NCBI RefSeq assembly: GCF_000760695.4
Contig: NZ_JHEG04000001.1
Coordinates: 877,834 to 941,833, forward strand
Direction of reading: 5' to 3'
Origin: Tolypothrix bouteillei VB521301
Lineage (GTDB): Bacteria; Cyanobacteriota; Cyanobacteriia; Cyanobacteriales; Nostocaceae
DNA length: 64,000 nucleotides
The notes under the pieces are model-generated. The model made no database searches. It saw only the letters and a list, made by a program, of their open reading frames with translations, and was not told the origin of the DNA. Of the stretch, positions 1-64,000 are shown piece by piece (positions within the stretch are counted from its first letter, which is position 1; every line of letters starts with the position of its first letter). The translations under genes were made by a program, and so were the position numbers.

Positions 1-1
1 C

Positions 2-133
2 CTTGCACCTGCTTCCATTCGTAACATTCACAGGAATGGAGTAGTATACACAACTCTCAATCCTTTGAATGTGGAGGTAGAATTAGTGGCTGTTTGGCGA
101 CAGGATGAAACTTCTACTGTCCAACTCATCTAG
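2..133 (+). CDS. LysR-family transcriptional regulator, C-terminal end only
   Basis: The last 43 codons of a gene that starts left of the window. The residues GVVYTTLNP followed by VELVAVWRQ match the end of the LysR substrate-binding domain, where a GVVY-L motif is followed by an hxWRxD strand. The stop is TAG. The N-terminal helix-turn-helix is not in the window, so the regulated genes cannot be inferred. It lies about 200 bp upstream of fdxB on the same strand, with an AT-rich gap that does not look like an operon junction. Confidence 0.65.
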   Translation, partial: LAPASIRNIHRNGVVYTTLNPLNVEVELVAVWRQDETSTVQLI

Positions 134-340
134 CTCTCTTCTAAAATATGCTCTCTTTTCTCTAACTTTATTTTAAATAAATCGCATTTAAATACCAAAA
201 AAATTTAAAAAGACTTTTGTAAGTCAGAAAACTTTAATGAAATCCTAGATTGTTGGAAGAAGTTAAGAATGTAAAAATAACCTTATGTTAGTATGAACGA
301 AAGAGTAACATTTGTAGATGTACTGACAGAAGGAAAAATC

Positions 341-634
341 ATGGCAACCGTAACAGGATTGACATTTGGTGGTAAAACTTGGACACCTAAATTTGTGGAA
401 GCGATCGATCAAGAAAAATGCATTGGTTGTGGCAGATGTTTTAAAATTTGCGGCCACAATGTACTGCTGCTAAAAGCAATGAATGAAGAAGGTGAATTTG
501 TAGAAGATGAAGATGATGATGAAATTGAAAAGAAGGTGATGACGATCGCTAACAGAGACAACTGTATTGGTTGTGAAGCATGTGCCAAAATTTGCTCCAA
601 AAATTGCTACACCCATACTGCTTTAAATAACTAA
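341..634 (+). CDS. fdxB: Nif-specific 4Fe-4S ferredoxin III (FdxB)
   Basis: A 97-residue protein starting [18 protein letters not shown], the usual N-terminus of cyanobacterial ferredoxin III. Two cluster motifs are visible: [11 protein letters not shown] near residue 28 and [15 protein letters not shown] near residue 79, separated by an acidic stretch (EDEDDDE). Family knowledge: FdxB proteins are low-potential ferredoxins found with nif genes, where they may supply electrons for nitrogenase maturation or turnover. A longer reading from 293 exists, but the start at 341 has a purine-rich GAAGGAAAAA just upstream and matches family length. No nifHDK genes are here; the neighbours are a cytochrome oxidase operon and a NifO-like gene, consistent with a satellite nitrogen-fixation locus. 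Confidence 0.9.
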
Positions 635-635
635 G

Positions 636-714
636 AATGAAGGATAAAGGATAAAGGGTAAGTTTTGTCATTTTCACTTCAATTTCAAACTTTATACTTT
701 ATCCTTCATCCTTA
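636..714. terminator. Inverted repeat downstream of fdxB, probable terminator or repeat hairpin
   Basis: The stretch GAAGGATAAAGGATAAAGG (from 638) is mirrored by CTTTATACTTTATCCTTC near 690-707, giving a stem of about 20 bp right after the fdxB stop. It may stop fdxB transcription. The tandem GGATAAA units also resemble the 7-bp tandem repeats of heterocystous cyanobacteria. Confidence 0.5.
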
Positions 715-1004
715 AGAGTGACTGAATTAAAAGTTTGTAGTAAACAAAAATGTAAATTGCAAGTTGTCTGCGGTGAACATATTAAACCTTGCTACCAATA
801 CCCTAATCAATTGTTAAGACTAAAGCAATCTTCTCTACTACTAGTTAATCTTGAAGAAGAAGACTTCTCCACCCCGATATAGAGAGATAGTCTTAATGAG
901 AGTAGATAGTTGTTAGTGGTTGAGAGCCAAGCAGTTTTCCAACCACCAACGACTAGCCACTAACCACTAAACCCTAACCCGTTCTTTGTAAAGAGCAGGC
1001 ATTT
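715..1004. other. Intergenic region before ctaC with 7-bp degenerate repeats
   Basis: About 290 bp without a gene. The part from about 905 to 970 carries TTAGTGGTT / AACCACTAA-type units that can fold back on each other. No convincing promoter hexamers or NtcA site (GTA-N8-TAC) was found by eye. Confidence 0.4.
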
Positions 1005-2000
1005 ATGCAACAAATTCCTGTTTCACTATTGACCCTAGTTGCTGGAATGGTCGTCACGCTTTTCAGCATATGGGTTGGACAAAACCACAGTTTATTACCA
1101 GTACAAGCATCGCAACAAGCGCCTCTGGTAGATGGTTTTTTTAACATCATGGTCTCCATTGCCACTGCTTTGTTTATTGTGGTAGAAGGAACCATTTTAC
1201 TTTTTCTAGTTAAATTTCGTCGCCGTCGCGGAGACGATACAGATGGCGTACATGTAGAAGGAAATCTTCCGTTAGAAGTTTTTTGGACTGCGATTCCATC
1301 GATTATTGTTATCTGTCTCGGAATCTACAGCGTTGATGTTTATCAACAGATGGGAGGGTTTTCAGCAGGACACCATTCCCCATCTCATGTAGCCCAAATG
1401 CCAGGAAGTGCAATTGCTGCTACCCTGAATGATACCTCATCAAGTCAGTCAGAAACAGCAACGACGTCTTCAGCAACTCCAAAATATGGCTTTGGCGGAA
1501 CTCCACAAACACAAGATAACCCAGCTGAGTTGGTTGTCAATGTTACGGGAATGCAATTTGCTTGGGTATTTAACTACCCTGAGAGTGGTGTCAGTACAGG
1601 AGAATTACACGTTCCTGTGGGTACAGATGTACAACTGAAGATTTCTGCAACCGATGTAATTCACTCTTTTTGGGTTCCCCAATTTCGTTTGAAGCAAGAT
1701 GCAATTCCCGGTATACCTACTGAATTAAGATTTGTAGCTACCAAACCAGGTACATATCCGATCGTTTGTACGGAATTGTGCGGCGGCTACCACGGTTCAA
1801 TGAGGGCGCAAGTTGTCGTTCACAACTCTCAGAAAGAGTTTGACAACTGGTTGGAAGAAAACCTCGTTGCTCAAAAGCAAGAATTGCAAGAAGCTGTTGC
1901 AGTGAAGCCTGCAAATTTATCAACATCCGAGTTTCTCGCTCCCTATGTTCGAGACATGGGAATCCAAGGCGAAACTCTCAAGTCATTGGTTGGTAGTTAG
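1005..2000 (+). CDS. ctaC: Cytochrome c oxidase subunit II (CtaC)
   Basis: 331 residues. It takes electrons from cytochrome c6 or plastocyanin through the binuclear CuA centre on the periplasmic/lumenal side and passes them to subunit I. There are two membrane segments near residues 6-27 and 45-70. The cupredoxin domain carries the complete CuA ligand set: H220 (IHSFW), then C255, E257, C259, H263 and M266 in the CTELCGGYHGSM motif. A Gly/Ser/Thr-rich, low-complexity insert (about residues 125-165) separates the membrane part from the CuA domain. It is the first gene of the ctaCDE operon; an AAAGAGCAGG precedes the ATG. Heterocystous cyanobacteria carry several such operons, and the position beside fdxB suggests a heterocyst-type one, which is inference. 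Confidence 0.95.
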   Translation: MQQIPVSLLTLVAGMVVTLFSIWVGQNHSLLPVQASQQAPLVDGFFNIMVSIATALFIVVEGTILLFLVKFRRRRGDDTDGVHVEGNLPLEVFWTAIPSIIVICLGIYSVDVYQQMGGFSAGHHSPSHVAQMPGSAIAATLNDTSSSQSETATTSSATPKYGFGGTPQTQDNPAELVVNVTGMQFAWVFNYPESGVSTGELHVPVGTDVQLKISATDVIHSFWVPQFRLKQDAIPGIPTELRFVATKPGTYPIVCTELCGGYHGSMRAQVVVHNSQKEFDNWLEENLVAQKQELQEAVAVKPANLSTSEFLAPYVRDMGIQGETLKSLVGS

Positions 2001-2080
2001 TCGTTAGTAGTTAGTGGTTAATAGTTAGTAACTAATTTAACTAATAACTAACAACTAACAATTAACACTTAACAGAGGAA
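2001..2080. repeat. Short tandem repeat hairpin between ctaC and ctaD
   Basis: Head-to-head copies of a degenerate 7-mer (GTTAGTAGTTAGT, then ACTAACAACTAACA) fill the whole 85-bp spacer. The two halves are reverse complements and could form a long imperfect hairpin in the operon mRNA. This is the STRR type known from heterocystous cyanobacteria. Confidence 0.7.
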
Positions 2081-2085
2081 AAAAT

Positions 2086-3786
2086 ATGACCCAAGTAGGA
2101 CTTCCACCAAACACTCCACCAGAAAAAAGTCAAGGCGAAATTCAAGTCGCGACACATCTCCACCCCTCACATCCTCAAGCGTGGAAATGGTATGACTACT
2201 TCACGTTTAATACCGATCATAAGGTGATTGGTATCCAGTATTTGGTTACAGCATTTTTGTTTTATCTCATTGGCGGACTGATGGCTGTTGCCATGCGTGC
2301 CGAACTGGCAACCCCAGATGCAGATTTGCTAGACCCCAACCTATATAATGCTTTCATGACCAATCACGGGACGATCATGATCTTCTTATGGATCGTACCT
2401 AGTGCAATTGGTGGATTTGGGAACTATTTAGTACCATTGATGGTTGGTGCTAGAGATATGGCTTTCCCGAAACTGAACGCGATCGCCTTTTGGTTAAACC
2501 CACCCGCAGGATTGTTAATACTTGCTAGTTTCTTTTTTGGCGGTTCGCAATCTGGTTGGACAGCTTACCCTCCTCTAAGCTTGGTGACTGCTAACGCCGC
2601 CCAAACTTTGTGGATACTTGCCATTGTGTTGGTAGGAACTTCTTCGATTTTGGGATCGCTGAACTTTGTCATCACTATTTGGAAGATGAAAATTCCCAGC
2701 ATGAAATGGGATCAACTCCCTCTATTCTGTTGGGCAATTATGGCAACTTCAGTACTGGCACTTGTATCTACTCCAGTCTTAGCAGCAGGGTTAATATTGC
2801 TGTTGTTCGATCTCAATTTTGGGACATCCTTTTTTAAACCAGATGCAGGTGGTAATGTAATTATTTACCAACACTTGTTTTGGTTCTACTCCCACCCGGC
2901 AGTTTATCTGATGATTCTGCCAATCTTTGGTATTATGTCTGAAGTCATCCCGGTTCACGCCCGCAAATCTATTTTTGGATATAAAGCGATCGCTTATTCA
3001 AGTTTGGCAATTTGCGTTGTGGGATTGTTTGTCTGGGTACATCATATGTTCACCAGTGGTACGCCCGGTTGGATGCGGATGTTCTTCACGATTTCGACCC
3101 TAATTGTTGCCGTTCCTACTGGTGTCAAGATTTTTGGCTGGGTTGCTACCCTTTGGGGAGGTAAAATTCGCTTCACATCAGCCATGCTTTTCGCCCTTGG
3201 CTTACTATCCATGTTTGTCATGGGTGGATTGAGCGGTGTGACCATGGGAACTGCTCCCTTTGACGTTCACGTTCACGATACATACTACGTCGTAGCGCAC
3301 TTCCACTACGTCTTATTTGGTGGTTCTGTATTTGGTATTTATGCCGGCATCTATCACTGGTTCCCCAAAATGACGGGACGGATGCTCAATGAACCTTTAG
3401 GTCGCATTCACTTCATCCTCACTTTGATTGGCACTAACTTGACCTTCCTACCCATGCACGAATTGGGTTTGCAAGGAATGCCCCGAAGAGTTGCGATGTA
3501 CGATCCGCAATTTATCTCGCTCAATCAGATTTGTACTTACGGTGCCTACATCTTAGGGCTATCAGTAATTCCATTTACTATCAATATCATTTGGAGTTGG
3601 ATTGCCGGAAGAAAAGCCGAAGACAATCCTTGGAATGCACTCACCTTAGAATGGACAACAAGTTCACCACCCATAGTTGAAAACTGGGAAGTTCTACCCG
3701 TTCTTACACACGGTCCCTACGACTACGGTTTGGATAGCCATAATGCTGCTCCACAAACTAGTGAAAAGGCTGTTCCTGCACAGTAG
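2086..3786 (+). CDS. ctaD: Cytochrome c oxidase subunit I (CtaD)
   Basis: 566 residues, full length for a heme-copper oxidase subunit I, with about twelve membrane segments. The haem and CuB ligand regions are visible: TNHGTIM in helix II, HPAVYLMILP in helix VI, VHHMFTSG in helix VII and VAHFHYVLFGG in helix X. It reduces O2 to water in the membrane and pumps protons. The start follows GAGGAAAAAAT. It follows ctaC by 85 bp, filled by repeats, and precedes ctaE by 99 bp. In heterocysts such oxidases also lower oxygen to protect nitrogenase; that role here is inferred only from the neighbouring fdxB and NifO-like genes. Confidence 0.97.
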   Translation: MTQVGLPPNTPPEKSQGEIQVATHLHPSHPQAWKWYDYFTFNTDHKVIGIQYLVTAFLFYLIGGLMAVAMRAELATPDADLLDPNLYNAFMTNHGTIMIFLWIVPSAIGGFGNYLVPLMVGARDMAFPKLNAIAFWLNPPAGLLILASFFFGGSQSGWTAYPPLSLVTANAAQTLWILAIVLVGTSSILGSLNFVITIWKMKIPSMKWDQLPLFCWAIMATSVLALVSTPVLAAGLILLLFDLNFGTSFFKPDAGGNVIIYQHLFWFYSHPAVYLMILPIFGIMSEVIPVHARKSIFGYKAIAYSSLAICVVGLFVWVHHMFTSGTPGWMRMFFTISTLIVAVPTGVKIFGWVATLWGGKIRFTSAMLFALGLLSMFVMGGLSGVTMGTAPFDVHVHDTYYVVAHFHYVLFGGSVFGIYAGIYHWFPKMTGRMLNEPLGRIHFILTLIGTNLTFLPMHELGLQGMPRRVAMYDPQFISLNQICTYGAYILGLSVIPFTINIIWSWIAGRKAEDNPWNALTLEWTTSSPPIVENWEVLPVLTHGPYDYGLDSHNAAPQTSEKAVPAQ

Positions 3787-3821
3787 TTCTTCGGTCCCAG
3801 GCTCAGTCTGGAAATACCTCG

Positions 3822-3842
3822 TTCCCAGGCTAAGCCTGGGAA
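3822..3842. repeat. Palindromic hairpin in the ctaD-ctaE spacer
   Basis: TTCCCAGGC-TAA-GCCTGGGAA is a perfect 9-bp stem with a 3-nt loop. A degraded copy (TCCCAGGCTCAGTCTGGAAA) lies just before it at about 3795. This is a common cyanobacterial extragenic palindrome; it could also attenuate expression of ctaE. Confidence 0.6.
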
Positions 3843-3885
3843 TACCAACCTTGAGGCTCCGCCTCCAATATTGAACTAAAGATTT

Positions 3886-4503
3886 ATGATGGACGCAGCA
3901 AAAAATATTAACAACCCCGTTGCTCTAGAAACAACGAGCGATCGTCACGAAGAACATCCAGATTTACGAGTCTTAGGACTCTCAGCATTCCTTGTTTCTG
4001 AATCCTTAATGTTTGCCGGCTTTTTTGCCACGTATCTCTTGTTTCGAGGTGGTGCTGATGTTTGGCCTCCACAGGGAACAGAAGTAGAATTGTTGTTACC
4101 TACAATCAATACCATCATTCTGGTATCAAGTAGCTTTGTCATTCACCTAGGTGATGCTGCCATTAAGAAAAATGATGTCCAAGGAATGCAAAAGTGGTAC
4201 AAAATCACTGCTATCATGGGCGCAATTTTCTTACTCGGTCAAATCGTTGAGTACTTAACCTTAGGATACGGTCTAACTACCAATATCTTTTCTAACTGTT
4301 TTTACTTAATGACTGGTTTCCACGGGTTACACGTTTTTGTGGGACTGTTATTGATTTTAGGCGTGTTATGGCGTTCCCGGCGTCCCGGTCACTATTCTGC
4401 TACCAAACACGTTGGGATTGAAATGGCAGAAATTTACTGGCACTTTGTGGACATCATTTGGATTGTTCTTTTCACCCTACTCTATATTCTGACACAGTTT
4501 TGA
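3886..4503 (+). CDS. ctaE: Cytochrome c oxidase subunit III (CtaE)
   Basis: 205 residues of the heme-copper oxidase subunit III family, with five membrane segments. Family marks include FHGLHVFVGL and the final IYWHFVDIIWIVLFTLLY, which hold the conserved E, H and W of subunit III. It stabilises subunit I and is not itself a redox subunit. The start has two ATG codons in tandem (3886 and 3889); I kept the first. It ends the ctaCDE operon and is followed by a repeat-rich spacer. Confidence 0.95.
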   Translation: MMDAAKNINNPVALETTSDRHEEHPDLRVLGLSAFLVSESLMFAGFFATYLLFRGGADVWPPQGTEVELLLPTINTIILVSSSFVIHLGDAAIKKNDVQGMQKWYKITAIMGAIFLLGQIVEYLTLGYGLTTNIFSNCFYLMTGFHGLHVFVGLLLILGVLWRSRRPGHYSATKHVGIEMAEIYWHFVDIIWIVLFTLLYILTQF

Positions 4504-4773
4504 AATGGCTAATGGCTAATGGTGAGACCAGCCCTGCAGGCGGGTTTCCCGCCGTAGGGGACTGGCGAACCCGGAGGGCTAATGGCTAATGGCTAATGGC
4601 TAATAGTCCTAACCTGTAAATAGGTTTCTAACTAACGTATAGCCTTTGCAGATCTTGTAGCATGTGTTTTGCGTATAGCGTAACAAAGGTATAGAGCGTA
4701 TAGTCATGAACAATTAGCTAATAGCTAATAGCCATTAGCCATTAGCTATTAGCTATTACCCAGTAAAAATTTT
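4504..4773. repeat. Repeat-rich spacer: TAATGGC tandem repeats with a nested palindromic element
   Basis: Tandem copies of GGCTAAT flank both ends (4506-4522 and 4578-4605), with inverted copies (TAGCCATTAGC) at about 4715-4760. Nested between the first two blocks is a GC-rich unit (about 4524-4577) with GCGGGTTTCCCGC as a palindromic core. Its close relative lies at 38785-38885 in the opposite orientation. No gene is seen. Confidence 0.7.
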
Positions 4774-5259
4774 ATGCAAAGTGAAGCAGATAAATTTTCG
4801 TGGTTCCAAATTCCAGAAGACATCAAAAAGTTATTGATACTTGCAGCAGAAAACTGGGAAAATACTTTGGAATCCGATAAGTATATGAATCAAGCCTTAG
4901 CTAAAACAGGAGAATATACAGAGATTTTAGTAGCTGCCTACAGATATTTTTTTTACAAAAATAATTACATAATGGCACTGCAAACAGCAACTAAAGTTAT
5001 AGATAGAATTAAAGAAGCAGAACAATTTCCCGAACAATGGGAGCAACTTAAACCAATATTAGCTACTCGGAAAGATGATTGTAGAATCAGATTATACCTC
5101 AATGCATATGCTGCTTCAGGTTTAGTGTTAGCAAAGCTAGGAGAAATAGAGCAAGCTAAAGAGATTAGTGCTAGAGTAAAAGAAATAGATGATAAAAATG
5201 AGTTTGGGGCTGGCATTTTATATGATATCTTGACACGTCCCAAAGAAGAAGACGAATAA
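4774..5259 (+). CDS. Uncharacterised all-helical (TPR-like) protein
   Basis: 161 residues with no signal peptide or membrane segment. The sequence is rich in amphipathic helices: AENWENTLESDKYMNQALAK, then a second pair around YFFYKNNYIMALQTATKVI and a third around AYAASGLVLAKLGEIEQAKE. This resembles two or three degenerate TPR units (A-Y-x-x-G pattern), so a protein-binding scaffold is plausible. It sits between ctaE and a cupin gene and near a NifO-like gene, so I suspect a role linked to nitrogen fixation or heterocyst respiration, but no function can be named. Confidence 0.6.
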   Translation: MQSEADKFSWFQIPEDIKKLLILAAENWENTLESDKYMNQALAKTGEYTEILVAAYRYFFYKNNYIMALQTATKVIDRIKEAEQFPEQWEQLKPILATRKDDCRIRLYLNAYAASGLVLAKLGEIEQAKEISARVKEIDDKNEFGAGILYDILTRPKEEDE

Positions 5260-5340
5260 AAAAGTGATTTTTGGGTCTTAGGTAATTAATCCAAAATCCA
5301 AAATCGAAATCGAAAATGACTTAATTTATTCATAAAAGTT

Positions 5341-5952
5341 ATGAAAGGTAGGGATTGGTTTGTCACTGATGACGGACAGTATCAAGCCTGTCAATCAGTT
5401 AGACCCTGGGATTTATTAAGAGAGAATTATCGTCTCTATCGGTTTCTAACTGAAGTAGAAGATGTTCTTAGTAGTATTGAAGATGAGACTAGCCAACTTC
5501 CAGAAATTCGGATGTTGGTAAGGCGTTTAATTGTGAACTCTTACTGGGTACAAAGTCGATATTTAGAACCTTGTACCAAAACAGGAACCTCTATTTTACT
5601 CCTGTATGATGAATTAGGTTTTCCATTTACCGTGCAAACTGTGACATTTGCACCAGGTACTGTGTCAACAATTCACAATCATGGAACTTGGGGTGTAGTC
5701 GCAGTCTTAAAAGGCGAAGAGAGAAATACTTTTTGGCAGCGAATCCCTCATTCAGATTCTCAAGACAAAATTGACCGAACTGGAGAACTGACTCTCTTCC
5801 CTGGAGATATTATTAGCTTTACTCCTGATGCTATTCACAGCGTAGAAGCAGTTGGCGAGCAACCAACTGTAACTTTTAATATTTATGGAGAAACTCGTAT
5901 GCGAGAAAGATTTGAGTTCGATCCAGTTAACTTTACTGCTAAAAATTTTTAA
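5341..5952 (+). CDS. Cysteine-dioxygenase-type cupin protein
   Basis: 203 residues with a single cupin fold. The first metal motif is TIHNHGTWGVVAVLKGEE (H, H and E ligands near residues 118-131) and the second is PDAIHSVEAVG, whose His completes a 3-His Fe(II) site as in cysteine dioxygenases. The segment LLLYDELGFPFTVQTVTFAPG before it is typical of bacterial CDO-like proteins. Members oxidise a thiol substrate such as cysteine to a sulfinate; the real substrate is unknown. It starts at ATG 5341 and lies 81 bp upstream of the NifO-like gene in the same direction, so cotranscription is possible. A degenerate 7-mer repeat (ACTAACCACTAACC) fills the gap behind it. Confidence 0.75.
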   Translation: MKGRDWFVTDDGQYQACQSVRPWDLLRENYRLYRFLTEVEDVLSSIEDETSQLPEIRMLVRRLIVNSYWVQSRYLEPCTKTGTSILLLYDELGFPFTVQTVTFAPGTVSTIHNHGTWGVVAVLKGEERNTFWQRIPHSDSQDKIDRTGELTLFPGDIISFTPDAIHSVEAVGEQPTVTFNIYGETRMRERFEFDPVNFTAKNF

Positions 5953-6033
5953 CTGAATTAGCAGGTTGTTAGTTGTTGTTTATGACCACTAAGAACTAAC
6001 TACTAACCACTAACCATTGATGGAGATAACTTT

Positions 6034-6516
6034 ATGGCAAGAATCATTTTTTATGAAAAACCAGGCTGTAGAGGTAGTGTTAAGCAAAAAACTTTACTAA
6101 CTGCTGCAGGTCATCAAGTTGTAGCTTACAATTTATTGACCGAACCTTGGACGGCGGAACGTTTGCGCTCATTTTTTGGCGATCGCCCCGTGTCTGAATG
6201 GTTTAATCGCACTGCTCCACGAGTACAATCCGGAGAGATAGTTCCTGACAAGCTCGATGCTGAAAGCGCTTTGCTACTCATGCTTAAAGACCCTATACTC
6301 ATTCGTCGTCCTTTGATTGAAGTTGGCGATCGTCGTGAGGTCGGTTTTGATGTGGAACTCCTAGATGGATGGATTGGTTTAAAGCCTGTAGATGAGTCTT
6401 TGAAAGAAGTGAGTGAGACTCTCATGCAACAAGACTTGCAAAATTGTGCTCACGGACACGGACACGGACACAGCGAGCACAAACACGAACACGGTTCTGG
6501 CTCTTGCAAGCACTAG
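6034..6516 (+). CDS. Nitrogenase-associated ArsC-like protein (NifO type) with His-rich tail
   Basis: 160 residues. The N-terminus MARIIFYEKPGCRGSVKQK is the thioredoxin-like ArsC/Spx fold; the single Cys in PGCRGS stands where arsenate reductase has its catalytic Cys. The downstream DPILIRRPLIEVGDRREVGFD matches the family's substrate loop. This arrangement is typical of 'nitrogenase-associated protein' NifO. The last 25 residues are strongly His-rich (HGHGHGHSEHKHEHGSG) and end in SCKH, which should bind divalent metal. An RBS (GGAGAT) precedes the ATG. Its presence strengthens the idea that 0-6.5 kb is a nitrogen-fixation accessory island. The precise biochemical role is not known. Confidence 0.75.
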   Translation: MARIIFYEKPGCRGSVKQKTLLTAAGHQVVAYNLLTEPWTAERLRSFFGDRPVSEWFNRTAPRVQSGEIVPDKLDAESALLLMLKDPILIRRPLIEVGDRREVGFDVELLDGWIGLKPVDESLKEVSETLMQQDLQNCAHGHGHGHSEHKHEHGSGSCKH

Positions 6517-6630
6517 TGGATAAGTTGTGAGGTATTTAATTTTCTCATGTTGGCTGAAGGGGGATAGTAGGAGAAGATTTGGCTGACCGCTCTCTCGTTT
6601 CTGATGGTTCGTCATATAAATTCTCATAAG

Positions 6631-6911
6631 CAATCCCTTTGCCAGCCCTACAGACTGGAAGTCTGTGGCTACATAAAACAAGCCCACCTGCGTGGGCTAA
6701 AACCTAAAGCCCACGCAGGTGGGCTTTGTTTGTGCCGAGGCAGCGCGTTGCCCAGAGCAGCGCCGTGCGGAGAGAAGTTGCGGCTTGGGGGTTTCCCCCA
6801 ATAGCAAACTTCGGAGGGTTCCCCCCGTTGAGGCGACTGCGGGGGGTTCCCCCCGTTGTAGCGCCTGCCGTCCACATTTCTAATGTGAGGGCGTTTTGGC
6901 AAAGGTATTGA
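6631..6911. mobile_element. MITE-like element, copy 1, split by a nested insertion
   Basis: This copy matches the element at 17128-17298 on both sides: CAATCCCTTTGCCAG and the TACAGACTGGAAGTCTGTGGC hairpin on the left, and ACATTTCTAATGTGAGGGCG to TTGGCAAAGGTATTG on the right. A GC-rich stretch of about 138 bp (roughly 6734-6872), absent from the other copy, interrupts the left arm of the CCTCACATT/AATGTGAGG hairpin. The insert contains GGGTTCCCCC palindromes related to elements at 38785 and 52735. Short reading frames across it are not genes. Confidence 0.75.
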
Positions 6912-7161
6912 TTTTTAGTCAAAGTATTGCTGGTGGCGTAGGCTTGGGTTGGATGTTCTATATTTTTCTAGATACTAAATAATTTCTCGTATAAATTTTC
7001 ATTTTTTTCTTTATACTTTCTTAAGATTTGTACAACCACCAAAGCCAAAAATTATCGAGTATACTTGTGGCACCCAAGTACCCTTATTCAGTAATTATAC
7101 CCAACTAAAAGTTAAACAACTCAGTTAACTTTTAGATCGGGTATAAAATGCTCAAGGTTTT
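6912..7161. other. AT-rich intergenic stretch
   Basis: About 250 bp between two repeat elements. It holds an inverted pair AACTAAAAGTTAA / TTAACTTTTAG near 7103-7133 that could be a weak hairpin. No gene is supported. Confidence 0.35.
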
Positions 7162-7303
7162 ATAGCAATCCTATTTGATTTATGAAATACACATAGGGGA
7201 GCCATCCTCGTATGCGGGTTACTCGCGCACGGTGGTGTGGCATAGAGCACGTTACCTTGCCTAAAGTACTTAGAATTTTTACGAATGATTTAGGATTGCT
7301 ATA
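7162..7303. mobile_element. MITE with TATAGCAATCCTA terminal inverted repeats
   Basis: A unit of about 142 bp begins TATAGCAATCCTATTTGA and ends TTTAGGATTGCTATA, giving perfect 13-bp terminal inverted repeats. The interior (GCCATCCTCG...GCACGGTGGTGTGGC) is GC-rich and partly palindromic. Related ends occur at 12389, 17357 (reverse orientation) and 51345. There is no transposase, so it would move in trans. It lies 135 bp upstream of the RiPP precursor and may affect its promoter. Confidence 0.7.
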
Positions 7304-7438
7304 TAAAAGTCAAATATGGTTAGTAAATTCAGCCAATTTTCCTAGCGTATTAGACATTACGGGCTTTGAATGAGCATTGTTATCACAATACTTACTGAAG
7401 CGTTACAAGTACACAATTATTCAAATCAAGAAGTAACA

Positions 7439-7810
7439 ATGTCACAAGAAACAGTCGTTCAATTTTTTGATGCTGCATTTCAGGATCAAATCATACAGGG
7501 ACAATTGAATTATGCTTTTGCTGCGATCGCACCAGAAGCCCTGATCCAAATTGCTGGCGAGAATGGTTATAGTTTTACAGCTGGAGAATTACAAGCGGTT
7601 TTAGAACAACAGGCGGAATTGTCTGATGAACAGTTAAATTCCGTGGCTGGAGGTAGAGCGGCATATTTTGTCCGTGAAGGCGGTCCTATCTTTGCACAAA
7701 AGCAGTCCTACGATTCTCCGATGCGCGATGAATTAGGTGACGAAGAGGTTGATTTTGCCACGAATTCCAATACCTCTGCTGTGGAAGCCTTTCGCTCACT
7801 TACAGATTGA
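7439..7810 (+). CDS. Nif11-family RiPP precursor peptide
   Basis: 123 residues. Residues 1-72 are a Nif11-type leader: MSQETVVQFFDAAFQDQ at the start, an acidic helical body, and ELSDEQLNSVAGG at the end, a classic double-glycine cleavage site. The core after GG is 51 residues. It begins RAAYFVREGGPIFAQKQ, has no Cys, and contains acidic stretches, several aromatic residues (Y, F, F, Y, F, F) and one further GG. I chose the ATG at 7439 because the reading upstream of it does not belong to the leader family. A radical SAM enzyme and oxygenases follow on the same strand, and a C39-peptidase ABC exporter lies 19 kb away. The lack of Cys rules out lanthionine or sactionine rings, so radical C-C/C-X cross-links, epimerisation or hydroxylation are more likely. 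Confidence 0.85.
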   Translation: MSQETVVQFFDAAFQDQIIQGQLNYAFAAIAPEALIQIAGENGYSFTAGELQAVLEQQAELSDEQLNSVAGGRAAYFVREGGPIFAQKQSYDSPMRDELGDEEVDFATNSNTSAVEAFRSLTD

Positions 7811-7825
7811 TCGGTAACCATACTC

Positions 7826-7890
7826 TTGAGCTTGGTTGATGGGGAGATTTGATAAATGCTGAGATCTTCCCAATCCATCAAGCTGAGTGA
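7826..7890 (+). terminator. Imperfect hairpin after the precursor gene, possible attenuator
   Basis: AGCTTGGTTGATGGGGAGAT pairs imperfectly with GATCTTCCCAATCCATCAAG across a loop of about 15 nt. It has no clear U-run. A partial terminator between precursor and modification enzymes is common in RiPP operons, where it gives excess precursor. Confidence 0.5.
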
Positions 7891-8073
7891 AGCCTATAAG
7901 ATTTTTCTGAAAGACATAAAATCATACCAATTTGAACAAAGAATGCGATAGATAGTTGGACTAAAGCAAGCCCAGAAAAGGCTTTCTCAATTTAAAATCT
8001 CAAATCCAAAATGGTATCAGCGTTTAACTCATAACAATCAGTACTATTTATTAAGTTTTTCTTGGAAGAATTT

Positions 8074-9261
8074 ATGACATCTGGCGAGAAAAGAAAAGTT
8101 CAATTTGTCATTAAAAGTTCTAAGTTTTGCAATCTTCGCTGTCGTTACTGCTATGAATACGCGGAGTTAGGCAATCGTGAAGCGATCGCACCAGAGCAGT
8201 TAGATCGGATGTATGCTCATATTGCCAGTTATTACAGTCGCCTCGATCGCCCGGTAGAGATCCAGTTTATTTGGCATGGTGGTGAACCTCTTTTACAACA
8301 TCCAGACTATTACTGGCGAACTTTTGACCGTCAGCAACAAATTTTTGGAGAACTGGCTGATTCCGTTACAAATACTGTTCAGACTAATTTGACTGTACTG
8401 AACAAACACCAGATTCATTTGTTGCGGGAAGGATTTGATGGTGTAGGAGTTTCTATAGATTTATTTGGGGGTCTGCGGGTTAATCAAACAAACGTAGATT
8501 CTTTAGACAGAGTTTTAGCAAATATGGATTGTTTGCGCTCTGAAAAAGTGCGTTTTGGATGTATCACGGTTTTAACTCAGTTGAATTTACCTTATTTGGA
8601 AGAAATTTATAAATTTTATAACAAAATAAAAATACCATTTCGAGTTTTACCACTCTTTAATGGAGCATTTGATGGACAACATCAAGGATATGAAATCAGC
8701 CCTAATGAGGTTTTAATCGCTTATTGTACCTTGTTCGATCTGTGGTTGGAAAGTAAAAAACCAGTCATTGTTAGACCAATTATTGATTATATTAAACAGG
8801 TAATTCAATACTATACTCCTAATACAAAACCAAATTTCTATAATAAAAGAGAATGGGAATCTATTTATTTGGTCAATATCAATGGTGACATCTATAGTTA
8901 TGCAGATGCTTATAACATTGACTTTTGTCATGGCAATGTGTTTGCAACGCCTATGGAAAATATCATTCTTAGCTCAGGACATCAAAAAGCTATAGCAGCA
9001 GCAGAAAAACGCATGGCGTCTGCATGTCATTCATGTAAATATTTTGGCAGTTGTAGTGGTTATCCCGTTGCAGAAGAAAGTGTAATTCACAATCAAATGG
9101 ATGAAGTAGGTCACGCCCACTGCACGAAAGAAAAAGGAATTTTGCAGTATATCGAGAAACGTTTAAAAGAAACTGGAATCATTAATCCAATAACACGCCA
9201 AGTCAATATCAATCAAGATTATATTTCTAAACATATCTTGGGTTTGGATATTTCCGTATGA
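8074..9261 (+). CDS. Radical SAM/SPASM peptide-modifying enzyme
   Basis: 395 residues from the ATG at 8074, preceded by GGAAGAA. The radical SAM cluster is C19-x3-C23-x2-C26 in KFCNLRCRYCYEY, followed by the SAM-binding WHGGEP motif near residue 69. The C-terminal SPASM/Twitch region carries CHSCKYFGSCSGYP plus an earlier Cys in DFCHGNVF and a later one near the end, enough for auxiliary Fe-S clusters. The usual first SPASM cysteine after 'GDIY' is Ser/Tyr here (GDIYSYAD). Such enzymes install cross-links, epimers or other changes on ribosomal peptides. The gene sits 260 bp behind the Nif11 precursor, so the precursor is the probable substrate. The reaction cannot be named from sequence. Confidence 0.85.
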   Translation: MTSGEKRKVQFVIKSSKFCNLRCRYCYEYAELGNREAIAPEQLDRMYAHIASYYSRLDRPVEIQFIWHGGEPLLQHPDYYWRTFDRQQQIFGELADSVTNTVQTNLTVLNKHQIHLLREGFDGVGVSIDLFGGLRVNQTNVDSLDRVLANMDCLRSEKVRFGCITVLTQLNLPYLEEIYKFYNKIKIPFRVLPLFNGAFDGQHQGYEISPNEVLIAYCTLFDLWLESKKPVIVRPIIDYIKQVIQYYTPNTKPNFYNKREWESIYLVNINGDIYSYADAYNIDFCHGNVFATPMENIILSSGHQKAIAAAEKRMASACHSCKYFGSCSGYPVAEESVIHNQMDEVGHAHCTKEKGILQYIEKRLKETGIINPITRQVNINQDYISKHILGLDISV

Positions 9262-9312
9262 TTTTGTGGCAATGGAAATCGACTAGCTTATTAATTGATT
9301 TGAGAGGAGACT

Positions 9313-10209
9313 ATGTTAGCCCAAAGTAAATTGATATGCGTACAAGAAGGAACCAAGGTTGTTTTGGATACTAATGTAGTTAGCCAAAGCCCCAGAATCT
9401 GGCTGAGTTCGGGGACGACACGGGAAATTCAACCCTTACCAGAACATATCAAATATCGCCCTGATTCGTTCGTACCCAAAGAACCATGGAAAGAACCGAA
9501 CCCAACAGAATATCACCGTCTTGGTATTAATGAACCGCTCTCCCACCTTAGTTCTTGGGATCTGGGATCGTATATTGGTGTTTGTCGCTTTCCAGATGAG
9601 ATTTTAGCACCATTGGAAGTCATACTTGAAGAGTTAAACACGAGAACTAAAACACTTCAATACTATCCACCTGCTAATACGCACCCAGAATATCAGAGTG
9701 CAATGACCAAAATCATCAATTATTTATCCTATTATTGTCTGTCGCATGAGCCACCAAAACTACTGGGTCTGCAAGTGACATTACCCGGATTGCGAACACT
9801 CACAATGGAGAACGCCGATTATTTTGTAGGAATGCACCTTGATAGTTGGGATCGAGCACCACTCAGACGCAGGCATAAATCCAGAAATCGGATCTGTATT
9901 AACTTGGGACGAGAAGAGCGCTTCTTTTTATTTATTAACCTCCCACTTATGCAGATGTTCGAGGCTCTAGGCTTTTCTGACGACGAAGTTTATAAGCATT
10001 ATCGAGGGACAACCGTAGGCGATGAGTTTATGAAAAAATACCCCGATTATCCGGTCGTTAAATTGAAAGTAGCACCGAGAGAAGCGTATATTGCTCCGAC
10101 AGATAACTTAATCCATGATGCTTCTTCTGTAGGTAAGCAATATCCTGACATTACGTTGTCTTTTATTGGGTATTTTGGCATTCCATTTGGTCAAAATCAA
10201 GAGCATTAA
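9313..10209 (+). CDS. Unrecognised RiPP-cluster protein, possibly a metal-dependent oxygenase
   Basis: 298 residues, RBS GAGGAG 6 bp before the ATG. I do not recognise the family. Features visible: a Pro-rich N-terminal part (PKEPWKEPNPTEYHRLG), the segment YFVGMHLDSWDRAP with an H175-x-D177 pair, a basic patch (LRRRHKSRNR), and NLIHDASS with H268 close to the end followed by YPDITLSFIGYFG. An HxD pair with a distal His about 90 residues later in a mostly beta-strand context is the spacing of Fe(II)/2-oxoglutarate oxygenases; the usual 2OG-binding Arg after the distal His is not obvious. The gene lies tightly between the radical SAM gene (51 bp) and a JmjC gene (41 bp), so it belongs to the same operon. 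Function is a hypothesis. Confidence 0.6.
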   Translation: MLAQSKLICVQEGTKVVLDTNVVSQSPRIWLSSGTTREIQPLPEHIKYRPDSFVPKEPWKEPNPTEYHRLGINEPLSHLSSWDLGSYIGVCRFPDEILAPLEVILEELNTRTKTLQYYPPANTHPEYQSAMTKIINYLSYYCLSHEPPKLLGLQVTLPGLRTLTMENADYFVGMHLDSWDRAPLRRRHKSRNRICINLGREERFFLFINLPLMQMFEALGFSDDEVYKHYRGTTVGDEFMKKYPDYPVVKLKVAPREAYIAPTDNLIHDASSVGKQYPDITLSFIGYFGIPFGQNQEH

Positions 10210-10250
10210 TTTACAAAACAACACAGCTTTCCTGTAGAGAATTGCAAGCA

Positions 10251-11447
10251 ATGTCTGAAATAGAATTCGATTTTCAAAAACTGATTCACCCCCTCGACAC
10301 GGATATCTTTTTGAAAAACTATTGGGAGCAGCGATCGCTCTTTCTTGTTCGAGGAAAAGCAGATTATTATGCCAATCTTTTTTCAACAGAGTACATAGAC
10401 GATCTCATTCGCTTTACCGACCTCAAATTTTCTGACTGTAGAGTGTTTAAGACTAAAGAAGGAGTATCCGTTGAACCCTATACAAAGATAGGACCAGATT
10501 ATGCAAATTCCTATTCAGCAAATCAACTTTACGATGCTTATCACCAAGGGAACACATTCTGTATTCAGAAAATTCAAGATCGCTGTAAGCCAGTTGCTAC
10601 TTTTTGTCGGAATTTAGAACAATTTCTCAATCATCCTGTAAATATTAACCTATACTTAACACCTAAAGGTGCTCAAGGATTTCCACCGCACTATGATACA
10701 CACGACGTTTTTGTACTTCAGATTGCGGGATCGAAACACTGGCAAATTTATGAATATTTATCGGATTTGCCCCTCGTTACCAGAGGTTATGCAGTCGATC
10801 CGAAAAACTTAGACACGCCAACCCATAATGTTTGTTTGCAGGCGGGTGACTTATTGTATATTCCCCGTGGTTGTGTTCATGAGGCAATGACCTCAGACAG
10901 CTCCTCATTACATCTGACAGTGGGAATTTGTGTCTTTGAGTGGGCAACTCTCATTCAGGAAGCGATTTTATCTATCGCCGAACAGAACGTTCATTTCCGC
11001 AAAGCACTACCAGTAGGCTTTATCCATCGGAGCGAAGCTATGGCATCGATGAAAAATCAATTAGCAGAACTTTTGCAAGTCCTTGCTGATAAGGTCAACC
11101 ACGAAGACGCTATAGAACGGTTAACCAAACGTTTCATTGGAGGGATGTCTCCACTCCCTGATGGACATTTTATCAGTTTGGATGCAGTTAATGAAATCGA
11201 TCCCAATACTACTGTTGCTAAGCGAAAGGGAATGATTTGTCATATCACCAGAAAAACGGATTCAGTAACCATTCAATTCCCAGGAGGAACCGTTGAGGGG
11301 CCGCAGTCCATTGAGCCAGCGCTTCGCTTTATCACCAACTCAGAACAATTTCTCGTCAAAGACCTTCCAGGTATCCTCAGCAGTCATAGCAAAGTAGTTC
11401 TGGTGCGACGTTTGGTTAAAGAAGGACTGTTAATGATTCAACGCTAA
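10251..11447 (+). CDS. JmjC/cupin-4 family Fe(II)/2OG-type hydroxylase
   Basis: 398 residues from the ATG at 10251. The fold matches the cupin-4/JmjC ribosomal-oxygenase group: an N-terminal IHPLDTDIFLKNYWEQRSLF segment, then the metal triad H147-x-D149 (PPHYDTHDVFVLQI) and distal H210 (YIPRGCVHEA), with the KHW strand between them. The C-terminal part (about residues 265-398) holds a helical dimerisation/winged-helix-like region ending VRRLVKEGLLMI. Relatives hydroxylate Arg, His or other side chains of proteins. Its place in the operon suggests it hydroxylates the Nif11 core peptide; that is inference. A near-duplicate follows. Confidence 0.8.
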   Translation: MSEIEFDFQKLIHPLDTDIFLKNYWEQRSLFLVRGKADYYANLFSTEYIDDLIRFTDLKFSDCRVFKTKEGVSVEPYTKIGPDYANSYSANQLYDAYHQGNTFCIQKIQDRCKPVATFCRNLEQFLNHPVNINLYLTPKGAQGFPPHYDTHDVFVLQIAGSKHWQIYEYLSDLPLVTRGYAVDPKNLDTPTHNVCLQAGDLLYIPRGCVHEAMTSDSSSLHLTVGICVFEWATLIQEAILSIAEQNVHFRKALPVGFIHRSEAMASMKNQLAELLQVLADKVNHEDAIERLTKRFIGGMSPLPDGHFISLDAVNEIDPNTTVAKRKGMICHITRKTDSVTIQFPGGTVEGPQSIEPALRFITNSEQFLVKDLPGILSSHSKVVLVRRLVKEGLLMIQR

Positions 11448-11480
11448 TCCCAAGCACCAAAAGTCTGAATGTAACAAACA

Positions 11481-12380
11481 ATGTCTAACCCAGATTTTGA
11501 TTTTGAGAAATTAATTCAACCTATCGATTCACAAACCTTTTTAACCAATTATTGGGAGCAAAAACCACTTGTTTTGATGAGAGAAGATGCAAATTACTAT
11601 GTTAGCCTTCTCTCAATGAAAGAGATTGACAATATCATATGTTTCGCTAATTTGAGATCGGGCGATATTGAGACTGATTCTTTAAATCGCTCTAGTGATT
11701 TTAAATATTCTGATTCCCATACAGTTCCTAGTATTAATCACCTTTACCAAGCTTATTCTCAAGGTCATACTTTACTTATACACGAGCTTCAGTACCACTG
11801 GAAAGCAATTGCTGCTTTCTGCTGTCGTCTGGAACAATTTCTCAATCATCCTGTAAATGCAAACCTGTATTTAACACCTAAGAATTCACAAGCCTATCCA
11901 GCGCACTTTGATTTAAACGACGTTTTCATTCTTCAATTAGAAGGTGCTAAACTCTGGCGCATTTACGATTCCTTTTTAGATTTACCCACTGCTGCTCACA
12001 TCCAAGCAATACCAAAAAAAATACTAGACGCATCGCCACGGGAAGTTTATCTCCAAGCTGGTGATTTATTGTATCTCCCTCGTGGTTTTGTTCATGAAGT
12101 GCTTGCTTTAGAAAGTTCCTCGTTGCACCTTACAATTGCTATAGATGTCTTTAAATGGAGTCACCTCATAACTGAAATGCTTGCATCTGCCACGGAGCAA
12201 AATGTCCGCTTTCGTAAAGCACTACCAGTCGGCTTCCTTCATCGGAGCGAAGCAATGGAGTTGATGAAAACTCAATTAGCAGAACTCTTGCAAGTTTTGG
12301 CTGCTAATGTCGATCGCGAAGATGCTGTGGAACAGCTGACCAAACGTTTCATTAAAGAAAAATTTCCATTGGCGATGTGA
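11481..12380 (+). CDS. JmjC/cupin-4 oxygenase paralogue, C-terminally truncated
   Basis: 299 residues, clearly a duplicate of the preceding gene (shared LEQFLNHPVN, NLYLTPK, RKALPVGF and HRSEAM blocks). The metal triad is intact: H142-x-D144 (PAHFDLNDVF) and H205 (LPRGFVHEV). It ends about 100 residues early: at IKEKFPLAM the reading shifts by one base relative to its sister (SPLPDGHF) and stops, and a dispersed repeat begins 9 bp later at 12389. So the gene has lost the C-terminal domain; the catalytic cupin could still fold. Either a functional short form or an early pseudogene. Confidence 0.75.
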   Translation: MSNPDFDFEKLIQPIDSQTFLTNYWEQKPLVLMREDANYYVSLLSMKEIDNIICFANLRSGDIETDSLNRSSDFKYSDSHTVPSINHLYQAYSQGHTLLIHELQYHWKAIAAFCCRLEQFLNHPVNANLYLTPKNSQAYPAHFDLNDVFILQLEGAKLWRIYDSFLDLPTAAHIQAIPKKILDASPREVYLQAGDLLYLPRGFVHEVLALESSSLHLTIAIDVFKWSHLITEMLASATEQNVRFRKALPVGFLHRSEAMELMKTQLAELLQVLAANVDREDAVEQLTKRFIKEKFPLAM

Positions 12381-12388
12381 ATTCTCTA

Positions 12389-12506
12389 GCAATCCTATTT
12401 GAGATCTCAACAAGAGAGATAAGAGAGACAAGGGAGACAAGGAGGACAAGGAGGACAAGGAGGACAAGGAAGAGGTGTTTGTAAATCATGTAGGACTGCT
12501 ATATCA
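12389..12506. mobile_element. Dispersed MITE-like repeat with tandem AAGGAGGAC units
   Basis: It begins TAGCAATCCTATTTGAGATC and ends near ATGTAGGACTGCTATAT, related to the terminal repeats of the element at 7162. The interior holds about seven tandem copies of a 9-10-mer of the type GACAAGGAG. It starts 9 bp after the shortened JmjC gene, which makes it the probable cause of that truncation. Confidence 0.7.
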
Positions 12507-13093
12507 GTTATTGAGGTCAATCTATCCAGAATTCTTGCCTTCACGGCTACTCACAGATTGGGATTTTTCGTGAGTTTGCTCAACCGCGTAATACTAGAGC
12601 AAATACTTCCCACTTCCTTACGGCTCGTCTACAGAAGGTGCTGATACTGCAATTATTCTTCAGTCATTTCCTCTTCATCTTCCTCCTTAATCTCTTCCCA
12701 ATCACCCCGTGCCAAGCCACGCTTGTGTTGCACCAGAATAAATTCGCCTTACCTATTCCTCAAATATTCCCCCGTCCCACTTAAAAATCTAGGTTATGAC
12801 CAACAATGTAACAAAAAACACTTGTAGAGAAGTCTCTTTACCATTAAGTTTTGAAAATGATTATATATTGGTAGGAAATTGGGACTTTTTTAGTTGAAAT
12901 CTTTATTTGACTTTCTAGAGTTCTTACTGTCCAGTGGACTGTTAGCCGCAAGAGTACTGCGCCCCAGCGCGAAGCTTGGGTGTAGGGAATTGCAGTTGAG
13001 CGAGTGCTTTTTCTAGAAGATATAATGGTTCGCGAATACTCTTCGTAAAATGAAAAGAATGAACAGTAAAAATCAACCCTACCAGTAGCTTTT
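12507..13093. other. Intergenic region with a possible gene remnant
   Basis: About 590 bp without a complete gene. On the minus strand, 12653-12750 reads about 33 codons, ending in an acidic tail (EEIKEEDEEEMTEE) and a stop after GEFILVQHKRGLARGDW, with a stop directly upstream; this looks like the C-terminal scrap of a lost gene. The plus strand just after the repeat (from 12506) might hold decayed codons of the shortened JmjC gene (ISVIEVN versus ISLDAVN in its sister). Neither is certain. Confidence 0.35.
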
Positions 13094-13717
13094 ATGACCC
13101 AAACACTACCACTACAAAAGCTATTTACCTTCAATGAATTTATTGAATGGTATCCAGAAAACTCACCCCGGCGCTACGAGCTACACAACGGAGTCATAAT
13201 TGAGATGCCCCCACCAACTGGCGACCATGAAGATGTTGTAGGTTTTTTGATTGAACAAATCGTAACTGAATTTAAGCAGTGTAAGCTACCCTATACCATC
13301 CCAAAATCCGCTTTAGTTAAAACGCCTCATGGTGAATCAGCCTACATACCCGATGTATTGGTACTTAATCGGGACAATTTAAAAAATGAACCATTGTGGA
13401 AAAAAGAATCGACTGTTATCTACCCTGAATCTGTACCGTTGATAGTTGAAGTAGTTTCAACAAACTGGCGTGATGATTATCATAATAAATTCGGGAATTA
13501 TGAAGAGATGGGAATACCCGAATATTGGATTGTAGATTACGCTGCATTGGGCGGGCGTAAGTTTATTGGCAATCCCAAACAACCTACAATTACTGTTTGC
13601 GAATTGATTGACGGTGAATATCAAATGGCCCCGTTTAGGGGCGATGATTTGATTGCGTCACCTACTTTTCCACAGTTGAATTTAACCGCACAACAGGTAT
13701 TTAGCTCTGTGATTTAA
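13094..13717 (+). CDS. Uma2 family (DUF820) putative restriction-type endonuclease
   Basis: 207 residues. The pattern RRYELHNGVIIEMPPPTGDHE, then YIPDVLVL, VPLIVEVVS and YEEMGIPEYWIVD, is the standard Uma2/DUF820 layout, a PD-(D/E)xK-like nuclease fold in which the D of PDVLV and the E of VEVVS are the probable metal ligands. The family is massively expanded in cyanobacteria and its function is unknown; it is often scattered near mobile DNA. It starts at ATG 13094 and appears intact. Confidence 0.9.
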   Translation: MTQTLPLQKLFTFNEFIEWYPENSPRRYELHNGVIIEMPPPTGDHEDVVGFLIEQIVTEFKQCKLPYTIPKSALVKTPHGESAYIPDVLVLNRDNLKNEPLWKKESTVIYPESVPLIVEVVSTNWRDDYHNKFGNYEEMGIPEYWIVDYAALGGRKFIGNPKQPTITVCELIDGEYQMAPFRGDDLIASPTFPQLNLTAQQVFSSVI

Positions 13718-14019
13718 TGAAAAATCCCCTATCGCTTTCTCCAGTGGTAGGGTATAGTTATGTTTTTGTAAAATTATACTTTGGCACTATTGTACTTTTA
13801 GACAAAACTAAAAGTTAACCTAATTTACGACGGTTGTTTTCTACAATCTGCACTACCGCGAGTCCTTCAGAGATGGGTATGGTAGCGTCAAACTTTGGTG
13901 GGACAACTATTTTTCCAATTTTATTAATATAACCCCACTTGCTACCTATTGGGGCTGTCGCCCCGGACGCGGGGCGTAGCGACTCTCCGTGTCTGGTGTG
14001 TTAACTGAACCGTATTGAG
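13718..14019. other. Intergenic region with a GC-rich palindrome
   Basis: About 300 bp between convergent genes. It holds GGGGCTGTCGCCCC followed by GGACGCGGGGCGTAGCGACTC (about 13953-13985), a short extragenic palindrome family. An inverted pair around AACTAAAAGTTAA near 13805 also occurs near 7105. Nothing coding is seen. Confidence 0.4.
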
Positions 14020-17000
14020 TTATAGTCCATTTCCAATTAAAATAAAAGATGCCCAATAATAGGGGTGTTTAAATTGACTGTTACTTCCTGTTAATAATTC
14101 TAATTGTGCGTTGCGTAAAGCTTCGGCTTTGCTCAATTTCCCAGCTTTTAATGTTGTATAAAATGCATTCATTAAGGCTTGCGTACCACCATCAGAAACA
14201 GACCACAATGAAGCAATAGAGGCTTTGGCACCTGTTAATTGAATTTGATATCCCAAACCTAGAATTTCCTGACCGTTACCTAATTGTTTGCCCAAACCAG
14301 TTTGACAGGCACTTAAAACGACTAAATCAACATTAGGTAAAGACCAATTTTCTATATCTTTAAGGGTGACACGTGTACCATCCCCAAACAAAATAAATGA
14401 ATCTTCAGGATTACCGCTCACTAGCATGCCATGCGTTGCTAAATGCACGATTTTGTAATCATTCATCTGTGGGATGGCAACTTGGGTGTTAAATTCTTTA
14501 TCTAAAAGAATCTTTGTGTTTTGAATTGTCTTAGCTAAATTTTCAACTTCAGCTTTGGCAAATTGCAACCCGCTCAATGTTTCTTTTCTTTCCCCTACAG
14601 CTACTTGATAATCACCCTTGGTAAAAGCAGCGGCTAAAGTGGTTAAAGATGCTGGAGGTTTATTGTTTAATTTAGTTAAACTTGCAGCCGTAATATTGTT
14701 GACAATAAAACGCTCAACCAACCAATTTTTTCCGTCGTATAATGCTGCTAAAGGTATATATCTCAGTTTGCTATCCGGAGCATAGATAATTGCTTTTGCA
14801 TCAGCTTGTTTGATGTCATTTTCAATAGGTTTAATGAGCCAATTATATAATTGTGTGGCAGAATTTTTGCTATCTTTATAAGGAGCTACTAGGGCTTGGC
14901 GAAATTCAGTAATAACCTGATTTAATTCAGATGCTTTGACTGGTACCGGACGGTGAATTGGGGGTGAATCCGCAGTTACTAAAACTAACTCTAATCTATC
15001 TTCTAAAACTAAGGGATATAATAAGACTGTTTTTTGATTTAACTGGCGTAAATTATCTCGCAGTGAGTTAAGTTGACGCAAACTGAGATTTTCCTGTCCG
15101 GAGTTAGTCGATAATTGTTGCACTAATGCTACTACAGACGGATTTTTGGTGAATTTATTAAATTCAGCCGTAATTGCCTGTTCGAGTTTGACTAATTCAG
15201 CGATGCGTTTTTCTTGAGCAGATGTCCGCGAAGTTTGGGGAATTTTTCTGAGATTGGTGAGTTCTTGTCCCAGTGCGATCGCTTTGTCTTGAATGACACT
15301 ATATTTTTGTGTAATATCTTGTTCTTGGGGCTTGAGTGGTAAATTTTGGGATACTGGAGTTTCTATATTTGTTCCTCTTTGTCCGCTATTAGCAACTGCT
15401 GTTTTCTTAGGTGTTATGCGCTCAATTCCGATAAAATCACTCACTTCTTGGATTTTGAGTAAATCCAGAACTTGTTGCGCTTCTGCGGAACGATTTTGTT
15501 TAAGCAATAAATCGGCGAGGCGGCGGTATCTTTCTGCTACCGTTTCTGTATAAGATTGTTGAATAGCAGTTGGCATAACGCGCAAGTTTTGCCGAATTTC
15601 CTCAGTTAAATTAACTGATTTTTTGTAAAATGCAATTGCTAGCTGTGGTTGATTTTGTCCGGATAAAGTATCTCCTAAAAATTTCATTGTTGTGGCTTCA
15701 CTGGCTCGATCGCTCACTTCGCGGTGTATAGCTAAAGCTTGCTGATACAATTCTTCCGCTTTGGCGTATTGATTTTGCTGTTGGTAAATTTGTCCTAGAT
15801 GGCTCATTGTCACACCTTCCCCGGTGCGATCGCCCACTTCTCGATAAATAGCTAAGGCTTGCTGGTTTAATTCAATTGCTTGCTGATATTTGCTTAAATT
15901 GCTATGAACACGCGCAATATTATTAAGAGTGGCAGCAACCCCTAGTTTGTAATTATTTTCCTTGTAGATATTTAAAGCTTGTTGATATATCTTTAAAGCT
16001 TGGTCGTATTTACCTAAGTTTGCATATATTTGTCCAATATTATTAAGATTGATTGCTCTCCCTTGGAATTGAAAAGAGTCTTTACCAAAAGCATCACCAA
16101 CAATAGCACGACTGACAAATTGTTGAGATGCTTGGGAGTTTTGACCGAGATAATCGTAAAGTAATTTAATATCTTGTTTGTTAACTTCTTCAGAATTAGT
16201 ACTACTCAGTCTGTTATAAATATTTGCAGATTGCTCTGCGAGTTCTAAAGACTTCTGAGACTGACCCAAGCTAAAATAAGCCCCCGCGAGATTATTCATA
16301 GTTGCTGCTTGCGTACCTAAATAATTTGAGCAGCATTCTTGCAAACTGTTTAAAGCTTGTTGGTAAGAATTTACAGCTTGAGCATAGTTTCCTAAGTTAA
16401 CATAAACTACACCAATATTATTTAGAGTTTGAATGCTGCCAATCTTATCATCACTGGTTTTTTGGAGAGCTAAACTTTGTTGATAAAAATCTAAAGCTTT
16501 GGCATACTGTCCCGTGCGAAAATAAACGCTACCCAGATCGCCAAGCATAATTGTTTCGCTTGTAGCATAGCTAGTATCTTTTGGGTTAGCGGCTTTTAGT
16601 TCTCGAAGAATCGCTAAACCATTTTGATACGCTTCTATAGCTTGAGGATACCGTCCCAAATTGACGTACACTTCACCTAGATAGGAAACAGGTATCCATT
16701 CATTTTGGCGATCGCGTGTTTTTCTGCGAATATCTAAAGAGGATTGAAAATATTCCAACGCTTGAGGATATTTACCTTGACGGAGATATACATATCCAAT
16801 GTTCGTAAGGGAGTTAGCTTCCCCGGCTTTCGCACCGTATTTTTGGAAAATAGTTAAAGCCTGTTGAGATTGCGTTAACGCTGTTTGTAATTCATTCAAA
16901 CCAACCAAATCCTTATAAATTAGACCTCCAGCGTTATTATTTAACATAACAGCTTCCGCGATCTGTTCTTCAGGTGTTGGAGTCGGTGCTTGTGCTAGAG

Positions 17001-17052
17001 ATGGGGAAGCTAAAGCTAGGATCAGTGTTAAGGAAATAATAGGAAGTTGCAT
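14020..17052 (-). CDS. Secreted TPR-CHAT protein (caspase-like protease domain)
   Basis: 1010 residues with a cleavable signal peptide (LTLILALASPSLAQA). Residues about 35-480 hold around ten tetratricopeptide repeats of the kinesin-light-chain type (A-L-x-x-Y-Q-Q-A-L-x-I pattern). A linker of coiled-coil character follows, and residues about 700-1010 are a CHAT domain with the caspase-like dyad: His in IVHLATHGML (near residue 870) and Cys in VVLSACQTGLG (near 915). The signal peptide puts it outside the cytoplasm. TPR-CHAT proteins are very common in filamentous cyanobacteria, often next to CHASE2 and DUF928 genes as here; most are uncharacterised. It is transcribed towards the Uma2 gene and away from the exporter. 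Confidence 0.85.
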   Translation of the reverse strand: MQLPIISLTLILALASPSLAQAPTPTPEEQIAEAVMLNNNAGGLIYKDLVGLNELQTALTQSQQALTIFQKYGAKAGEANSLTNIGYVYLRQGKYPQALEYFQSSLDIRRKTRDRQNEWIPVSYLGEVYVNLGRYPQAIEAYQNGLAILRELKAANPKDTSYATSETIMLGDLGSVYFRTGQYAKALDFYQQSLALQKTSDDKIGSIQTLNNIGVVYVNLGNYAQAVNSYQQALNSLQECCSNYLGTQAATMNNLAGAYFSLGQSQKSLELAEQSANIYNRLSSTNSEEVNKQDIKLLYDYLGQNSQASQQFVSRAIVGDAFGKDSFQFQGRAINLNNIGQIYANLGKYDQALKIYQQALNIYKENNYKLGVAATLNNIARVHSNLSKYQQAIELNQQALAIYREVGDRTGEGVTMSHLGQIYQQQNQYAKAEELYQQALAIHREVSDRASEATTMKFLGDTLSGQNQPQLAIAFYKKSVNLTEEIRQNLRVMPTAIQQSYTETVAERYRRLADLLLKQNRSAEAQQVLDLLKIQEVSDFIGIERITPKKTAVANSGQRGTNIETPVSQNLPLKPQEQDITQKYSVIQDKAIALGQELTNLRKIPQTSRTSAQEKRIAELVKLEQAITAEFNKFTKNPSVVALVQQLSTNSGQENLSLRQLNSLRDNLRQLNQKTVLLYPLVLEDRLELVLVTADSPPIHRPVPVKASELNQVITEFRQALVAPYKDSKNSATQLYNWLIKPIENDIKQADAKAIIYAPDSKLRYIPLAALYDGKNWLVERFIVNNITAASLTKLNNKPPASLTTLAAAFTKGDYQVAVGERKETLSGLQFAKAEVENLAKTIQNTKILLDKEFNTQVAIPQMNDYKIVHLATHGMLVSGNPEDSFILFGDGTRVTLKDIENWSLPNVDLVVLSACQTGLGKQLGNGQEILGLGYQIQLTGAKASIASLWSVSDGGTQALMNAFYTTLKAGKLSKAEALRNAQLELLTGSNSQFKHPYYWASFILIGNGL

Positions 17053-17127
17053 ATATGTATTAATAGTGACAAGATTTTTTCTATGATAGTCGTAGTTCTA
17101 AGGAACCGCCAGGTTTGTGTTACTGCT

Positions 17128-17298
17128 AGATCTCAATACCTTTGCCAATTTCTCAAAAGCCCTACAGACTGGAAGTCTGTGGCTACATAAACCAAGCCCA
17201 CCTGCGTGGGCTTTGGGTTTTAGCCCACGCAGGTGGGCTTTGTTTGTATAGCCTCACATTTCTAATGTGAGGGCGTTTTGGCAAAGGTATTGAGATCT
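17128..17298. mobile_element. MITE, intact copy with perfect 21-bp terminal inverted repeats
   Basis: A 171-bp element bounded by AGATCTCAATACCTTTGCC (left) and GGCAAAGGTATTGAGATCT (right); with the two bases next to these, the inverted ends are 21 bp and perfect. Inside are three hairpins: CAGACTGGAAGTCTG, a long GCCCACCTGCGTGGGC pair with its inverted copy, and CCTCACATT-TCT-AATGTGAGG. No coding capacity. It lies between the CHAT-TPR gene and the exporter gene downstream of it, so it may also serve as a terminator. A split copy is at 6631. Confidence 0.85.
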
Positions 17299-17357
17299 TC
17301 AACTTCGTTCCCTTGTCTCCCTTGTCTCCCTTGTCCGGATCTCAAAAAGGATTGCTA
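17294..17357 (-). repeat. Reverse copy of the AGCAATCC / GGGAGACAA repeat
   Basis: Read on the minus strand it begins TGTAGCAATCCTTTTTGAGA and continues with tandem GACAAGGGA units, the same family as 12389 and 51345. It abuts the MITE at 17128 and overlaps the last bases of the ABC transporter gene. Confidence 0.6.
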
Positions 17358-20006
17358 CATCTGCCGTGCCATTAAATTTGCAAATAATCCTTCTTGATTG
17401 ACTAATTCCTCAAATTTACCTTGTTGAACAACTCGCCCAGCTTCAATGACATAAATTCGGTCGGCGTTCTGGATAGTGCTGAGGCGATGGGCAATAACGA
17501 TGCGTGTTACTCCCAAATTGTCTAAGCTGGTACTAACGATAGCTTGGGTGCGATTATCTAAGGCACTGGTCGCTTCATCAAAAATAAGAATTTTAGGTTT
17601 TAATACTAAAGCACGGGCAATTAATAGTCGCTGTCTTTGTCCGCCAGACAGGTTTGTCCCTCCTTCGGAAATAACCGTGTGCATTTCCATTGGCATTGAC
17701 TGAATATCTTCAGCAAAACCAGCCATGCGTGCTGCTTCCCAAGCTTCTTCCATTGTCACCAATGCGCCACTAGAAATATTTTCAAAAATCGAGGCGCTAT
17801 TAATCCGCCCGTTTTGCAGCACTACACCAATTTGCCGCCGTACTGCAGATATATCTAGCCCTGATAAATCCTGCCCATCGTAGTAAATCGTCCCATCTTT
17901 GGGCGTTTCAAATCCCAACAACAGCCTGATAAGTGTGGATTTACCACTACCAGAAGGTCCTACTAAAGCAATAAATTCTCCTGGTTGTGCCTGAATGGTG
18001 ACATCAGCTAAATTCAAGGGACCGTCTTCTCGGTAACGGAACGTTACGCGATCGACTTTAACTTTACCCGTTAATCGTCCCGGATCGCTTTTGCTAAGGT
18101 CAATTTCCGATTGAGCTTGAAAGATGGGCTTTGCCCGTTCCCAGAAAATGCTGATATCCAAAATGCTGACTATAGTATTACTTAATTGCGTTGTTCCAAC
18201 AATAAATATGGCAAAGGCTGAGTTAAATGCTAAAAATTTACCTGTAGATAATCCTGCATCCCCTGCAGACGGGGCTTGAGTTATAAACGTGACCGCCAAC
18301 CAAAAGATAATTATTGAACTGACAGTTGGCATAATGGTATTAAATATAGCTAAGATATCTTCAATGAATTCTGTACTCAATTTGAGTTTTAGCTGTTGAC
18401 TGTACTTTTTTGCCCAATAAGCAAAGGCGCGGTCTTCTGCACTGGTGACACGGAGTTTAGACACGCCAGCAACCATCTGTACTGTAAAGCCAAAAATATC
18501 TCCCTCGATTTCTTCTAAAGGACGCAACTTTTGACGGTTCAGTACGCCGGAGACGGTGGTAAAGACGATTGTCACCAGTGCTACTCCTACTACCACTAAA
18601 GCCAATTGAGAACTGTAAACAAACAACAATCCCAAATTGAGTAAGGAAAAGACACTTGTAAAAATTGTGCGTAGTACTGTGTCACTGAGTTTCTGACGAA
18701 TCTGAGTGATAACGGAAACACGAGATTGTAAATCCCCAATAGAATATTCACGAAAGAAAGATACTCGCAAATTTAATAATCTATCCCAGAGGGCTGCTTG
18801 GGAGTCTATACTGGCTTTAGTATCCAGTCTTAGGGTGGAAAAACCTTGAGCAATTTGAAAAATTATTGTGCCGATACTGGCGGCAAAAAGACCCAAGGCG
18901 ATTTGTACTAATAAACCTCGGTCTGCGTCGGGAATAGCAGAATCAATGAGAACGGCAGTTGCTAAGGGAGTTAACATCCCCAGTAATGTGGCGATTGTAC
19001 CTGTCAGGAGAATGACGAGCACTTCTTTGATTTGTCCTTGGAAAGCAAATACTAACAGATCGATAGCAGTGAGATGTTTGTCGGGTAGGGGACGATAAAA
19101 CACATAGGCAAAGGGAGCTAGTGTTTGGGCAGTATCGTTATTTACAGGAATGCGAGTATGATTTGGGTCAAAAATTTCGTATTTTCTTGCACCCACCGGT
19201 AGCACTGCTACAGGACGGTTATCTTGCTGTGTATATGCCAAGAGGGGTCCAGTATCTTTTTGCCACCATTTATCGTTCAGTAAAACCCGCCTGATACGAA
19301 TGCGCGATGCACGAGCGATCGCTTCTAGGGGTTCTTTAATCCGATTCATATCTTCGGAACGTGCAGGGGGCAAAATCTTTATTCCTAATGCTTTGCCTAC
19401 CGCACCTGTAGCAATTAAAAGAGGTGTCTCTGATTGCAAAAATTCCGCTTGTTTTGGCTTGAGGACTGCTGCCAAATTACCTAAAGCACCAACTTTTGCT
19501 TGATGATTAAGTTGTTCTCGTGCTTGGAATTGCTGCCATTTTGCGGTTAACTCCTCCTGTTCTATTTGCATTAAAATTTGGCAGAAATCGCTATGGAGTT
19601 CGTTGAGAGCCACTTGGATAGTGTCCCAACTATTCAGTTTTTCAGGATAGGAAAACACGGGGGAAATCACGGCGCGATCGCCTGCACAACTACAGATATG
19701 TTTCCTCCAAATCTGCACTAACTCGAGAAACTTTTCTGGCTCGCATTTCTCCTCACTCTCTACAGTCAGTTGCCATAATAAACTATCTTCCATAGATACC
19801 GCTAAAATCTTATGCGTCTTAGCAGCTATCCCAAACAATGCTTCCCCCGCACGGACAGTAAACAGATAGCGGCGGACCCCCTCAAATCCTTGGTGAATGG
19901 GAATGGCAAACAGAGCGATCGCACCTGATTCAACCTGCCAAAATGTTTGAGTATTGTCGAATACTAAGGACTGATTACCTGTCAATAGTAATTTGGAATC
20001 ATTCAT
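17355..20006 (-). CDS. NHLP-type peptide export ABC transporter, permease/ATPase subunit without peptidase
   Basis: 883 residues. An N-terminal sensor-like beta domain (FWQVESGAIALFAIPI...VRAGEALFG) and a long linker come first. Six membrane helices follow (about residues 340-640), then a nucleotide-binding domain: Walker A GPSGSGKST, signature LSGGQRQR, Walker B ILIFDEATSALD and H-loop IAHRLST. There is no C39 peptidase. This layout is the second ABC subunit of the NHLP (nitrile hydratase/Nif11 leader peptide) bacteriocin export system. The partner peptidase-ABC gene and HlyD subunit are encoded divergently at 24.7-28.5 kb. It probably helps move processed RiPP peptides across the inner membrane. 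Confidence 0.85.
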   Translation of the reverse strand: MNDSKLLLTGNQSLVFDNTQTFWQVESGAIALFAIPIHQGFEGVRRYLFTVRAGEALFGIAAKTHKILAVSMEDSLLWQLTVESEEKCEPEKFLELVQIWRKHICSCAGDRAVISPVFSYPEKLNSWDTIQVALNELHSDFCQILMQIEQEELTAKWQQFQAREQLNHQAKVGALGNLAAVLKPKQAEFLQSETPLLIATGAVGKALGIKILPPARSEDMNRIKEPLEAIARASRIRIRRVLLNDKWWQKDTGPLLAYTQQDNRPVAVLPVGARKYEIFDPNHTRIPVNNDTAQTLAPFAYVFYRPLPDKHLTAIDLLVFAFQGQIKEVLVILLTGTIATLLGMLTPLATAVLIDSAIPDADRGLLVQIALGLFAASIGTIIFQIAQGFSTLRLDTKASIDSQAALWDRLLNLRVSFFREYSIGDLQSRVSVITQIRQKLSDTVLRTIFTSVFSLLNLGLLFVYSSQLALVVVGVALVTIVFTTVSGVLNRQKLRPLEEIEGDIFGFTVQMVAGVSKLRVTSAEDRAFAYWAKKYSQQLKLKLSTEFIEDILAIFNTIMPTVSSIIIFWLAVTFITQAPSAGDAGLSTGKFLAFNSAFAIFIVGTTQLSNTIVSILDISIFWERAKPIFQAQSEIDLSKSDPGRLTGKVKVDRVTFRYREDGPLNLADVTIQAQPGEFIALVGPSGSGKSTLIRLLLGFETPKDGTIYYDGQDLSGLDISAVRRQIGVVLQNGRINSASIFENISSGALVTMEEAWEAARMAGFAEDIQSMPMEMHTVISEGGTNLSGGQRQRLLIARALVLKPKILIFDEATSALDNRTQAIVSTSLDNLGVTRIVIAHRLSTIQNADRIYVIEAGRVVQQGKFEELVNQEGLFANLMARQM

Positions 20007-20140
20007 CTTAATTTATAGTGGTTTTTAATTAATATTTCATTCATTTGTAGCAAATGTTTGGCGTTACTCAATCCATATATGAATCCTGGTTATCTCGATC
20101 TAAGCCCTCAACCTAGAAGAATTTACTGCTCCCTTCTCCT

Positions 20141-22393
20141 TTAAGGAGAAGCGAATCCCGACTGCATACTATTCAATTGAGTTGCCACTTCTGATGGTAT
20201 ATTGGTAAAGCGAATATAAAAACTATTAGATTCTGCTGCTTTGTCCAAGACTTTAGCATAAGTATCTTCGCTCACCGTGCTTTCTTCAGATAAGAAAAAA
20301 TTTATCTTTAAATTAGTAAATGGTTGTACTTTTAAGGAGTTTTCTATTGAATCAAAATAAATTTGTCCCCCCTTTTCTGATAGTTTTACTAACTTCCCCA
20401 TCCTGATACTGCTATCTACATCTTTGCCATCTAAGATTGCATATTTTAGGGAAATTGGTGCTAGAAGTTGCAAAAATATCTCTTCTTCTTGCTCCAGGTA
20501 CAAATTGTATTCACCAGCAATTCCACCTACTTCATGTATCTCTATTGGTTGTTTCACTCCTTTTGCTTGTACTTTTTTAGAACCAATAATTTTGACAATA
20601 GAACCAGCCTCATTAACAGTTGAGTCGGAAACAAAAATCTGTCCGCCGACTGTATAAGATTCAATACGATAAGTTAAATTAACTTGACTCCCGATAATTC
20701 CATATTTAGTCCGTTTTTCTGAACCAATATTACCAACTACTACCTCTGCTGTATTGATCCCAATCCCCATTTCCAATTTTGGTAAACCCATGTGCTGCAT
20801 TTTTTGATTCACAGATGACATTGCTAATTGCATCGCTACAGCACAAGCTATGGCTCTCTTAGCATCATCTTCTCTAGCAATGGGAGCGCCAAATAAAACT
20901 AAAATGCCATCACCCATAAACTCATCTATAGTCCCTTGATATTGAGTAATGACATCTGCCATATATCCCAAATAAAGGTTAATAATTTTGATAACTTCTT
21001 CAGCAGGTAATCTTTCAGAGGTCGCAGTAAAACCTCTTAAATCGGAAGTGAGAATAGTAATTTTTTTGCGTTCTCCACCCAGCTTTAAGCCTTCAGGATT
21101 TTCTAACAAATTTGCGACTACTTCATCGGTAAGGTAACGACCAAAAGTTTTGCGAATAGCTCCCGCAGTCCAGGCTATATAAGCTGTCACAGCAATTCCC
21201 GCACCTATTAATGCCATTAACGGTGGGACAATAGGAATCCACCACCCAGCAAGAAAAGCGAGATAACTACTACCTATAAGACAGCATACCGCTAGGAAAA
21301 GACTCAGAGGGGGAAATAGCGATCGCCTTTTAGAACTACCGCTATATCTTTGTTGCCATATCAATGCTGAGCCAATCAATGACCACAGAGAAATCCACAA
21401 CCATTCCTGGGGCTTATTCCACGTTTTAATTAAGGGTCGGTTATCTAAAGTCGCACTTAAAATTTGACTGAGCGCATGGCTGTGAATAGCTACTCCAGCC
21501 ATGCGTTTGGGTGCTGTTAAGACAGTGCTGCTATAAGGTGTATAGAATAGGTCTTTGAGACTTTCGGCTGTGGGACCAATCAATACAATGCGTCCCTTGA
21601 GTAAATCCTTTGGAGTGTGATTTTCTAACACATCTATAATGGAGATACGCTGAAAATTCTGCTTGGAATGACGATAATTTATAAGAACCTGATACCCTTG
21701 GTCTTCTGCTCTAACATAACCGCCATCATTGCCTTGAAATAACGGATAGATAGTATCTCCTGTTTTCACTAAAAAATTATCTGTTTGTCCGACATAAACA
21801 TCGCGCTCGTGCAGATAGAGATATGCTAGTTTAAAAGCAAAACTAAATACATTCTCCCCATTTTTATCGGCTAAATACAGCAAACTCCGCCGAACTTTAC
21901 CATCTCCATCTAAAGGAAAATCATTTGCACCTACCTGTCCCAGTTTTTTGAGCACTGGTGGTGGTGCAACTGCTGAACTATCATCACTCTCAGCAACTTT
22001 TTGCACGCCAACTAAATTGGGTGTAGACTCAAAGACTTTCACTAAAGAATCATGACCGGAGCCTACTGGTAAATCTCGATAGAGATCGAGACCTATCGCG
22101 CTAGGTTTGTGTTGTTTTATATTTTCTAAAATTTTTGCTAATAAACCATCAGGTATAGGCCAATGACCGCGCTTACCAAGTTTTTGGACATCTGATTCAT
22201 TAATTTCTACAATGACAATGCGCGAGTCAACAGGCTCCAGAGAACGCAACGAAAACATTCGATCTAATGCAGCTAATTCCAACATCTGCAATAGTCCACT
22301 CAAGCGCAGGAGTAATACAACTATGACTGCACTGGGAGTAGCAATTAATATCCCGCGCCATCGCCAAATTTGTATTTTAATTGAACGCCACAT
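20141..22393 (-). CDS. CHASE2-domain adenylate/guanylate cyclase with C-terminal extension
   Basis: 750 residues from the ATG at 22393; a longer reading to 22489 runs into a GC-rich extragenic repeat and was rejected. One membrane helix near the start, an extracytoplasmic CHASE2 sensor (ALDRMFSLRSLEPVDSRIVIV to the SLKDLFYTPYS motif), three membrane helices (about residues 335-420), then a class III cyclase domain: metal Asp in LTSDLRGFTATSERL and FMGDGILVLFG, and the catalytic Asn/Arg in VNLTYRIE. The substrate-specifying Asp of the usual VIGDAVNL is Ser here (IIGSQVNL), so base specificity is unclear. The last 100 residues resemble a PilZ-like barrel (MGKLVKLSEKGGQI). It lies inside the exporter locus, next to a cyclic-nucleotide-fold gene. 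Confidence 0.85.
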   Translation of the reverse strand: MWRSIKIQIWRWRGILIATPSAVIVVLLLRLSGLLQMLELAALDRMFSLRSLEPVDSRIVIVEINESDVQKLGKRGHWPIPDGLLAKILENIKQHKPSAIGLDLYRDLPVGSGHDSLVKVFESTPNLVGVQKVAESDDSSAVAPPPVLKKLGQVGANDFPLDGDGKVRRSLLYLADKNGENVFSFAFKLAYLYLHERDVYVGQTDNFLVKTGDTIYPLFQGNDGGYVRAEDQGYQVLINYRHSKQNFQRISIIDVLENHTPKDLLKGRIVLIGPTAESLKDLFYTPYSSTVLTAPKRMAGVAIHSHALSQILSATLDNRPLIKTWNKPQEWLWISLWSLIGSALIWQQRYSGSSKRRSLFPPLSLFLAVCCLIGSSYLAFLAGWWIPIVPPLMALIGAGIAVTAYIAWTAGAIRKTFGRYLTDEVVANLLENPEGLKLGGERKKITILTSDLRGFTATSERLPAEEVIKIINLYLGYMADVITQYQGTIDEFMGDGILVLFGAPIAREDDAKRAIACAVAMQLAMSSVNQKMQHMGLPKLEMGIGINTAEVVVGNIGSEKRTKYGIIGSQVNLTYRIESYTVGGQIFVSDSTVNEAGSIVKIIGSKKVQAKGVKQPIEIHEVGGIAGEYNLYLEQEEEIFLQLLAPISLKYAILDGKDVDSSIRMGKLVKLSEKGGQIYFDSIENSLKVQPFTNLKINFFLSEESTVSEDTYAKVLDKAAESNSFYIRFTNIPSEVATQLNSMQSGFASP

Positions 22394-22449
22394 ACAGCAT
22401 TTGATTTTGGGAGTGGTTTCTTTCAGGTATAAATTGCTGTTGTATCTTG

Positions 22450-22535
22450 GTGAAGGAATTGCGAGCGCGAAGCGGCTGCAAAGCAGCATCGCCCTTGGCG
22501 CAAGCGAAGCTATCGCGCTGTAGGAGCAGAGGCGC
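22450..22535. repeat. GC-rich extragenic repeat upstream of the cyclase
   Basis: The segment GCGAGCGCGAAGCGGCTGCA, followed by AAGCAGCATCGCCCTTGGCG and AGCGAAGCTATCGCGC, contains nested palindromes such as CGGCTGCAAAGCAGC and TAGCTTCGCTTGCG on the minus strand. It is more GC-rich than its surroundings and typical of the short mobile palindromes of filamentous cyanobacteria. Confidence 0.55.
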
Positions 22536-22602
22536 AGAGAAAATGAGAATTTTGAGGTTAAAAGACATGAATTTGCTTCTCTGGTTGTACAAAATTTATA
22601 AA

Positions 22603-23367
22603 CTATTTAGTTTTAATAGTGTTGCTAGCTACCAACGGTTGCGAAACTAAGTTTTTTAAGCCGACTGACTCTAAAAATGTTTGCCAATTAGCTAGAATCG
22701 TGCGCTCCCTGGGGTTAGCAAGACGTTGCTGCACTATAGTATGTAACGCTTCATACCAAATACCTGTCTTAGCATACATTTGGGAGAGTTGTTTGGGATT
22801 TGTTTTGGCTAGCTGCTGTGATAAAGCAGGAGTTGTTGGGATACGTTCTACCCATCCATCAACAGCCATCTCTTTCTCTGATTCTTCGGAATTGCAAGCG
22901 ATGGCAAAATACCAATGGTATTGTTTGCCAACTTTGAGAGCAGGTGTATTAGATGGGAGAGTAAAGCCAATAATTCCCGGTTTGTTAGGAAGTTTAACAG
23001 TTGTTTCGTAGACTATATTGTTGTTATCTAGCAGGGATAAGTGAGCTGTTTGTGCAGTTATTTGCGGTACAAACCAATAAAAAGTCGGACGTTCAGCTAA
23101 AGTTAAACCTAACTTACTTGCAGGTATTAAAGGAATTAACTTTTCTTGACTTGCTAAATCGCAGGAATCACCGCGACTTCCCCCACCTGCTGTAGTCTGT
23201 GGAGCTTTGCGGTTTGGTGGTATGAAGTTCTGACTTATTTGCCAGTTATCCCATCTTAAAGTCACTGGTGATTCAGATCTTCCTACTTGAGAAGAACTAG
23301 AGATCGTTGCTAATACCAAAGAAACTGGAATTGTTATAAGATTTATAAACTTTTTTTTCCAATTCAT
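22603..23367 (-). CDS. DUF928 family exported protein
   Basis: 254 residues with an N-terminal signal sequence (KKFINLITIPVSLVLATISSSSQ). DUF928 marks are AGGGSRGDSC near residue 60, LTLAERPTFYWFVP, and the central beta-rich region up to KVGKQYHWYFAIAC, where a Cys pairs with the earlier one. Then comes a helical tail around WYEALHTIVQQR. The family is confined mainly to cyanobacteria and very often adjoins CHASE2 and TPR-CHAT genes, as here, which suggests a shared extracytoplasmic sensing or secretion-related role. Biochemistry is unknown. It is divergent from the cyclic-nucleotide-fold gene, with a 200-bp shared promoter region. Confidence 0.85.
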   Translation of the reverse strand: MNWKKKFINLITIPVSLVLATISSSSQVGRSESPVTLRWDNWQISQNFIPPNRKAPQTTAGGGSRGDSCDLASQEKLIPLIPASKLGLTLAERPTFYWFVPQITAQTAHLSLLDNNNIVYETTVKLPNKPGIIGFTLPSNTPALKVGKQYHWYFAIACNSEESEKEMAVDGWVERIPTTPALSQQLAKTNPKQLSQMYAKTGIWYEALHTIVQQRLANPRERTILANWQTFLESVGLKNLVSQPLVASNTIKTK

Positions 23368-23528
23368 ATTAAGTACGGTTAATTTTCCACCTTATAAAGG
23401 ACAAAAAATAGAAAAAAGCTTGCAAGGGACATAGAGAAGGGTTTTCACAGACAGTTACGACACGATCGAAGAAACCCTATGAACCAGATTAACCTATGGT
23501 GTCAAAATTGACAGTATAGTTCTTGGCG

Positions 23529-23557
23529 TGACAGATAATTTTATTACACTTATAATC
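23529..23557 (+). promoter_or_regulatory. Candidate sigma-70-type promoter for the exporter operon
   Basis: GTGACA at 23529-23534 and TATAAT at 23552-23557 are separated by 17 bp and lie just upstream of the ATG at 23571, so the leader would be very short. This is the best hexamer pair in the divergent spacer. Confidence 0.4.
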
Positions 23558-23570
23558 TAGATTTGATCCT

Positions 23571-24608
23571 ATGAGCGGACAATTGCTAACTCATTTTCCT
23601 AATTTTGCGGTTTTTAAGGATCGCGATATTGCTTGGATGATAAATATCGGTAAATATACGGAATACCGTACTGGTGAAATTCTGCTTCGAGAAGGTCAAG
23701 AAATTATTGACACAGTGGAAATTCTATTAGAAGGAGCATTGAGTATTGGTGTTTCTCCTACAGGAAATATAGAAGATGCTGTTGAAATTGAGCGCGTAAC
23801 AGCTGGCGAAGTTGTAGAATTTCTATCTTTTATAGATAATCGTCCTCCATCTAGCACTTGTACCGCCTTAGAACCCTCACGGGTATTATCGTTACCCAGA
23901 CATTTATTAATTAAAAAATTGGAGAACGATACAGAATTTGCTGCCCGTTTTTATCAAATGTTATCTATTTTTCTGTCGAAGCAGTTGCGAAAATTAACTG
24001 ATTTTCTTATTAAAAACAAAGTAGTACCGGGAGAACCGTTACGCAAAGTTTTATTTGTCTTTGCTATCTTGAATGATGCTGATATTGATTGGATGATTGC
24101 TCGAGGCGTTAGAATGAAAGTTCATTCTGGGACGGTGCTTATAGAGGAAGGTCAACCGCCAGAAGCCTTATATATATTGTTAGATGGAAAATTAGGTATT
24201 TTTGTAACCAGCCAACAGACTGAATCGGGACAAAAAGAAATTGCTACATCAGTCAAGGGTGAAATTTTGGGAGAAATGTCCTTTGTAGAAATGACAACCG
24301 CCTCCGCTACAGTCAAAGCAGCAGAATCTGCTGTATTATTGGCACTACCAAAGCACATCCTCATGGAAAAATTAAAACAAGATACAGGATTTACAGCCAG
24401 GTTTTATCGAGCGATCGCGGTAGTGTTAGCGGATAGAATTCGCGATCGGTTATTCCGCCGGGGATTTGGCAAACTAGCCTACCAACTAGACCCAGTTTTA
24501 ACAGAAGATATTGAAGTTGAAGATGAACTTGACTTAGATACCCTAGACAATACCGCCCTAGCAGGTGCTAGATTTGACTGGATGATTAAACGCCTCAATA
24601 GGCAATAA
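23571..24608 (+). CDS. Protein with two cyclic-nucleotide-binding-fold domains, exporter-associated
   Basis: 345 residues with a duplicated CNB (CRP-like) beta-roll: residues about 5-135 (FKDRDIAWMINIGKYTEYRTGEILLREGQ) and about 160-295 (LNDADIDWMIARGVRMKVHSGTVLIEEGQPPEALYILLDG). Neither phosphate-binding cassette shows the Arg that contacts the cyclic phosphate: the second reads GEILGEMSFVEMTTASATV. So real cAMP binding is doubtful, even though a CHASE2 cyclase is encoded close by. No helix-turn-helix is present. It heads an apparent operon with the HlyD and C39-ABC genes (49- and 73-bp gaps). Similar genes accompany NHLP exporters, where they may gate transport. Confidence 0.75.
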   Translation: MSGQLLTHFPNFAVFKDRDIAWMINIGKYTEYRTGEILLREGQEIIDTVEILLEGALSIGVSPTGNIEDAVEIERVTAGEVVEFLSFIDNRPPSSTCTALEPSRVLSLPRHLLIKKLENDTEFAARFYQMLSIFLSKQLRKLTDFLIKNKVVPGEPLRKVLFVFAILNDADIDWMIARGVRMKVHSGTVLIEEGQPPEALYILLDGKLGIFVTSQQTESGQKEIATSVKGEILGEMSFVEMTTASATVKAAESAVLLALPKHILMEKLKQDTGFTARFYRAIAVVLADRIRDRLFRRGFGKLAYQLDPVLTEDIEVEDELDLDTLDNTALAGARFDWMIKRLNRQ

Positions 24609-24657
24609 TTAATTTCTTATTATTTTACAAAATATTTCTACAAGAGCTATAACATAT

Positions 24658-26097
24658 ATGGCTGAAAAAGACAGTCTATTTCGCAAGGAATCACTGGAGC
24701 GTTTATCTTCTCCAGAAAGATTGGATCGATTAATGCAGTTGGTCAACCCTCTCGATTGGCTACCCTTGACGGCGTTAGGTAGTTTTATCCTCATTGGGTT
24801 GGTTTGGAGTGTTTTTGGACGTATTCCCATCACTGTTTCAGGGAAAGGAGTGCTTATTCAACCCTATCAAGTCATCACTTTTGAGTCTCCCATTTCAGGA
24901 CAATTAAAAAGTCTAAATATCAAACCTGGACAGTGTATTGAAAAAGGACATATCCTAGCTACAATCGATCCCACCGATCTTAAGCAACAGTTGCAATTGC
25001 AACGCACGAAAATCGCCGAATTACAAGCACAAAGCCAGTCTTCTATTTTACTTCAGCAACAGCATACAATGAAGGAAAAAGAAGCGATCGCATCTGCAAG
25101 GGCTAGTTATATTCAACGGTTGCGGGATACCCAAACACTCACACCTGCGTTTTATGAAAAAGGTTTAAATGCGATCCGCGAACAGCGTATAAGTCTACAA
25201 CAACGCCTCAAAGATGCTCGGGGTCTTGTTCCCGTACTGAAACACAGATTTCAAGAGCGTCAGCAACTTTTAGATGTAGGAGCAATTGCCAAAGATACTT
25301 TATTACAAGCAGAGCAAGAATACAAACAAGGACGCCAAACTGTCTATGATATCCAAGCGCAACTTAAGCAATTAGATGTAGAAGAAACAGAAGCCCAACA
25401 GAGATACTTACAAAATCTGAGTTCTGTAGGAGAACTGCAAACGCAATTGAAAGACTTAGAAACTAGGAGTAAACGAATTGACCAGGAAAACGTAGAAAAC
25501 CTTAATAAAAACTTTAATCAAATTCAAGAAGTCAATCGAGCGATCGCTCAACTAGAAAAACAAATATTAGATAATAGCCAAATTGTCAGTCTTAATAGTG
25601 GTTGTGTCTTGGAAACCTCTGCTTTCGTTGGTCAAGTTGTCAGTCCCGCGACTCCCATTGCATCTGTGAATCTTCGACAAAATAACACCCCATTGATAGC
25701 CATTTCCTACTTTAGCATCAAAGATGGCAAGCAGATTCAACCAGGAATGACTATGCAAATTACCCCCGACTCGGTGAAAAGAGAACGCTTTGGCGGTATT
25801 GTTGCTAAAATCACTTCGGTTCCTCCCTTACCTGTCACTAAAGAAGGTGCAAATTCTGCGATCGGCAATCCCGATTTAGCAGCCAAAATTTTACCAACTG
25901 GTGGCGGAGATATGGAAGTGCGAGCAGAGATGGTACTTGAGCCGTCTACCTTTAGTGGCTATCGTTGGTCTTCCTCCCAAGGACCAAAATTAAAAATTTC
26001 TGCGGGAACGACTACCACCGTGCGGGTAAAAGTAGCAGAACAAGCACCGATCGCTTATCTCTTACCAATTATACGTGAATTTACTGGCATTGACTAA
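24658..26097 (+). CDS. NHLP bacteriocin secretion HlyD-like periplasmic adaptor
   Basis: 479 residues. One membrane helix (about residues 38-56, FILIGLVWSVFG) follows a cytoplasmic N-terminus. Then come a biotinyl-lipoyl half (GKGVLIQPYQVITFESPISGQ), a long coiled-coil hairpin (about 110-295, Gln/Glu-rich), the second lipoyl half (LNSGCVLETSAFVGQVVSP) and a beta-barrel segment. This is the NHLP-type HlyD family protein, which links the ABC exporter to the outer envelope. It lies between the CNB protein and the C39 ABC transporter, all on the same strand. Confidence 0.85.
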   Translation: MAEKDSLFRKESLERLSSPERLDRLMQLVNPLDWLPLTALGSFILIGLVWSVFGRIPITVSGKGVLIQPYQVITFESPISGQLKSLNIKPGQCIEKGHILATIDPTDLKQQLQLQRTKIAELQAQSQSSILLQQQHTMKEKEAIASARASYIQRLRDTQTLTPAFYEKGLNAIREQRISLQQRLKDARGLVPVLKHRFQERQQLLDVGAIAKDTLLQAEQEYKQGRQTVYDIQAQLKQLDVEETEAQQRYLQNLSSVGELQTQLKDLETRSKRIDQENVENLNKNFNQIQEVNRAIAQLEKQILDNSQIVSLNSGCVLETSAFVGQVVSPATPIASVNLRQNNTPLIAISYFSIKDGKQIQPGMTMQITPDSVKRERFGGIVAKITSVPPLPVTKEGANSAIGNPDLAAKILPTGGGDMEVRAEMVLEPSTFSGYRWSSSQGPKLKISAGTTTTVRVKVAEQAPIAYLLPIIREFTGID

Positions 26098-26170
26098 TAA
26101 ATTTCTCATGACTCCCCGCGCCTGGAGTAGGAGCTTTAAAATTCTTAGAAAGCAAATATTTGTATAAGAA

Positions 26171-28462
26171 ATGCACTTAGTTTTATCCAAATACTTATCA
26201 AACTTAAATCCCTTCCGTAAAAGAAAGCCACCGTTAGAATTAGAAACAGCAAAAAGTCAAAGTTCCTGTCGCGTCAAAACTCCGAGCCTCTTGCAAATGG
26301 AAGCCGTGGAGTGCGGTGCAGCTGCTTTGGGAATTATTTTGGCTTACTACCATAAAATTGTTCCTCTAGCAGAATTACGGCAAAATTGCGGCGTTTCCCG
26401 TGATGGTAGTAAAGCTTCCAATATTATTAAAGCTGCCAGAAACTACGGAATGCAAGCTAAAGGTTTTAAAAAGCAGTTGGCACAATTAAAAATACTCCGC
26501 CCGCCGTATATTGTCTTTTGGAATTTCAATCACTTTTTAGTAGTTGAAGGATTTAAAAAAGATTGGGTTTATCTTAACGATCCAGCTACAGGTCCAAGGC
26601 GAATTTCTTTACAGGAATTTGATGAAGCTTATACGGGGGTAGTTCTCGTGATGGAACCAGGAACAGAATTTCAAAAAGGAGGTCGCAAGCCTAGCTTAAT
26701 CGGCTCATTACTCGCTCGTTTGCAGAATTCTTGGGGACCTATTCTTTATTGTTTGCTAACGGGATTTTTTTTAGTGATTCCAGGGTTTGTCCTACCAGTT
26801 TTCAACCAGGTATTTGTAGATAATATCTTAGTAGAAAATCGTACAGACTGGCTTCGTCCCCTGATTTTGGGGATGACAATTACTATGGTTATTCAGGCAT
26901 GGTTGACATTACTCCAAAGACGCTTTCTCCGGAAACTGAATATAAAATTATCGGTAGAAATGTCAGGGCAATTTATTCATCATATTTTGCAATTGCCAGT
27001 AGGATTTTATGCTCAAAGATTTGCCGGAGAAATTAGCAGTCGGATTAAGATTAATACTAAAGTAGCTGAAGTGTTATCGGGTCAATTAGCTAGAACTGTT
27101 ATTGATAGTGTGATGCTGGTATTTTATGCCACAGTCATGTTAGCCTACGATCGTATGCTAACTGCGATCGCTATCTGTTTTGCTGCCATTAATATATTGA
27201 CATTGCAAGCAGTTTCACGACAACGTACAGATATTTATACGCGAACCATCCAAGACAGAGGCAAAGTAGCAGGTACTGAAATCGCCGGTCTCCAGAGCAT
27301 GGAAACTCTGAAAGCATCAGCATTAGAATCTGATTTTTTTGCCCGTTGGTCTGGCTATTACACCAAATTTATCAACGGTCAGCAAGAACTAAGCATTACC
27401 AATCAATTCTTAGGTCTTTTACCTACATTTTTAACTGGTTTGAGCTCTCTAGCAATTTTAGCGATTGGGGGGCTACGGGTGATGGATGGACACTTAAGTA
27501 TTGGAATGTTAGTTGCTTTTCAAAGTTTAATGACAAGCTTTCTCACTCCAGTAAACTCTCTCATCAATTTTGGCAGTACCCTTCAAGAACTAGAAGGTGA
27601 CTTGAACCGCTTAGATGATGTGTTGCAAAACCCTATCGATCCAGAATTAGACAGTCAAAATTTACTTATTTCGCCAAAACCGCTACAGTATGCTTCATAC
27701 TGCCAACTTCAGGGATATGTAGAATTAAAAAATGTCAGCTTTGGATATTCGCGAACCGATCCTCCCCTCATTCAAGATTTAAGTTTTCAGATCAAACCAG
27801 GAGAAAGGGTCGCCTTCGTTGGGGGTAGTGGTTCTGGTAAATCCACAGTTGCCAAATTAGTCGCAGGGCTTTATCAACCTTGGTCCGGTCAAATTCTCTT
27901 TGATGGTATTCCCAGAGAACAAATTCCCAGAGCAATACTATCTAATTCTCTGGCAATGGTAGAACAGGAGATTTTTTTGTATGCTGGAACTGTCCGCGAG
28001 AATTTGACCTTGTGGGATGACACAGTATCTAATTCTCAACTAGTGCGAGCATGCATTGATGCGGCAATTCATGAAGTGATTCTAGCCTTACCTGGAGGAT
28101 ATGAAGGAAATCTTTTAGAAGGTGCGGCTAATTTTAGTGGCGGACAACGCCAGCGTTTAGAAATTGCTCGTGCATTAGTCAACGACCCCACAATTTTGAT
28201 CGTAGATGAAGCCACCAGCGCCTTGGATGCAGAAACAGAAAAAATTATTGACCGAAATATGCGCTATCGTGGTTGTTCTAGCCTGATTGTGGCTCACCGC
28301 TTGAGTACCATCCGTGACTGTGATGAAATCATTGTTCTCGAACAAGGCAAAGTCGTACAAAGAGGTACCCACCAACAGATGTCACAACTTGACGGTCCTT
28401 ATGCGCGGTTAATACAGTCAGAACCAACGAACAGCTGCTGCGGTTATGACTCGTTTATTTGA
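26171..28462 (+). CDS. NHLP export ABC transporter with C39 peptidase domain
   Basis: 763 residues. The N-terminal C39 double-glycine peptidase is complete: C48 in QMEAVECGAAALG, H121 in NFNHFLVVEG and D137 in YLNDPATGPR. Six membrane helices follow (about 185-465), then an ATPase domain with Walker A GGSGSGKST, signature FSGGQRQR, Walker B ILIVDEATSALD and H-loop VAHRLST. Such transporters cut leader peptides after Gly-Gly and export the core. The Nif11 precursor at 7439 ends its leader in AGG, so it is the natural candidate substrate in this window. The N-terminus (MHLVLSKYLSNLNPFRKRK) is a short basic extension. Confidence 0.9.
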   Translation: MHLVLSKYLSNLNPFRKRKPPLELETAKSQSSCRVKTPSLLQMEAVECGAAALGIILAYYHKIVPLAELRQNCGVSRDGSKASNIIKAARNYGMQAKGFKKQLAQLKILRPPYIVFWNFNHFLVVEGFKKDWVYLNDPATGPRRISLQEFDEAYTGVVLVMEPGTEFQKGGRKPSLIGSLLARLQNSWGPILYCLLTGFFLVIPGFVLPVFNQVFVDNILVENRTDWLRPLILGMTITMVIQAWLTLLQRRFLRKLNIKLSVEMSGQFIHHILQLPVGFYAQRFAGEISSRIKINTKVAEVLSGQLARTVIDSVMLVFYATVMLAYDRMLTAIAICFAAINILTLQAVSRQRTDIYTRTIQDRGKVAGTEIAGLQSMETLKASALESDFFARWSGYYTKFINGQQELSITNQFLGLLPTFLTGLSSLAILAIGGLRVMDGHLSIGMLVAFQSLMTSFLTPVNSLINFGSTLQELEGDLNRLDDVLQNPIDPELDSQNLLISPKPLQYASYCQLQGYVELKNVSFGYSRTDPPLIQDLSFQIKPGERVAFVGGSGSGKSTVAKLVAGLYQPWSGQILFDGIPREQIPRAILSNSLAMVEQEIFLYAGTVRENLTLWDDTVSNSQLVRACIDAAIHEVILALPGGYEGNLLEGAANFSGGQRQRLEIARALVNDPTILIVDEATSALDAETEKIIDRNMRYRGCSSLIVAHRLSTIRDCDEIIVLEQGKVVQRGTHQQMSQLDGPYARLIQSEPTNSCCGYDSFI

Positions 28463-28572
28463 GATGGTGGCTAAACCATTGGCCATTATAAGCTTAATTT
28501 CCCCCTCTATTTCCCCTTAACCGAGCAGTATTAAATCATATCTTTACTACTTTTCTCAATTACTTACCGCTA

Positions 28573-28677
28573 TCTCCACAGTTTCTTCATTTTTTTTGGA
28601 TAAATTCAAGACTAGTTTCTCTTGATAAAGTTTGTTTTTCAGGCACTGGTGCGGACGATCTCCCGCATCTTTTTTTA
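28573..28677 (+). ncRNA. Candidate small RNA A with its own promoter and terminator
   Basis: A motif TCTCCACAGTTTCTTCATT (28573-28591) is followed by a -10-like GATAAATT (28599-28606). About 35 nt later the terminator GGTGCGG-ACGATCTC-CCGCATC plus TTTTTTT (28649-28677) ends the unit, so the transcript would be about 65 nt. The whole layout, including TTTCTCTTGATAAAGTTTG, is repeated with divergence at 28971-29077. No open reading frame of note is inside. Confidence 0.55.
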
Positions 28678-28744
28678 TTTCTGCAAGCACATGAATTACC
28701 ACGATGCATGGTTGATGGAGAATTTCGTGCAATTCATTAAAATA

Positions 28745-28767
28745 CCCCTCAGGTATTACCTAAGGGG
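28745..28767. terminator. Strong hairpin
   Basis: CCCCTCAGGTATTACCTAAGGGG folds into an 11-bp stem with a single mismatch. It lies to the left of the leftward promoter motif at 28852 and could end a leftward transcript. Confidence 0.45.
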
Positions 28768-28851
28768 AGGTTAGCATAAGTGTTTAGAAATAAAGAATGA
28801 GTTATATAGTAGCGTTATGAGTAACGCTATTGTTAACTGTAATTAACAAAA

Positions 28852-28870
28852 ATGAAGAAGTTGTGGAGAT
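28852..28870 (-). promoter_or_regulatory. Promoter motif copy facing left
   Basis: On the minus strand this reads TCTCCACAACTTCTTCATT, identical to the copy at 28971 on the plus strand, so the two form a perfect 19-bp inverted pair about 100 bp apart. They look like divergent promoters. Between them lies a stem-loop, GCATCCCAACT paired with AGTTGGGGATGC. Confidence 0.5.
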
Positions 28871-28970
28871 TTGAACGCATCCCAACTAACCTTGCGCTAC
28901 AGTTGGGGATGCGTGCGCGTTAGAACCCATAATATTGGGAAATTGCAAATTTTTCTACTTTTGATAATTG

Positions 28971-29077
28971 TCTCCACAACTTCTTCATTATTCCATATCT
29001 AAATGTAAGTATATAGTTCCTCTTAACAAGGTTTGTATCTGTAGGTAGGGGTGCGGAAAGTTCATCCGCACCTTTTT
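28971..29077 (+). ncRNA. Candidate small RNA B with its own promoter and terminator
   Basis: TCTCCACAACTTCTTCATT (28971-28989), an AT-rich -10-like TATCTAAAT, then TTCCTCTTAACAAGGTTTGT and the perfect terminator GGTGCGGA-AAGTTCA-TCCGCACC followed by TTTTT (29050-29077). It is colinear with candidate A at 28573: motif, AT-rich -10, CTCTT-A-AAGTTTG block and hairpin all correspond. The terminator abuts the stop codon of the opposite-strand gene, so it may serve both directions. Confidence 0.6.
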
Positions 29078-29767
29078 CTATGTTTCACTCATTTTAACTT
29101 CGTGATTATCTATAAGGACTAACCGCCCTTCTTTGTATGCCGATCGCAAGGCTATAGCTTCAGCTACAATATGCTGGGCGCTTAATCCTTCTTCATCTAT
29201 CATTTTTTGTAAAGCAATTCCCGTCCGTTCGTCTGGTTCGTGAATGGGTGGAATTTGGCAATACCTCCTCCCATCACTTGTTCGCCTCCAAATACTGGGT
29301 TTTTCAGCTTTCGGTTTTCTGGAAGTACGTTGTTCTTTGATTAAAGAACGAACAGCCTCTTGTGTGATTGCTGTTAAGTCTAGAAGCTTGTCTATAACAG
29401 GCTGGTACTTCTTGCTGTTTTCCGCTAACTGATACACGGTTCTTGGCTCTATGTGTGCTAACTCACAAGGCAAAAATTTCCCAAATGCAGCAGCTATTTT
29501 GAGATACCTTTTTTCCTCGCCTTTCCAGTCTTTCTCTATAAGTAATTTTTTATACTCTTTTACCGGGAGCTTTCGTTTTCGCTCGGCTAACCAAAAGGCA
29601 TGATGCAAAATGGCCTTAGTCACTTCCGTCAGGGTTGGGAAGGCGAAATTTTCATGACTGCTACTATCGATTGCATTTTCTTCAAAATACTGTTGCTCAA
29701 ACTCAGAGGGTGTTTTAGATGGTTTGTCAACTCGGGTTGCGATCGCACTTTTTACTGGGGTCATCAT
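29078..29767 (-). CDS. Uncharacterised cyanobacterial protein
   Basis: 229 residues, no signal peptide or membrane helix. The first 45 residues are polar and probably disordered. A helical middle region follows (LTEVTKAILHHAFWLAERKRKLP and YLKIAAAFGKFLPCELAHIEPRTVYQLAE), then a basic linker (SRKPKAEKPSIWRRTSDGRRYCQIPPIHE) and a helical end (QHIVAEAIALRSAYKEGRL). I have the impression of similar proteins scattered in filamentous cyanobacteria and plasmids, possibly DNA-associated, but cannot name a family. It stands alone between small-RNA candidates and the sulfatase. Confidence 0.65.
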   Translation of the reverse strand: MMTPVKSAIATRVDKPSKTPSEFEQQYFEENAIDSSSHENFAFPTLTEVTKAILHHAFWLAERKRKLPVKEYKKLLIEKDWKGEEKRYLKIAAAFGKFLPCELAHIEPRTVYQLAENSKKYQPVIDKLLDLTAITQEAVRSLIKEQRTSRKPKAEKPSIWRRTSDGRRYCQIPPIHEPDERTGIALQKMIDEEGLSAQHIVAEAIALRSAYKEGRLVLIDNHEVKMSET

Positions 29768-30297
29768 AATTATGGAATTCTCTGGAGGGAAAAAATCACT
29801 GCTTATTATCTATTGCCATTTAAGTTCCAACTTCTCTGTGTACTAGAGAAGCGCCTCACCTTAGTCCTTGACTAATATGCTAATATGTGTGATGCGGCCA
29901 AACATACAAGAAACTCCTACCCCAGTTGAGGGTGATAGCCGAACAAAAACTCTTTCTAATAGAACAATTGTACTATTTAATAGAAAAGATAAATCCCCAA
30001 AATTACTTATTTTTTCCATAAATTAGAGAAATAATTATACATAAGTTAGAACCGTAGCCTCACAATCTATACTTTTGTTTGAGAAATACTTGCCTCACAT
30101 ACACCCCTTATGCAATGATGTCTTCATTTGCAAACTAAATACTGTTATTCCATGCATTTACCGTACTTTTGGCTTTGCATGGTGCGAAATTATCTTTAAT
30201 CGACGGATGAAAAATGCCTTGGTACTTGGTAATTGAAACAATCAAATTTTGATGACTGTGACTGAGGCAATCAACACAACAAACACGAAATAGGGAT
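29768..30297. other. Intergenic region between divergent genes
   Basis: About 530 bp, AT-rich, between the uncharacterised minus-strand gene and the sulfatase. A small dyad, TACTATTTAATAG, is at about 29970. No convincing promoter hexamers stand out and no gene is seen. Confidence 0.35.
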
Positions 30298-31671
30298 ATG
30301 CACAAAGATCTACCAGAAGCAATTAGTCGGCGCAAATTTTTAGGCACTGCTATTGCCACTACAGCCATAACGATAGGAGCTTCGAGCGTTTTTTCTTCTG
30401 TTTCTGCCAAACAACGGCGTCCAAATGTAGTGTTTATTTTAACGGATGACTTGGGCTGGGGCGATCTGAGCATTTACGGACAGACAAATTATCAAACGCC
30501 AAATTTAGACCAACTGGCGCAAGAGGGTACAAGATTTACTAATGCTTACGCAGCACAAACCGTTTGTACGCCAACACGTGTAGGCTTTTTTACAGGTCGT
30601 TATCCAGCCCGATTGCCAGTTGGTCTTCAAGAACCCTTAGCTGGGGGAGAAACTGTAGGATTACCGCCCGAACACCCTACAATAGCTTCTCTTTTAAAAG
30701 CTAACGGTTATGAGACAGCATTGGTAGGTAAATGGCATACTGGCTTTTTACCCAATTATGGTCCTTTAAAAAGCGGCTTTGATGAGTTCTTCGGCAACTA
30801 TAGTGGAGCAATTGACTACTTCACCCATAAAACTGGCAATGGATCTCTTGATTTTTACGAAGGTGAAGAGCTTGTAGATCGATCGGGCTATACAACAGAT
30901 TTATATACCGAGCGTGCTGTTAACTTTATTAAAAGACCTCGTACTCGTCCGTTTTATCTCAGCCTTCATTACACTGCACCACACTGGCCTTGGGAAGGAC
31001 CGGAAGATGAAGAATTAAGTAGAACTTTTTACAATTCCAATAGCTTTACTGCAGGAGGCTCGCCAGAAACTTATGCTGCAATGATGAAAAGCCTTGATGA
31101 TGGAATTGGTAAAGTCCTGACAGCTTTGGAAGAGTCCGGGCAGGCTGATAATACAATAGTGATTTTCGTTAGTGATAATGGAGGAGAAGAGTACTCTAAT
31201 TTTGGTCCCTATCAAGGTAAAAAAGGTAGTTTGTATGAAGGTGGCTTGCGAGTCCCTGCTATTATTCGCTGGCCGGGAGTTATCCCATCCAATCAAGTGA
31301 ATACTCAAGTGACTATTACGATGGATTTAACTGCAACAATTTTGGCAGCAACTGGCACTAAACCCGATCCAAACTATCCTCTTGATGGGAAGAATTTGCT
31401 GCCTGTCGTTTTAGGCAAAAAAGCTGTTTACCCGCGATCGCTATACTGGCGCTACAAAGCCTATCGCCCCGGTTCTTCACAACCACTTCAAGCAGCAGTC
31501 CGCAGTGAGGATTGGAAGTACTTAAAGCAAGGAGACAAAGAGTACTTGTTTAACCTTGCTACCGATGAAGGCGAACAAACAGACCTCAAAGATGATTACC
31601 CTGACGTATTAGAAGAACTTCGCACTAAATTTCAAGCGTGGGATGCACAAGTATTGCCTTATCCGGCTTAA
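30298..31671 (+). CDS. Tat-exported arylsulfatase-type sulfatase
   Basis: 457 residues. A twin-arginine signal (SRRKFLG then a hydrophobic stretch to VSA) directs export. The catalytic domain starts RPNVVFILTDDLGWGD with the metal Asp pair. The sulfatase signature CTPTR begins at C90, the residue converted to formylglycine, followed by GRYPAR. The Asp-Asn metal pair appears in FVSDNGGE and the Lys in KWHTG. Sulfatases release sulfate from sulfate esters; the substrate is not predictable. The modifying enzyme is encoded 12 bp downstream, so the two form an operon. Confidence 0.9.
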   Translation: MHKDLPEAISRRKFLGTAIATTAITIGASSVFSSVSAKQRRPNVVFILTDDLGWGDLSIYGQTNYQTPNLDQLAQEGTRFTNAYAAQTVCTPTRVGFFTGRYPARLPVGLQEPLAGGETVGLPPEHPTIASLLKANGYETALVGKWHTGFLPNYGPLKSGFDEFFGNYSGAIDYFTHKTGNGSLDFYEGEELVDRSGYTTDLYTERAVNFIKRPRTRPFYLSLHYTAPHWPWEGPEDEELSRTFYNSNSFTAGGSPETYAAMMKSLDDGIGKVLTALEESGQADNTIVIFVSDNGGEEYSNFGPYQGKKGSLYEGGLRVPAIIRWPGVIPSNQVNTQVTITMDLTATILAATGTKPDPNYPLDGKNLLPVVLGKKAVYPRSLYWRYKAYRPGSSQPLQAAVRSEDWKYLKQGDKEYLFNLATDEGEQTDLKDDYPDVLEELRTKFQAWDAQVLPYPA

Positions 31672-31683
31672 AGAAAGCGAGTT

Positions 31684-32682
31684 ATGCAAGAAAGATTGTG
31701 CCAAGAGAATTTAAACCATAACCTTGGTAAACAAAGAACACTCAAACCTCCTCAAAAACCAAGCGATCGCGATATGGTTTGGATACCGGGCGGGACTTTT
31801 ATGATGGGGTCCGATCGCCACTACCCTGAAGAAAGCCCAGCTCATCTCGTTCGTGTCAGTGGTTTCTGGATGGATCGCTATGCAGTTACCAATAAACAGT
31901 TTCAACGTTTTGTCAAAGCCACAGGCTATAAAACTGTTGCAGAACGGCAACCAAAGCTAGAAGATTACCCAGGTGCTATCCCGGAACTGCTTGTACCAGG
32001 CTCGGCTGTCTTTCAGCAACCAAATCAACCTGTCAATTTACAAAATTGTAACTGGTGGGTTTACGTCCCTGGTGCTAACTGGCGACATCCTACAGGACCG
32101 GACAGTTCTATTAAAGGGAAAGAAAACCATCCCGCAGTACATATTGCGTATGAAGATGCTGTAGCGTATGCAAATTGGGCTGGTAAATCACTTCCAACAG
32201 AGGCAGAGTGGGAATTTGCGGCTCGTGGTGGATTGGATAATGCTGTTTATGGGTGGGGCAATGAATTTGCCCCTAAGGGCAAGCGGATGGCAAACACTTG
32301 GGAAGGAGAGTTTCCCTGGCAAAACCTAAAACCAAACCCTCCTGGAGCAGAACCAGTTGGTTTGTATCCTCCCAACGGTTACGGTTTATATGATATGGTA
32401 GGCAACGTTTGGGAATGGACAACAGATTGGTATCAAGACCATCACCCAGAAAACAAATCAAAACCTTGCTGCATTCCCACCAACCCTAGAGGTGCAACAA
32501 AAGAAGAAAGTTACGACCCTACTGTACTCCAAGCTCAAATACCAAGAAAAGTCCTCAAAGGAGGTTCTTTTCTTTGTGCGCCCAACTACTGCCAGCGTTA
32601 CCGACCAGCAGCACGACATCCAGAAACAGTTGATACCTCAACCTGCCACATTGGATTTCGTTGTGTAGTCCGCGTAGGTTGA
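31684..32682 (+). CDS. Formylglycine-generating enzyme family protein (SUMF1-like)
   Basis: 332 residues. It opens the domain with MVWIPGGTFMMGSDRHYPEE and ends with the FGE core LKGGSFLCAPNYCQRYRPAARH, where the two cysteines of CxxxxC correspond to the redox/copper pair of true FGEs. Other marks are LPTEAEWEFAARGG and GNVWEWTTDWY. It converts the Cys of CxPxR in sulfatases to formylglycine. The adjacency to the sulfatase (12 bp) shows its partner. No signal peptide is seen, so it would act in the cytoplasm before Tat export of its substrate. Confidence 0.9.
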   Translation: MQERLCQENLNHNLGKQRTLKPPQKPSDRDMVWIPGGTFMMGSDRHYPEESPAHLVRVSGFWMDRYAVTNKQFQRFVKATGYKTVAERQPKLEDYPGAIPELLVPGSAVFQQPNQPVNLQNCNWWVYVPGANWRHPTGPDSSIKGKENHPAVHIAYEDAVAYANWAGKSLPTEAEWEFAARGGLDNAVYGWGNEFAPKGKRMANTWEGEFPWQNLKPNPPGAEPVGLYPPNGYGLYDMVGNVWEWTTDWYQDHHPENKSKPCCIPTNPRGATKEESYDPTVLQAQIPRKVLKGGSFLCAPNYCQRYRPAARHPETVDTSTCHIGFRCVVRVG

Positions 32683-32815
32683 TTGCAAGGTTTTCCATAA
32701 AATAGATTGTCCATTGTCTGGGGCGGGCTAGAAAGCTTGCCCTTTCAAACATTCAGGAAATCGAGCAGTTTTTTCAAAAGAACTTACTCTATTTTGTCCC
32801 TCATATCAACTGAAG

Positions 32816-32905
32816 TTTTTCTACACGCTATCTTCATTTTTTCTCTTTACACTTATAAATATTCCTGGCAGTGGTACGGAAACCCCTTCCGTACCATTAT
32901 TTATT
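32816..32905 (+). ncRNA. Candidate small RNA C with perfect terminator hairpin
   Basis: A related but weaker motif (TCTACACGCTATCTTCATTTTT), a good -10 TATAAA at 32854-32859, and a short transcript ending in GGTACGGAA-ACCCC-TTCCGTACC with ATTATTTATT behind it (32873-32905). The block GGCAGTGGTACGGA resembles GGCACTGGTGCGGA of candidate A. The hairpin may simply terminate the sulfatase operon. Confidence 0.4.
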
Positions 32906-33224
32906 GGCTTTACTAACCTTTTTAATAAAAAGAACGTTGCAGCAAGCACTACAACGTTAGAACATGAAGAATATTTAGCTAAATATTAATTCTAACCGTT
33001 ATAAACAATACAATTGATAACTTACTCCTTTTGGTAGATTAGCAAAAAAGTTTTTTCTAGAGTGATAATTAGCAGGGAGATACTTATCGAGATCGAAATT
33101 CTTCATTTACAATCATTACAATTGCTAATGGATATGCGGCAGTGATAGGGTAAGAATCTATGAAAACAAGTTCTCGGTAGCAAGAACTATAAATGTTGAT
33201 TTATACTGAGTTTATATATTTAAG
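32906..33224. other. Intergenic region
   Basis: About 320 bp, AT-rich. A small hairpin AACGTTG...CAACGTT is at 32932-32959. Nothing else is recognised. Confidence 0.35.
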
Positions 33225-33575
33225 ATGAGTCTAAAAATTTCACAATACGTTATACAGCAATTTCAAAACTGTGCTTTAAAAGCCTACAAGCATGGCAAAT
33301 TAGTGGAGTCGTGTGGACTAGTTTTACAGATGTACAATCACTTCTCAGTCGCACAAGAAGATAGTTTATTAATAACGCGCTACGGCTTAGGTATAAAATA
33401 TAACGCAGATAAATCCTTTCAATACTTACGATTGTTGAACCCACAAGGTAACGACTCAATAGAGTTTTATTATCAGTCCGTACAAGGCTATACAAACGCA
33501 GTCCGAACACATATTAAGGCAATGAACTTATACTTATCTATAACTCAAAAATATATTTCAAAAAATCAACATTAG
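33225..33575 (+). CDS. Hypothetical small protein
   Basis: 116 residues, basic, with no family that I recognise and no signal or membrane segment. It is rich in Tyr, Gln and Ser (ISQYVIQQFQNCALKAYKHG). The ribosome binding site is weak and the upstream region AT-rich. It could be a real small gene or chance reading; the absence of neighbours in the same direction gives no help. Confidence 0.3.
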   Translation: MSLKISQYVIQQFQNCALKAYKHGKLVESCGLVLQMYNHFSVAQEDSLLITRYGLGIKYNADKSFQYLRLLNPQGNDSIEFYYQSVQGYTNAVRTHIKAMNLYLSITQKYISKNQH

Positions 33576-34090
33576 ACGATAGTAAGGTCAAGCCAACAGC
33601 CAGTCCAAAAACTTGGAAATATTCTCATTATACTAATTTCCTACAGCTTTGAGACACTGTTGGCGAAATATTGCTTTAACATTGAACGGATGGAAAAGCC
33701 CATTTTTCAATTCAAATTGGGATTGAAGTGTTTTCTAGACTGCTCCTACCGTGTAATACAAGGATAGGAACTCTTCTTTACATGTAATACACGATCAAAG
33801 TCGGTAAAACATCAATGAACTGGAGTTTTTCGGCTCGTATTTCTTGAGAGCGACTGGGGACGTCATCGCTCTTCGATAGCAACCGCAAGTACGCTCATCC
33901 CGCGCTTAAAGATGACAAAATATGACCTAAATTTTTCTGAAATTTCTTAATTTTCTCAAAAATCTGAAAAAACATACCTGAATTTCACTAAACTTTTGAA
34001 GAAAAAATTTGAACAGAATAGCAATAGAAAGCAACGAAAACGTTGTCAACATTTTCTGTAAACGCTATTTTTCAAATTCAGGAGCCGCTT
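33576..34090. other. Intergenic region
   Basis: About 515 bp with no gene. An imperfect repeat of ACATGTAATACACGATCAAAG with GTGTAATACAAGGATAGGAA lies around 33750-33800. The end before mddA (33940-34080) is strongly A/T-rich with runs of A, as a promoter region would be. Confidence 0.35.
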
Positions 34091-34873
34091 ATGAGTGTAC
34101 AAACTCTTCCTTCTATGCAACGAAATAAGATAGCTCGACTGGCAGCGTTTTTCTACGGTCTGGTCTGCTATGCAATTTTCTTGTTCGCGTTTCTTTATGC
34201 CTTTGGATTTGTGGGAAATTTTGTTGTTCCCCATTCTATCGATTCAGCACCAGCGATCTCCTGGGCTAATGCCTTGCTAGTTGATGCTGCTTTGCTAGGT
34301 ATTTTTGGCATTCAACACAGTGTCATGGCTCGTAAAGGCTTTAAAAACTGGTGGACTCAGTTTGTACCAAAGCCAATTGAACGCAGCACTTATGTTCTGT
34401 TTTCTAGCCTTTGCTTAATTGCTCTGTTCCATTTCTGGCAACCCATTGGGGGCGTCATCTGGAATATAACAAACCCTATGAGCGTTCTTATTATCTATGC
34501 TTTGTTTGCGTCTGGCTGGTTGCTGGTGCTAGTATCAACGTTTTTGATTAATCACTTCGATCTATTTGGTCTGCGCCAGGTTTGGCTCTACCTGCAACGT
34601 CAAGAATATACCCATCTCGCGTTTGCAACACCAGGTCTTTACAAATATGTGCGTCATCCCCTCTATGTCGGTTGGTTTCTTGGCTTCTGGTCAACTCCGA
34701 CGATGACCGTGACTCACCTAGTTTTTGCATTAATTACAACAGCATACATTTTAGTTGCTATTCAGTTTGAAGAACGCGATCTGGTAAATATTCACGGTCA
34801 GGCGTATGCCGATTATCGTCGCCGAGTTCCAATGCTGGTTCCTTTTACTCATCGCCGTCAGCGCGAACAATAA
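34091..34873 (+). CDS. mddA: Methanethiol S-methyltransferase-like membrane protein (MddA family)
   Basis: 260 residues with five or six membrane helices. Family marks are QHSVMARKGFKNWW after helix 2, VPKPIERSTYVLFSSLCL, then the SAM-binding C-terminal part YKYVRHPLYVGWFLGFW and FEERDLVNIHGQAYADYRRRVPM, shared with isoprenylcysteine methyltransferases. MddA methylates methanethiol to dimethyl sulfide. I chose the ATG at 34091 because GGAG precedes it by 6 bp; a TTG reading 16 codons earlier is unlikely. Closely related NnrU/ICMT-like proteins cannot be fully excluded, but the QHSxMAR segment fits MddA best. Confidence 0.75.
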   Translation: MSVQTLPSMQRNKIARLAAFFYGLVCYAIFLFAFLYAFGFVGNFVVPHSIDSAPAISWANALLVDAALLGIFGIQHSVMARKGFKNWWTQFVPKPIERSTYVLFSSLCLIALFHFWQPIGGVIWNITNPMSVLIIYALFASGWLLVLVSTFLINHFDLFGLRQVWLYLQRQEYTHLAFATPGLYKYVRHPLYVGWFLGFWSTPTMTVTHLVFALITTAYILVAIQFEERDLVNIHGQAYADYRRRVPMLVPFTHRRQREQ

Positions 34874-35220
34874 AGCTACGCCGCTCTTCAACTTCTTGCA
34901 CTTGTGGTTGAAGGCGATCGCATCCAGACAAACGTGATTCAACTTACTGTTGGATAGCTTAAGTAGGTCGGCATTAAAAATTATCGTCATAACAAGGCAG
35001 AAGGGAAAAGGTTTTTCGGCTACTTTACTTTTCGTTACATAGTTCGGTTTTTTTGTGCCTCTCTACTTACTTAAGCGGGAATACTATATAGCAAGTCTTG
35101 AGACAATTAGTATGAAACACAGATATCAAAGCATATAATAAGAAGCTTTTGATCCTTGTGCCTTTTTGCACTCAATATATGTATAATATTTTACAATTTA
35201 CTTTTAACAAGCCTACCTAA
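34874..35220. other. Intergenic region
   Basis: About 350 bp with no gene and no repeat family that I recognise. Confidence 0.35.
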
Positions 35221-35223
35221 TGA

Positions 35224-35535
35224 AGAAGCGTCACTCTCGCACAATTAAAGCGTTACCATTACAATTTGTTCTCATTTGCAATCACAGACAACGGACCGGG
35301 AATGCTCCAACAAGTAAAAAACCGCATCTTCGATCCCTTTTTCACGACTAAACCTGTAGGCAAAGAAACAGGTATGGGTATGGCCATCAGCTATCAAATT
35401 ATTACCAAAAAACATGGTGGCATACGCGAATGCTTTTCCACAATTGGTCAAGGAACTGAGTTTATGATTCAACTCCCCATCCACCGAAAATCTTCTCGTA
35501 CTTTGACCGATCCCTTAACCAAAATCCAACCATAA
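35224..35535 (+). pseudogene. C-terminal fragment of a sensor histidine kinase
   Basis: Only the ATP-binding half survives: ITDNGPGM (G1 box), IFDPFFTTKPVGKETGMGMAI (F and G2 boxes), GQGTEFMIQLPI (end). The dimerisation/H-box and any sensor domain are missing, and the frame upstream meets a stop at 35221. The best available start would be a TTG. It looks like the remains of a multi-domain (often PAS or GAF) kinase of the type common in filamentous cyanobacteria, here decayed; no protein that works alone is expected. Confidence 0.7.
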
Positions 35536-35714
35536 CCCGACCAAAAGTTAATGGAATTTAAAAGCTTTGAGTGTGACTTAAAAGAATTGTTTGCTGTGAA
35601 TATTGTAATATTGGTCTTTATGCTTGAATTTAGCGATCGCTAGTTTTAGCCCGGAGATGCTTCAAGCATGAGACACACAGCAAATTATCTAATATCCGAT
35701 CTATGGTATCGAAT

Positions 35715-36461
35715 ATGAATAACACACTCAAGAATAAACGCGCACTTGTTACAGGAGGGAGTCGAGGCATCGGGGCTGCTATCGTCAAGCGTTTGGCCAA
35801 TGAGGGAGCTGATGTTGCCTTCACCTATACCAGCTCGCCCGATCGAGCCAAGGAAATTGCTGATGCATTGCAGGCACTGGGAGTTCGGGCTTTGGCTATC
35901 CAAGCCAACAGTGCCGAAGCCAGTGAGGTAGTGGCTGCTGTTGAACACACAGTGAACCAATTAGGTGGCATTGATATCTTAGTTAATAATGCGGGTGTGC
36001 TGGCGATCGCACCTATCGATGATTTCAAGCTTGCGGACTTCGATCGAACTTTTGCAATTAACGTGCGTGCCGTGTTTGTGGCAACCCAAGCTGCAGTGAA
36101 ACACATGAAAGAAGGCGGACGCATCATCAATATCGGCAGTACCAATGCCGAACGTATGCCATTTACAGGTGGTAGTGTTTATGCTATGAGCAAATCTGCC
36201 CTACAAGGGCTTGTACAAGGACTGGCGCGGGATCTCGGTCCACGCGGAATTACAATTAACAACGTGCAGCCCGGACCGATCGCTACGGATATGAATCCTC
36301 CGGAGGGTGAGTTTGCCGAGATGCTCAAAAAGCAGTTTCTGGCACTGCCCCGCTACGGTACAGTTGAGGAGATTGCGGGGATGGTTGCTTATCTGGCTGG
36401 ACCCGAAGCCGGGTACATCACTGGGGCAAACTTAATGATTGACGGAGGATTCAGCGCCTAA
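35715..36461 (+). CDS. Short-chain dehydrogenase/reductase, FabG-like
   Basis: 248 residues of the classical SDR family: cofactor motif TGGSRGIG near residue 14, NNAG near residue 88, and the catalytic Ser-Tyr-Lys set in GSTNAERMPFTGGSVYAMSK. It ends with the common NLMIDGGFSA. It reduces or oxidises a carbonyl/hydroxyl with NAD(P)H. The Asn/Ser-rich 'TYTSSPDRA' after the second strand suggests NADPH preference. No pathway partner is near, so the substrate is unknown. A start four codons earlier (35703) is also possible; no good ribosome binding site separates them. Confidence 0.85.
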   Translation: MNNTLKNKRALVTGGSRGIGAAIVKRLANEGADVAFTYTSSPDRAKEIADALQALGVRALAIQANSAEASEVVAAVEHTVNQLGGIDILVNNAGVLAIAPIDDFKLADFDRTFAINVRAVFVATQAAVKHMKEGGRIINIGSTNAERMPFTGGSVYAMSKSALQGLVQGLARDLGPRGITINNVQPGPIATDMNPPEGEFAEMLKKQFLALPRYGTVEEIAGMVAYLAGPEAGYITGANLMIDGGFSA

Positions 36462-36497
36462 CTACCAGAAGTGTGAGGAAGCCTTTGTCCTCAAGTA

Positions 36498-36773
36498 TTG
36501 CTGATGTGTTGTAAGGATGAGCAACATGCTTTCGTCCTAAGTTATCTAGTTGCGATCGCAGTACCGCCTGTTTTTGCTCAAAATTACAGGCAATGTTATG
36601 ACATTCTAGCCAGAGGTAAATATCCTCAAGCAGAAAAATGCCTTTCTAGGTTAATTGCTCTATATCCCGAAAACGCAAAAACACAATTTTTGAGCTTAAA
36701 CCAATGCGATCGCACTGTCTTAAACTTATCCGTCACAGTCAGTATAAGTCGTCATTTCCCAGTGGAAAGGTAA
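36498..36773 (+). pseudogene. Short TPR-protein remnant
   Basis: The reading frame has a hydrophobic start (VLSYLVAIAVPPVFAQ) like a signal peptide and one TPR-like unit (CYDILARGKYPQAEKCLSRLIALYPENAK), then random-looking sequence to the stop. It starts only at TTG/ATG codons with no ribosome binding site. Best read as the first 60 or so residues of a secreted TPR protein whose remainder is lost. Confidence 0.35.
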
Positions 36774-37273
36774 ATAGATAAATTCGGGCTCCGGGTTGTT
36801 CCCTGACTCAAGGGTTGCACTTTTGCTCTAGAACTGACTGAGAACGCGATCGCTATCCATCCCGCTTCACCCACTCCTCTCTTGGATGAGTCGCTTATAT
36901 AGAAGGGGTCCGATCGCAATCGCTTAAATTTGCTTCCATTTTGGCTTGTAACTTAGCCACCTGCACAGCTATCCTCTATAATGTGTCACTCTTACAAATG
37001 AATTGGCTGCCATATTTCGTATAGGAGCACGTGAAGAAGAAAACGTTTTAACACGGAATCAATATGCGATCGATCTAACACAATCTTCAATCTAGATTTT
37101 TTGTAAAATCCGGAATGTCAAATACTAAGGCTGTATCAAAATTTGAGCGCAACCATTTTGCTTACCTCCAATTACAAATTATAAATTATTAATGATTTGG
37201 TTAACTTGTGATGTCCCAGGGGACTCCGGTCAAAATTTTGAAGGTATATACTTTAGCCAGACCATAATAACTA
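36774..37273. other. Intergenic region
   Basis: About 500 bp with two or three HIP1 GCGATCGC-type sites and no gene. Nothing palindromic of note. Confidence 0.35.
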
Positions 37274-38764
37274 ATGACTAAGAACTTTCAAATTCAATTA
37301 AGTTGGAAAGATCCAGTGACAGGAGAACAGAGAGAACCACGTTTAAGTTTACCCATAGCCTTGGGTCGAGAGTTCTCTCAGATGCCCGTCGAACATAACG
37401 GTAAGCGCGTCGCACGAATGCTGCTTAAGAGTCACCAAGTTTCTCGCTACCATGCCTTAATTGACTGTGAACAAAATCATTTAGTAGTCATAGATAGGAA
37501 CAGTGCTAACGGTACTTTTGTCAATAGTCAACGTCAAACACGTTGTATTTTGACAAGTGGTGATATTTTGCAAATAGGTTCCTGCACAATTACTGTCAGC
37601 TTTGACTCTCGTGAGTTTCTACAAGAACCTAACGACAGTGTTAGCATTGACTCTCATGAGTTTCTACAAGAACTTAGCGACAGTGTTAGCATTGACTCTC
37701 ATGAGTTCCCACAAGAATCTAGCGACAGTCTTAGCATTGACTCTCATGAGTTCCCACAAGAATCTAGCGACAGTCTTAGCATTGACTCTCATGAGTTCTC
37801 ACAAGAATCTAGCGACAGTGTTAGCTTGAACTCTCATGAGTTCCCACAAGAATTTACTAACAATAAAACTTCGATATCATCTTTACATATTCCTACGGCT
37901 CATTCTCTTAGCCTGACAGAGATATTTCCTGTTATCTCAAACAAGCTTGACTTATACCAAAGTGGCTTCCTAATACCAGGTCTTATTACAGTACTGTTTG
38001 TAGTAGGAATGTTAGCTACTAGAAATAGTGATAAATTCTTCTACATTTTAGCAGCTTACTTAGCTATCTCAAGTCATTACTTTATACATAAAATTTGCCA
38101 TAAACATAAGCCTTGGTGGTTATTATTCAGCGTAGGTTTAGCTACAGCTCTACCCCTTTTAGGTGGATTGCATTTATTTTCATCTCATCATGATGATAAT
38201 TTTTTTGAGATAATTGTTAAGACTTTTTTAGGACAAGGATTATCAGAAGAACTTTTCAAAGCATTTCCAGTATTCTTAGTCTACTTAATAGGTAGATTAC
38301 TTTCATCACCTAAAAGGGAAAGCATTGGGATATGGGAGCCAATAGATGGAATACTTTTAGGAACAGCCTCTGCAACTGGATTTGCTTTAGTAGAGACTAT
38401 GATGCACGTGCATGAAGAGATTGAAAAAAGCGGTCATTTTGCAGGATTAACACTTTTAATTCCCCAAATTTTAGGAGATATTTCCGGACAGGTAGCATAC
38501 AGTGGCTACTTTGGCTACTTTATTGGTTTGAGTACGCTGAAAAAATCATGGCGTTGGCAGCTTTTAGGAATTGGCTGTATGACTACAGCTACCATACACG
38601 CTATTGGGTCTATTGTGACTACATTGCAAGAGAAACAACAGCACAAGTACCTTGCTAGTATAAGCTTAGTTATCATCGGTTCTTTAGCTTACGCTTTTTT
38701 GATAGCAGCGATCCTTAAAGCCCGTCAACTTTCGCCAAAGTTGCAAAAATCTATTTCTCACTAA
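37274..38764 (+). CDS. FHA domain - PrsW-type intramembrane protease fusion
   Basis: 496 residues. Residues 1-110 are an FHA domain (ALGREFSQ, LLKSHQVSRYHALI, VIDRNSANGTFVN), a phosphothreonine reader. Residues about 110-195 are six tandem 15-residue repeats (DSHEFPQESSDSLSI type). Residues about 220-490 are eight or so membrane helices with the PrsW protease motifs: LSEELFKAFP (EExxK), the second Glu in GFALVETMMHVHEE, and His in ATIHAIGS. PrsW proteases act in membranes and, in Bacillus, cut an anti-sigma factor. This fusion suggests membrane proteolysis steered by Thr phosphorylation. It stands alone upstream of the two-component region. Confidence 0.85.
   Translation: MTKNFQIQLSWKDPVTGEQREPRLSLPIALGREFSQMPVEHNGKRVARMLLKSHQVSRYHALIDCEQNHLVVIDRNSANGTFVNSQRQTRCILTSGDILQIGSCTITVSFDSREFLQEPNDSVSIDSHEFLQELSDSVSIDSHEFPQESSDSLSIDSHEFPQESSDSLSIDSHEFSQESSDSVSLNSHEFPQEFTNNKTSISSLHIPTAHSLSLTEIFPVISNKLDLYQSGFLIPGLITVLFVVGMLATRNSDKFFYILAAYLAISSHYFIHKICHKHKPWWLLFSVGLATALPLLGGLHLFSSHHDDNFFEIIVKTFLGQGLSEELFKAFPVFLVYLIGRLLSSPKRESIGIWEPIDGILLGTASATGFALVETMMHVHEEIEKSGHFAGLTLLIPQILGDISGQVAYSGYFGYFIGLSTLKKSWRWQLLGIGCMTTATIHAIGSIVTTLQEKQQHKYLASISLVIIGSLAYAFLIAAILKARQLSPKLQKSISH
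37604..37855 (+). repeat. 45-bp coding tandem repeats
   Basis: Five full units start at 37604, 37649, 37694, 37739 and 37784, and a sixth partial unit starts at 37829. Units 3 and 4 are nearly identical at DNA level (CATGAGTTCCCACAAGAATC), so duplication is recent. They encode the linker between the FHA and protease domains; the number of units should vary between strains. Confidence 0.9.
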
Positions 38765-38784
38765 CGTGAGTTCGACAGACTTCA

Positions 38785-38885
38785 CCCTCCCGAAGTTTGC
38801 TCAACGGGGAGAACCCCCTCCGGGTTGGCCTGTTCCGGTGGTCGCGGGAAACCCGCCTACAGCACTGGTCTCACCGCCTACTCTT
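38785..38885 (-). repeat. GC-rich palindromic repeat element
   Basis: Read on the minus strand it begins GGTGAGACCAGTGCTGTAGG and contains CGGGTTTCCCGC, CCCGGAGGGGGTTCTCCCC and GCAAACTTCGGGAGGG. The first part is the same unit as at 4524-4577 and the last part as at 6800-6830. Short frames across it are not genes. After it, ACCCAACTTCTCGGGTGCGC makes a further small hairpin. Confidence 0.7.
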
Positions 38886-39066
38886 TCTAGATTTAGCGCA
38901 CCCAACTTCTCGGGTGCGCTTCTACGATTTAATATACAAATTACATATGGAACAGCCGATCGGTCCTAGTATATGGCAAAAGCAGCTGCCCTGCATGGCG
39001 ATTTCTCTTACCAAAGACAGTGCGATCGATTTTTCTTATTTTTAAATTTATTAAGATATGTCTTTT

Positions 39067-39097
39067 CTTTATAAGTTTTTCATTTTCTGCCTATAAG
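39067..39097 (+). promoter_or_regulatory. 11-bp-period direct repeat promoter motif upstream of the diguanylate cyclase
   Basis: CTTTATAAGTTTTTCATTTT at 39067-39086 followed by TATAAG at 39092. TTTAT and TTCAT recur with an 11-bp period. Near-identical 20-mers lie at 48296 and 48971, each upstream of a two-component gene. The distance to the ATG at 39327 implies a leader of about 225 nt. Confidence 0.5.
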
Positions 39098-39326
39098 GTG
39101 GAGCGGTCGATAATTGAACTAATAGCCAGCTTGTTTGTTTTGAAGTTTATTTTAAGAAAAAACCACTTTATAACAAACCGATGCTAACGTGGGTACTTTC
39201 AAACCCTCTTTATGCTTCACAGCTAGTCTTTTACAGGAGTGTTGCTTTGAACGAAAGCCTTATAAAAATGACAGAGTTGTTATCATGTCTTGAAGAAATT
39301 CATACTACTAAGTATAGATAACCATT

Positions 39327-41078
39327 ATGAAAATTTTGCTTGTAGAAGAAGATATAACAGCAACACAAATGCTAAAAGAAAGCTTGGAAATGAAGCAATA
39401 TTCAGTAGATTGTGCTGCTGATAGTGCAACTGCTTGGGAATTAGCAGAAGCATTTGCTTATGCCTTAATTTTGTTTAATGTGGCACTACCCAAACTGGAT
39501 GGCATTACGTTTTGTCAAAAACTACGAGCAAAGGGAAACCACACGCCAATTGTTCTCTTAACAGATCGAGATAGCACGACTCTCGAAATTGCGGGGTTAG
39601 ATGCTGGGGCAGATGATTGCTTGGTGAAGACCTGCGAACTTGACGAATTGTTTGCCCGTATCCGAGCAGTCATTCGGCGGGTAACACTAGTCCAAAAGTT
39701 GGGGCAAGAATTCAGTCCATCATTAGTTGAGTTACCAGTTAAAAATCGCTTATACTTTAGTTCTAATGTAGCAAGCGCGAATCAACAAATACACCTCCTA
39801 ATAGTTGATAATGGGGAGTTAGTTTCAGCTTTGACCGCAGAAGCTAAACTTCGGGGAATACGAGTACAAACAGCAAAAACTTTAGCCCGCGCTAGGAAAA
39901 TTGTGGCCTCCACTCAACTAGATCTGATTGTGTTAGATTTAAGTTTTTCTAATTCTTTAGAAAATGGGTTGGAACTGTTAGTAGAACTTTCTGCTGTCAA
40001 ATCGCCTGTACCCGTGCTCGTGTTGACTGCTAGTGGGAATTTTAGCGATCGCGTCCAAGCAGTAAAACTAGGAGCCACAGGTTTTCTGCAAAAACCCGTG
40101 TCACCCTCAGAGGTGATGGATGCGGTAACGCAAGTGTTACAAAAATCGAATATTCCAGAAGCAAAGCTGCTAATTGTAGACGACGATCCTCAAATTCTTG
40201 AGTTTCTACGAACATTACTGTCACCTTGGGGATTTCAATTAGCACTGCTTGATAACCCGCAAGAATTTTGGGAGACATTAGAACAATTCGCTCCGGATTT
40301 ACTCATTTTAGATTGGCAAATGCCTTATTTTAGTGGTGTGGAACTCTGTCAAGTTGTACGTGCCGATCTTCGTTGGAATCAACTACCCATACTATTTTTG
40401 TCGGCACATAACGATCCAGAAACAGTGCAACGAGTTTTTACATCCGGTGCTGATGACTACGTCAATAAACCAATTGTGGAATCAGAATTGATAGCCCGTA
40501 TACTCAATCGACTCGAGCGAAGCAAAATTTTACAACATTTAGCAGATATAGATACACTGACTGGTCTTAGCAATCGTCGTAAATTCGTGCAAGGTTTTAA
40601 TTATCTACTACGGTTGGCAAAGCGCCAAAAACAATCTTTGTGTTTTGTATTTCTAGACTTAGATCGCTTTAAATCCATCAACGATTCTTACGGACACGAT
40701 ACAGGCGATAAAGTCCTCAAGCAGTTGGCAGAGTTGCTAAAGTACGACTTTCGTGATGAGGATATTGTCGCTCGTTGGGGTGGTGAGGAGTTTGCTATTG
40801 GTTTATATGGTATAGACCAACAACAATGTGTCGAGCGTATAACAAGATTTCTACAGACTTTTCGTCAGCATGAGTTTATCGATACTCAAAAGCAAAAATT
40901 CCAAGTTACCTTTAGTGCAGGTATTGCTGAGTATCCCTGTGATGGAACTAACTTGGAGGAACTTTATCACGTTGCTGATACCCAATTGTACAAGGCAAAG
41001 ATATCGGGACGAAATCAAGTCCTGTCTTCACAATCTGTCAGTGTTAAGAAGGAGGCTAGTCTTCATATTAGTATGTAA
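39327..41078 (+). CDS. Triple-receiver response regulator with GGDEF diguanylate cyclase
   Basis: 583 residues: REC1 (1-120), REC2 (about 150-270), REC3 (about 285-400), GGDEF (about 410-570). REC2 and REC3 keep the phosphoacceptor Asp (LIVLDLS, LLILDWQMP). In REC1 the position is Asn (LILFNVALPKLDG), so REC1 cannot be phosphorylated in the usual way. The cyclase motif is active type (RWGGEEF), with RDED five residues before it as the product-inhibition I-site. It should make cyclic di-GMP in answer to phosphorelay input. The similar domain order at 41310 suggests a duplicated gene pair whose output domains differ. Confidence 0.9.
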   Translation: MKILLVEEDITATQMLKESLEMKQYSVDCAADSATAWELAEAFAYALILFNVALPKLDGITFCQKLRAKGNHTPIVLLTDRDSTTLEIAGLDAGADDCLVKTCELDELFARIRAVIRRVTLVQKLGQEFSPSLVELPVKNRLYFSSNVASANQQIHLLIVDNGELVSALTAEAKLRGIRVQTAKTLARARKIVASTQLDLIVLDLSFSNSLENGLELLVELSAVKSPVPVLVLTASGNFSDRVQAVKLGATGFLQKPVSPSEVMDAVTQVLQKSNIPEAKLLIVDDDPQILEFLRTLLSPWGFQLALLDNPQEFWETLEQFAPDLLILDWQMPYFSGVELCQVVRADLRWNQLPILFLSAHNDPETVQRVFTSGADDYVNKPIVESELIARILNRLERSKILQHLADIDTLTGLSNRRKFVQGFNYLLRLAKRQKQSLCFVFLDLDRFKSINDSYGHDTGDKVLKQLAELLKYDFRDEDIVARWGGEEFAIGLYGIDQQQCVERITRFLQTFRQHEFIDTQKQKFQVTFSAGIAEYPCDGTNLEELYHVADTQLYKAKISGRNQVLSSQSVSVKKEASLHISM

Positions 41079-41309
41079 TAATTTATACAAAAGTCGTTAT
41101 GGATTAGACCTCTCCTAAAAACAATGTCCGGACTCGCTGTTTGAAGCGTTTTTACTAAAGATATCGCAATGCAGAATGAATTTCTCAAGATGTCTGTATG
41201 TCACTCATAATTGTAACGATATATGTAGATCCTGGAGCAGCTTGACTGGGCAGAAGATAATGCGAAATGATAACAACCTTTGTGTCATCAGCATCTTCTT
41301 TAAATCTTG

Positions 41310-43184
41310 ATGCAGCTCATGAAAATTTTATTGGTAGAGGATGACATAGCAGTCAGTACAGCACTTGCAAAGTTGCTCAGTGCAAATCATTACAGTGTGG
41401 ACTTAGCAAACGATGGACAAACAGGGCTAGACCTAGCAATGTCAGATCGATATGACTTAATTTTGCTGGATTGGCTAATTCCAAAATTGGATGGTATTAA
41501 CCTGTGCAAGCAACTCCGAGCGCAAGGTTACCACAAACCGATTTTGTTATTAAGTGCAAAGAATTGCCATGCAGATATTGTGGTAGGTTTGGATGCGGGA
41601 GCAGATGATTACGTTACCAAACCCTATAATCTAGAAGCATTACTAGCCAGAATTCGTTCTCTGCTGCGACGGAGTGGAACACTATCGAGATCCACTTTAA
41701 GTTGGGGAAATCTTTGTTTGGATAGAATCTCCGGCAAAGTCACGTGTCACGAGCAGGACATTGCACTGACAGCAACAGAATACAAATTGCTGGAATTGTT
41801 TTTGCAAAACCCCCATCGTATCTTTAGTCGTAGGATGATTCTCGATCGACTTTGGGGATTTGATGACGCACCGATTGAAAATGCAGTGACGACTCATGTC
41901 AAAGACTTACGCAAGAAACTGAAAGCAGGTGGTCTGACAGAAGATCTTCTCGAAACAGTGTATGGTATGGGATATCGATTAAGGCTTGTTCCAGCGATTT
42001 CTATTCCAGATCGTCCGGTAAGTACAGATGAGAGCAAGAGCAAGAAACGACCTCATACTAAAAATATAGCCTCTATTAATCAAGTCTTAGAACGATTTTG
42101 CAATTCCTTTGGTCAACAAGTTGCGGTGCTAGAGCAAGCAAAAACTGCTCTGTTGGCAGGAAATTTCAGCGAGGAGTTACAGCGGGAGACATTGCATGAA
42201 GCGCACAAGCTCGCAGGCTCAATGGGTACATTTGGATATCCAGAAGGTACCCGATTGGCACGGGCAGTCGAGCATTTATTGATACATAATCGAATTGAGA
42301 CAGATGCAGAAATTTGCCAATTTTCCCAACTGGTGACGGCATTGCAACAAGAGTTAACAAAGCCACCCGTAACTGTCACGGCTCCAACAGTTCCTCAGCA
42401 CCAGATTTCTCACGTGCTAGCGATCGCTGATGATGATATGCTGACGGAACGGTTGCTGGCACAAGCAGATGCTTGGGGGATTAGCATGAAAACATCTCCC
42501 AATTCGATCGCTGCTCGCTCGCACCTTGCCCTGGAAATGCCAGATGCAATTCTACTGGATTTGAGCTTTCCCGGTACAGAAAAAGATGGATTAATTCTGC
42601 TACAAGAGCTCGTAGAGCAATGGCCAGATCTGCCGATTGTCGTTTTTACCGCACGAGACTCTCTTGCCGATCGATTAGCCGTGGCGCGTTTGGGGGCGCG
42701 GCAATTTCTGCATAAGTCGGCAACAACTCAAGAGATTTTTCAAGCATTGGCGCGTGTCCTACCCCAATCCAAAACTTCAGAAGCTAAGGTTTTAATTGTA
42801 GATGATGACCCTGTCATGCTGACTCTCTTATCGGCATTACTGACTCCTTGGGGACTAGATGTGAAAACTTTAGCCGAACCACAGCAATTTTGGGAGGTGT
42901 TGATAGCGACATCACCAGATTTAGTGGTGTTAGATTTAGAAATGCCGATAGTGAACGGTTTAGAATTGTGCCAAGTCGTCCGGCAAGATGCCCAGTGGGG
43001 CGATCTACCTGTTTTGGTGGTCACAGCCCATACTGATGCTCAATTCCTTGAGGAAGCTTTTGCAGCAGGAGCCGATGATTTTATCACTAAGCCAGTTCTA
43101 GGTCCGGAACTCGTGACACGGGTACTCAGCCGAATTCAGCGAGTCCGAATGTGTTTGCAGGCAGGTAGAGCCAAACAGAGATGA
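41310..43184 (+). CDS. OmpR-type response regulator with Hpt and two additional receivers
   Basis: 624 residues: REC1 (ILLLDWLIPKLDG), winged-helix DNA-binding domain of OmpR/PhoB type (about 130-225, ending ETVYGMGYRLRLV), an Hpt domain (His in LHEAHKLAGSMGTFG), REC2 (AILLDLSFPG) and REC3 (LVVLDLEMP). All three receivers keep Asp, so a multistep relay through the internal Hpt is possible. OmpR-type domains bind 11-bp-spaced direct repeats, and many such repeats occur in this window. It overlaps the downstream kinase by 4 bp (ATGA), so both are translated together. A start at 41319 is equally possible. Confidence 0.9.
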   Translation: MQLMKILLVEDDIAVSTALAKLLSANHYSVDLANDGQTGLDLAMSDRYDLILLDWLIPKLDGINLCKQLRAQGYHKPILLLSAKNCHADIVVGLDAGADDYVTKPYNLEALLARIRSLLRRSGTLSRSTLSWGNLCLDRISGKVTCHEQDIALTATEYKLLELFLQNPHRIFSRRMILDRLWGFDDAPIENAVTTHVKDLRKKLKAGGLTEDLLETVYGMGYRLRLVPAISIPDRPVSTDESKSKKRPHTKNIASINQVLERFCNSFGQQVAVLEQAKTALLAGNFSEELQRETLHEAHKLAGSMGTFGYPEGTRLARAVEHLLIHNRIETDAEICQFSQLVTALQQELTKPPVTVTAPTVPQHQISHVLAIADDDMLTERLLAQADAWGISMKTSPNSIAARSHLALEMPDAILLDLSFPGTEKDGLILLQELVEQWPDLPIVVFTARDSLADRLAVARLGARQFLHKSATTQEIFQALARVLPQSKTSEAKVLIVDDDPVMLTLLSALLTPWGLDVKTLAEPQQFWEVLIATSPDLVVLDLEMPIVNGLELCQVVRQDAQWGDLPVLVVTAHTDAQFLEEAFAAGADDFITKPVLGPELVTRVLSRIQRVRMCLQAGRAKQR

Positions 43185-46100
43185 AACCTTATTCGCAATT
43201 ATTACCCTATGGAGTAGCCATCGGCTCAACTGCGCTCGCCCTGTCGCTGGGGCTCTGGCTAGAACCGCTTCCAATCCAAACTGTTGGTGCTCTTTTTTAC
43301 ATATCAATTCTTATCAGTACCTGGTATGGTGGCTTTCGACCGGGGAGCGCTACAGTTGTCCTTTCGATACTGGCAATTAATTATTTCTTTTTGCCTCCTC
43401 TGTATCAATTTTGGCTCTCCCAACCCAAAGACGTATTGCAGTTAAGCATTTTTCCACTGGTTGCTTTCACGATCGCGCTGCTCGCTAGCATCAACAGCAA
43501 ACAGAAGATTGCACAACTTGGTGTTGAGCAACACCGTTTGGTGATGGAGACGATCGGGCGTGTCCGGCACTCTGTCAATTTACAAGGTATCCTGCAAACC
43601 ACCGTAGATGAAGCCCGACAGTTTCTAGAGTGCGATCGCGTGAGTGTCTTCCAATTTTCTCCGGGCTGGGGTGGAACAGTTGTTGCCGAATCTGTTGCAA
43701 CGGAATGGATATCTATTTTACCACTCCAAATGTATGCTCCTTTCATTGGCGAAGAGAACTTCAAACTCTTTAAACAAGGCATGGTCGTCGCACAATCTGA
43801 TATTTATACGGCTGGGTTCGATCCCTGTCACATTGAATTTTTGGCGAATCTCCAGGTGCGGGCTAATCTGCTGGTTCCAGTTTTCAAAGGGGATGAATTA
43901 TGGGGGTTACTGGCGGCTCATCATTGTGCGGCTCCTCATGAGTGGCAATCTTTAGAAATCGATCTCCTACGACAGTTAGGGGGGTTGATGAGCATTGCTA
44001 TCCAGCAAGCCGCTTTGTTTGAACGGGCTCAGACTGAACTAACCGAACGCAAACGAACAGAACAAACTTTAGCAAAAGAGCTACTCCGTATCCGGATGCT
44101 CTTTGATACTTCATTTGATGGCATCGTTATTTTAAACACGCAAGGAAAGGTACTGGATGCCAATTTCCGATTTGCCCAGATGCTCGGCTATTCTCAGGAA
44201 GAAACTGCAAAGCTCAACATTTTTGACTGGGATGCTCAGTTTACTTGTGAAGAACTTCAGCAATTAATGCTTGAGTGCATATCTGTAAAAAGTGGAGTTT
44301 TGGAAACTCGCCACCAACGAAAAGATGGTTCGAGATACGATGTAGAGATAGGCTTTAGCGTTGTGGAATGGGAAGGGGAAATTCTGCGATTCTGCGTTTG
44401 TCGGGATATTAGCGATCGCAAACGGGCTGAAGTGGACCTACACAAAAGTCAAATCCAACTTCAACAACAATTAGCTGAAATCGAAACTATCTACCAGTCA
44501 GCCCCAATTGGGTTAAACGTCTTGGACACCGACCTTCGCTTTATCCGTATTAACCAGCGACTTGCAGAAATTAATGGGTTTTCCGTTGAAGCGCATCTCG
44601 GTCGCACGGTACGTGAGGTGCTACCCGAATTAGCTGACACTGCTGAACAACTGTTGCGTTCCATTTTGGAGACAGGCAAACCGCTTCTGAATGTGGAAAT
44701 AACTGGCGAAACTCCGGCTCAACCGGGTGTGCAACGAACCTGGTTGGAAAGCTTCTTGCCTTTAAAAGATGGCGATCGCATCATTGGTATCAGTACTGTT
44801 TGTCAGGAAATTACCGAACGCAAACGAGCAGAACAAAGTTTGCAGGAAAGGGAAACAACCTTACGCTTATTTGTCCGGTATGCACCTGCTGGTATTGCTA
44901 TGTTCGATAGAGATATGAACTATTTGATAGCCAGCCAAAGATGGGTGGACGATCACCATCTTGATTCGATTGAATCGCTTATAGGACGATCTCACTACGA
45001 AATCTTTCCGGAAATCACAGAGGAATGGCTGCAAATTCATCAACGGTGTTTGGCTGGAGCAACTGAAAAACGTGATGAAGATTTGTTTGTCCGCTTAGAT
45101 GGGAGCCAACAGTGGATACGCTGGGAAGTTCACCCCTGGCATACTGCTTTAGGTGAGATTGGCGGCATTATTATTTTTGGTGACGATATTACACAACGCA
45201 AACAGGCGCAAATTGACCTGCAACAACTGAATGCTGAACTTGAGCAACGGGTAGTTGAGCGAACAGCACAACTGGCTCAAGCAAACGATCGCCTGTTAGA
45301 AACGGTTATAGAGCAACAGCAAATCCAACTCATTCTTTTAGAACAGACGCAACTGCTGGATTTAGCACACGACACTATCATTACGAGCGACTTGAACGGC
45401 GTGATGACCTTTTGGAACGAGGGAGCCGAGTTTATGTACGGCTGGACAAAAGCCGAGGCTTTGGGGCAAATCTCGCATATTCTCCTAAAAACTCAATTTC
45501 CTCAACCATTAACAGAGATCGAAGCAGAACTTTTTGAAAAAGGCTATTGGGAAGGAGAACTTATTCATTTTAGCCGGGACGCTCGACCCATTACTGTAGC
45601 TAGCCGTTGGGTTTTACAAAAAAACAATGCCGGTCAACCAATTAAGATCTTGCAAATCAACAATGATATTACCGAGCGCAAACAAGCACAACTTGCCCTC
45701 AAGGAAAGCGAGGAACGTCACCGACTTGCTATGGATTTAACTCATATTGGATATTGGGATTTACACTTACCAAGCCAAAATATAGTATGGAATGACAATC
45801 ATTTTACCTTATTGGGTTTAGCTCCCTATGGTATCGAGCCTGGCTATGAGGTCTGGCTCAATCGGATTCATCCTGAAGATATTGGTTGGGTTGAACAACA
45901 GTTTTTAGAATCTATTAAAAACAGTACCGATTACACAACCGAGTATCGAGTGGTTTACCCGGATGGTTCGGTGCATTGGTTAATGGGGCGGGGACGCGCC
46001 ATTTACAATGAATCCGGGCAACCGTTGCGATCGCTCGGTGTAGTCTTAGATATTACCGAGCGCAAACGCACAGAAGCAGTTCTGCGCCAGTTTGAGCGCA

Positions 46101-47890
46101 TCGTATCCACTACCAAAGATGGCATTGCACTGCTAGATCGGAATTACACTCATCAAATCGTGAACCAAGCTTACTTGGATTGGTGTCACAAACCCGATAC
46201 CGAGGTTATAGGAAATTCCGCAAGGGATGTTTTAGGTGAAAATTTATTTGAGAATTTTGTCCGGTCTCAGTTAGATAGGTGTTTGGCAGGAGAGACAATT
46301 CAGGATGAAAGATGGTTTGACTACCCCGATTTAGTTAAGCAATTCATTAGCTTTACTTATACACCTTATCGCGAACCAAACGGAAGCATTTCAGGCGCGA
46401 TCGTTAGTCTGCGCGATCTGACTCGACTCAAACAAGCAGAACAAATGCTGGAACTTCAGGCTGTCATCACCCGAAACATGGCGGAAGGCATTTGCTTGGT
46501 TAAATCCAATAATGGAGTTATTGTCTATGCCAATCCTAAATTTGAGCAGATGTTTGGTTATGACTCTGGTGAACTCAACGGTCGGCACGTATCAATTGTA
46601 AATTACGAAAATAAAAACATGACAGCCGAAGAGGTCAACCAAGCCATTCGTGCTACCGTTCTCCAAGATGGAGAAGCTACCTATGAAGTTCATAATGTGA
46701 AAAAAGACGGTACCCCTTTTTGGTGTCGTGCGGCTTGTTCTGTATTTAAACACCCCGAATATGGCGATGTGTTAGTTGCAGTTCACCAAGATATCACGGA
46801 GCGCAAACGCATCGAAGAAGCTTTACGCGAGAGCGAAGAAAAGTTTCGCCAGCTTGCCGAAAACATCCAGACAGTATTTTGGATGACAGATGTTCAATAT
46901 AAGCAATTTTTATATGTAAGCAATGCCTACGAAACCATCTGGCAAAGAAGTTGTCAAAGCCTTTACCAAAGTTTTTCTTCTTGGTTAGATGCCATTCATC
47001 CAGACGATCGCCAGTCTGTCGAAATTCCATTCATGGAACAAAAAACAGAGCAATATGATGTAAAGTATCGCATCATCCGCCCCGACGGTTCAATCCGTTG
47101 GATTCGCGATCGGGCATTCCCTATCAAAAATGAACTAGGGGAAATCGTTCGGATTGCAGGTCTTGCAGAAGACATTACAGAGCAGCAGAAAATTGAGCAA
47201 ATGAAAAGTGAGTTTATTGGCATTGTCAGTCACGAACTCCGTACTCCTTTAACTGCAATTCGGGCAGCACTGGGTTTATTGAAAACTGGTATCTATGACA
47301 AAAAACCAGACAAGTTTAAGCGCATGATTGAGATTGCAGCTATCGACAGCGAGCGTCTCGTGCGGTTAGTCAACGATATTCTAGATTTGGAACGCTTGGA
47401 TTCAGAACGAGCTGTTCTAGAGAAAGCAACCTGTAATGCGGCTGATTTAATTCAAATTGCTGTAGAGGGAGTGCAGGCGATCGCACACAAACAACATATT
47501 AGCTTTGAGATCCATCCTACTAATGCTAAAGTTTGGGCATCAGCTGATGCTATTATTCAAACACTCACCAATTTATTAAGTAATGCCCTGAAATTCTCAC
47601 CTCCTAATTCCACAATTACTTTGAGTGTTCAACAGCAAACAGATAATGTACTGTTCCAAATAACGGATCGAGGGCGGGGTATTCCACCAGAGAAATTAGA
47701 AGCCATCTTTGGACGATTTCAGCAAGTCGATGCAACAGACTCTCGTGATAAAGGCGGAACCGGCTTGGGATTGGCTATATGCCGTAGTATTATCGAACAT
47801 CATGGTGGACAAATCTGGGTTGAAAGTACTATTGGTGTAGGAAGCACATTTTTCTTCACTCTGCCATTGCCACCGAAGGAGATAAAATGA
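43181..47890 (+). CDS. Multi-PAS/PAC sensor histidine kinase with bilin-type GAF domain
   Basis: 1569 residues. The N-terminus has four membrane helices of the KdpD-like DUF4118 type (residues 5-105). A GAF domain (about 115-285) follows, with TTVDEARQFLECDRV and the Cys-His pair C216-H217 in FDPCHIEFLANLQVRANLL, the place where cyanobacteriochromes attach a bilin; no DXCF second cysteine is seen. Then about seven PAS/PAC units (each ending D-I-T-E-R-K), HisKA (GIVSHELRTPLTAIRAAL) and HATPase (LLSNALKFS, DRGRGIP, GTGLGLAI). It overlaps both neighbours by 4 bp in a regulator-kinase-receiver operon. It probably senses light and/or redox signals; chromophore binding is unproven. Confidence 0.9.
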   Translation: MKPYSQLLPYGVAIGSTALALSLGLWLEPLPIQTVGALFYISILISTWYGGFRPGSATVVLSILAINYFFLPPLYQFWLSQPKDVLQLSIFPLVAFTIALLASINSKQKIAQLGVEQHRLVMETIGRVRHSVNLQGILQTTVDEARQFLECDRVSVFQFSPGWGGTVVAESVATEWISILPLQMYAPFIGEENFKLFKQGMVVAQSDIYTAGFDPCHIEFLANLQVRANLLVPVFKGDELWGLLAAHHCAAPHEWQSLEIDLLRQLGGLMSIAIQQAALFERAQTELTERKRTEQTLAKELLRIRMLFDTSFDGIVILNTQGKVLDANFRFAQMLGYSQEETAKLNIFDWDAQFTCEELQQLMLECISVKSGVLETRHQRKDGSRYDVEIGFSVVEWEGEILRFCVCRDISDRKRAEVDLHKSQIQLQQQLAEIETIYQSAPIGLNVLDTDLRFIRINQRLAEINGFSVEAHLGRTVREVLPELADTAEQLLRSILETGKPLLNVEITGETPAQPGVQRTWLESFLPLKDGDRIIGISTVCQEITERKRAEQSLQERETTLRLFVRYAPAGIAMFDRDMNYLIASQRWVDDHHLDSIESLIGRSHYEIFPEITEEWLQIHQRCLAGATEKRDEDLFVRLDGSQQWIRWEVHPWHTALGEIGGIIIFGDDITQRKQAQIDLQQLNAELEQRVVERTAQLAQANDRLLETVIEQQQIQLILLEQTQLLDLAHDTIITSDLNGVMTFWNEGAEFMYGWTKAEALGQISHILLKTQFPQPLTEIEAELFEKGYWEGELIHFSRDARPITVASRWVLQKNNAGQPIKILQINNDITERKQAQLALKESEERHRLAMDLTHIGYWDLHLPSQNIVWNDNHFTLLGLAPYGIEPGYEVWLNRIHPEDIGWVEQQFLESIKNSTDYTTEYRVVYPDGSVHWLMGRGRAIYNESGQPLRSLGVVLDITERKRTEAVLRQFERIVSTTKDGIALLDRNYTHQIVNQAYLDWCHKPDTEVIGNSARDVLGENLFENFVRSQLDRCLAGETIQDERWFDYPDLVKQFISFTYTPYREPNGSISGAIVSLRDLTRLKQAEQMLELQAVITRNMAEGICLVKSNNGVIVYANPKFEQMFGYDSGELNGRHVSIVNYENKNMTAEEVNQAIRATVLQDGEATYEVHNVKKDGTPFWCRAACSVFKHPEYGDVLVAVHQDITERKRIEEALRESEEKFRQLAENIQTVFWMTDVQYKQFLYVSNAYETIWQRSCQSLYQSFSSWLDAIHPDDRQSVEIPFMEQKTEQYDVKYRIIRPDGSIRWIRDRAFPIKNELGEIVRIAGLAEDITEQQKIEQMKSEFIGIVSHELRTPLTAIRAALGLLKTGIYDKKPDKFKRMIEIAAIDSERLVRLVNDILDLERLDSERAVLEKATCNAADLIQIAVEGVQAIAHKQHISFEIHPTNAKVWASADAIIQTLTNLLSNALKFSPPNSTITLSVQQQTDNVLFQITDRGRGIPPEKLEAIFGRFQQVDATDSRDKGGTGLGLAICRSIIEHHGGQIWVESTIGVGSTFFFTLPLPPKEIK

Positions 47891-48267
47891 CGACGAAACA
47901 AGTGTTAATTGTGGATGACGAAGAACGAATTCGGGAACTCGTACAAGTTTGTTTGTCAGACTTGGGAGGATGGGACGCGCTGACGGCAGCATCAGGACCC
48001 GAAGCATTAAAAATTGCCCAGACACAATCCATTGATGCTATTTTGCTTGATGTATCTATGCCAGAGATGGACGGCTTTGCAGTGTACGAACAACTTCAGG
48101 CAAATTCAGCAACCCAATCGATACCAGTCATTTTGCTAACAGCAAAAGTTCAAAGGAGCGATCGCGCTCGGTTTGCCCAGATGGGTGTGAAAGGAACGAT
48201 TGTCAAACCCTTTGAACCAACGACCATTTCCGACGAAGTGGCTGAGATTCTTGGTTGGAATGACTGA
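47887..48267 (+). CDS. Single-domain response regulator (CheY-like)
   Basis: 126 residues: VLIVDDEERIRELV, phosphoacceptor Asp in AILLDVSMPEMDGFAVYE, Thr in VILLTAKVQ and Lys in GTIVKPFEP. There is no output domain, so it works by protein contact or as a relay intermediate, probably for the kinase whose stop codon it overlaps. All conserved positions are present. Confidence 0.92.
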   Translation: MTTKQVLIVDDEERIRELVQVCLSDLGGWDALTAASGPEALKIAQTQSIDAILLDVSMPEMDGFAVYEQLQANSATQSIPVILLTAKVQRSDRARFAQMGVKGTIVKPFEPTTISDEVAEILGWND

Positions 48268-48295
48268 GTTTTAAATTTTGTAACAAAATCCCTCT

Positions 48296-48315
48296 CTTTA
48301 TTAGTTTTTCATTTT
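48296..48315 (+). promoter_or_regulatory. Copy of the CTTTATAAGTTTTTCATTTT motif
   Basis: CTTTATTAGTTTTTCATTTT, one base different from the copy at 39067. It lies 131 bp upstream of the receiver gene at 48446, with no obvious TATAA at the same spacing (TTTACCTTT instead). Confidence 0.45.
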
Positions 48316-48445
48316 TTCAATTTACCTTTCAAAGGTATAGATAAAAATTCTTTATCTTAATAAGCAAATATCAATCCTTGCCAGCTTGAACGAGAGTCGG
48401 TGAAGTTGTCACAGTTGCATTATTTCCGTTTTGGAGTTTGGTAAA

Positions 48446-48883
48446 ATGGATATTGTGAGGGAAATAACTCTACCCACTAAAACGATTTTGCTGATTGATG
48501 ATGAAGTCAGCGTGCGAGAGGTTGTGGAACTCAGCCTCAAAGATTTAGCCCTTTGGAATGTAGTCACTGCCGATTGTCCATTAAAAGGATTGCACAGAGC
48601 AGCTGTCATTCATCCTGATGCAATTGTACTGGATTGGTCAATAAGCGGCATGGATAGTTGTATGTTTTTAACAAAATTAAGAAATAATTTAGAAACTCAA
48701 GCTATTCCTGTCGTGCTGCTAAGTGCTAAGGCGAGGTGGCTAGATTCACAAATTCTTCGACAATATCAAATCGCGGGTGTCATTCTTAAACCCTTCGATC
48801 CAGTTGCTCTCCCCGGTCAGGTTGCTAAACTACTCGGTTGGAGTTTTACTCTGCCACTCTCAGACTTTGATGTCAGTTCCTAA
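48446..48883 (+). CDS. Single-domain response regulator with degenerate switch residues
   Basis: 145 residues from the ATG at 48446, preceded by TTGGAG. Receiver fold: TILLIDDEVSVREVV, phosphoacceptor Asp in AIVLDWSISGMDSC (the usual MP after it is replaced by IS), Ser in VVLLSAKAR and Lys in GVILKPFDP. Paralogous to the receiver at 47887 (shared KPF-P and LLGW ends) and probably a tandem duplicate. A separate promoter region of about 180 bp suggests independent expression. Confidence 0.88.
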   Translation: MDIVREITLPTKTILLIDDEVSVREVVELSLKDLALWNVVTADCPLKGLHRAAVIHPDAIVLDWSISGMDSCMFLTKLRNNLETQAIPVVLLSAKARWLDSQILRQYQIAGVILKPFDPVALPGQVAKLLGWSFTLPLSDFDVSS

Positions 48884-48970
48884 CAGAAAAAACTTTTTGT
48901 CACTTCCCATGAAATATTCATATTTCTTCATTTAATTTAAAAGATTTAAAATTTGTTAAATTCTCTTTTT

Positions 48971-49000
48971 CTTTATAAGTTTTTTATTTTTTTTTTATAA
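48971..49000 (+). promoter_or_regulatory. Copy of the CTTTATAAGTTTTTCATTTT motif before the collapsed kinase gene
   Basis: CTTTATAAGTTTTTTATTTT with TATAA at 48996, one base different from the copy at 39067. The promoter of a dead gene is thus still intact; it might now drive the kinase at 49478. Confidence 0.45.
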
Positions 49001-49041
49001 ATTGAAGTTGCTAGTATTTATATACTTGTTCTCTCTATTAA

Positions 49042-49470
49042 ATGCAACCTCAAACAGACACAATCTTACAGAATCTACCACACAACGGCTTAATCTTAGC
49101 AACTGCGATAGCCAACCGATCCACATTCCCGGTCTCATTCAGCCAAATGGGTTACTATTAACATTGCATGAGCCGCAACTTGAGATTCTGCAAATGAGTG
49201 AGCATGTCGAGCAAGTACACCGAAGAAACAACATCAGATCCGAACACAGCCACTTTGCGGCAACAACTCTTTACGCTCCAAGACTTGCAAGTCATACCAC
49301 TAGAGTGGATTGCTCGAGTCCATGAAGCAGTACTCGATCTTAACGATGCCAGAATCTATGAACTAATTGCTCAAATCCCCACGCAGAAACAACCTCTGGC
49401 AAATGCCCTGAAGTATTTGGTCGATAACTTCGAGCTAGAAGCGCTTGCTACGCTGACAAGTCCTTATTGA
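49042..49470 (+). pseudogene. Collapsed phytochrome-like hybrid sensor kinase (both ends kept, middle deleted)
   Basis: The frame from ATG 49042 reads MQPQTDTILQNLPHNG, the usual start of cyanobacterial phytochrome-type kinases. A frameshift near 49090 then moves to another frame with LSNCDSQPIHIPGLIQPNG and EPQLEILQMSEH, the start of a PAS-2/phytochrome domain. From about 49200 the original frame resumes with a C-terminal tail (LEWIARVHEAVLDLNDARIY, LANALKYLVDNFELEALATL) that normally ends hybrid kinases. Everything between (GAF, PHY, kinase, receivers) is gone. It precedes the REC-GAF kinase by 7 bp, the usual order for such hybrid kinase pairs. Confidence 0.75.
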
Positions 49471-49477
49471 GAATCTT

Positions 49478-51340
49478 ATGATTACGCTACTCAAACCAGC
49501 ATCCCAAACCAAGATTTTACTTATAGATGACGCCCCTGATAATCTACGTTTATTAGCCAAAATGCTAGAATTGCGGGGTTATATCGTTCGGAAATCCCTC
49601 AATGGCAGAATGGCATTACAATCTGTCCAGAAAGATCCACCCGATCTCATTTTGCTTGACATTAATATGCCAGAAATGAATGGCTATGAAGTTTGCCAGC
49701 AATTAAAATTTTTAGAAAAAACACGTCAAATTCCGATTATTTTTATTAGTGCGCTCGCTCAAATCGAAGATAAAATACGAGCCTTTGAGTTAGGGGGACA
49801 AGACTACATTACTAAACCATTCCAAGAGCTAGAAGTTCTGGCAAGAATTAGAAATCAATTACTCATTCAACAACAGCAGCAACTTCTCATTCAGCAAAAT
49901 CAACAATTAGAACAGGATCTCCAAGAACGCCAACGCGCCGAAGCGCAAATCAAGCAACTGAATCTTGATTTAGAGCGGCGGGTACAACTTCGCACTCTAG
50001 AATTACAGCAATCTTTAAACTTTGAAGCAACACTCAAACGAATTTCTGATAAAGTTCGAGATTCTCTTGAGGGACACCAAATCTTGCAAAGTGCTGTAGA
50101 AGAACTGGCAATAACCTTGGAAGCAAAATGCTGTGATGCAGCATTTTATACGAGAGAACGTCAATCCTCAATCATCCGTTACCAGTATGTTGCACCAGGG
50201 GAACTTGTGAGTCAAGGACAACTGTTGTACATGACAGACGCACCGGAAATTTACAATCAATTGCAACAACAGAAATGTTATTTAGCCTTCTGTCAAGTTC
50301 AGTCGATACCAATTCGCAATCAATCTGCAATTTTAGCGTGTCCCATTTTCGACGATCGCGTCAAAGAAACGGGCATATTGGGCGATTTGTGGTTATTTAA
50401 AGAAACCGATTCCTGTTTCACTGAGATAGAAATTCATCTAGTGCAACAAGTAGCCAACCAGTGTGCAGTTGCTCTCCGCCAAGCCTACCTCTATGAAGCG
50501 GCTCAAGCCCAGGTCAGAGAACTTCAAAGGGTCAATCAACTGAAAGACAATTTTCTCAACACCATCACCCATGAATTACGCTCTCCTATAGCCAATATGA
50601 AAATGATAATACAGTTATTGACAAACCTAAACGAGCAGGGACATGACCTGACTCGGGAAATTTCTTCAACACCTCTTTCAAGAAATCAAGTTGTTCAATA
50701 TCTTGCTCTTTTGCAACAAGAGTGCGATCGCGAATTGAAGTTGATCGATGACATATTAAACTTGCAACATTTAGAAGCAGGAACCTACCCCGAGCAACTG
50801 ACAAAAATTAACCTTCAGAATTGGGTTCAGCACATCATTGAACCGTTTCAAACCCAATTTCAAAATCAGCAGCAAAATTTTGAGATGACTCTTGCGCCCG
50901 ACATAACGATCGTACAAATTGATTCACTAAGCTTGAGTCACATTATCACAGAATTGCTCACCAATGCCCGTAAATATACTCCTCCAGGCGAGAAGATTTC
51001 CCTAGCGGTTGCTATCAAAAAAGACACACCAAATTCAGACAAAATTTCTGCTATCCCAGAGCGCCAGTCATCCTTCCTGCAATTAGTTGTCACCAATACA
51101 GGAGTAGAGATTGCACCTGAAGAATTCCCCCGGATCTTTGATACGTTCTACCGCATTCCCAGTTACAATCTCTGGAAACAGAGTGGTACTGGCTTAGGGC
51201 TAGCGTTGGTTAAAAAACTGGTCGATCAAATGAACGGTACAATCCGGATTGAAAGCGGTAGCAACCAGACTTGCTTTATTGTAGAAATCGCGATTGCTTT
51301 AACGAACTCTGTTCGGGAAACAGAATCGACACACAAGTGA
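49478..51340 (+). CDS. REC-GAF-histidine kinase (response-regulator/kinase hybrid)
   Basis: 620 residues: an N-terminal receiver (ILLIDDAPDNLRLL, Asp in LILLDINMPEMNGYEVC, Lys in YITKPFQ), a Gln-rich coiled coil (about 130-175), a GAF domain (about 190-340), HisKA with LNTITHELRSPIANMKMII and HATPase (LLTNARKYTPPGE, GTGLGLALVKK). The GAF lacks the Cys-His bilin pair. The receiver is at the front, so another kinase probably controls it; its natural partner would have been the collapsed hybrid kinase directly upstream. The kinase itself appears intact. Confidence 0.88.
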   Translation: MITLLKPASQTKILLIDDAPDNLRLLAKMLELRGYIVRKSLNGRMALQSVQKDPPDLILLDINMPEMNGYEVCQQLKFLEKTRQIPIIFISALAQIEDKIRAFELGGQDYITKPFQELEVLARIRNQLLIQQQQQLLIQQNQQLEQDLQERQRAEAQIKQLNLDLERRVQLRTLELQQSLNFEATLKRISDKVRDSLEGHQILQSAVEELAITLEAKCCDAAFYTRERQSSIIRYQYVAPGELVSQGQLLYMTDAPEIYNQLQQQKCYLAFCQVQSIPIRNQSAILACPIFDDRVKETGILGDLWLFKETDSCFTEIEIHLVQQVANQCAVALRQAYLYEAAQAQVRELQRVNQLKDNFLNTITHELRSPIANMKMIIQLLTNLNEQGHDLTREISSTPLSRNQVVQYLALLQQECDRELKLIDDILNLQHLEAGTYPEQLTKINLQNWVQHIIEPFQTQFQNQQQNFEMTLAPDITIVQIDSLSLSHIITELLTNARKYTPPGEKISLAVAIKKDTPNSDKISAIPERQSSFLQLVVTNTGVEIAPEEFPRIFDTFYRIPSYNLWKQSGTGLGLALVKKLVDQMNGTIRIESGSNQTCFIVEIAIALTNSVRETESTHK

Positions 51341-51344
51341 AATA

Positions 51345-51421
51345 TAGCAATCCTATTTGAGATCTAAACAAGGGAGACAAGGAGGACAAAGAAGAGGTCT
51401 TCTTGCAAATAACAGTCCTAT
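51345..51421. mobile_element. MITE-like repeat of the TATAGCAATCC family
   Basis: It begins TATAGCAATCCTATTTGAGA, continues with GGGAGACAAGGAGGACAAAG and ends near AACAGTCCTATCC. It is the shortest member of the family seen at 7162, 12389 and 17294 and lies in the spacer between two convergent genes. Confidence 0.65.
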
Positions 51422-51507
51422 CCTAACTTGATTTGTACTGTCAACTTTTTTACTAACTATTTCACATTCAAAAATCTTTATGGACTTATCTCGTAAATTT
51501 TGATTAA

Positions 51508-52284
51508 TCATTCAGAATTTTCAGCTTGATTGTGTTGCAGCATATTGTTTAGCTGACTTTCCAACCACTGAACCATCATCTGATTTAAGATATGTTGACG
51601 TATTGTAGTTGTCAGTTTAGATGGAATAAAGCCCTCAACCATCAATAAATGGCTTCCTTGATGCGTGTTCACTGGACCAATTAATTCTCCTATCCCAGCA
51701 TCAAAAACAATATCCGTAAGTTCTGGTCTTAAATTACAGCGATAAATTTTACCTTCATACCCACAGCAATTACGACGTCTCTCATCAATATCATATAAAT
51801 GGGCTGCTTCATACAAACTCATTTCTTGCTCTGAAATTTGATAAAAGAGTTCGTGAGCTAGCTGTTCGTAAGGAACAATCAGTTGATAAAGCAATATTTG
51901 GTCGAAATCAGCCTGATGTTGGCTAAAAAACATTTCTATTTCATAAGAAAATAAAAATTCAGCTACTTTCTGCTCTATCAAACTTTCTTGAGTCTCTGTT
52001 TCCCAATCTTTGACTGTTAGCATATGCTCGGATAGCCAATCCACTCCATTCACACCTATCTCTAAAGACCTCTCTCTTAAAAGTCGCTCTGACTCTATCT
52101 GAATTGCTGCTGGAGTTACTAGTAACCCTTGTTCTCGAGCAGTTTGCTGAATAATTTTTTTGTATATAATGTTTTGGCAAACTTCCTTTAACTTGAATTT
52201 TTTACGCAAATAAGCTACTATTTCTCTTTGTTCTATCGACAATCCAAAGAAATCGACTCTAGAGGAATTTTCATCATAAGGCAT
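51508..52284 (-). CDS. PpiC/SurA-like peptidyl-prolyl isomerase family protein
   Basis: 258 residues, no signal peptide. A helical SurA-N-like part (LREKFKLKEV-type helices, residues 15-120) is followed by a parvulin-like part: LYQLIVPYEQLAHELFYQI, EAAHLYDIDER, then IGELIGPVNTHQGSHLLMVEGF, which corresponds to the end of a rotamase domain. In cyanobacteria such genes often accompany HlyD/C39-ABC peptide export loci, so a role in precursor handling is possible, but the exporter genes lie 23 kb away. No close neighbour on the same strand. The rotamase catalytic signature is weak, so isomerase activity is uncertain. Confidence 0.7.
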   Translation of the reverse strand: MPYDENSSRVDFFGLSIEQREIVAYLRKKFKLKEVCQNIIYKKIIQQTAREQGLLVTPAAIQIESERLLRERSLEIGVNGVDWLSEHMLTVKDWETETQESLIEQKVAEFLFSYEIEMFFSQHQADFDQILLYQLIVPYEQLAHELFYQISEQEMSLYEAAHLYDIDERRRNCCGYEGKIYRCNLRPELTDIVFDAGIGELIGPVNTHQGSHLLMVEGFIPSKLTTTIRQHILNQMMVQWLESQLNNMLQHNQAENSE

Positions 52285-52734
52285 ATCAAACTTTTCTCCC
52301 TTAATTTATTTATTTATTAAAAAAAATAAAGCAATAAAAATCTAAATTTTAGCATCCAAACTAGCAAATATCATACTATTGCTTGTCTTGTATTTTACCG
52401 ATCGAAGATAGACAAGCCAATGCAAATCATGTGATGTGCTGATACAAACTTATCATTAAGACAGCAGGGAAGCAGCAGAGCAACCGTAACAGAGGAGTGG
52501 TCGATCGGGTTTGTACGCATATCGTTTAATCAATACTCATTAATCAAAGCACACATAATAGCAATATCAGCTTTGTAGTTTTAATATAAAAAAAGATTTT
52601 GGGGAAATTATGAGAAAATAATTAAATAATTTAATATTTGATTGGTTCCAACTGATTATATTTACCACATCCGTTATTTTTATCAAGGTGCAACTAGAAG
52701 ATGCGGTTCTGCAATCCTAAAGCCTTCTGTCACG
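52285..52734. other. Intergenic region, AT-rich
   Basis: About 450 bp with no gene recognised. Homopolymeric A and T runs (52305-52330, 52585-52600) suggest promoter DNA for the minus-strand PpiC-like gene. Confidence 0.35.
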
Positions 52735-52985
52735 CCACTTGCTTTATACCGGGGAACCCCTAAGTTTGCTCCACCCGTTGAACAAAAATCCCATTGATGG
52801 GGAGCATCCCAATTTGGAAAAAACACGTTTGCGATTGAAATCGCCGCTATACAAGCTAAGTCCCTTCGGGTTCACCCTATCTCCGCTCCTGAGATAGCGC
52901 CTGCCGTTCAGAATAGAATTCTGAAGGCAATTGGCACTCTTTGGGATGCTCCGCATTGATGAAGTTGGCTATTTGGTAGTTTCTT
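52735..52985. repeat. GC-rich structured element of unknown type
   Basis: A GC-richer island in AT-rich DNA. Several self-complementary pieces are visible: CTATCTC-CGCTCCT-GAGATAG, GTTCAGAATAGAATTCTGAA and the pair GGGGAGCATCCCAA / TTTGGGATGCTCCGC, which brackets 180 bp. It shares GCGCCTGCCGT with the element at 6631 and GTTTGCTC with 38785. A short reading frame over it is not convincing. It may be a folded RNA or mobile palindrome. Confidence 0.45.
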
Positions 52986-53100
52986 ACTTGGTGCTGTCAA
53001 AGCCAGAGACCAGTTGGTACTACCTGAACCGTAGGGAACCTTGACACTCCCTGCCCTAAAGAAGTTACAACTCATTTGTCGAAACGGCTTGCTTTGTCAT

Positions 53101-53120
53101 CTTCACAATTTCCTCAAAGT
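53101..53120 (+). promoter_or_regulatory. Regulon motif, copy 1 (before DUF4327 gene)
   Basis: CTTCACAATTTCCTCAAAGT, followed by CATAAGTTT as the -10-like region. CTTCACAA and CCTCAAAG repeat with an 11-bp period. It lies 89 bp before the ATG. Confidence 0.6.
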
Positions 53121-53208
53121 TTTTCCATAAGTTTGAGGTAGAGCCAAAGCATGAATAATTATGAGTTAATTATAAGTTGGCATAACCTAAATATCTGGGG
53201 TGAAAGTT

Positions 53209-53430
53209 ATGACTACTACCGTCAAATATGACATAGAAGTTATCAAAGACGAAGCACGTCAACTTGTCAATAAGGGAACCATAAGCCGCAATCAGCCAAT
53301 TTATGCTTTGTGTAACTACATTCCCGGTCGCGAGTGGGTGTGTGTAGAACTGGAGTTAGAAAGAAACAACTTTTTACTTAGAGATAAAATTATTGACCTG
53401 TTAGGTCGTGAAGACTGGTCTGAAGACTGA
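53209..53430 (+). CDS. DUF4327 family small protein
   Basis: 73 residues: MTTTVKYDIEVIKDEARQLV, then ISRNQPIYALCNYIPGREW and the terminal EDWSED. This is the cyanobacterial DUF4327 family; no biochemical function is known. The ATG at 53209 is preferred over a GTG three codons earlier. In this window it is the first of a series of genes that share the CYTCACAA motif, next to PEP synthase, so it may belong to the same stress response. Confidence 0.85.
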   Translation: MTTTVKYDIEVIKDEARQLVNKGTISRNQPIYALCNYIPGREWVCVELELERNNFLLRDKIIDLLGREDWSED

Positions 53431-53522
53431 CGTTAAAACAAACGATGCAGACTTTAACCTTGCTTCTTGTCTGTAGAGTTCACTTTTTGTAATGAGACAA
53501 AGTTACGCTCATCAAACAACAT

Positions 53523-53542
53523 CCTCACAACTTCCTCAAAGT
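53523..53542 (+). promoter_or_regulatory. Regulon motif, copy 2 (before PEP synthase)
   Basis: CCTCACAACTTCCTCAAAGT followed by TATAACT (53550). CCTCACAA and CCTCAAAG are spaced exactly 11 bp. It lies about 95 bp before the ATG of the PEP synthase gene. Confidence 0.65.
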
Positions 53543-53635
53543 ATCTTCTTATAACTTAAGGTGTCAAATAAACACAAGCTCATTGAGTGAAACCAGCTTT
53601 CGTAAATTGTTCCATTCCATTAAGGTAGCTTTATT

Positions 53636-56080
53636 ATGCAAGAAATACTGGTCAACCAAAAGACTGAACGCTGTGGTGAAATAGACCAAGCTCTCGTATT
53701 GCCTTTGGAGAAAGTAGGAATTGCAGACATTTCTCTCGTGGGAGGCAAAAACGCCTCTTTAGGAGAAATGATTCAACAACTGAGACCTAAGGGCGTGAAA
53801 GTTCCTACAGGATTTGCGACGACTGCTCATGCCTATCGCTATTTTATTGAAGCTGCGGGCTTAGAAGCGCAATTAAGACTTATTTTTGCTTCGTTAGATG
53901 TTGAGGATGTAAACAATCTGCGGTTGCGGGGTAAACAAGCAAGGTCTTTAATGCTCAAAACTCCTTTTCCTCAGGAATTAGAACAAGCAATCGCCCAAGC
54001 TTACGAGCATCTGTGTCAACAGTACGGGACTGATACCGATGTCGCAGTTCGCTCTAGTGCTACCGCTGAAGACCTACCTGATGCCAGTTTTGCCGGACAG
54101 CAAGAAACTTATCTTAATGTCCATGGACTGCAAGCTGTTCTTGACGCTTGTCACAAATGCTTTGCATCAATTTTTACAGACCGTGCTATTTCTTATCGTC
54201 AAATCAAGGGCTTCGATCGCGTCAACATTGCCCTTTCGGTAGGTATACAAAAAATGGTTCGTTCTGATTTAGCAGCATCTGGAGTCATGTTTTCCATCGA
54301 TCCGGAAACGGGTTTTAAAGATGCCGTATTGATTAGTGCGGCTTATGGATTAGGTGAAAATGTTGTCCAAGGGGCTGTCAATCCTGACGAATACTTGGTC
54401 TTTAAACCTACTCTCAAACAAGGATATCAACCAATTCTGGACAAGCGTCTGGGTACAAAAGAAATTAAAATGGTTTATGACTTGGGTGGTTCAAAATTAA
54501 CCAAAAATATTCCGGTAGTAGCCAGCGATCGCTCCTCATTTGCCCTCCGAGATAACGAAATTTTACAATTGGCACACTGGGCATATGTCATTGAAGAGCA
54601 CTATTCAAAAGTACGTGGTGTTTACACACCAATGGATATTGAATGGGCAAAAGATGGCATCACCAATGAATTGTTTATCGTGCAAGCACGTCCAGAAACA
54701 GTTCAATCCCAAAAGGAAAAAAACGTTTTGCACAGCTATCGCCTTCAAGAAAAAGGTGAAGTGTTGATCTTAGGGCGGAGTGTGGGTGAGACGATCGGGC
54801 AAGGTAAAGCCAGAGTCATTCTGGATGTGCATCACATCAACGAGTTTCAATCGGGAGAAGTCCTGGTGACCAACCGTACAGATCCGGACTGGGAACCAAT
54901 TATGAAGAAAGCAAGTGCAATTGTAACCAACGCTGGTGGACGCACTTGTCATGCAGCAATTATTGCGCGAGAGATGGGAATTCCAGCAATTGTGGGTTGC
55001 TCAAATGCCACGACTGTCCTTAAAACAGGGCAAGAAATTACTGTTTCTTGTGCTGAAGGCGAAACTGGAAGAGTTTACCAAGGTTTGTTACCCTATGAAG
55101 TGCAAAAAATTCCCTTAAAAAGCTTACCCCATACCCGCACCAAAATCATGATGAATGTGGGCAATCCTGAAGAGGCATTTAGCTTGGCTGCTATGCCTAA
55201 TGATGGAGTCGGATTAGCACGCATGGAGTTTATTATTGCCAACTATATTAAAGCACATCCATTAGCATTGATTCATTTTAATGAATTAGAAGATGAACTT
55301 GCTAAATATAAAATTGCTGAGTTAACAGATCAATATGAAGAGAAAACCCAATTCTTTATTGATAAACTTGCACGGGGAATAGGAACTATTGCTGCAGCTT
55401 TTTATCCCAAACCTGTAATCGTCCGTCTGAGTGATTTCAAGAGTAACGAATATGCTAACCTGTTGGGTGGCAAACAATTTGAACCAAAAGAAGAAAACCC
55501 AATGATTGGTTGGCGTGGTGCTTCTCGCTACTATGATGAGCGTTACCGAGAAGGCTTTGCTCTTGAATGTTTGGCAATGAAGCAAGTCCGTGACGAAATG
55601 GGCTTAACCAACGTCATTTTGATGGTTCCGTTTTGCCGTACTCCTCAAGAAGGTCGCCGTGCGATCGCAGAAATGGCAAAAAATGGTTTAGTACAAGGAG
55701 AAAATGGATTACAAATCTACGTTATGTGTGAATTGCCTAGCAACGTACTGCTAGCAGATGAGTTTAGTCAAATCTTTGATGGATTCTCTATTGGCTCAAA
55801 CGACCTCACGCAGTTGACGCTGGGGTTGGATCGGGATTCGGAGTTAGTGGCGCATTTATTTGATGAACGTGACGAAGCAGTCAAGCGAACGATCGCAAAG
55901 GCAATTTACACAGTCAAACAACACGGACGTAAAATTGGTATTTGCGGTCAAGCACCAAGCGACTATCCAGAATTTGCTCGCTTCTTAGTTGAACAGGGTA
56001 TTGATTCTATCAGTCTCAACCCTGATTCCGTACTCAAGACACTATTAGAAATAGCTGTTGCGGAACAAAAGGGTCAGTAA
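53636..56080 (+). CDS. ppsA: Phosphoenolpyruvate synthase
   Basis: 814 residues, near the usual length. The N-terminal ATP-grasp domain has GGKNASLGEMI and AVRSSATAEDLPDASFAGQQET. The swivelling phosphohistidine domain has H439 in GGRTCHAAIIAREMGIPA. The C-terminal barrel has MVPFCRT, SIGSNDLTQLTLG and GQAPSDYPEF. It makes PEP from pyruvate and ATP (releasing AMP and phosphate), a gluconeogenic step. Its gene stands beside a phosphofructokinase gene and a CBS-CP12 gene, so the cluster appears to adjust central carbon flow under stress. A CYTCACAA-type motif stands in the promoter. Confidence 0.95.
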   Translation: MQEILVNQKTERCGEIDQALVLPLEKVGIADISLVGGKNASLGEMIQQLRPKGVKVPTGFATTAHAYRYFIEAAGLEAQLRLIFASLDVEDVNNLRLRGKQARSLMLKTPFPQELEQAIAQAYEHLCQQYGTDTDVAVRSSATAEDLPDASFAGQQETYLNVHGLQAVLDACHKCFASIFTDRAISYRQIKGFDRVNIALSVGIQKMVRSDLAASGVMFSIDPETGFKDAVLISAAYGLGENVVQGAVNPDEYLVFKPTLKQGYQPILDKRLGTKEIKMVYDLGGSKLTKNIPVVASDRSSFALRDNEILQLAHWAYVIEEHYSKVRGVYTPMDIEWAKDGITNELFIVQARPETVQSQKEKNVLHSYRLQEKGEVLILGRSVGETIGQGKARVILDVHHINEFQSGEVLVTNRTDPDWEPIMKKASAIVTNAGGRTCHAAIIAREMGIPAIVGCSNATTVLKTGQEITVSCAEGETGRVYQGLLPYEVQKIPLKSLPHTRTKIMMNVGNPEEAFSLAAMPNDGVGLARMEFIIANYIKAHPLALIHFNELEDELAKYKIAELTDQYEEKTQFFIDKLARGIGTIAAAFYPKPVIVRLSDFKSNEYANLLGGKQFEPKEENPMIGWRGASRYYDERYREGFALECLAMKQVRDEMGLTNVILMVPFCRTPQEGRRAIAEMAKNGLVQGENGLQIYVMCELPSNVLLADEFSQIFDGFSIGSNDLTQLTLGLDRDSELVAHLFDERDEAVKRTIAKAIYTVKQHGRKIGICGQAPSDYPEFARFLVEQGIDSISLNPDSVLKTLLEIAVAEQKGQ

Positions 56081-56083
56081 TCA

Positions 56084-56143
56084 TACCATCAGAGTTATGA
56101 GTTATTAATCTTGAACAATTAATAACTCATAACTCTGATGGTA
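56084..56143. terminator. Long perfect hairpin between convergent genes
   Basis: TACCATCAGAGTTATGAGTT runs into ATTAAT and returns as ATTAATAACTCATAACTCTGATGGTA: a stem of about 26 bp around a short loop. It lies immediately after the PEP synthase stop and probably terminates transcription from both sides. Confidence 0.75.
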
Positions 56144-56155
56144 AGTGTGGAAACC

Positions 56156-56212
56156 ATGTGGCTGTCCTCCCATGGAGGAAACACAACGAAGTTCCTAATG
56201 GGACAGTCACAT
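56156..56212. other. Second hairpin with long loop, possible structured RNA
   Basis: ATGTGGCTGTCC pairs with GGGACAGTCACAT (12 bp with one G-U pair) around a loop that itself contains CCTCCCATGGAGG. It lies between the PEP synthase terminator and the CBS-CP12 stop. Confidence 0.45.
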
Positions 56213-56258
56213 CCAGGAGCTTTAATCCTCAGCGAAGGAGAACTGAAGATTTATTGTC

Positions 56259-56897
56259 TTAACCACCACACCAATTATCATAAACTTGTCCTGTCATCGC
56301 CTCTGGAAATTCATCGCAAAATTCTTCAAAGGCAGTTTTTTCTAATCTTTTTGCACTTTGATGGGCTATTTCAGATTGCAATTCCTCAACGACATCCCAA
56401 GCAGCAGCGCACTCTTCGGAACGAGGAGAAGTTTTTGCACAGGCTTCACGCGCTTTTGTAATGGAATCCTGAAGTTCTTGTTCTAGCAGGATTGTTCTAG
56501 GTAGTTCAACAAATTGGCTTCTATTGATAATATCGGTTAGAGAGATAATACCTAACAGTTCTCCTTGAATAACTGGTGCTTGTAACAGATGGTGTTCAGC
56601 AAACAACCTCGCCACATATTCCACACCTAAGTCAGGGTTCACCACAATACAAGGTTTGCTCATGATTTCATAAACCCGCACTTTGCAAGGCTCTTTACCG
56701 TAGGCTATAACTTTATAGACAATATCTGACTTAGTAATAATACCATAAGCGTCTTGATTGTGACGGCGCTCAACAATGAGCGATCGCCAATCTCTTGCTT
56801 TCATAAGCCGAACGGCTTCAGCTACAGTTGCTGAACTGCGGATTGTTGCTACGTCTCGAGTCATGACGTCTGCTGCTGTTAACATATCAACAGTCAT
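56259..56897 (-). CDS. CBS-pair protein fused to a CP12 domain
   Basis: 212 residues. Residues 5-125 are two CBS motifs (AADVMTRDVATIRSSATVAE and YEIMSKPCIVVNPDLGVEY), which bind adenylates. Residues about 138-212 are a CP12 domain: the first Cys pair (REACAKTSPRSEECAAAW) and the core WDVVEELQSEIAHQ are intact. The second pair is incomplete: the usual EC before VYD is TG (AMTGQVYDN), though a Cys lies three residues on (NWCGG). CP12 locks GAPDH and phosphoribulokinase together in the dark or under oxidising conditions; CBS-CP12 fusions are known only from cyanobacteria and their partner is unclear. It is convergent with ppsA. Confidence 0.9.
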   Translation of the reverse strand: MTVDMLTAADVMTRDVATIRSSATVAEAVRLMKARDWRSLIVERRHNQDAYGIITKSDIVYKVIAYGKEPCKVRVYEIMSKPCIVVNPDLGVEYVARLFAEHHLLQAPVIQGELLGIISLTDIINRSQFVELPRTILLEQELQDSITKAREACAKTSPRSEECAAAWDVVEELQSEIAHQSAKRLEKTAFEEFCDEFPEAMTGQVYDNWCGG

Positions 56898-57198
56898 AAT
56901 ATTTTTCCTTGTATTTTCTTTGCAAAACTCTCTGTTTTCTGCTTTTATGTCTTCTGCAATTGGAGCTTTCTTTGATTGGTTTTCAAGGTATTAAATACAT
57001 ATTTACACTCCTCTAATATACTTTTTCATTAAGCCTACTACCGACTCCACTATCAACCAATACAGTTCAGTTAACAATATCGAATCCTTGAAGATCCCCC
57101 AACCTCCCGCTCGAAAGGGAGGCTTTATTTCTCCCAAACAATTGCCTGGGGGGATCGAATCTTATCCGAACCGTATTACACTATCAACTTATAAAAAT
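56898..57198. other. 5' region of the CBS-CP12 gene with a repeat hairpin
   Basis: About 300 bp. It includes an inverted repeat with GATCCCCCA / TGGGGGGATC arms enclosing CCTCCC-GCTCGAAA-GGGAGG (57092-57156), an extragenic palindrome. The leftward leader from the motif at 57199 would be about 270 nt. Confidence 0.4.
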
Positions 57199-57218
57199 AC
57201 TTTGAGGAAATTGTGAGG
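57199..57218 (-). promoter_or_regulatory. Regulon motif, copy 3 (before CBS-CP12 gene, facing left)
   Basis: On the minus strand: CCTCACAATTTCCTCAAAGT, then TATTTTTATAAGTTG with TATAAG as the -10-like hexamer. It differs from copy 2 by one base. Confidence 0.65.
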
Positions 57219-57326
57219 TTCTACGCTCGAATTATTTTTTTGGCTGCTGAACTTTTACAAATAATAAATTACTTCAGGCTGCAAGGTTGCCCGGTTGCGA
57301 GTTAAAACTGTCATTTAACTGCTTAT

Positions 57327-57346
57327 CTTCACAACTTCCTCACATC
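57327..57346 (+). promoter_or_regulatory. Regulon motif, copy 4 (upstream of hibernation factor gene)
   Basis: CTTCACAACTTCCTCACATC, then TTTTTTATACT as the -10-like region. It lies about 235 bp before the ATG at 57582. Confidence 0.6.
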
Positions 57347-57501
57347 TTTTTTATACTCTAAAGATAGAAAGGTTAGGAGAAGCGATCGCAAACAAATTCA
57401 AAAAAATATTTAACTGAGGGAACGAATGTTTTTTGTGAGTATGTACAAAAAAATACTTTGGTTTTTACCTGTTATAACCAACTGTATGGTACTAAATATA
57501 A

Positions 57502-57521
57502 CCTCACAATTTCTCGATTTT
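57502..57521 (+). promoter_or_regulatory. Regulon motif, copy 5 (weaker, close to hibernation factor gene)
   Basis: CCTCACAATTTCTCGATTTT, then TTTAATCTT. Only the first half-site is well kept. It lies about 60 bp before the ATG and gives this gene two promoter-like sites. Confidence 0.45.
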
Positions 57522-57581
57522 TGTCTTTAATCTTGAAATAAAGATGATAAGCTAGTATCTGACAGTGAGGACAATAAAAAT

Positions 57582-57905
57582 ATGGCAATACCGCTGCAAC
57601 TTACTTTCCATAACGTTCAATCATCAGCATCTGTTGAAGAGAAAATAAGAGAGAATGTTCAAAAATTAGAACGTTTCTACAATCGAGTGATTAACTGTCG
57701 GGTTACTGTTGACGCTCCCCACCGCAACCAACGTAAAGGCAATCTTTATCATGTACGAATCGACCTGACGCTCCCTAAAGAAAACATCATTGTTAACCAT
57801 AACCCATCAGACGAAACAAGCCATGCAGATATATATATAGCAATTCGTGATGCATTTGAAACTGCACGCAGACAATTGCAAGATTACACCAACTTGCATC
57901 AATGA
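57582..57905 (+). CDS. Ribosome hibernation promoting factor, short HPF/RaiA type
   Basis: 107 residues of the ribosomal S30AE family: MAIPLQLTFHNVQSSASVEE, the strand RVTVDAPHRNQRKGNLYHVRIDL, and DIYIAIRDAFETARRQLQDY at the end. There is no long-form C-terminal dimerisation domain. It binds the 30S decoding centre and silences ribosomes in starvation, darkness or anoxia. Two copies of the shared promoter motif precede it, which fits a stress response. Confidence 0.9.
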   Translation: MAIPLQLTFHNVQSSASVEEKIRENVQKLERFYNRVINCRVTVDAPHRNQRKGNLYHVRIDLTLPKENIIVNHNPSDETSHADIYIAIRDAFETARRQLQDYTNLHQ

Positions 57906-57926
57906 ATAAATGTGAGTTTGGCGAAC

Positions 57927-57963
57927 TACACCCTCCCTCTCCTTGAAAAAGAGGGAGAGTGTA
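57927..57963 (+). terminator. Terminator hairpin after the hibernation factor gene
   Basis: TACACCCTCCCTCTCCTT - GAAA - AAGAGGGAGAGTGTA: a stem of about 15 bp with two mismatches between convergent genes. No strong U-run follows. Confidence 0.55.
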
Positions 57964-58196
57964 ATCTGTTTTAACTTCATCTAACTTACGTTGAAGCAAT
58001 ACCTCTAATTGCTCCAACTGTTACTGTTTGTGTCATTAGTCAACTTTTTTCTTTCTATTTTCTTTGTAGAGATTATACTTTGGTTGCTTATGCTTCTTCT
58101 GTCAGTTGTTCTTTTTCTCACCGCTGCTTGTAAATATTCTTCATACAAGCGTTCTTCCGTCAAAGCTTCCCGTGCTTTTTCTTGCGTTGAGATGTT
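57964..58196. other. Intergenic region
   Basis: About 230 bp between the hibernation factor terminator and the pfkA remnant; nothing recognised. A plus-strand reading of about 66 codons here has no family resemblance and was not called. Confidence 0.3.
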
Positions 58197-59329
58197 TCAA
58201 CCTGATTGAGTGTTCCGACAGTTACTAACAAACTTCTCGCTCGTGCTCCGGTTCCCCAATTCTCCAACATAAATGCCCAAAGCTCGAGCAGTTTCCACGA
58301 GGTAACTGTTAGCATGCACGGGCGCAGGGCTTTGAAGGAGGACTTGTTGTAGAGGGACGGCAACAACTTGTCCGTTTTACCAAGCCACCATTCGATCGAA
58401 TTGTCCTTGTGCGACTAAATCCACTGCGGTTTTACCAAAAGCTGTCGCCACCAAACGGTCTAAAGCAGAAGGAATACCGCCTCGCTGAATATGCCTAAAA
58501 CTGAGACTCGCGTTTCTATTTTCTTGGTACTGTAATTAGCAATTTGGTCAGCAATGTATTGACCCATACCACAGCTGGGAGTTAGGCTCCACAGATCGCG
58601 ATCGCTACAATTACAAGATAGTTTTACCGCTTCAATGCCTTCTGCAACTACGACGATCGCAAATTTGCGTCCCCAGAGATCGCGCAGTTTGTCAAGATGC
58701 TTGCAAATACCCTCAATCGAATAAGGAATTTCCGGAATCAAGATAACATCTGCTCCTCCTGCTATCCCGGCTTGTAAGGCTAAATGGCCTGCTTTTCTGC
58801 CCATAACTTCCACAATCATTACCCTGTCATGACTGGCGGCGGTAAAAGTGAGGCGGTTGAGAGCATCTGTAATTGTATTGACGGCAGTATCAAACCCAAC
58901 AGATTTTTCCGTGAGTGCTACATCATTATCAATTGTTTTAGGAATAGCCACAAAATTCCAGTTGCCTTGGTATGCAAGCGAGTGGAGAATCTTGACACTA
59001 CCATCACCGCCAATACCAATGAGTGCATCTAGCCCTAATGTCTGATAACCAGCAACGATCTCATCTGCACGTGCTAACGTATCTCCTTTGTTGATAGTTC
59101 CTAAGATAGTTCCTCCCATACTGAGCAAGGGATCTATGCCACGTAAGTCAAGACCATGCATCGTTAGTGTCGTCGCTTTGCTTTCCAGCAGTCCCTGGGT
59201 TGCATAAGGAATTCCCAGCACTTCCCAATTGTAAGTGAGCGTTGCATGGCTCACAACAGCCCGAATCACAGCATTAAGCCCAGGACAATCTCCACCACTA
59301 GTGAGAATGCCAATTCGTTTGCAGTTCAT
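58197..59329 (-). pseudogene. pfkA: 6-phosphofructokinase gene with a frameshift and an in-frame stop
   Basis: Intact for 280 codons: ILTSGGDCPGLNAVIRAVVS, GIGGDGSVKI, PKTIDNDV, RVMIVEVMGRKAGHLAL and the substrate region IPEIPYS. At ETRVSVLG a one-base deletion (near 58492) moves the frame, so the gene ends 10 residues later (IFSEAVFLLL). In the next frame the missing part continues: HIQRGGIPSALDRLVATAFG, then an in-frame TAA at 58377-58379 (MVAW-stop-NGQVVAVPLQQV), then ETARALGIYVGELG to a final stop at 58197. So two independent lesions. The truncated product lacks the C-terminal effector/substrate region. The motif at 59456 shows the promoter is still recognisable. Confidence 0.85.
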
Positions 59330-59455
59330 ATGTAATTTAAAGTAGAGTTAACAATTTAACGACGACTTCCAAATGGTATTAATATCAAACATTGAGCACG
59401 CTAGAATACCTGAATTCCGGCATACTGTCCTGAATGATTTAGAGATTAAAGAAAA

Positions 59456-59475
59456 AATGTGAGGAACTTATGAGG
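59456..59475 (-). promoter_or_regulatory. Regulon motif, copy 6 (before pfkA remnant, facing left)
   Basis: On the minus strand: CCTCATAAGTTCCTCACATT, then TTTTTCTTTAATCTC. The two CCTCA half-sites are 11 bp apart. It lies about 125 bp upstream of the pfkA ATG. Confidence 0.55.
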
Positions 59476-59502
59476 ACGTTAGCTTCTGGAATTGAAATTC
59501 TA

Positions 59503-60873
59503 TTAAGGCTGCTGTAGTAACAATCGTTCATCAGCATTTAACACCAATAGAGGATTTTCTGTATCTATCCATGAAACTTGAGCGTCTAACTTGTCACAAC
59601 ATTCACATACCAAACGCAAACCGACATCTAATGGAAGTTGTGCGGTTGTTGGGGTAAACTCTTGTAATATTCCGGCTTCTATCGTTTGATAGCGATCGAG
59701 GTCTTGGCTCAGTTTTGCTAGAAAACTGACTCCTTCACCACCATCTGCTTTCCCTTTCTCCAAGGCGTAGCCCATAGCAAATTGCAAAATTGAATCGACA
59801 TAAGCCTTGACTTTAGGGTGTTTAACTCCCTCTGTAGCTGCGGTATAAAGTAGTTCACCATTCAGATACTCAAAATCTGGTACATACAGGTAGTTATTAA
59901 CGAGTTCAAATACCTGCATTCCTTTAGCAGCTTTAACTGTTAACTTCTCATTTCTGACTCGATTAGCCGCATTCTCCAGCAGTGCAATTACAGCTAAAAT
60001 AACAGAAGGCTAGTTACTATCTATACATCTTATTTCGATAGTGCCGAGTTTGTTTAGTCTTACCGGATTCCAACCTGACTTGAGTAAGCTTCCTCCTGTT
60101 TTTAAAAACAGGTGACTTTCAATTCCAGCTTTTTCCATTGCTTGCGACCAAGTATAGTAACGAGCAAAGTGCTGTTCAACTAAATCCTCCACACTTTCAG
60201 CATAAGGCATGAGTCCACCAACAGGTTGTAAATGAGTGTAAACTCCTTCCCAGCCGAAGGTTTCACTCCCTCGATAACGAATGGTATGTGCTGCTAGCCC
60301 AATCGCCTGTCCTTCATAAAAGGGACACGCTCTCGTTAGGGAAATGAGTGCTGAGTCGCAAGCTGTAGCTAAATTGTAGATATTTAGTAGTTCTTCTCGT
60401 TGTGCTGATGTTGAGTTGTAAGATACTACAACACGAGGGTCAATGACTCCAGGAGAGACTTCCAAATGTATGTGTGTGCCAGTACATTTTCCTGCGTGCA
60501 AAAATTTATCATAGCCGACGGTTCTCGCTTGGATGTGGTAGTTGGGGCGATCGCGCATAACTGGCATAATGTGCAAGGGATAGCTAGACAGAGGGTAAAG
60601 CCGTAAACCCATTTGTCGTCCTACAGAAAGCGCCAGTTTGAGATTTTTGAGATATTCTCTGGCTAGTTCTGTACCACTGGAGCCAGGAGATGTATTAATT
60701 TATACTATACTCTTGACAAACTCTGGCACAAAATAATTTGGATTTAAACCTTCTGCTTCCGCCATTAAGTGACAACCCTGCAAAAATTCATCAGCACGAT
60801 TGCTCAGCTGACCTACTTCATCTACCAGAAAAAACTCTTGCTCAAGACCAATACGACGCTTGGGTGCATCCAT
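59503..60873 (-). pseudogene. Glutamate-cysteine ligase family (GCS2-like) gene with two in-frame stops
   Basis: The frame from ATG 60873 (RBS GGAGG) is 457 codons long without an indel, and reads as a GCS2/COG2170 carboxylate-amine ligase: RRIGLEQEFFLVDEVGQLSN, GTHIHLEVSPGVIDPRV, ACPFYEGQAIGLAAHTI, WNPVRLNKLGTIEIRCIDS. Codon 58 is TAA at 60700-60702 where relatives have Glu (the VEIN motif, here V-stop-IN), and TAG at 60010-60012 interrupts between DSN and PSVILAVIALLENAANR. So two nonsense changes with the rest conserved: recent decay, or suppressed stops. The enzyme would make a gamma-glutamyl amide such as gamma-glutamylcysteine. Confidence 0.85.
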
Positions 60874-60979
60874 CTAAGCCTCCGTCAGAAAAATTTTGTC
60901 ACAGTGTCTCGACCTCATCCTTCAGTTTAAAAGATATAACTGCGCTGTTATTAAATTGAATTAACAATTAGTTATAATA

Positions 60980-60998
60980 TTGATTAGTTATTAATCAA
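60980..60998. promoter_or_regulatory. Dyad, probable ArsR operator
   Basis: TTGATTA-GTTAT-TAATCAA is a perfect 7-bp inverted repeat with a 5-nt spacer, located between the divergent ligase pseudogene and the ArsR gene, 28 bp from the ArsR start. ArsR-family dimers bind such AT-rich 12-2-12-like dyads, so autoregulation of arsR and control of the ligase are likely. Confidence 0.6.
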
Positions 60999-61025
60999 TT
61001 ATTGTGCTGACTGTTAAATCTCCCT

Positions 61026-61388
61026 ATGCCAAAAACTAAGCCGGCCATGGTCGATCCAGTTGTTCTTGTGGCGGTTGCAGACTACTTCAAGGTTTTATCA
61101 GAGGTAAGTAGGTTACAAATTTTGACCTGTCTCAAGTCAGGACCAATGAATGTGATGGAAATCGCTGAGGCTACTGGGTTGGGGCAAGCAAATCTTTCTA
61201 AGCATCTGAAAGTATTGACTCAAGCAGGAGTTTTATCTCGTCAGCCCAAAGGTACCAGTGCTTATTATGAAATTGCCGAGCCAATGATTTTTGAGCTTTG
61301 TGAGTTAGCGTGCGATCGCATTAACGAGCGCGTGCAACAGCAGGCTAAAACCTTCAAAGCTCTTCGGAGCAACACAGGCGTTTTTTAA
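61026..61388 (+). CDS. ArsR-family transcriptional regulator
   Basis: 120 residues with a winged helix: [20 protein letters not shown], helix-turn-helix [24 protein letters not shown], wing [17 protein letters not shown] Cys pair is present ([10 protein letters not shown]) near the C-terminal dimer helix, a possible metal or redox switch. The family represses until metal, thiol or redox signals arrive. A perfect dyad lies directly upstream. It is divergent from the ligase pseudogene and in line with the flavin enzyme gene 200 bp downstream. Confidence 0.9.
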
Positions 61389-61412
61389 CCAGGAAAACAC
61401 CAATACAATAAC

Positions 61413-61532
61413 GGAAAATAGAGCGCCTCCAAAGACTCCAGCTACACCTAGCATACGAAACGGATGCATGAGAATATTGTGTTCTGATAAGTTGAAGGTT
61501 CTAGAAATACCAAGCATCATCCCATCTGAGAA
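61413..61532 (-). pseudogene. psbA: Fragment of a photosystem II D1 (psbA) gene
   Basis: About 40 codons on the minus strand read [26 protein letters not shown] and then [14 protein letters not shown], matching D1 from the Mn-ligand Asp170 region (FSDGM) to about residue 208. Seven residues of D1 (FMIVFQA, 182-188) are replaced by two. The ligand region H198 is Arg. Sequence beyond this on both sides is unrelated, and the fragment lies in the spacer between arsR and the flavin enzyme gene. It is a relic, not a gene. Confidence 0.75.
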
Positions 61533-61587
61533 ACAATGAACACTGAGGTGCTAGAATTACTCAACAGTTATAAGGAAATATCTTTTG

Positions 61588-62670
61588 ATGGCGTCTATCT
61601 TACATCCCTTACGGATTGGCAAACATATTATCCGCTATCCCATTGTTCAAGGTGCAATGGCAGTAAGGGTCTCTGGCGCAAAGCTTGCTGGAGCAGTTGC
61701 CAATGCAGGTGGAGTAGGTACCATTGCCACGCTGGGGTTGGGGTTGCATTCTCCCTATTTTCATCAACGCAAACGAGGCAACTTTTTTGAGGTAAATCGA
61801 CTGGCTTTGATAGATGAACTGACCGAAGCCCGCACCATTAGCCCGAATGGAGCGATTGGGGTTAATATTCTTGTTGCCACCAAAGATTATCCCGTGTTGG
61901 TTCAGACAGCTGCTGCTTGTGGAGCAAATTTGATTGTAACAGGAGCTGGATTGCCTCTGACTTTACCAATGTACACTACAGATTATCCCGATGTGGCATT
62001 AGTACCAAGCATATCTAACTTGCTCTCAGCCCAAATCATCTGTGAAACTTGGCAAAATCAATATAATCGACTCCCCGATGCCTTGATTGTCAAAAATTGT
62101 CAGATGGTTGGAGGGCATTTCACGCAGTGTGAGAATATTGGCTCTCCAGAATTCTCGATTGAGTCCCTCATTTCTCAGCTGCGAGATTATTTGGAACAAC
62201 AGATGGGTGTCAAAATTCCGTTAATTGTCACGGGAGGAATTTGGGATCGAACCGATATCGATCGCATATTAGCCATTGGAGCAGACGGCGTACAAATCGG
62301 TACTCGCTTCATTACCACAGAAGAATGCGATGCCGATCGACGTTATAAAGACTTCCATCTCAAAGCCTGTTCAGAAGATATTGTCACTGTGCCCAGTCCC
62401 GTAGGAAAACCCACTCGTGCTTTACGTAATCCCTTTACAGAGCAGGCAATGGCTGGCTCATCAACAGCACTGGAGCAGCGATGTATTGCTAATTGTTTAG
62501 AGTCGTGTTTGTGTCGAGACACTGGAAAAACTTATTGTCTTCTCCAAGCGCTTGCTAAAGCTGCATCTGGGGATGTAGAGCGTGGTTTAATTTTTTCTGG
62601 AGCCAATGTTAGGTACGCTGAACGGATCGTGTCCGTCAAAGAACTGATGGCAGTGTTAACCCAACAGTAG
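61588..62670 (+). CDS. Nitronate monooxygenase/2-nitropropane dioxygenase-like flavin enzyme
   Basis: 360 residues from the ATG at 61588, RBS AAGGAA. It is a TIM-barrel NAD(P)H-dependent flavin oxidoreductase: IRYPIVQGAMAVRVSGAKLAGA, IGVNILVATKDYP, VKNCQMVGGHFT, PLIVTGGIWDRTDIDRILAIGADGVQIGTRF. The His in GGHFT is the catalytic base of nitronate monooxygenases. The C-terminal part (CLESCLCRDTGKTYCLLQAL) is Cys-rich, resembling the extended FabK/YrpB-like group rather than classical NMO. It may oxidise a nitronate or reduce an enoyl/quinone substrate; the true substrate is unknown. It may be regulated with the upstream ArsR. Confidence 0.8.
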   Translation: MASILHPLRIGKHIIRYPIVQGAMAVRVSGAKLAGAVANAGGVGTIATLGLGLHSPYFHQRKRGNFFEVNRLALIDELTEARTISPNGAIGVNILVATKDYPVLVQTAAACGANLIVTGAGLPLTLPMYTTDYPDVALVPSISNLLSAQIICETWQNQYNRLPDALIVKNCQMVGGHFTQCENIGSPEFSIESLISQLRDYLEQQMGVKIPLIVTGGIWDRTDIDRILAIGADGVQIGTRFITTEECDADRRYKDFHLKACSEDIVTVPSPVGKPTRALRNPFTEQAMAGSSTALEQRCIANCLESCLCRDTGKTYCLLQALAKAASGDVERGLIFSGANVRYAERIVSVKELMAVLTQQ

Positions 62671-62742
62671 AAGACAATGCTCTCAAAGATCGTTGTCCAT
62701 AGTAAGAACGTGCTTGACTTATAAAATCAAAGGTTGAATGAT

Positions 62743-63456
62743 ATGGATGTAGAGCAAATTCTCAAACTTTATTCTGCTGGAGAACGAAGCTTTCAACGAG
62801 TTAATTTGCAAGAAGCAGAGTTAACCAATGTAAACCTTGTAGCTTCAGACTTTAGCTATGCTGATTTACGCCAAACACGACTGGGTAAAACCAACTTTAG
62901 CCAAGCTTGTCTGCGCGAAGCAAACTTGAGTGAAGCTATTCTCTGGGGAGTGGATTTGAGTGAGGCTGATTTATATCGTGCTATTTTGCGTGAGGCTGAT
63001 TTGACAGGTGCAAAGTTAATTCAGACACGTTTGGATGAAGCCAACTTAATCAAAGCTAGTCTATGTGGTGCTAATTTGAATGCTGTTAAGCTTTCTGGTT
63101 CTTTGCTAGTTCAAGCAGACCTCCGTCCGAGTTCCAACCAGCGAACAGATTTGGGATATGGGATTTTAAGCGGGGCTGATTTAAGTTATGCCGATCTAAG
63201 AGCGGCTTTACTGCATCATGCTAATTTAGATGGAGCAAAGTTGTGTCGGGCAGATTTGAGTCGGACAATACAATGGGGAGATTTGGCAACGGATCTAACT
63301 GAAGCTAGTTTGCAAGGTGCAGACTTAAGTTACGCCAATTTAACAGGTGCGGTTTTGCGAAAGGCTAATTTGCAAGGCGCAGACTTAACCGGAGTGATTC
63401 TCACAGATGCCGATCTCCAGGGTGCTATTTTGCCTGATGGTACCATTCACAATTGA
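62743..63456 (+). CDS. Pentapeptide repeat protein
   Basis: 237 residues from the ATG at 62743 with AAAGG before it. The protein is mainly a right-handed beta-helix of A(D/N)LXX units (LREANLSEAILWGVDLSEAD and similar), about 40 repeats. One break (DLRPSSNQRTDLGYGILSGAD, around residue 130) interrupts the helix. No signal peptide. Pentapeptide proteins are abundant in cyanobacteria; some mimic DNA and protect gyrase, but most functions are unknown. It lies 72 bp downstream of the flavin enzyme gene, possibly in the same operon. Confidence 0.88.
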   Translation: MDVEQILKLYSAGERSFQRVNLQEAELTNVNLVASDFSYADLRQTRLGKTNFSQACLREANLSEAILWGVDLSEADLYRAILREADLTGAKLIQTRLDEANLIKASLCGANLNAVKLSGSLLVQADLRPSSNQRTDLGYGILSGADLSYADLRAALLHHANLDGAKLCRADLSRTIQWGDLATDLTEASLQGADLSYANLTGAVLRKANLQGADLTGVILTDADLQGAILPDGTIHN

Positions 63457-63734
63457 ATTTTTGCCACAAGCCAGCAGGAGAGGGAGGTGTGTCGCACTCA
63501 TTTAAAGATATCACTTGTTTGTGGGACAAGGGATACAAGGGAGAGAATACTGGCTCTATTTTTTGTCTGTACTTCCAACAATCCTTTACGACCAGATTGT
63601 TGCACGCAATATAAAGATGAAACTTTTGCAAGGGTTACACCAGCTTAAAAGCATATTTTAACTAAGCTATGTATATACCCTCGTGCAAGGTACATCACAT
63701 TCTGTAAGTACCTTGCAACAAAATCGTCCCTTCT
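63457..63734. other. Intergenic region between convergent genes
   Basis: About 280 bp. It includes GGGACAAGGGATACAAGGGAGA (63521-63542), a piece of the dispersed GGGAGACAA repeat, and GCAAGGTAC / GTACCTTGC arms (63684-63718), a hairpin that could terminate both genes. Confidence 0.4.
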
Positions 63735-64000
63735 TCACCGAACTGTGAAGCGTAATGCTTCAGTATCAATTGGTTTTATCAAGTAAACCAACAGCAAATT
63801 CCAAATAATTGCGATCGCAAGGGGAAGTTTGCGAAGAAGTTTCACAACTTTGGGTTGGGAACTGCGATCGACTTCCACCAATTTTAAGTTGTAGTCTGAG
63901 CAGCGTTGTAAAAGTGGAAAAAACTTTGGATGTTCGGTATTCAGCATGACCGGAAAGGCTCGACCAGCCGTTTCGTTTGTCTTGCGAACAACTTGACGGT
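63735..64000 (-). CDS. acsF: Mg-protoporphyrin IX monomethyl ester oxidative cyclase (AcsF/ChlA), C-terminal part
   Basis: The last 87 residues; the start lies beyond the window. KTNETAGRAFPVMLNTEHPK, FFPLLQRCSDYNLKLVE and the end NLLLVYLIKPIDTEALRFTVR fit the C-terminus of AcsF, the diiron enzyme that forms ring E of chlorophyll. Cyanobacteria usually have two copies, and the second (ChlA-II) is expressed in low oxygen. Its setting here, near an ArsR gene and a psbA relic, suggests the low-oxygen copy, but the available part cannot decide it. The Tyr-Asp-rich details differ slightly from the common form (RFTVR instead of RGTVR). Confidence 0.8.
   Translation of the reverse strand, partial: RQVVRKTNETAGRAFPVMLNTEHPKFFPLLQRCSDYNLKLVEVDRSSQPKVVKLLRKLPLAIAIIWNLLLVYLIKPIDTEALRFTVR

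Follow-up and report, generated by a model that had tools for sequence, protein, structure and literature searches.

Several known peptide-modifying systems resemble the locus described here. The radical SAM enzyme OscB makes Trp-Asn/Asp and Phe-Asn three-residue cyclophanes (PMC11002830). Like the triceptide (GrrM-OscB) systems, the locus has a SPASM radical SAM gene beside a small precursor gene with aromatic-x-Asn/Asp-like core motifs, and some GrrM-OscB members also have a MicC-like neighbour; however, the enzyme encoded in the window (i.e. the whole stretch of 64,000 nt that was analysed) reaches 87.2 bits against the cut-off of 310 of the GrrM/OscB cyclophane maturase model (TIGR04261), and its precursor has a Nif11 leader and is without Gly-rich repeats. 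MicC (PDB 9VKM), a solved alpha-ketoglutarate-dependent non-heme iron oxygenase, is homologous over nearly the full length to a 298-aa protein of the window, with the same metal residues, but the radical SAM gene that accompanies the window copy belongs to a different subfamily; the substrate and pathway of MicC were not found in the literature searched. In the biphenomycin-type RiPPs, a JmjC-type enzyme (BpmG, PbsQ) is a side-chain hydroxylase, acting there with an MNIO and a B12 radical SAM enzyme on ortho-Tyr (PMC12257519), whereas a SPASM radical SAM and a MicC-like enzyme are found here. The Tvg cluster, for a poly-cyclopropyl peptide, also unites a radical SAM and an Fe/2OG enzyme in a single RiPP cluster, but the Tvg precursor is made of Thr-Val-Gly-Gly repeats and the Tvg 2OG enzyme is of the IPR018724 family (PMC11002830). 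Finally, the locus shares with Nif11/NHLP RiPPs a Nif11 leader ending in GG and NHLM peptidase-exporter genes scoring over cut-off, whereas the relatives of its radical SAM enzyme mostly go with Sec-like leaders (17 of 22 loci). Among the papers listed by our searches, which covered few subscription journals, none dealt with this enzyme combination or mentioned a MicC oxygenase. The general recipe, a radical cross-link followed by oxidation by an iron enzyme, is known; the enzyme combination and the swappable leader look like new variants.

As listed in Table 1, the five genes of the operon-like row are all open and lie on one strand, with gaps of 263, 51, 41 and 33 bp, which bears out the original prediction of 30-260 bp. 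The row recurs complete in a second genome, G482, and is therefore not a chance arrangement. We consider it likely that it is a RiPP cluster producing an oxygenated peptide with a three-residue cyclophane. The cluster probably extends as far as the NHLM exporter, i.e. to position 28462.

Table 1. Features of the cluster and of the exporter region (positions in the window; bit scores with model cut-offs in parentheses)
Feature	Position	Strand	Size	Basis
Precursor peptide, Nif11 leader	7439..7810	+	123 aa	PF07862, 39.6 bits (23.8); TIGR03798, 36.8 (32.3)
Radical SAM/SPASM enzyme of an unnamed subfamily, predicted to cross-link the peptide (three-residue cyclophane)	8074..9261	+	395 aa	PF04055, 47.9 (29.5)
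MicC-like Fe(II)/2-oxoglutarate oxygenase	9313..10209	+	298 aa	homology to PDB 9VKM, E 2.4e-26; profile E 1.4e-63
JmjC_2 (NO66/MINA-like) oxygenase 1	10251..11447	+	398 aa	PF08007, 105.9 (22)
JmjC_2 oxygenase 2	11481..12380	+	299 aa	PF08007, 89.8 (22)
NHLM-type export ABC transporter 2	17355..20006	-		TIGR03797, 1008.8 (709.4)
Cyclic-nucleotide-binding protein accompanying exporter	23571..24608	+		PF00027
NHLM HlyD-like export adaptor	24658..26097	+		TIGR03794, 332.1 (156.2)
NHLM peptidase (C39)/ABC exporter	26171..28462	+		TIGR03796, 1154.4 (853.3)

The radical SAM enzyme carries the CX3CX2C cysteines (C19/C23/C26) and four C-terminal auxiliary-cluster cysteines (C318/C321/C327/C350), all invariant in the 16 aligned relatives, and was classified on these grounds as a radical SAM/SPASM peptide maturase in spite of a SPASM Pfam score under cut-off (13.9 bits versus 21.5). 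The cysteines pointed out in the original prediction are present; the first one of the textbook SPASM pattern (C285 here) is not conserved among relatives. The enzyme falls under the cut-off of every NCBIfam model among the best 25 of 56 matches. The top score was for the dynobactin maturase DynA (155.8 bits versus 450); the anaerobic sulfatase maturase TIGR03942 (139.7 versus 349.45), DarE (101.8 versus 650), AmcB (92.4 versus 425) and YhhB (80.8 versus 445) were likewise below theirs. Among the best 80 of 212 matches of a contig scan with the radical SAM alignment, seven were cyanobacterial loci and one an alphaproteobacterial fragment (L123, 36%); the other 72 were radical SAM genes 21-30% identical. 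The set of 23 related radical SAM genes counted below leaves out the G433 gene, which is cut short (234 aa). A small precursor-like gene adjoined the radical SAM gene at all 22 related loci read, each of which looks like a RiPP cluster.

The precursor combines a Nif11 domain with a double-Gly leader end (residues 1-72, GG at 71-72) and a core (73-123) devoid of Cys, as had been predicted; its counterpart in G482 is 61% identical, and its C-terminal block SAVEAFRSL is conserved. In the core, F85-A86-Q87 (7691-7699) is a candidate cyclophane site and F77-V78-R79 a second one. Over 16 non-redundant precursors of the related loci (7 of 23 were left out as near-copies), 41 of the 88 F/W residues fell in the cyclophane-like motif [F/W]-x-[N/D/Q/E], against 20.65 (SD 3.87) in shuffled sequences, and none of 2000 shuffles attained the observed count. 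This count was still 41/88 after the L016 core start was moved from an earlier VGG, which took in some leader, to the later GG. In each of the shortest cores (L117, L120a and L120b), 3/3 F fit the motif. Among the ten spacings tried, +2 was the most enriched; the enrichment was not restricted to it, since spacing -2 was enriched too, and this control slightly lowered our confidence in the cyclophane-plus-oxygenation reading. Core-only searches for more precursors gave just three close relatives per query. One further correlation was considered and dropped: the third position of the last conserved motif, judged by eye, is Asn or Gln in 10 of 12 precursors with a MicC-like gene versus 1 of 11 without, but two changes on the tree suffice for the MicC-like label, so the precursors do not count as independent cases, and F-A-Q also occurs in L211, where a MicC-like gene is absent.

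The 298-aa protein, previously noted as unrecognised but as having an HxD and a distal His, proved recognisable as a MicC relative. The homology to MicC spans its residues 10-288, with the HxD and the His aligned, and the triad H175-x-D177...H268 is invariant in 45/45 aligned sequences, drawn from at least 120 relatives. The structure prediction suggested at the outset gave a 2OG-oxygenase fold (pLDDT 90). Among the best 50 of 1494 Foldseek matches to this model, 9VKM was not seen; the tie to MicC rests on sequence. These 50 matches included KdoO, named a hydroxylase, as well as the hydroxylases FIH and JMJD5; the halogenase WelO5 and the endoperoxidase FtmOx1 were further structural neighbours. 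The MicC-like gene adjoins, or is fused to, 12 of the clade's 23 radical SAM genes; G296 has two in-frame fusions of the pair, 719 and 738 aa long. In a sample of 386 genomes of the phylum, 10 possessed relatives of the 298-aa protein, with an adjacent radical SAM gene in 7, four of the window type and three of the GrrM/OscB type. Next to the MicC-like genes of L023 and L024, the radical SAM genes scored 539.5 and 452.7 bits with the GrrM/OscB model (cut-off 310), and a MicC-like relative on a Streptomyces plasmid also adjoins a grrM. A contig scan of genomes with the 298-aa protein as query gave no matches. The MicC-like enzyme is the conserved one among the three oxygenases of the cluster. 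As a side observation, three genomes have a MicC-like gene beside a TPR-sulfotransferase gene and a gene for a protein ending in CTH repeats; a window-like radical SAM gene was not found in these three.

Both JmjC enzymes have the complete metal triads announced in the original prediction (H147-x-D149...H210 with K162 in oxygenase 1, H142-x-D144...H205 with K157 in oxygenase 2). The triad and the aligned Lys, a 2OG-binding residue, were retained in 12/12 aligned JmjC enzymes, and this places the two among the JmjC_2 (NO66/MINA-like) oxygenases; oxygenase 1 matched MINA in the PDB with an E-value of 9.2e-32. Oxygenase 2 is without about 100 C-terminal residues present in oxygenase 1, but it is not a freshly broken copy because G482 shares the short form (294 aa). 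JmjC genes accompany only 2 of the 23 related radical SAM genes, and of nine JmjC relatives examined outside this cluster, eight belong to RiPP clusters of other kinds (lasso, YcaO, ATP-grasp); the two JmjC genes here are thus an accessory pair. If the oxidation proposed below is correct, JmjC_2 oxygenases would be a movable tailoring part recurring across several RiPP classes.

The sequences show directly what the genes encode, which metal-binding residues are present, that the neighbourhood recurs, that the fusion exists and that the motif is enriched; we infer every chemical step of the pathway that follows. After synthesis of the Nif11-leader precursor, the radical SAM/SPASM enzyme would bond a ring carbon of Phe to Cbeta of residue i+2; F85-Q87 is the most likely pair, with F77-R79 as a possible second one. 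The cross-linked core would then be oxidised, most simply hydroxylated, by the MicC-like enzyme, which usually accompanies the nearest relatives of the radical SAM enzyme; the two JmjC enzymes may add further side-chain hydroxyl groups, and the NHLM peptidase/ABC exporter would cleave after GG and secrete the product. We think that the radical SAM enzyme is a Phe-to-i+2 cross-linker, with subsequent MicC-like oxidation, because of the coupling to MicC-like genes, the GrrM/OscB neighbours of the latter and the motif enrichment. Where cross-linking or epimerisation had been predicted, the cross-link is the best reading, and a three-residue cyclophane is expected rather than epimerisation. Oxidation of the core by Fe(II) enzymes likewise remains the best reading, now with three oxygenases, the 298-aa protein included. 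If true, these proposals would define a new subfamily of cyclophane-forming enzymes, and G296 would provide a natural one-polypeptide cross-linker/oxygenase ready for assay.

Other activities can be envisaged for the radical SAM enzyme. It might perform another peptide reaction, such as epimerisation or a darobactin/dynobactin-like ether or C-N cross-link, with the oxygenases acting on that product. DynA tops the NCBIfam scores, DarE and DarW also score (all below cut-off), DynE is described as making both C-C and C-N links (PMC11002830), and the motif enrichment goes beyond +2. But the scores reach a third of the cut-off for DynA and a sixth for DarE, the Cys-free core excludes thioethers to Cys, the most enriched spacing agrees with i to i+2 cross-links, and the MicC-like partner accompanies GrrM/OscB elsewhere; we regard this alternative as unlikely. 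It is highly improbable that the enzyme is a sulfatase-maturase-like enzyme acting on another protein, with the Nif11 gene a bystander. A sulfatase maturase is indeed its second match (best 25 of 56) and its nearest solved structure, and a sulfatase gene is present at 30298-31671; yet that gene has its own adjoining FGE-type gene (31684-32682), the maturase score is far from cut-off, and a precursor-like gene adjoins the radical SAM gene at all 22 related loci read.

As to the oxygenases, the MicC-like and JmjC enzymes could carry out desaturation or ether/C-N bond formation, or act on another protein, rather than hydroxylate this peptide. The 2OG fold lends itself to many reactions, as WelO5 and FtmOx1 illustrate, and the three genomes with the sulfotransferase and CTH-repeat neighbours would fit another role. 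On the other hand, KdoO, FIH and JMJD5 are among the fold neighbours, and BpmG and PbsQ, of JmjC/cupin type, hydroxylate Orn in a RiPP (PMC12257519). We hold a non-hydroxylase role to be rather unlikely, if less so than another radical SAM reaction, and retain oxidation, most simply hydroxylation, of a cyclophane-bearing core as the preferred reading.

The pairing of Nif11 with JmjC, part of the original prediction, was not supported as a defining trait. The prediction was to fail if the radical SAM and JmjC genes regularly occurred without a Nif11 precursor, and in part they do: the 17 loci with Sec-like precursors (identified by eye) are non-Nif11, and most of the JmjC relatives read belong to other RiPP clusters. 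BLAST placed a Nif11 peptide only at the remaining five loci, i.e. the window and 4 of the 21 fetched loci. The Nif11 leader is not essential to this radical SAM system. Leader class changed once on the tree (support 90/99), with Nif11 nearest the outgroup; given a distant outgroup whose candidate precursors themselves resemble the Sec type, the swap may have gone either way. We tentatively propose, with more doubt than conviction, a leader-agnostic module in which one radical SAM subfamily and a MicC-like oxygenase (fused in G296) mature cores behind two unrelated leaders, either Nif11 with NHLM export or Sec-like, recognition resting on the core and a C-terminal SAVxxFxSL block and not on the leader; here, a triceptide-like peptide would be oxidised by three 2OG enzymes, the MicC-like one acting directly at the cyclophane. 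If so, the RiPP leader class was swapped while core and enzyme were kept, and recognition by the enzyme is directly testable.

All three NHLM models being over cut-off, an NHLM export system is present 5-16 kb downstream and probably completes the cluster. That it serves this peptide is suggested by G482: the peptidase/ABC exporter of the window is the best (82%) of 14 matches in its own genome to the exporter that neighbours the cluster in G482. A 53% identical homologue of ABC transporter 2 is found near the G296 cluster, and homologues of the cyclic-nucleotide-binding protein adjoin the exporter in L117, L016 and L051.

The row of five genes (see the table), from a Nif11 precursor to two JmjC oxygenases, is a real, recurring RiPP cluster, found again gene for gene in a second genome, G482. 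Coordinates, strand and gaps agreed with the original prediction, as did the Nif11, radical SAM and both JmjC identities, all of these domain calls being over cut-off. The 298-aa protein, taken at that stage as unrecognised, now has an identity: it is a MicC-like Fe(II)/2-oxoglutarate oxygenase, a relative of MicC (PDB 9VKM). Four Nif11 matches, the window precursor among them, were found in the genome.

Genes and gene groups of the window and of the fusion locus
Feature	Coordinates	Strand	Remarks
Nif11 precursor	7439-7810	+	Nif11 domain over cut-off
Radical SAM enzyme	8074-9261	+	domain over cut-off; 263 bp after precursor
298-aa protein	9313-10209	+	51 bp after radical SAM gene
JmjC oxygenase 1	10251-11447	+	domain over cut-off; 41 bp after 298-aa gene
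JmjC oxygenase 2	11481-12380	+	domain over cut-off; 33 bp after JmjC oxygenase 1
TPR-CHAT protein	14020-17052		between JmjC genes and exporter
NHLM gene	17355-20006		over curated cut-off
CHASE2-nucleotide cyclase	20141-22489		between JmjC genes and exporter
NHLM gene	24658-26097		over curated cut-off
NHLM C39 transporter gene	26171-28462		over curated cut-off
Radical SAM-MicC-like fusions (locus L016, genome G296)	8672-10888 and 10885-13044	-	738 and 719 aa

Close relatives of the radical SAM enzyme were searched for in 217 genomes of the family, 388 of the class and 388 of the order (overlapping samples). This yielded 24 genes at 54% identity or more, one of which was truncated and left out of the counts. 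The 298-aa gene was adjacent or fused to 12 of the remaining 23, and the JmjC pair accompanied two (window and G482). Judged by eye, a small precursor-like gene adjoined the radical SAM gene at all 22 loci, with a Nif11 leader at five (six peptides) and a hydrophobic, Sec-like N-terminus at 17. On the radical SAM tree, leader type changed once (support 90/99) and presence of the 298-aa gene twice. The same genome carries a second radical SAM copy (L060) with a Sec-like precursor and neither oxygenase within 16 kb. The core of the original prediction holds, its chemistry being putative, with the JmjC enzymes accessory to the clusters of this clade and the Nif11 leader exchangeable. Another group of radical SAM enzymes, at 30-36% identity, is encoded beside proteins with a hydrophobic N-terminus (L063-L070, L115, L116); L115 (G054) has two radical SAM copies and several such proteins.

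Among 386 genomes sampled from the phylum, 10 carry the 298-aa family, in seven of them next to a radical SAM gene. The latter was of the window type in four (G000, G296, G338, G340) and of the GrrM/OscB type in three: G191 (by the annotation of a plasmid equal in length to its contig), G111 and G284 (539.5 and 452.7 bits, cut-off 310). Two tandem genes of G296 each encode the radical SAM enzyme and the family protein as a single reading frame; next to them lie a Nif11 precursor and an exporter of the NHLM type. In the other three genomes (G129, G354, G039) no window-like radical SAM gene lay within the stretch read; the family gene adjoins a TPR-sulfotransferase and a protein with terminal CTH repeats. 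At loci L019 (8227-11157), L020 and L021, where the MicC-like gene also has a TPR-sulfotransferase beside it, a neighbouring 220-aa protein ends in CTHCTHCTHCTH. Neither Pfam nor NCBIfam matched its L019 copy, and this terminal stretch could be a modified peptide. Five plasmid records matched the family and four were read: grrM adjoins the family gene on a Nostoc and one Streptomyces plasmid, and no annotated radical SAM gene lies by the copy on the other Streptomyces plasmid or on one from Methylocystis.

A block such as GPxWVQNQPY aligned several precursor cores and a C-terminal SAVxxFxSL-like block was common to most, the two occurring together in some Nif11 and some Sec-like precursors. 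With the core as query, the protein database gave three close Nif11 relatives, FVREGGPPWVQNQ being kept. The motif [F/W]-x-[N/D/Q/E] held 41 of 88 F/W in 16 non-redundant precursors, against 20.65 (SD 3.87) expected from shuffling and with 0/2000 shuffles reaching 41, figures to be read knowing that the motif was picked after the sequences had been seen. When spacing was varied as a control (1000 shuffles each), +2 gave 41 (0/1000 as high), -2 was also enriched (35, 0/1000), +6 gave 30 (8/1000) and +1, +3, +4, +5, -1, -3 and -4 were unremarkable. All F (3/3) fit in the L117 peptide and in both L120 peptides. In the window precursor one F/W of four fits (F85-A86-Q87), and F77-V78-R79 would suit an Arg variant; according to PMC11002830, XncB links Trp to Arg or Asn, and OscB, XncB and MscB make aryl-Cbeta bonds from residue i to i+2. 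Since the window enzyme fell below the cut-off of every NCBIfam family among the matches listed (25 of 56; top score DynA, 155.8 versus 450), cyclophane formation rests on the motif and the oxygenase partner in common, from which we infer that it is probably a cyclophane former. The predicted cross-link is thereby more specific than in the original prediction.

Both JmjC enzymes keep HxD...H and Lys (12/12 in the alignment). Identity between the two is 53%, against 72-76% between each enzyme and its G482 counterpart, with which it pairs on the tree, so that their duplication predates the window/G482 split. Relatives at E 1e-30 or better occur in 25 of 217 family genomes, these two included, and surroundings were read in nine of the other 23 (domain searches for G486, G474, G387, G415, G417 and two G499 halogenase genes; the rest by eye). 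JmjC genes were in YcaO/TfuA clusters with Nif11-like precursors (G499, G486, G467), with a TOMM YcaO and nitrile-hydratase-type precursors (G474), with two MvdC/D-type ATP-grasp genes (G387) and in lasso clusters (G415, G417, G382); nothing was recognised by eye around that of G534. The JmjC-type BpmG and its relative PbsQ act on Orn in a RiPP, according to PMC12257519. At loci L106, L107 and L108, YcaO, TfuA and JmjC accompany a Nif11-like precursor whose C-terminus reads VMCCW, and these are possibly another oxygenated RiPP type; two tryptophan-halogenase genes lie near L106. L112, L113 and L114 are cyanobacterial lasso-peptide-type clusters with a JmjC_2 oxygenase.

The G482 exporter directly adjoins the JmjC genes; the window C39 transporter is 82% identical to it, the best of 14 matches in its genome. 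Exporters of this type also lie near the radical SAM genes of L117 (67% identical) and L016 (59%). A cyclic-nucleotide-binding protein (23571-24608) might respond to the CHASE2-nucleotide cyclase. Further on (30298-32682), a sulfatase gene is followed by one for an FGE-type sulfatase-modifying enzyme.
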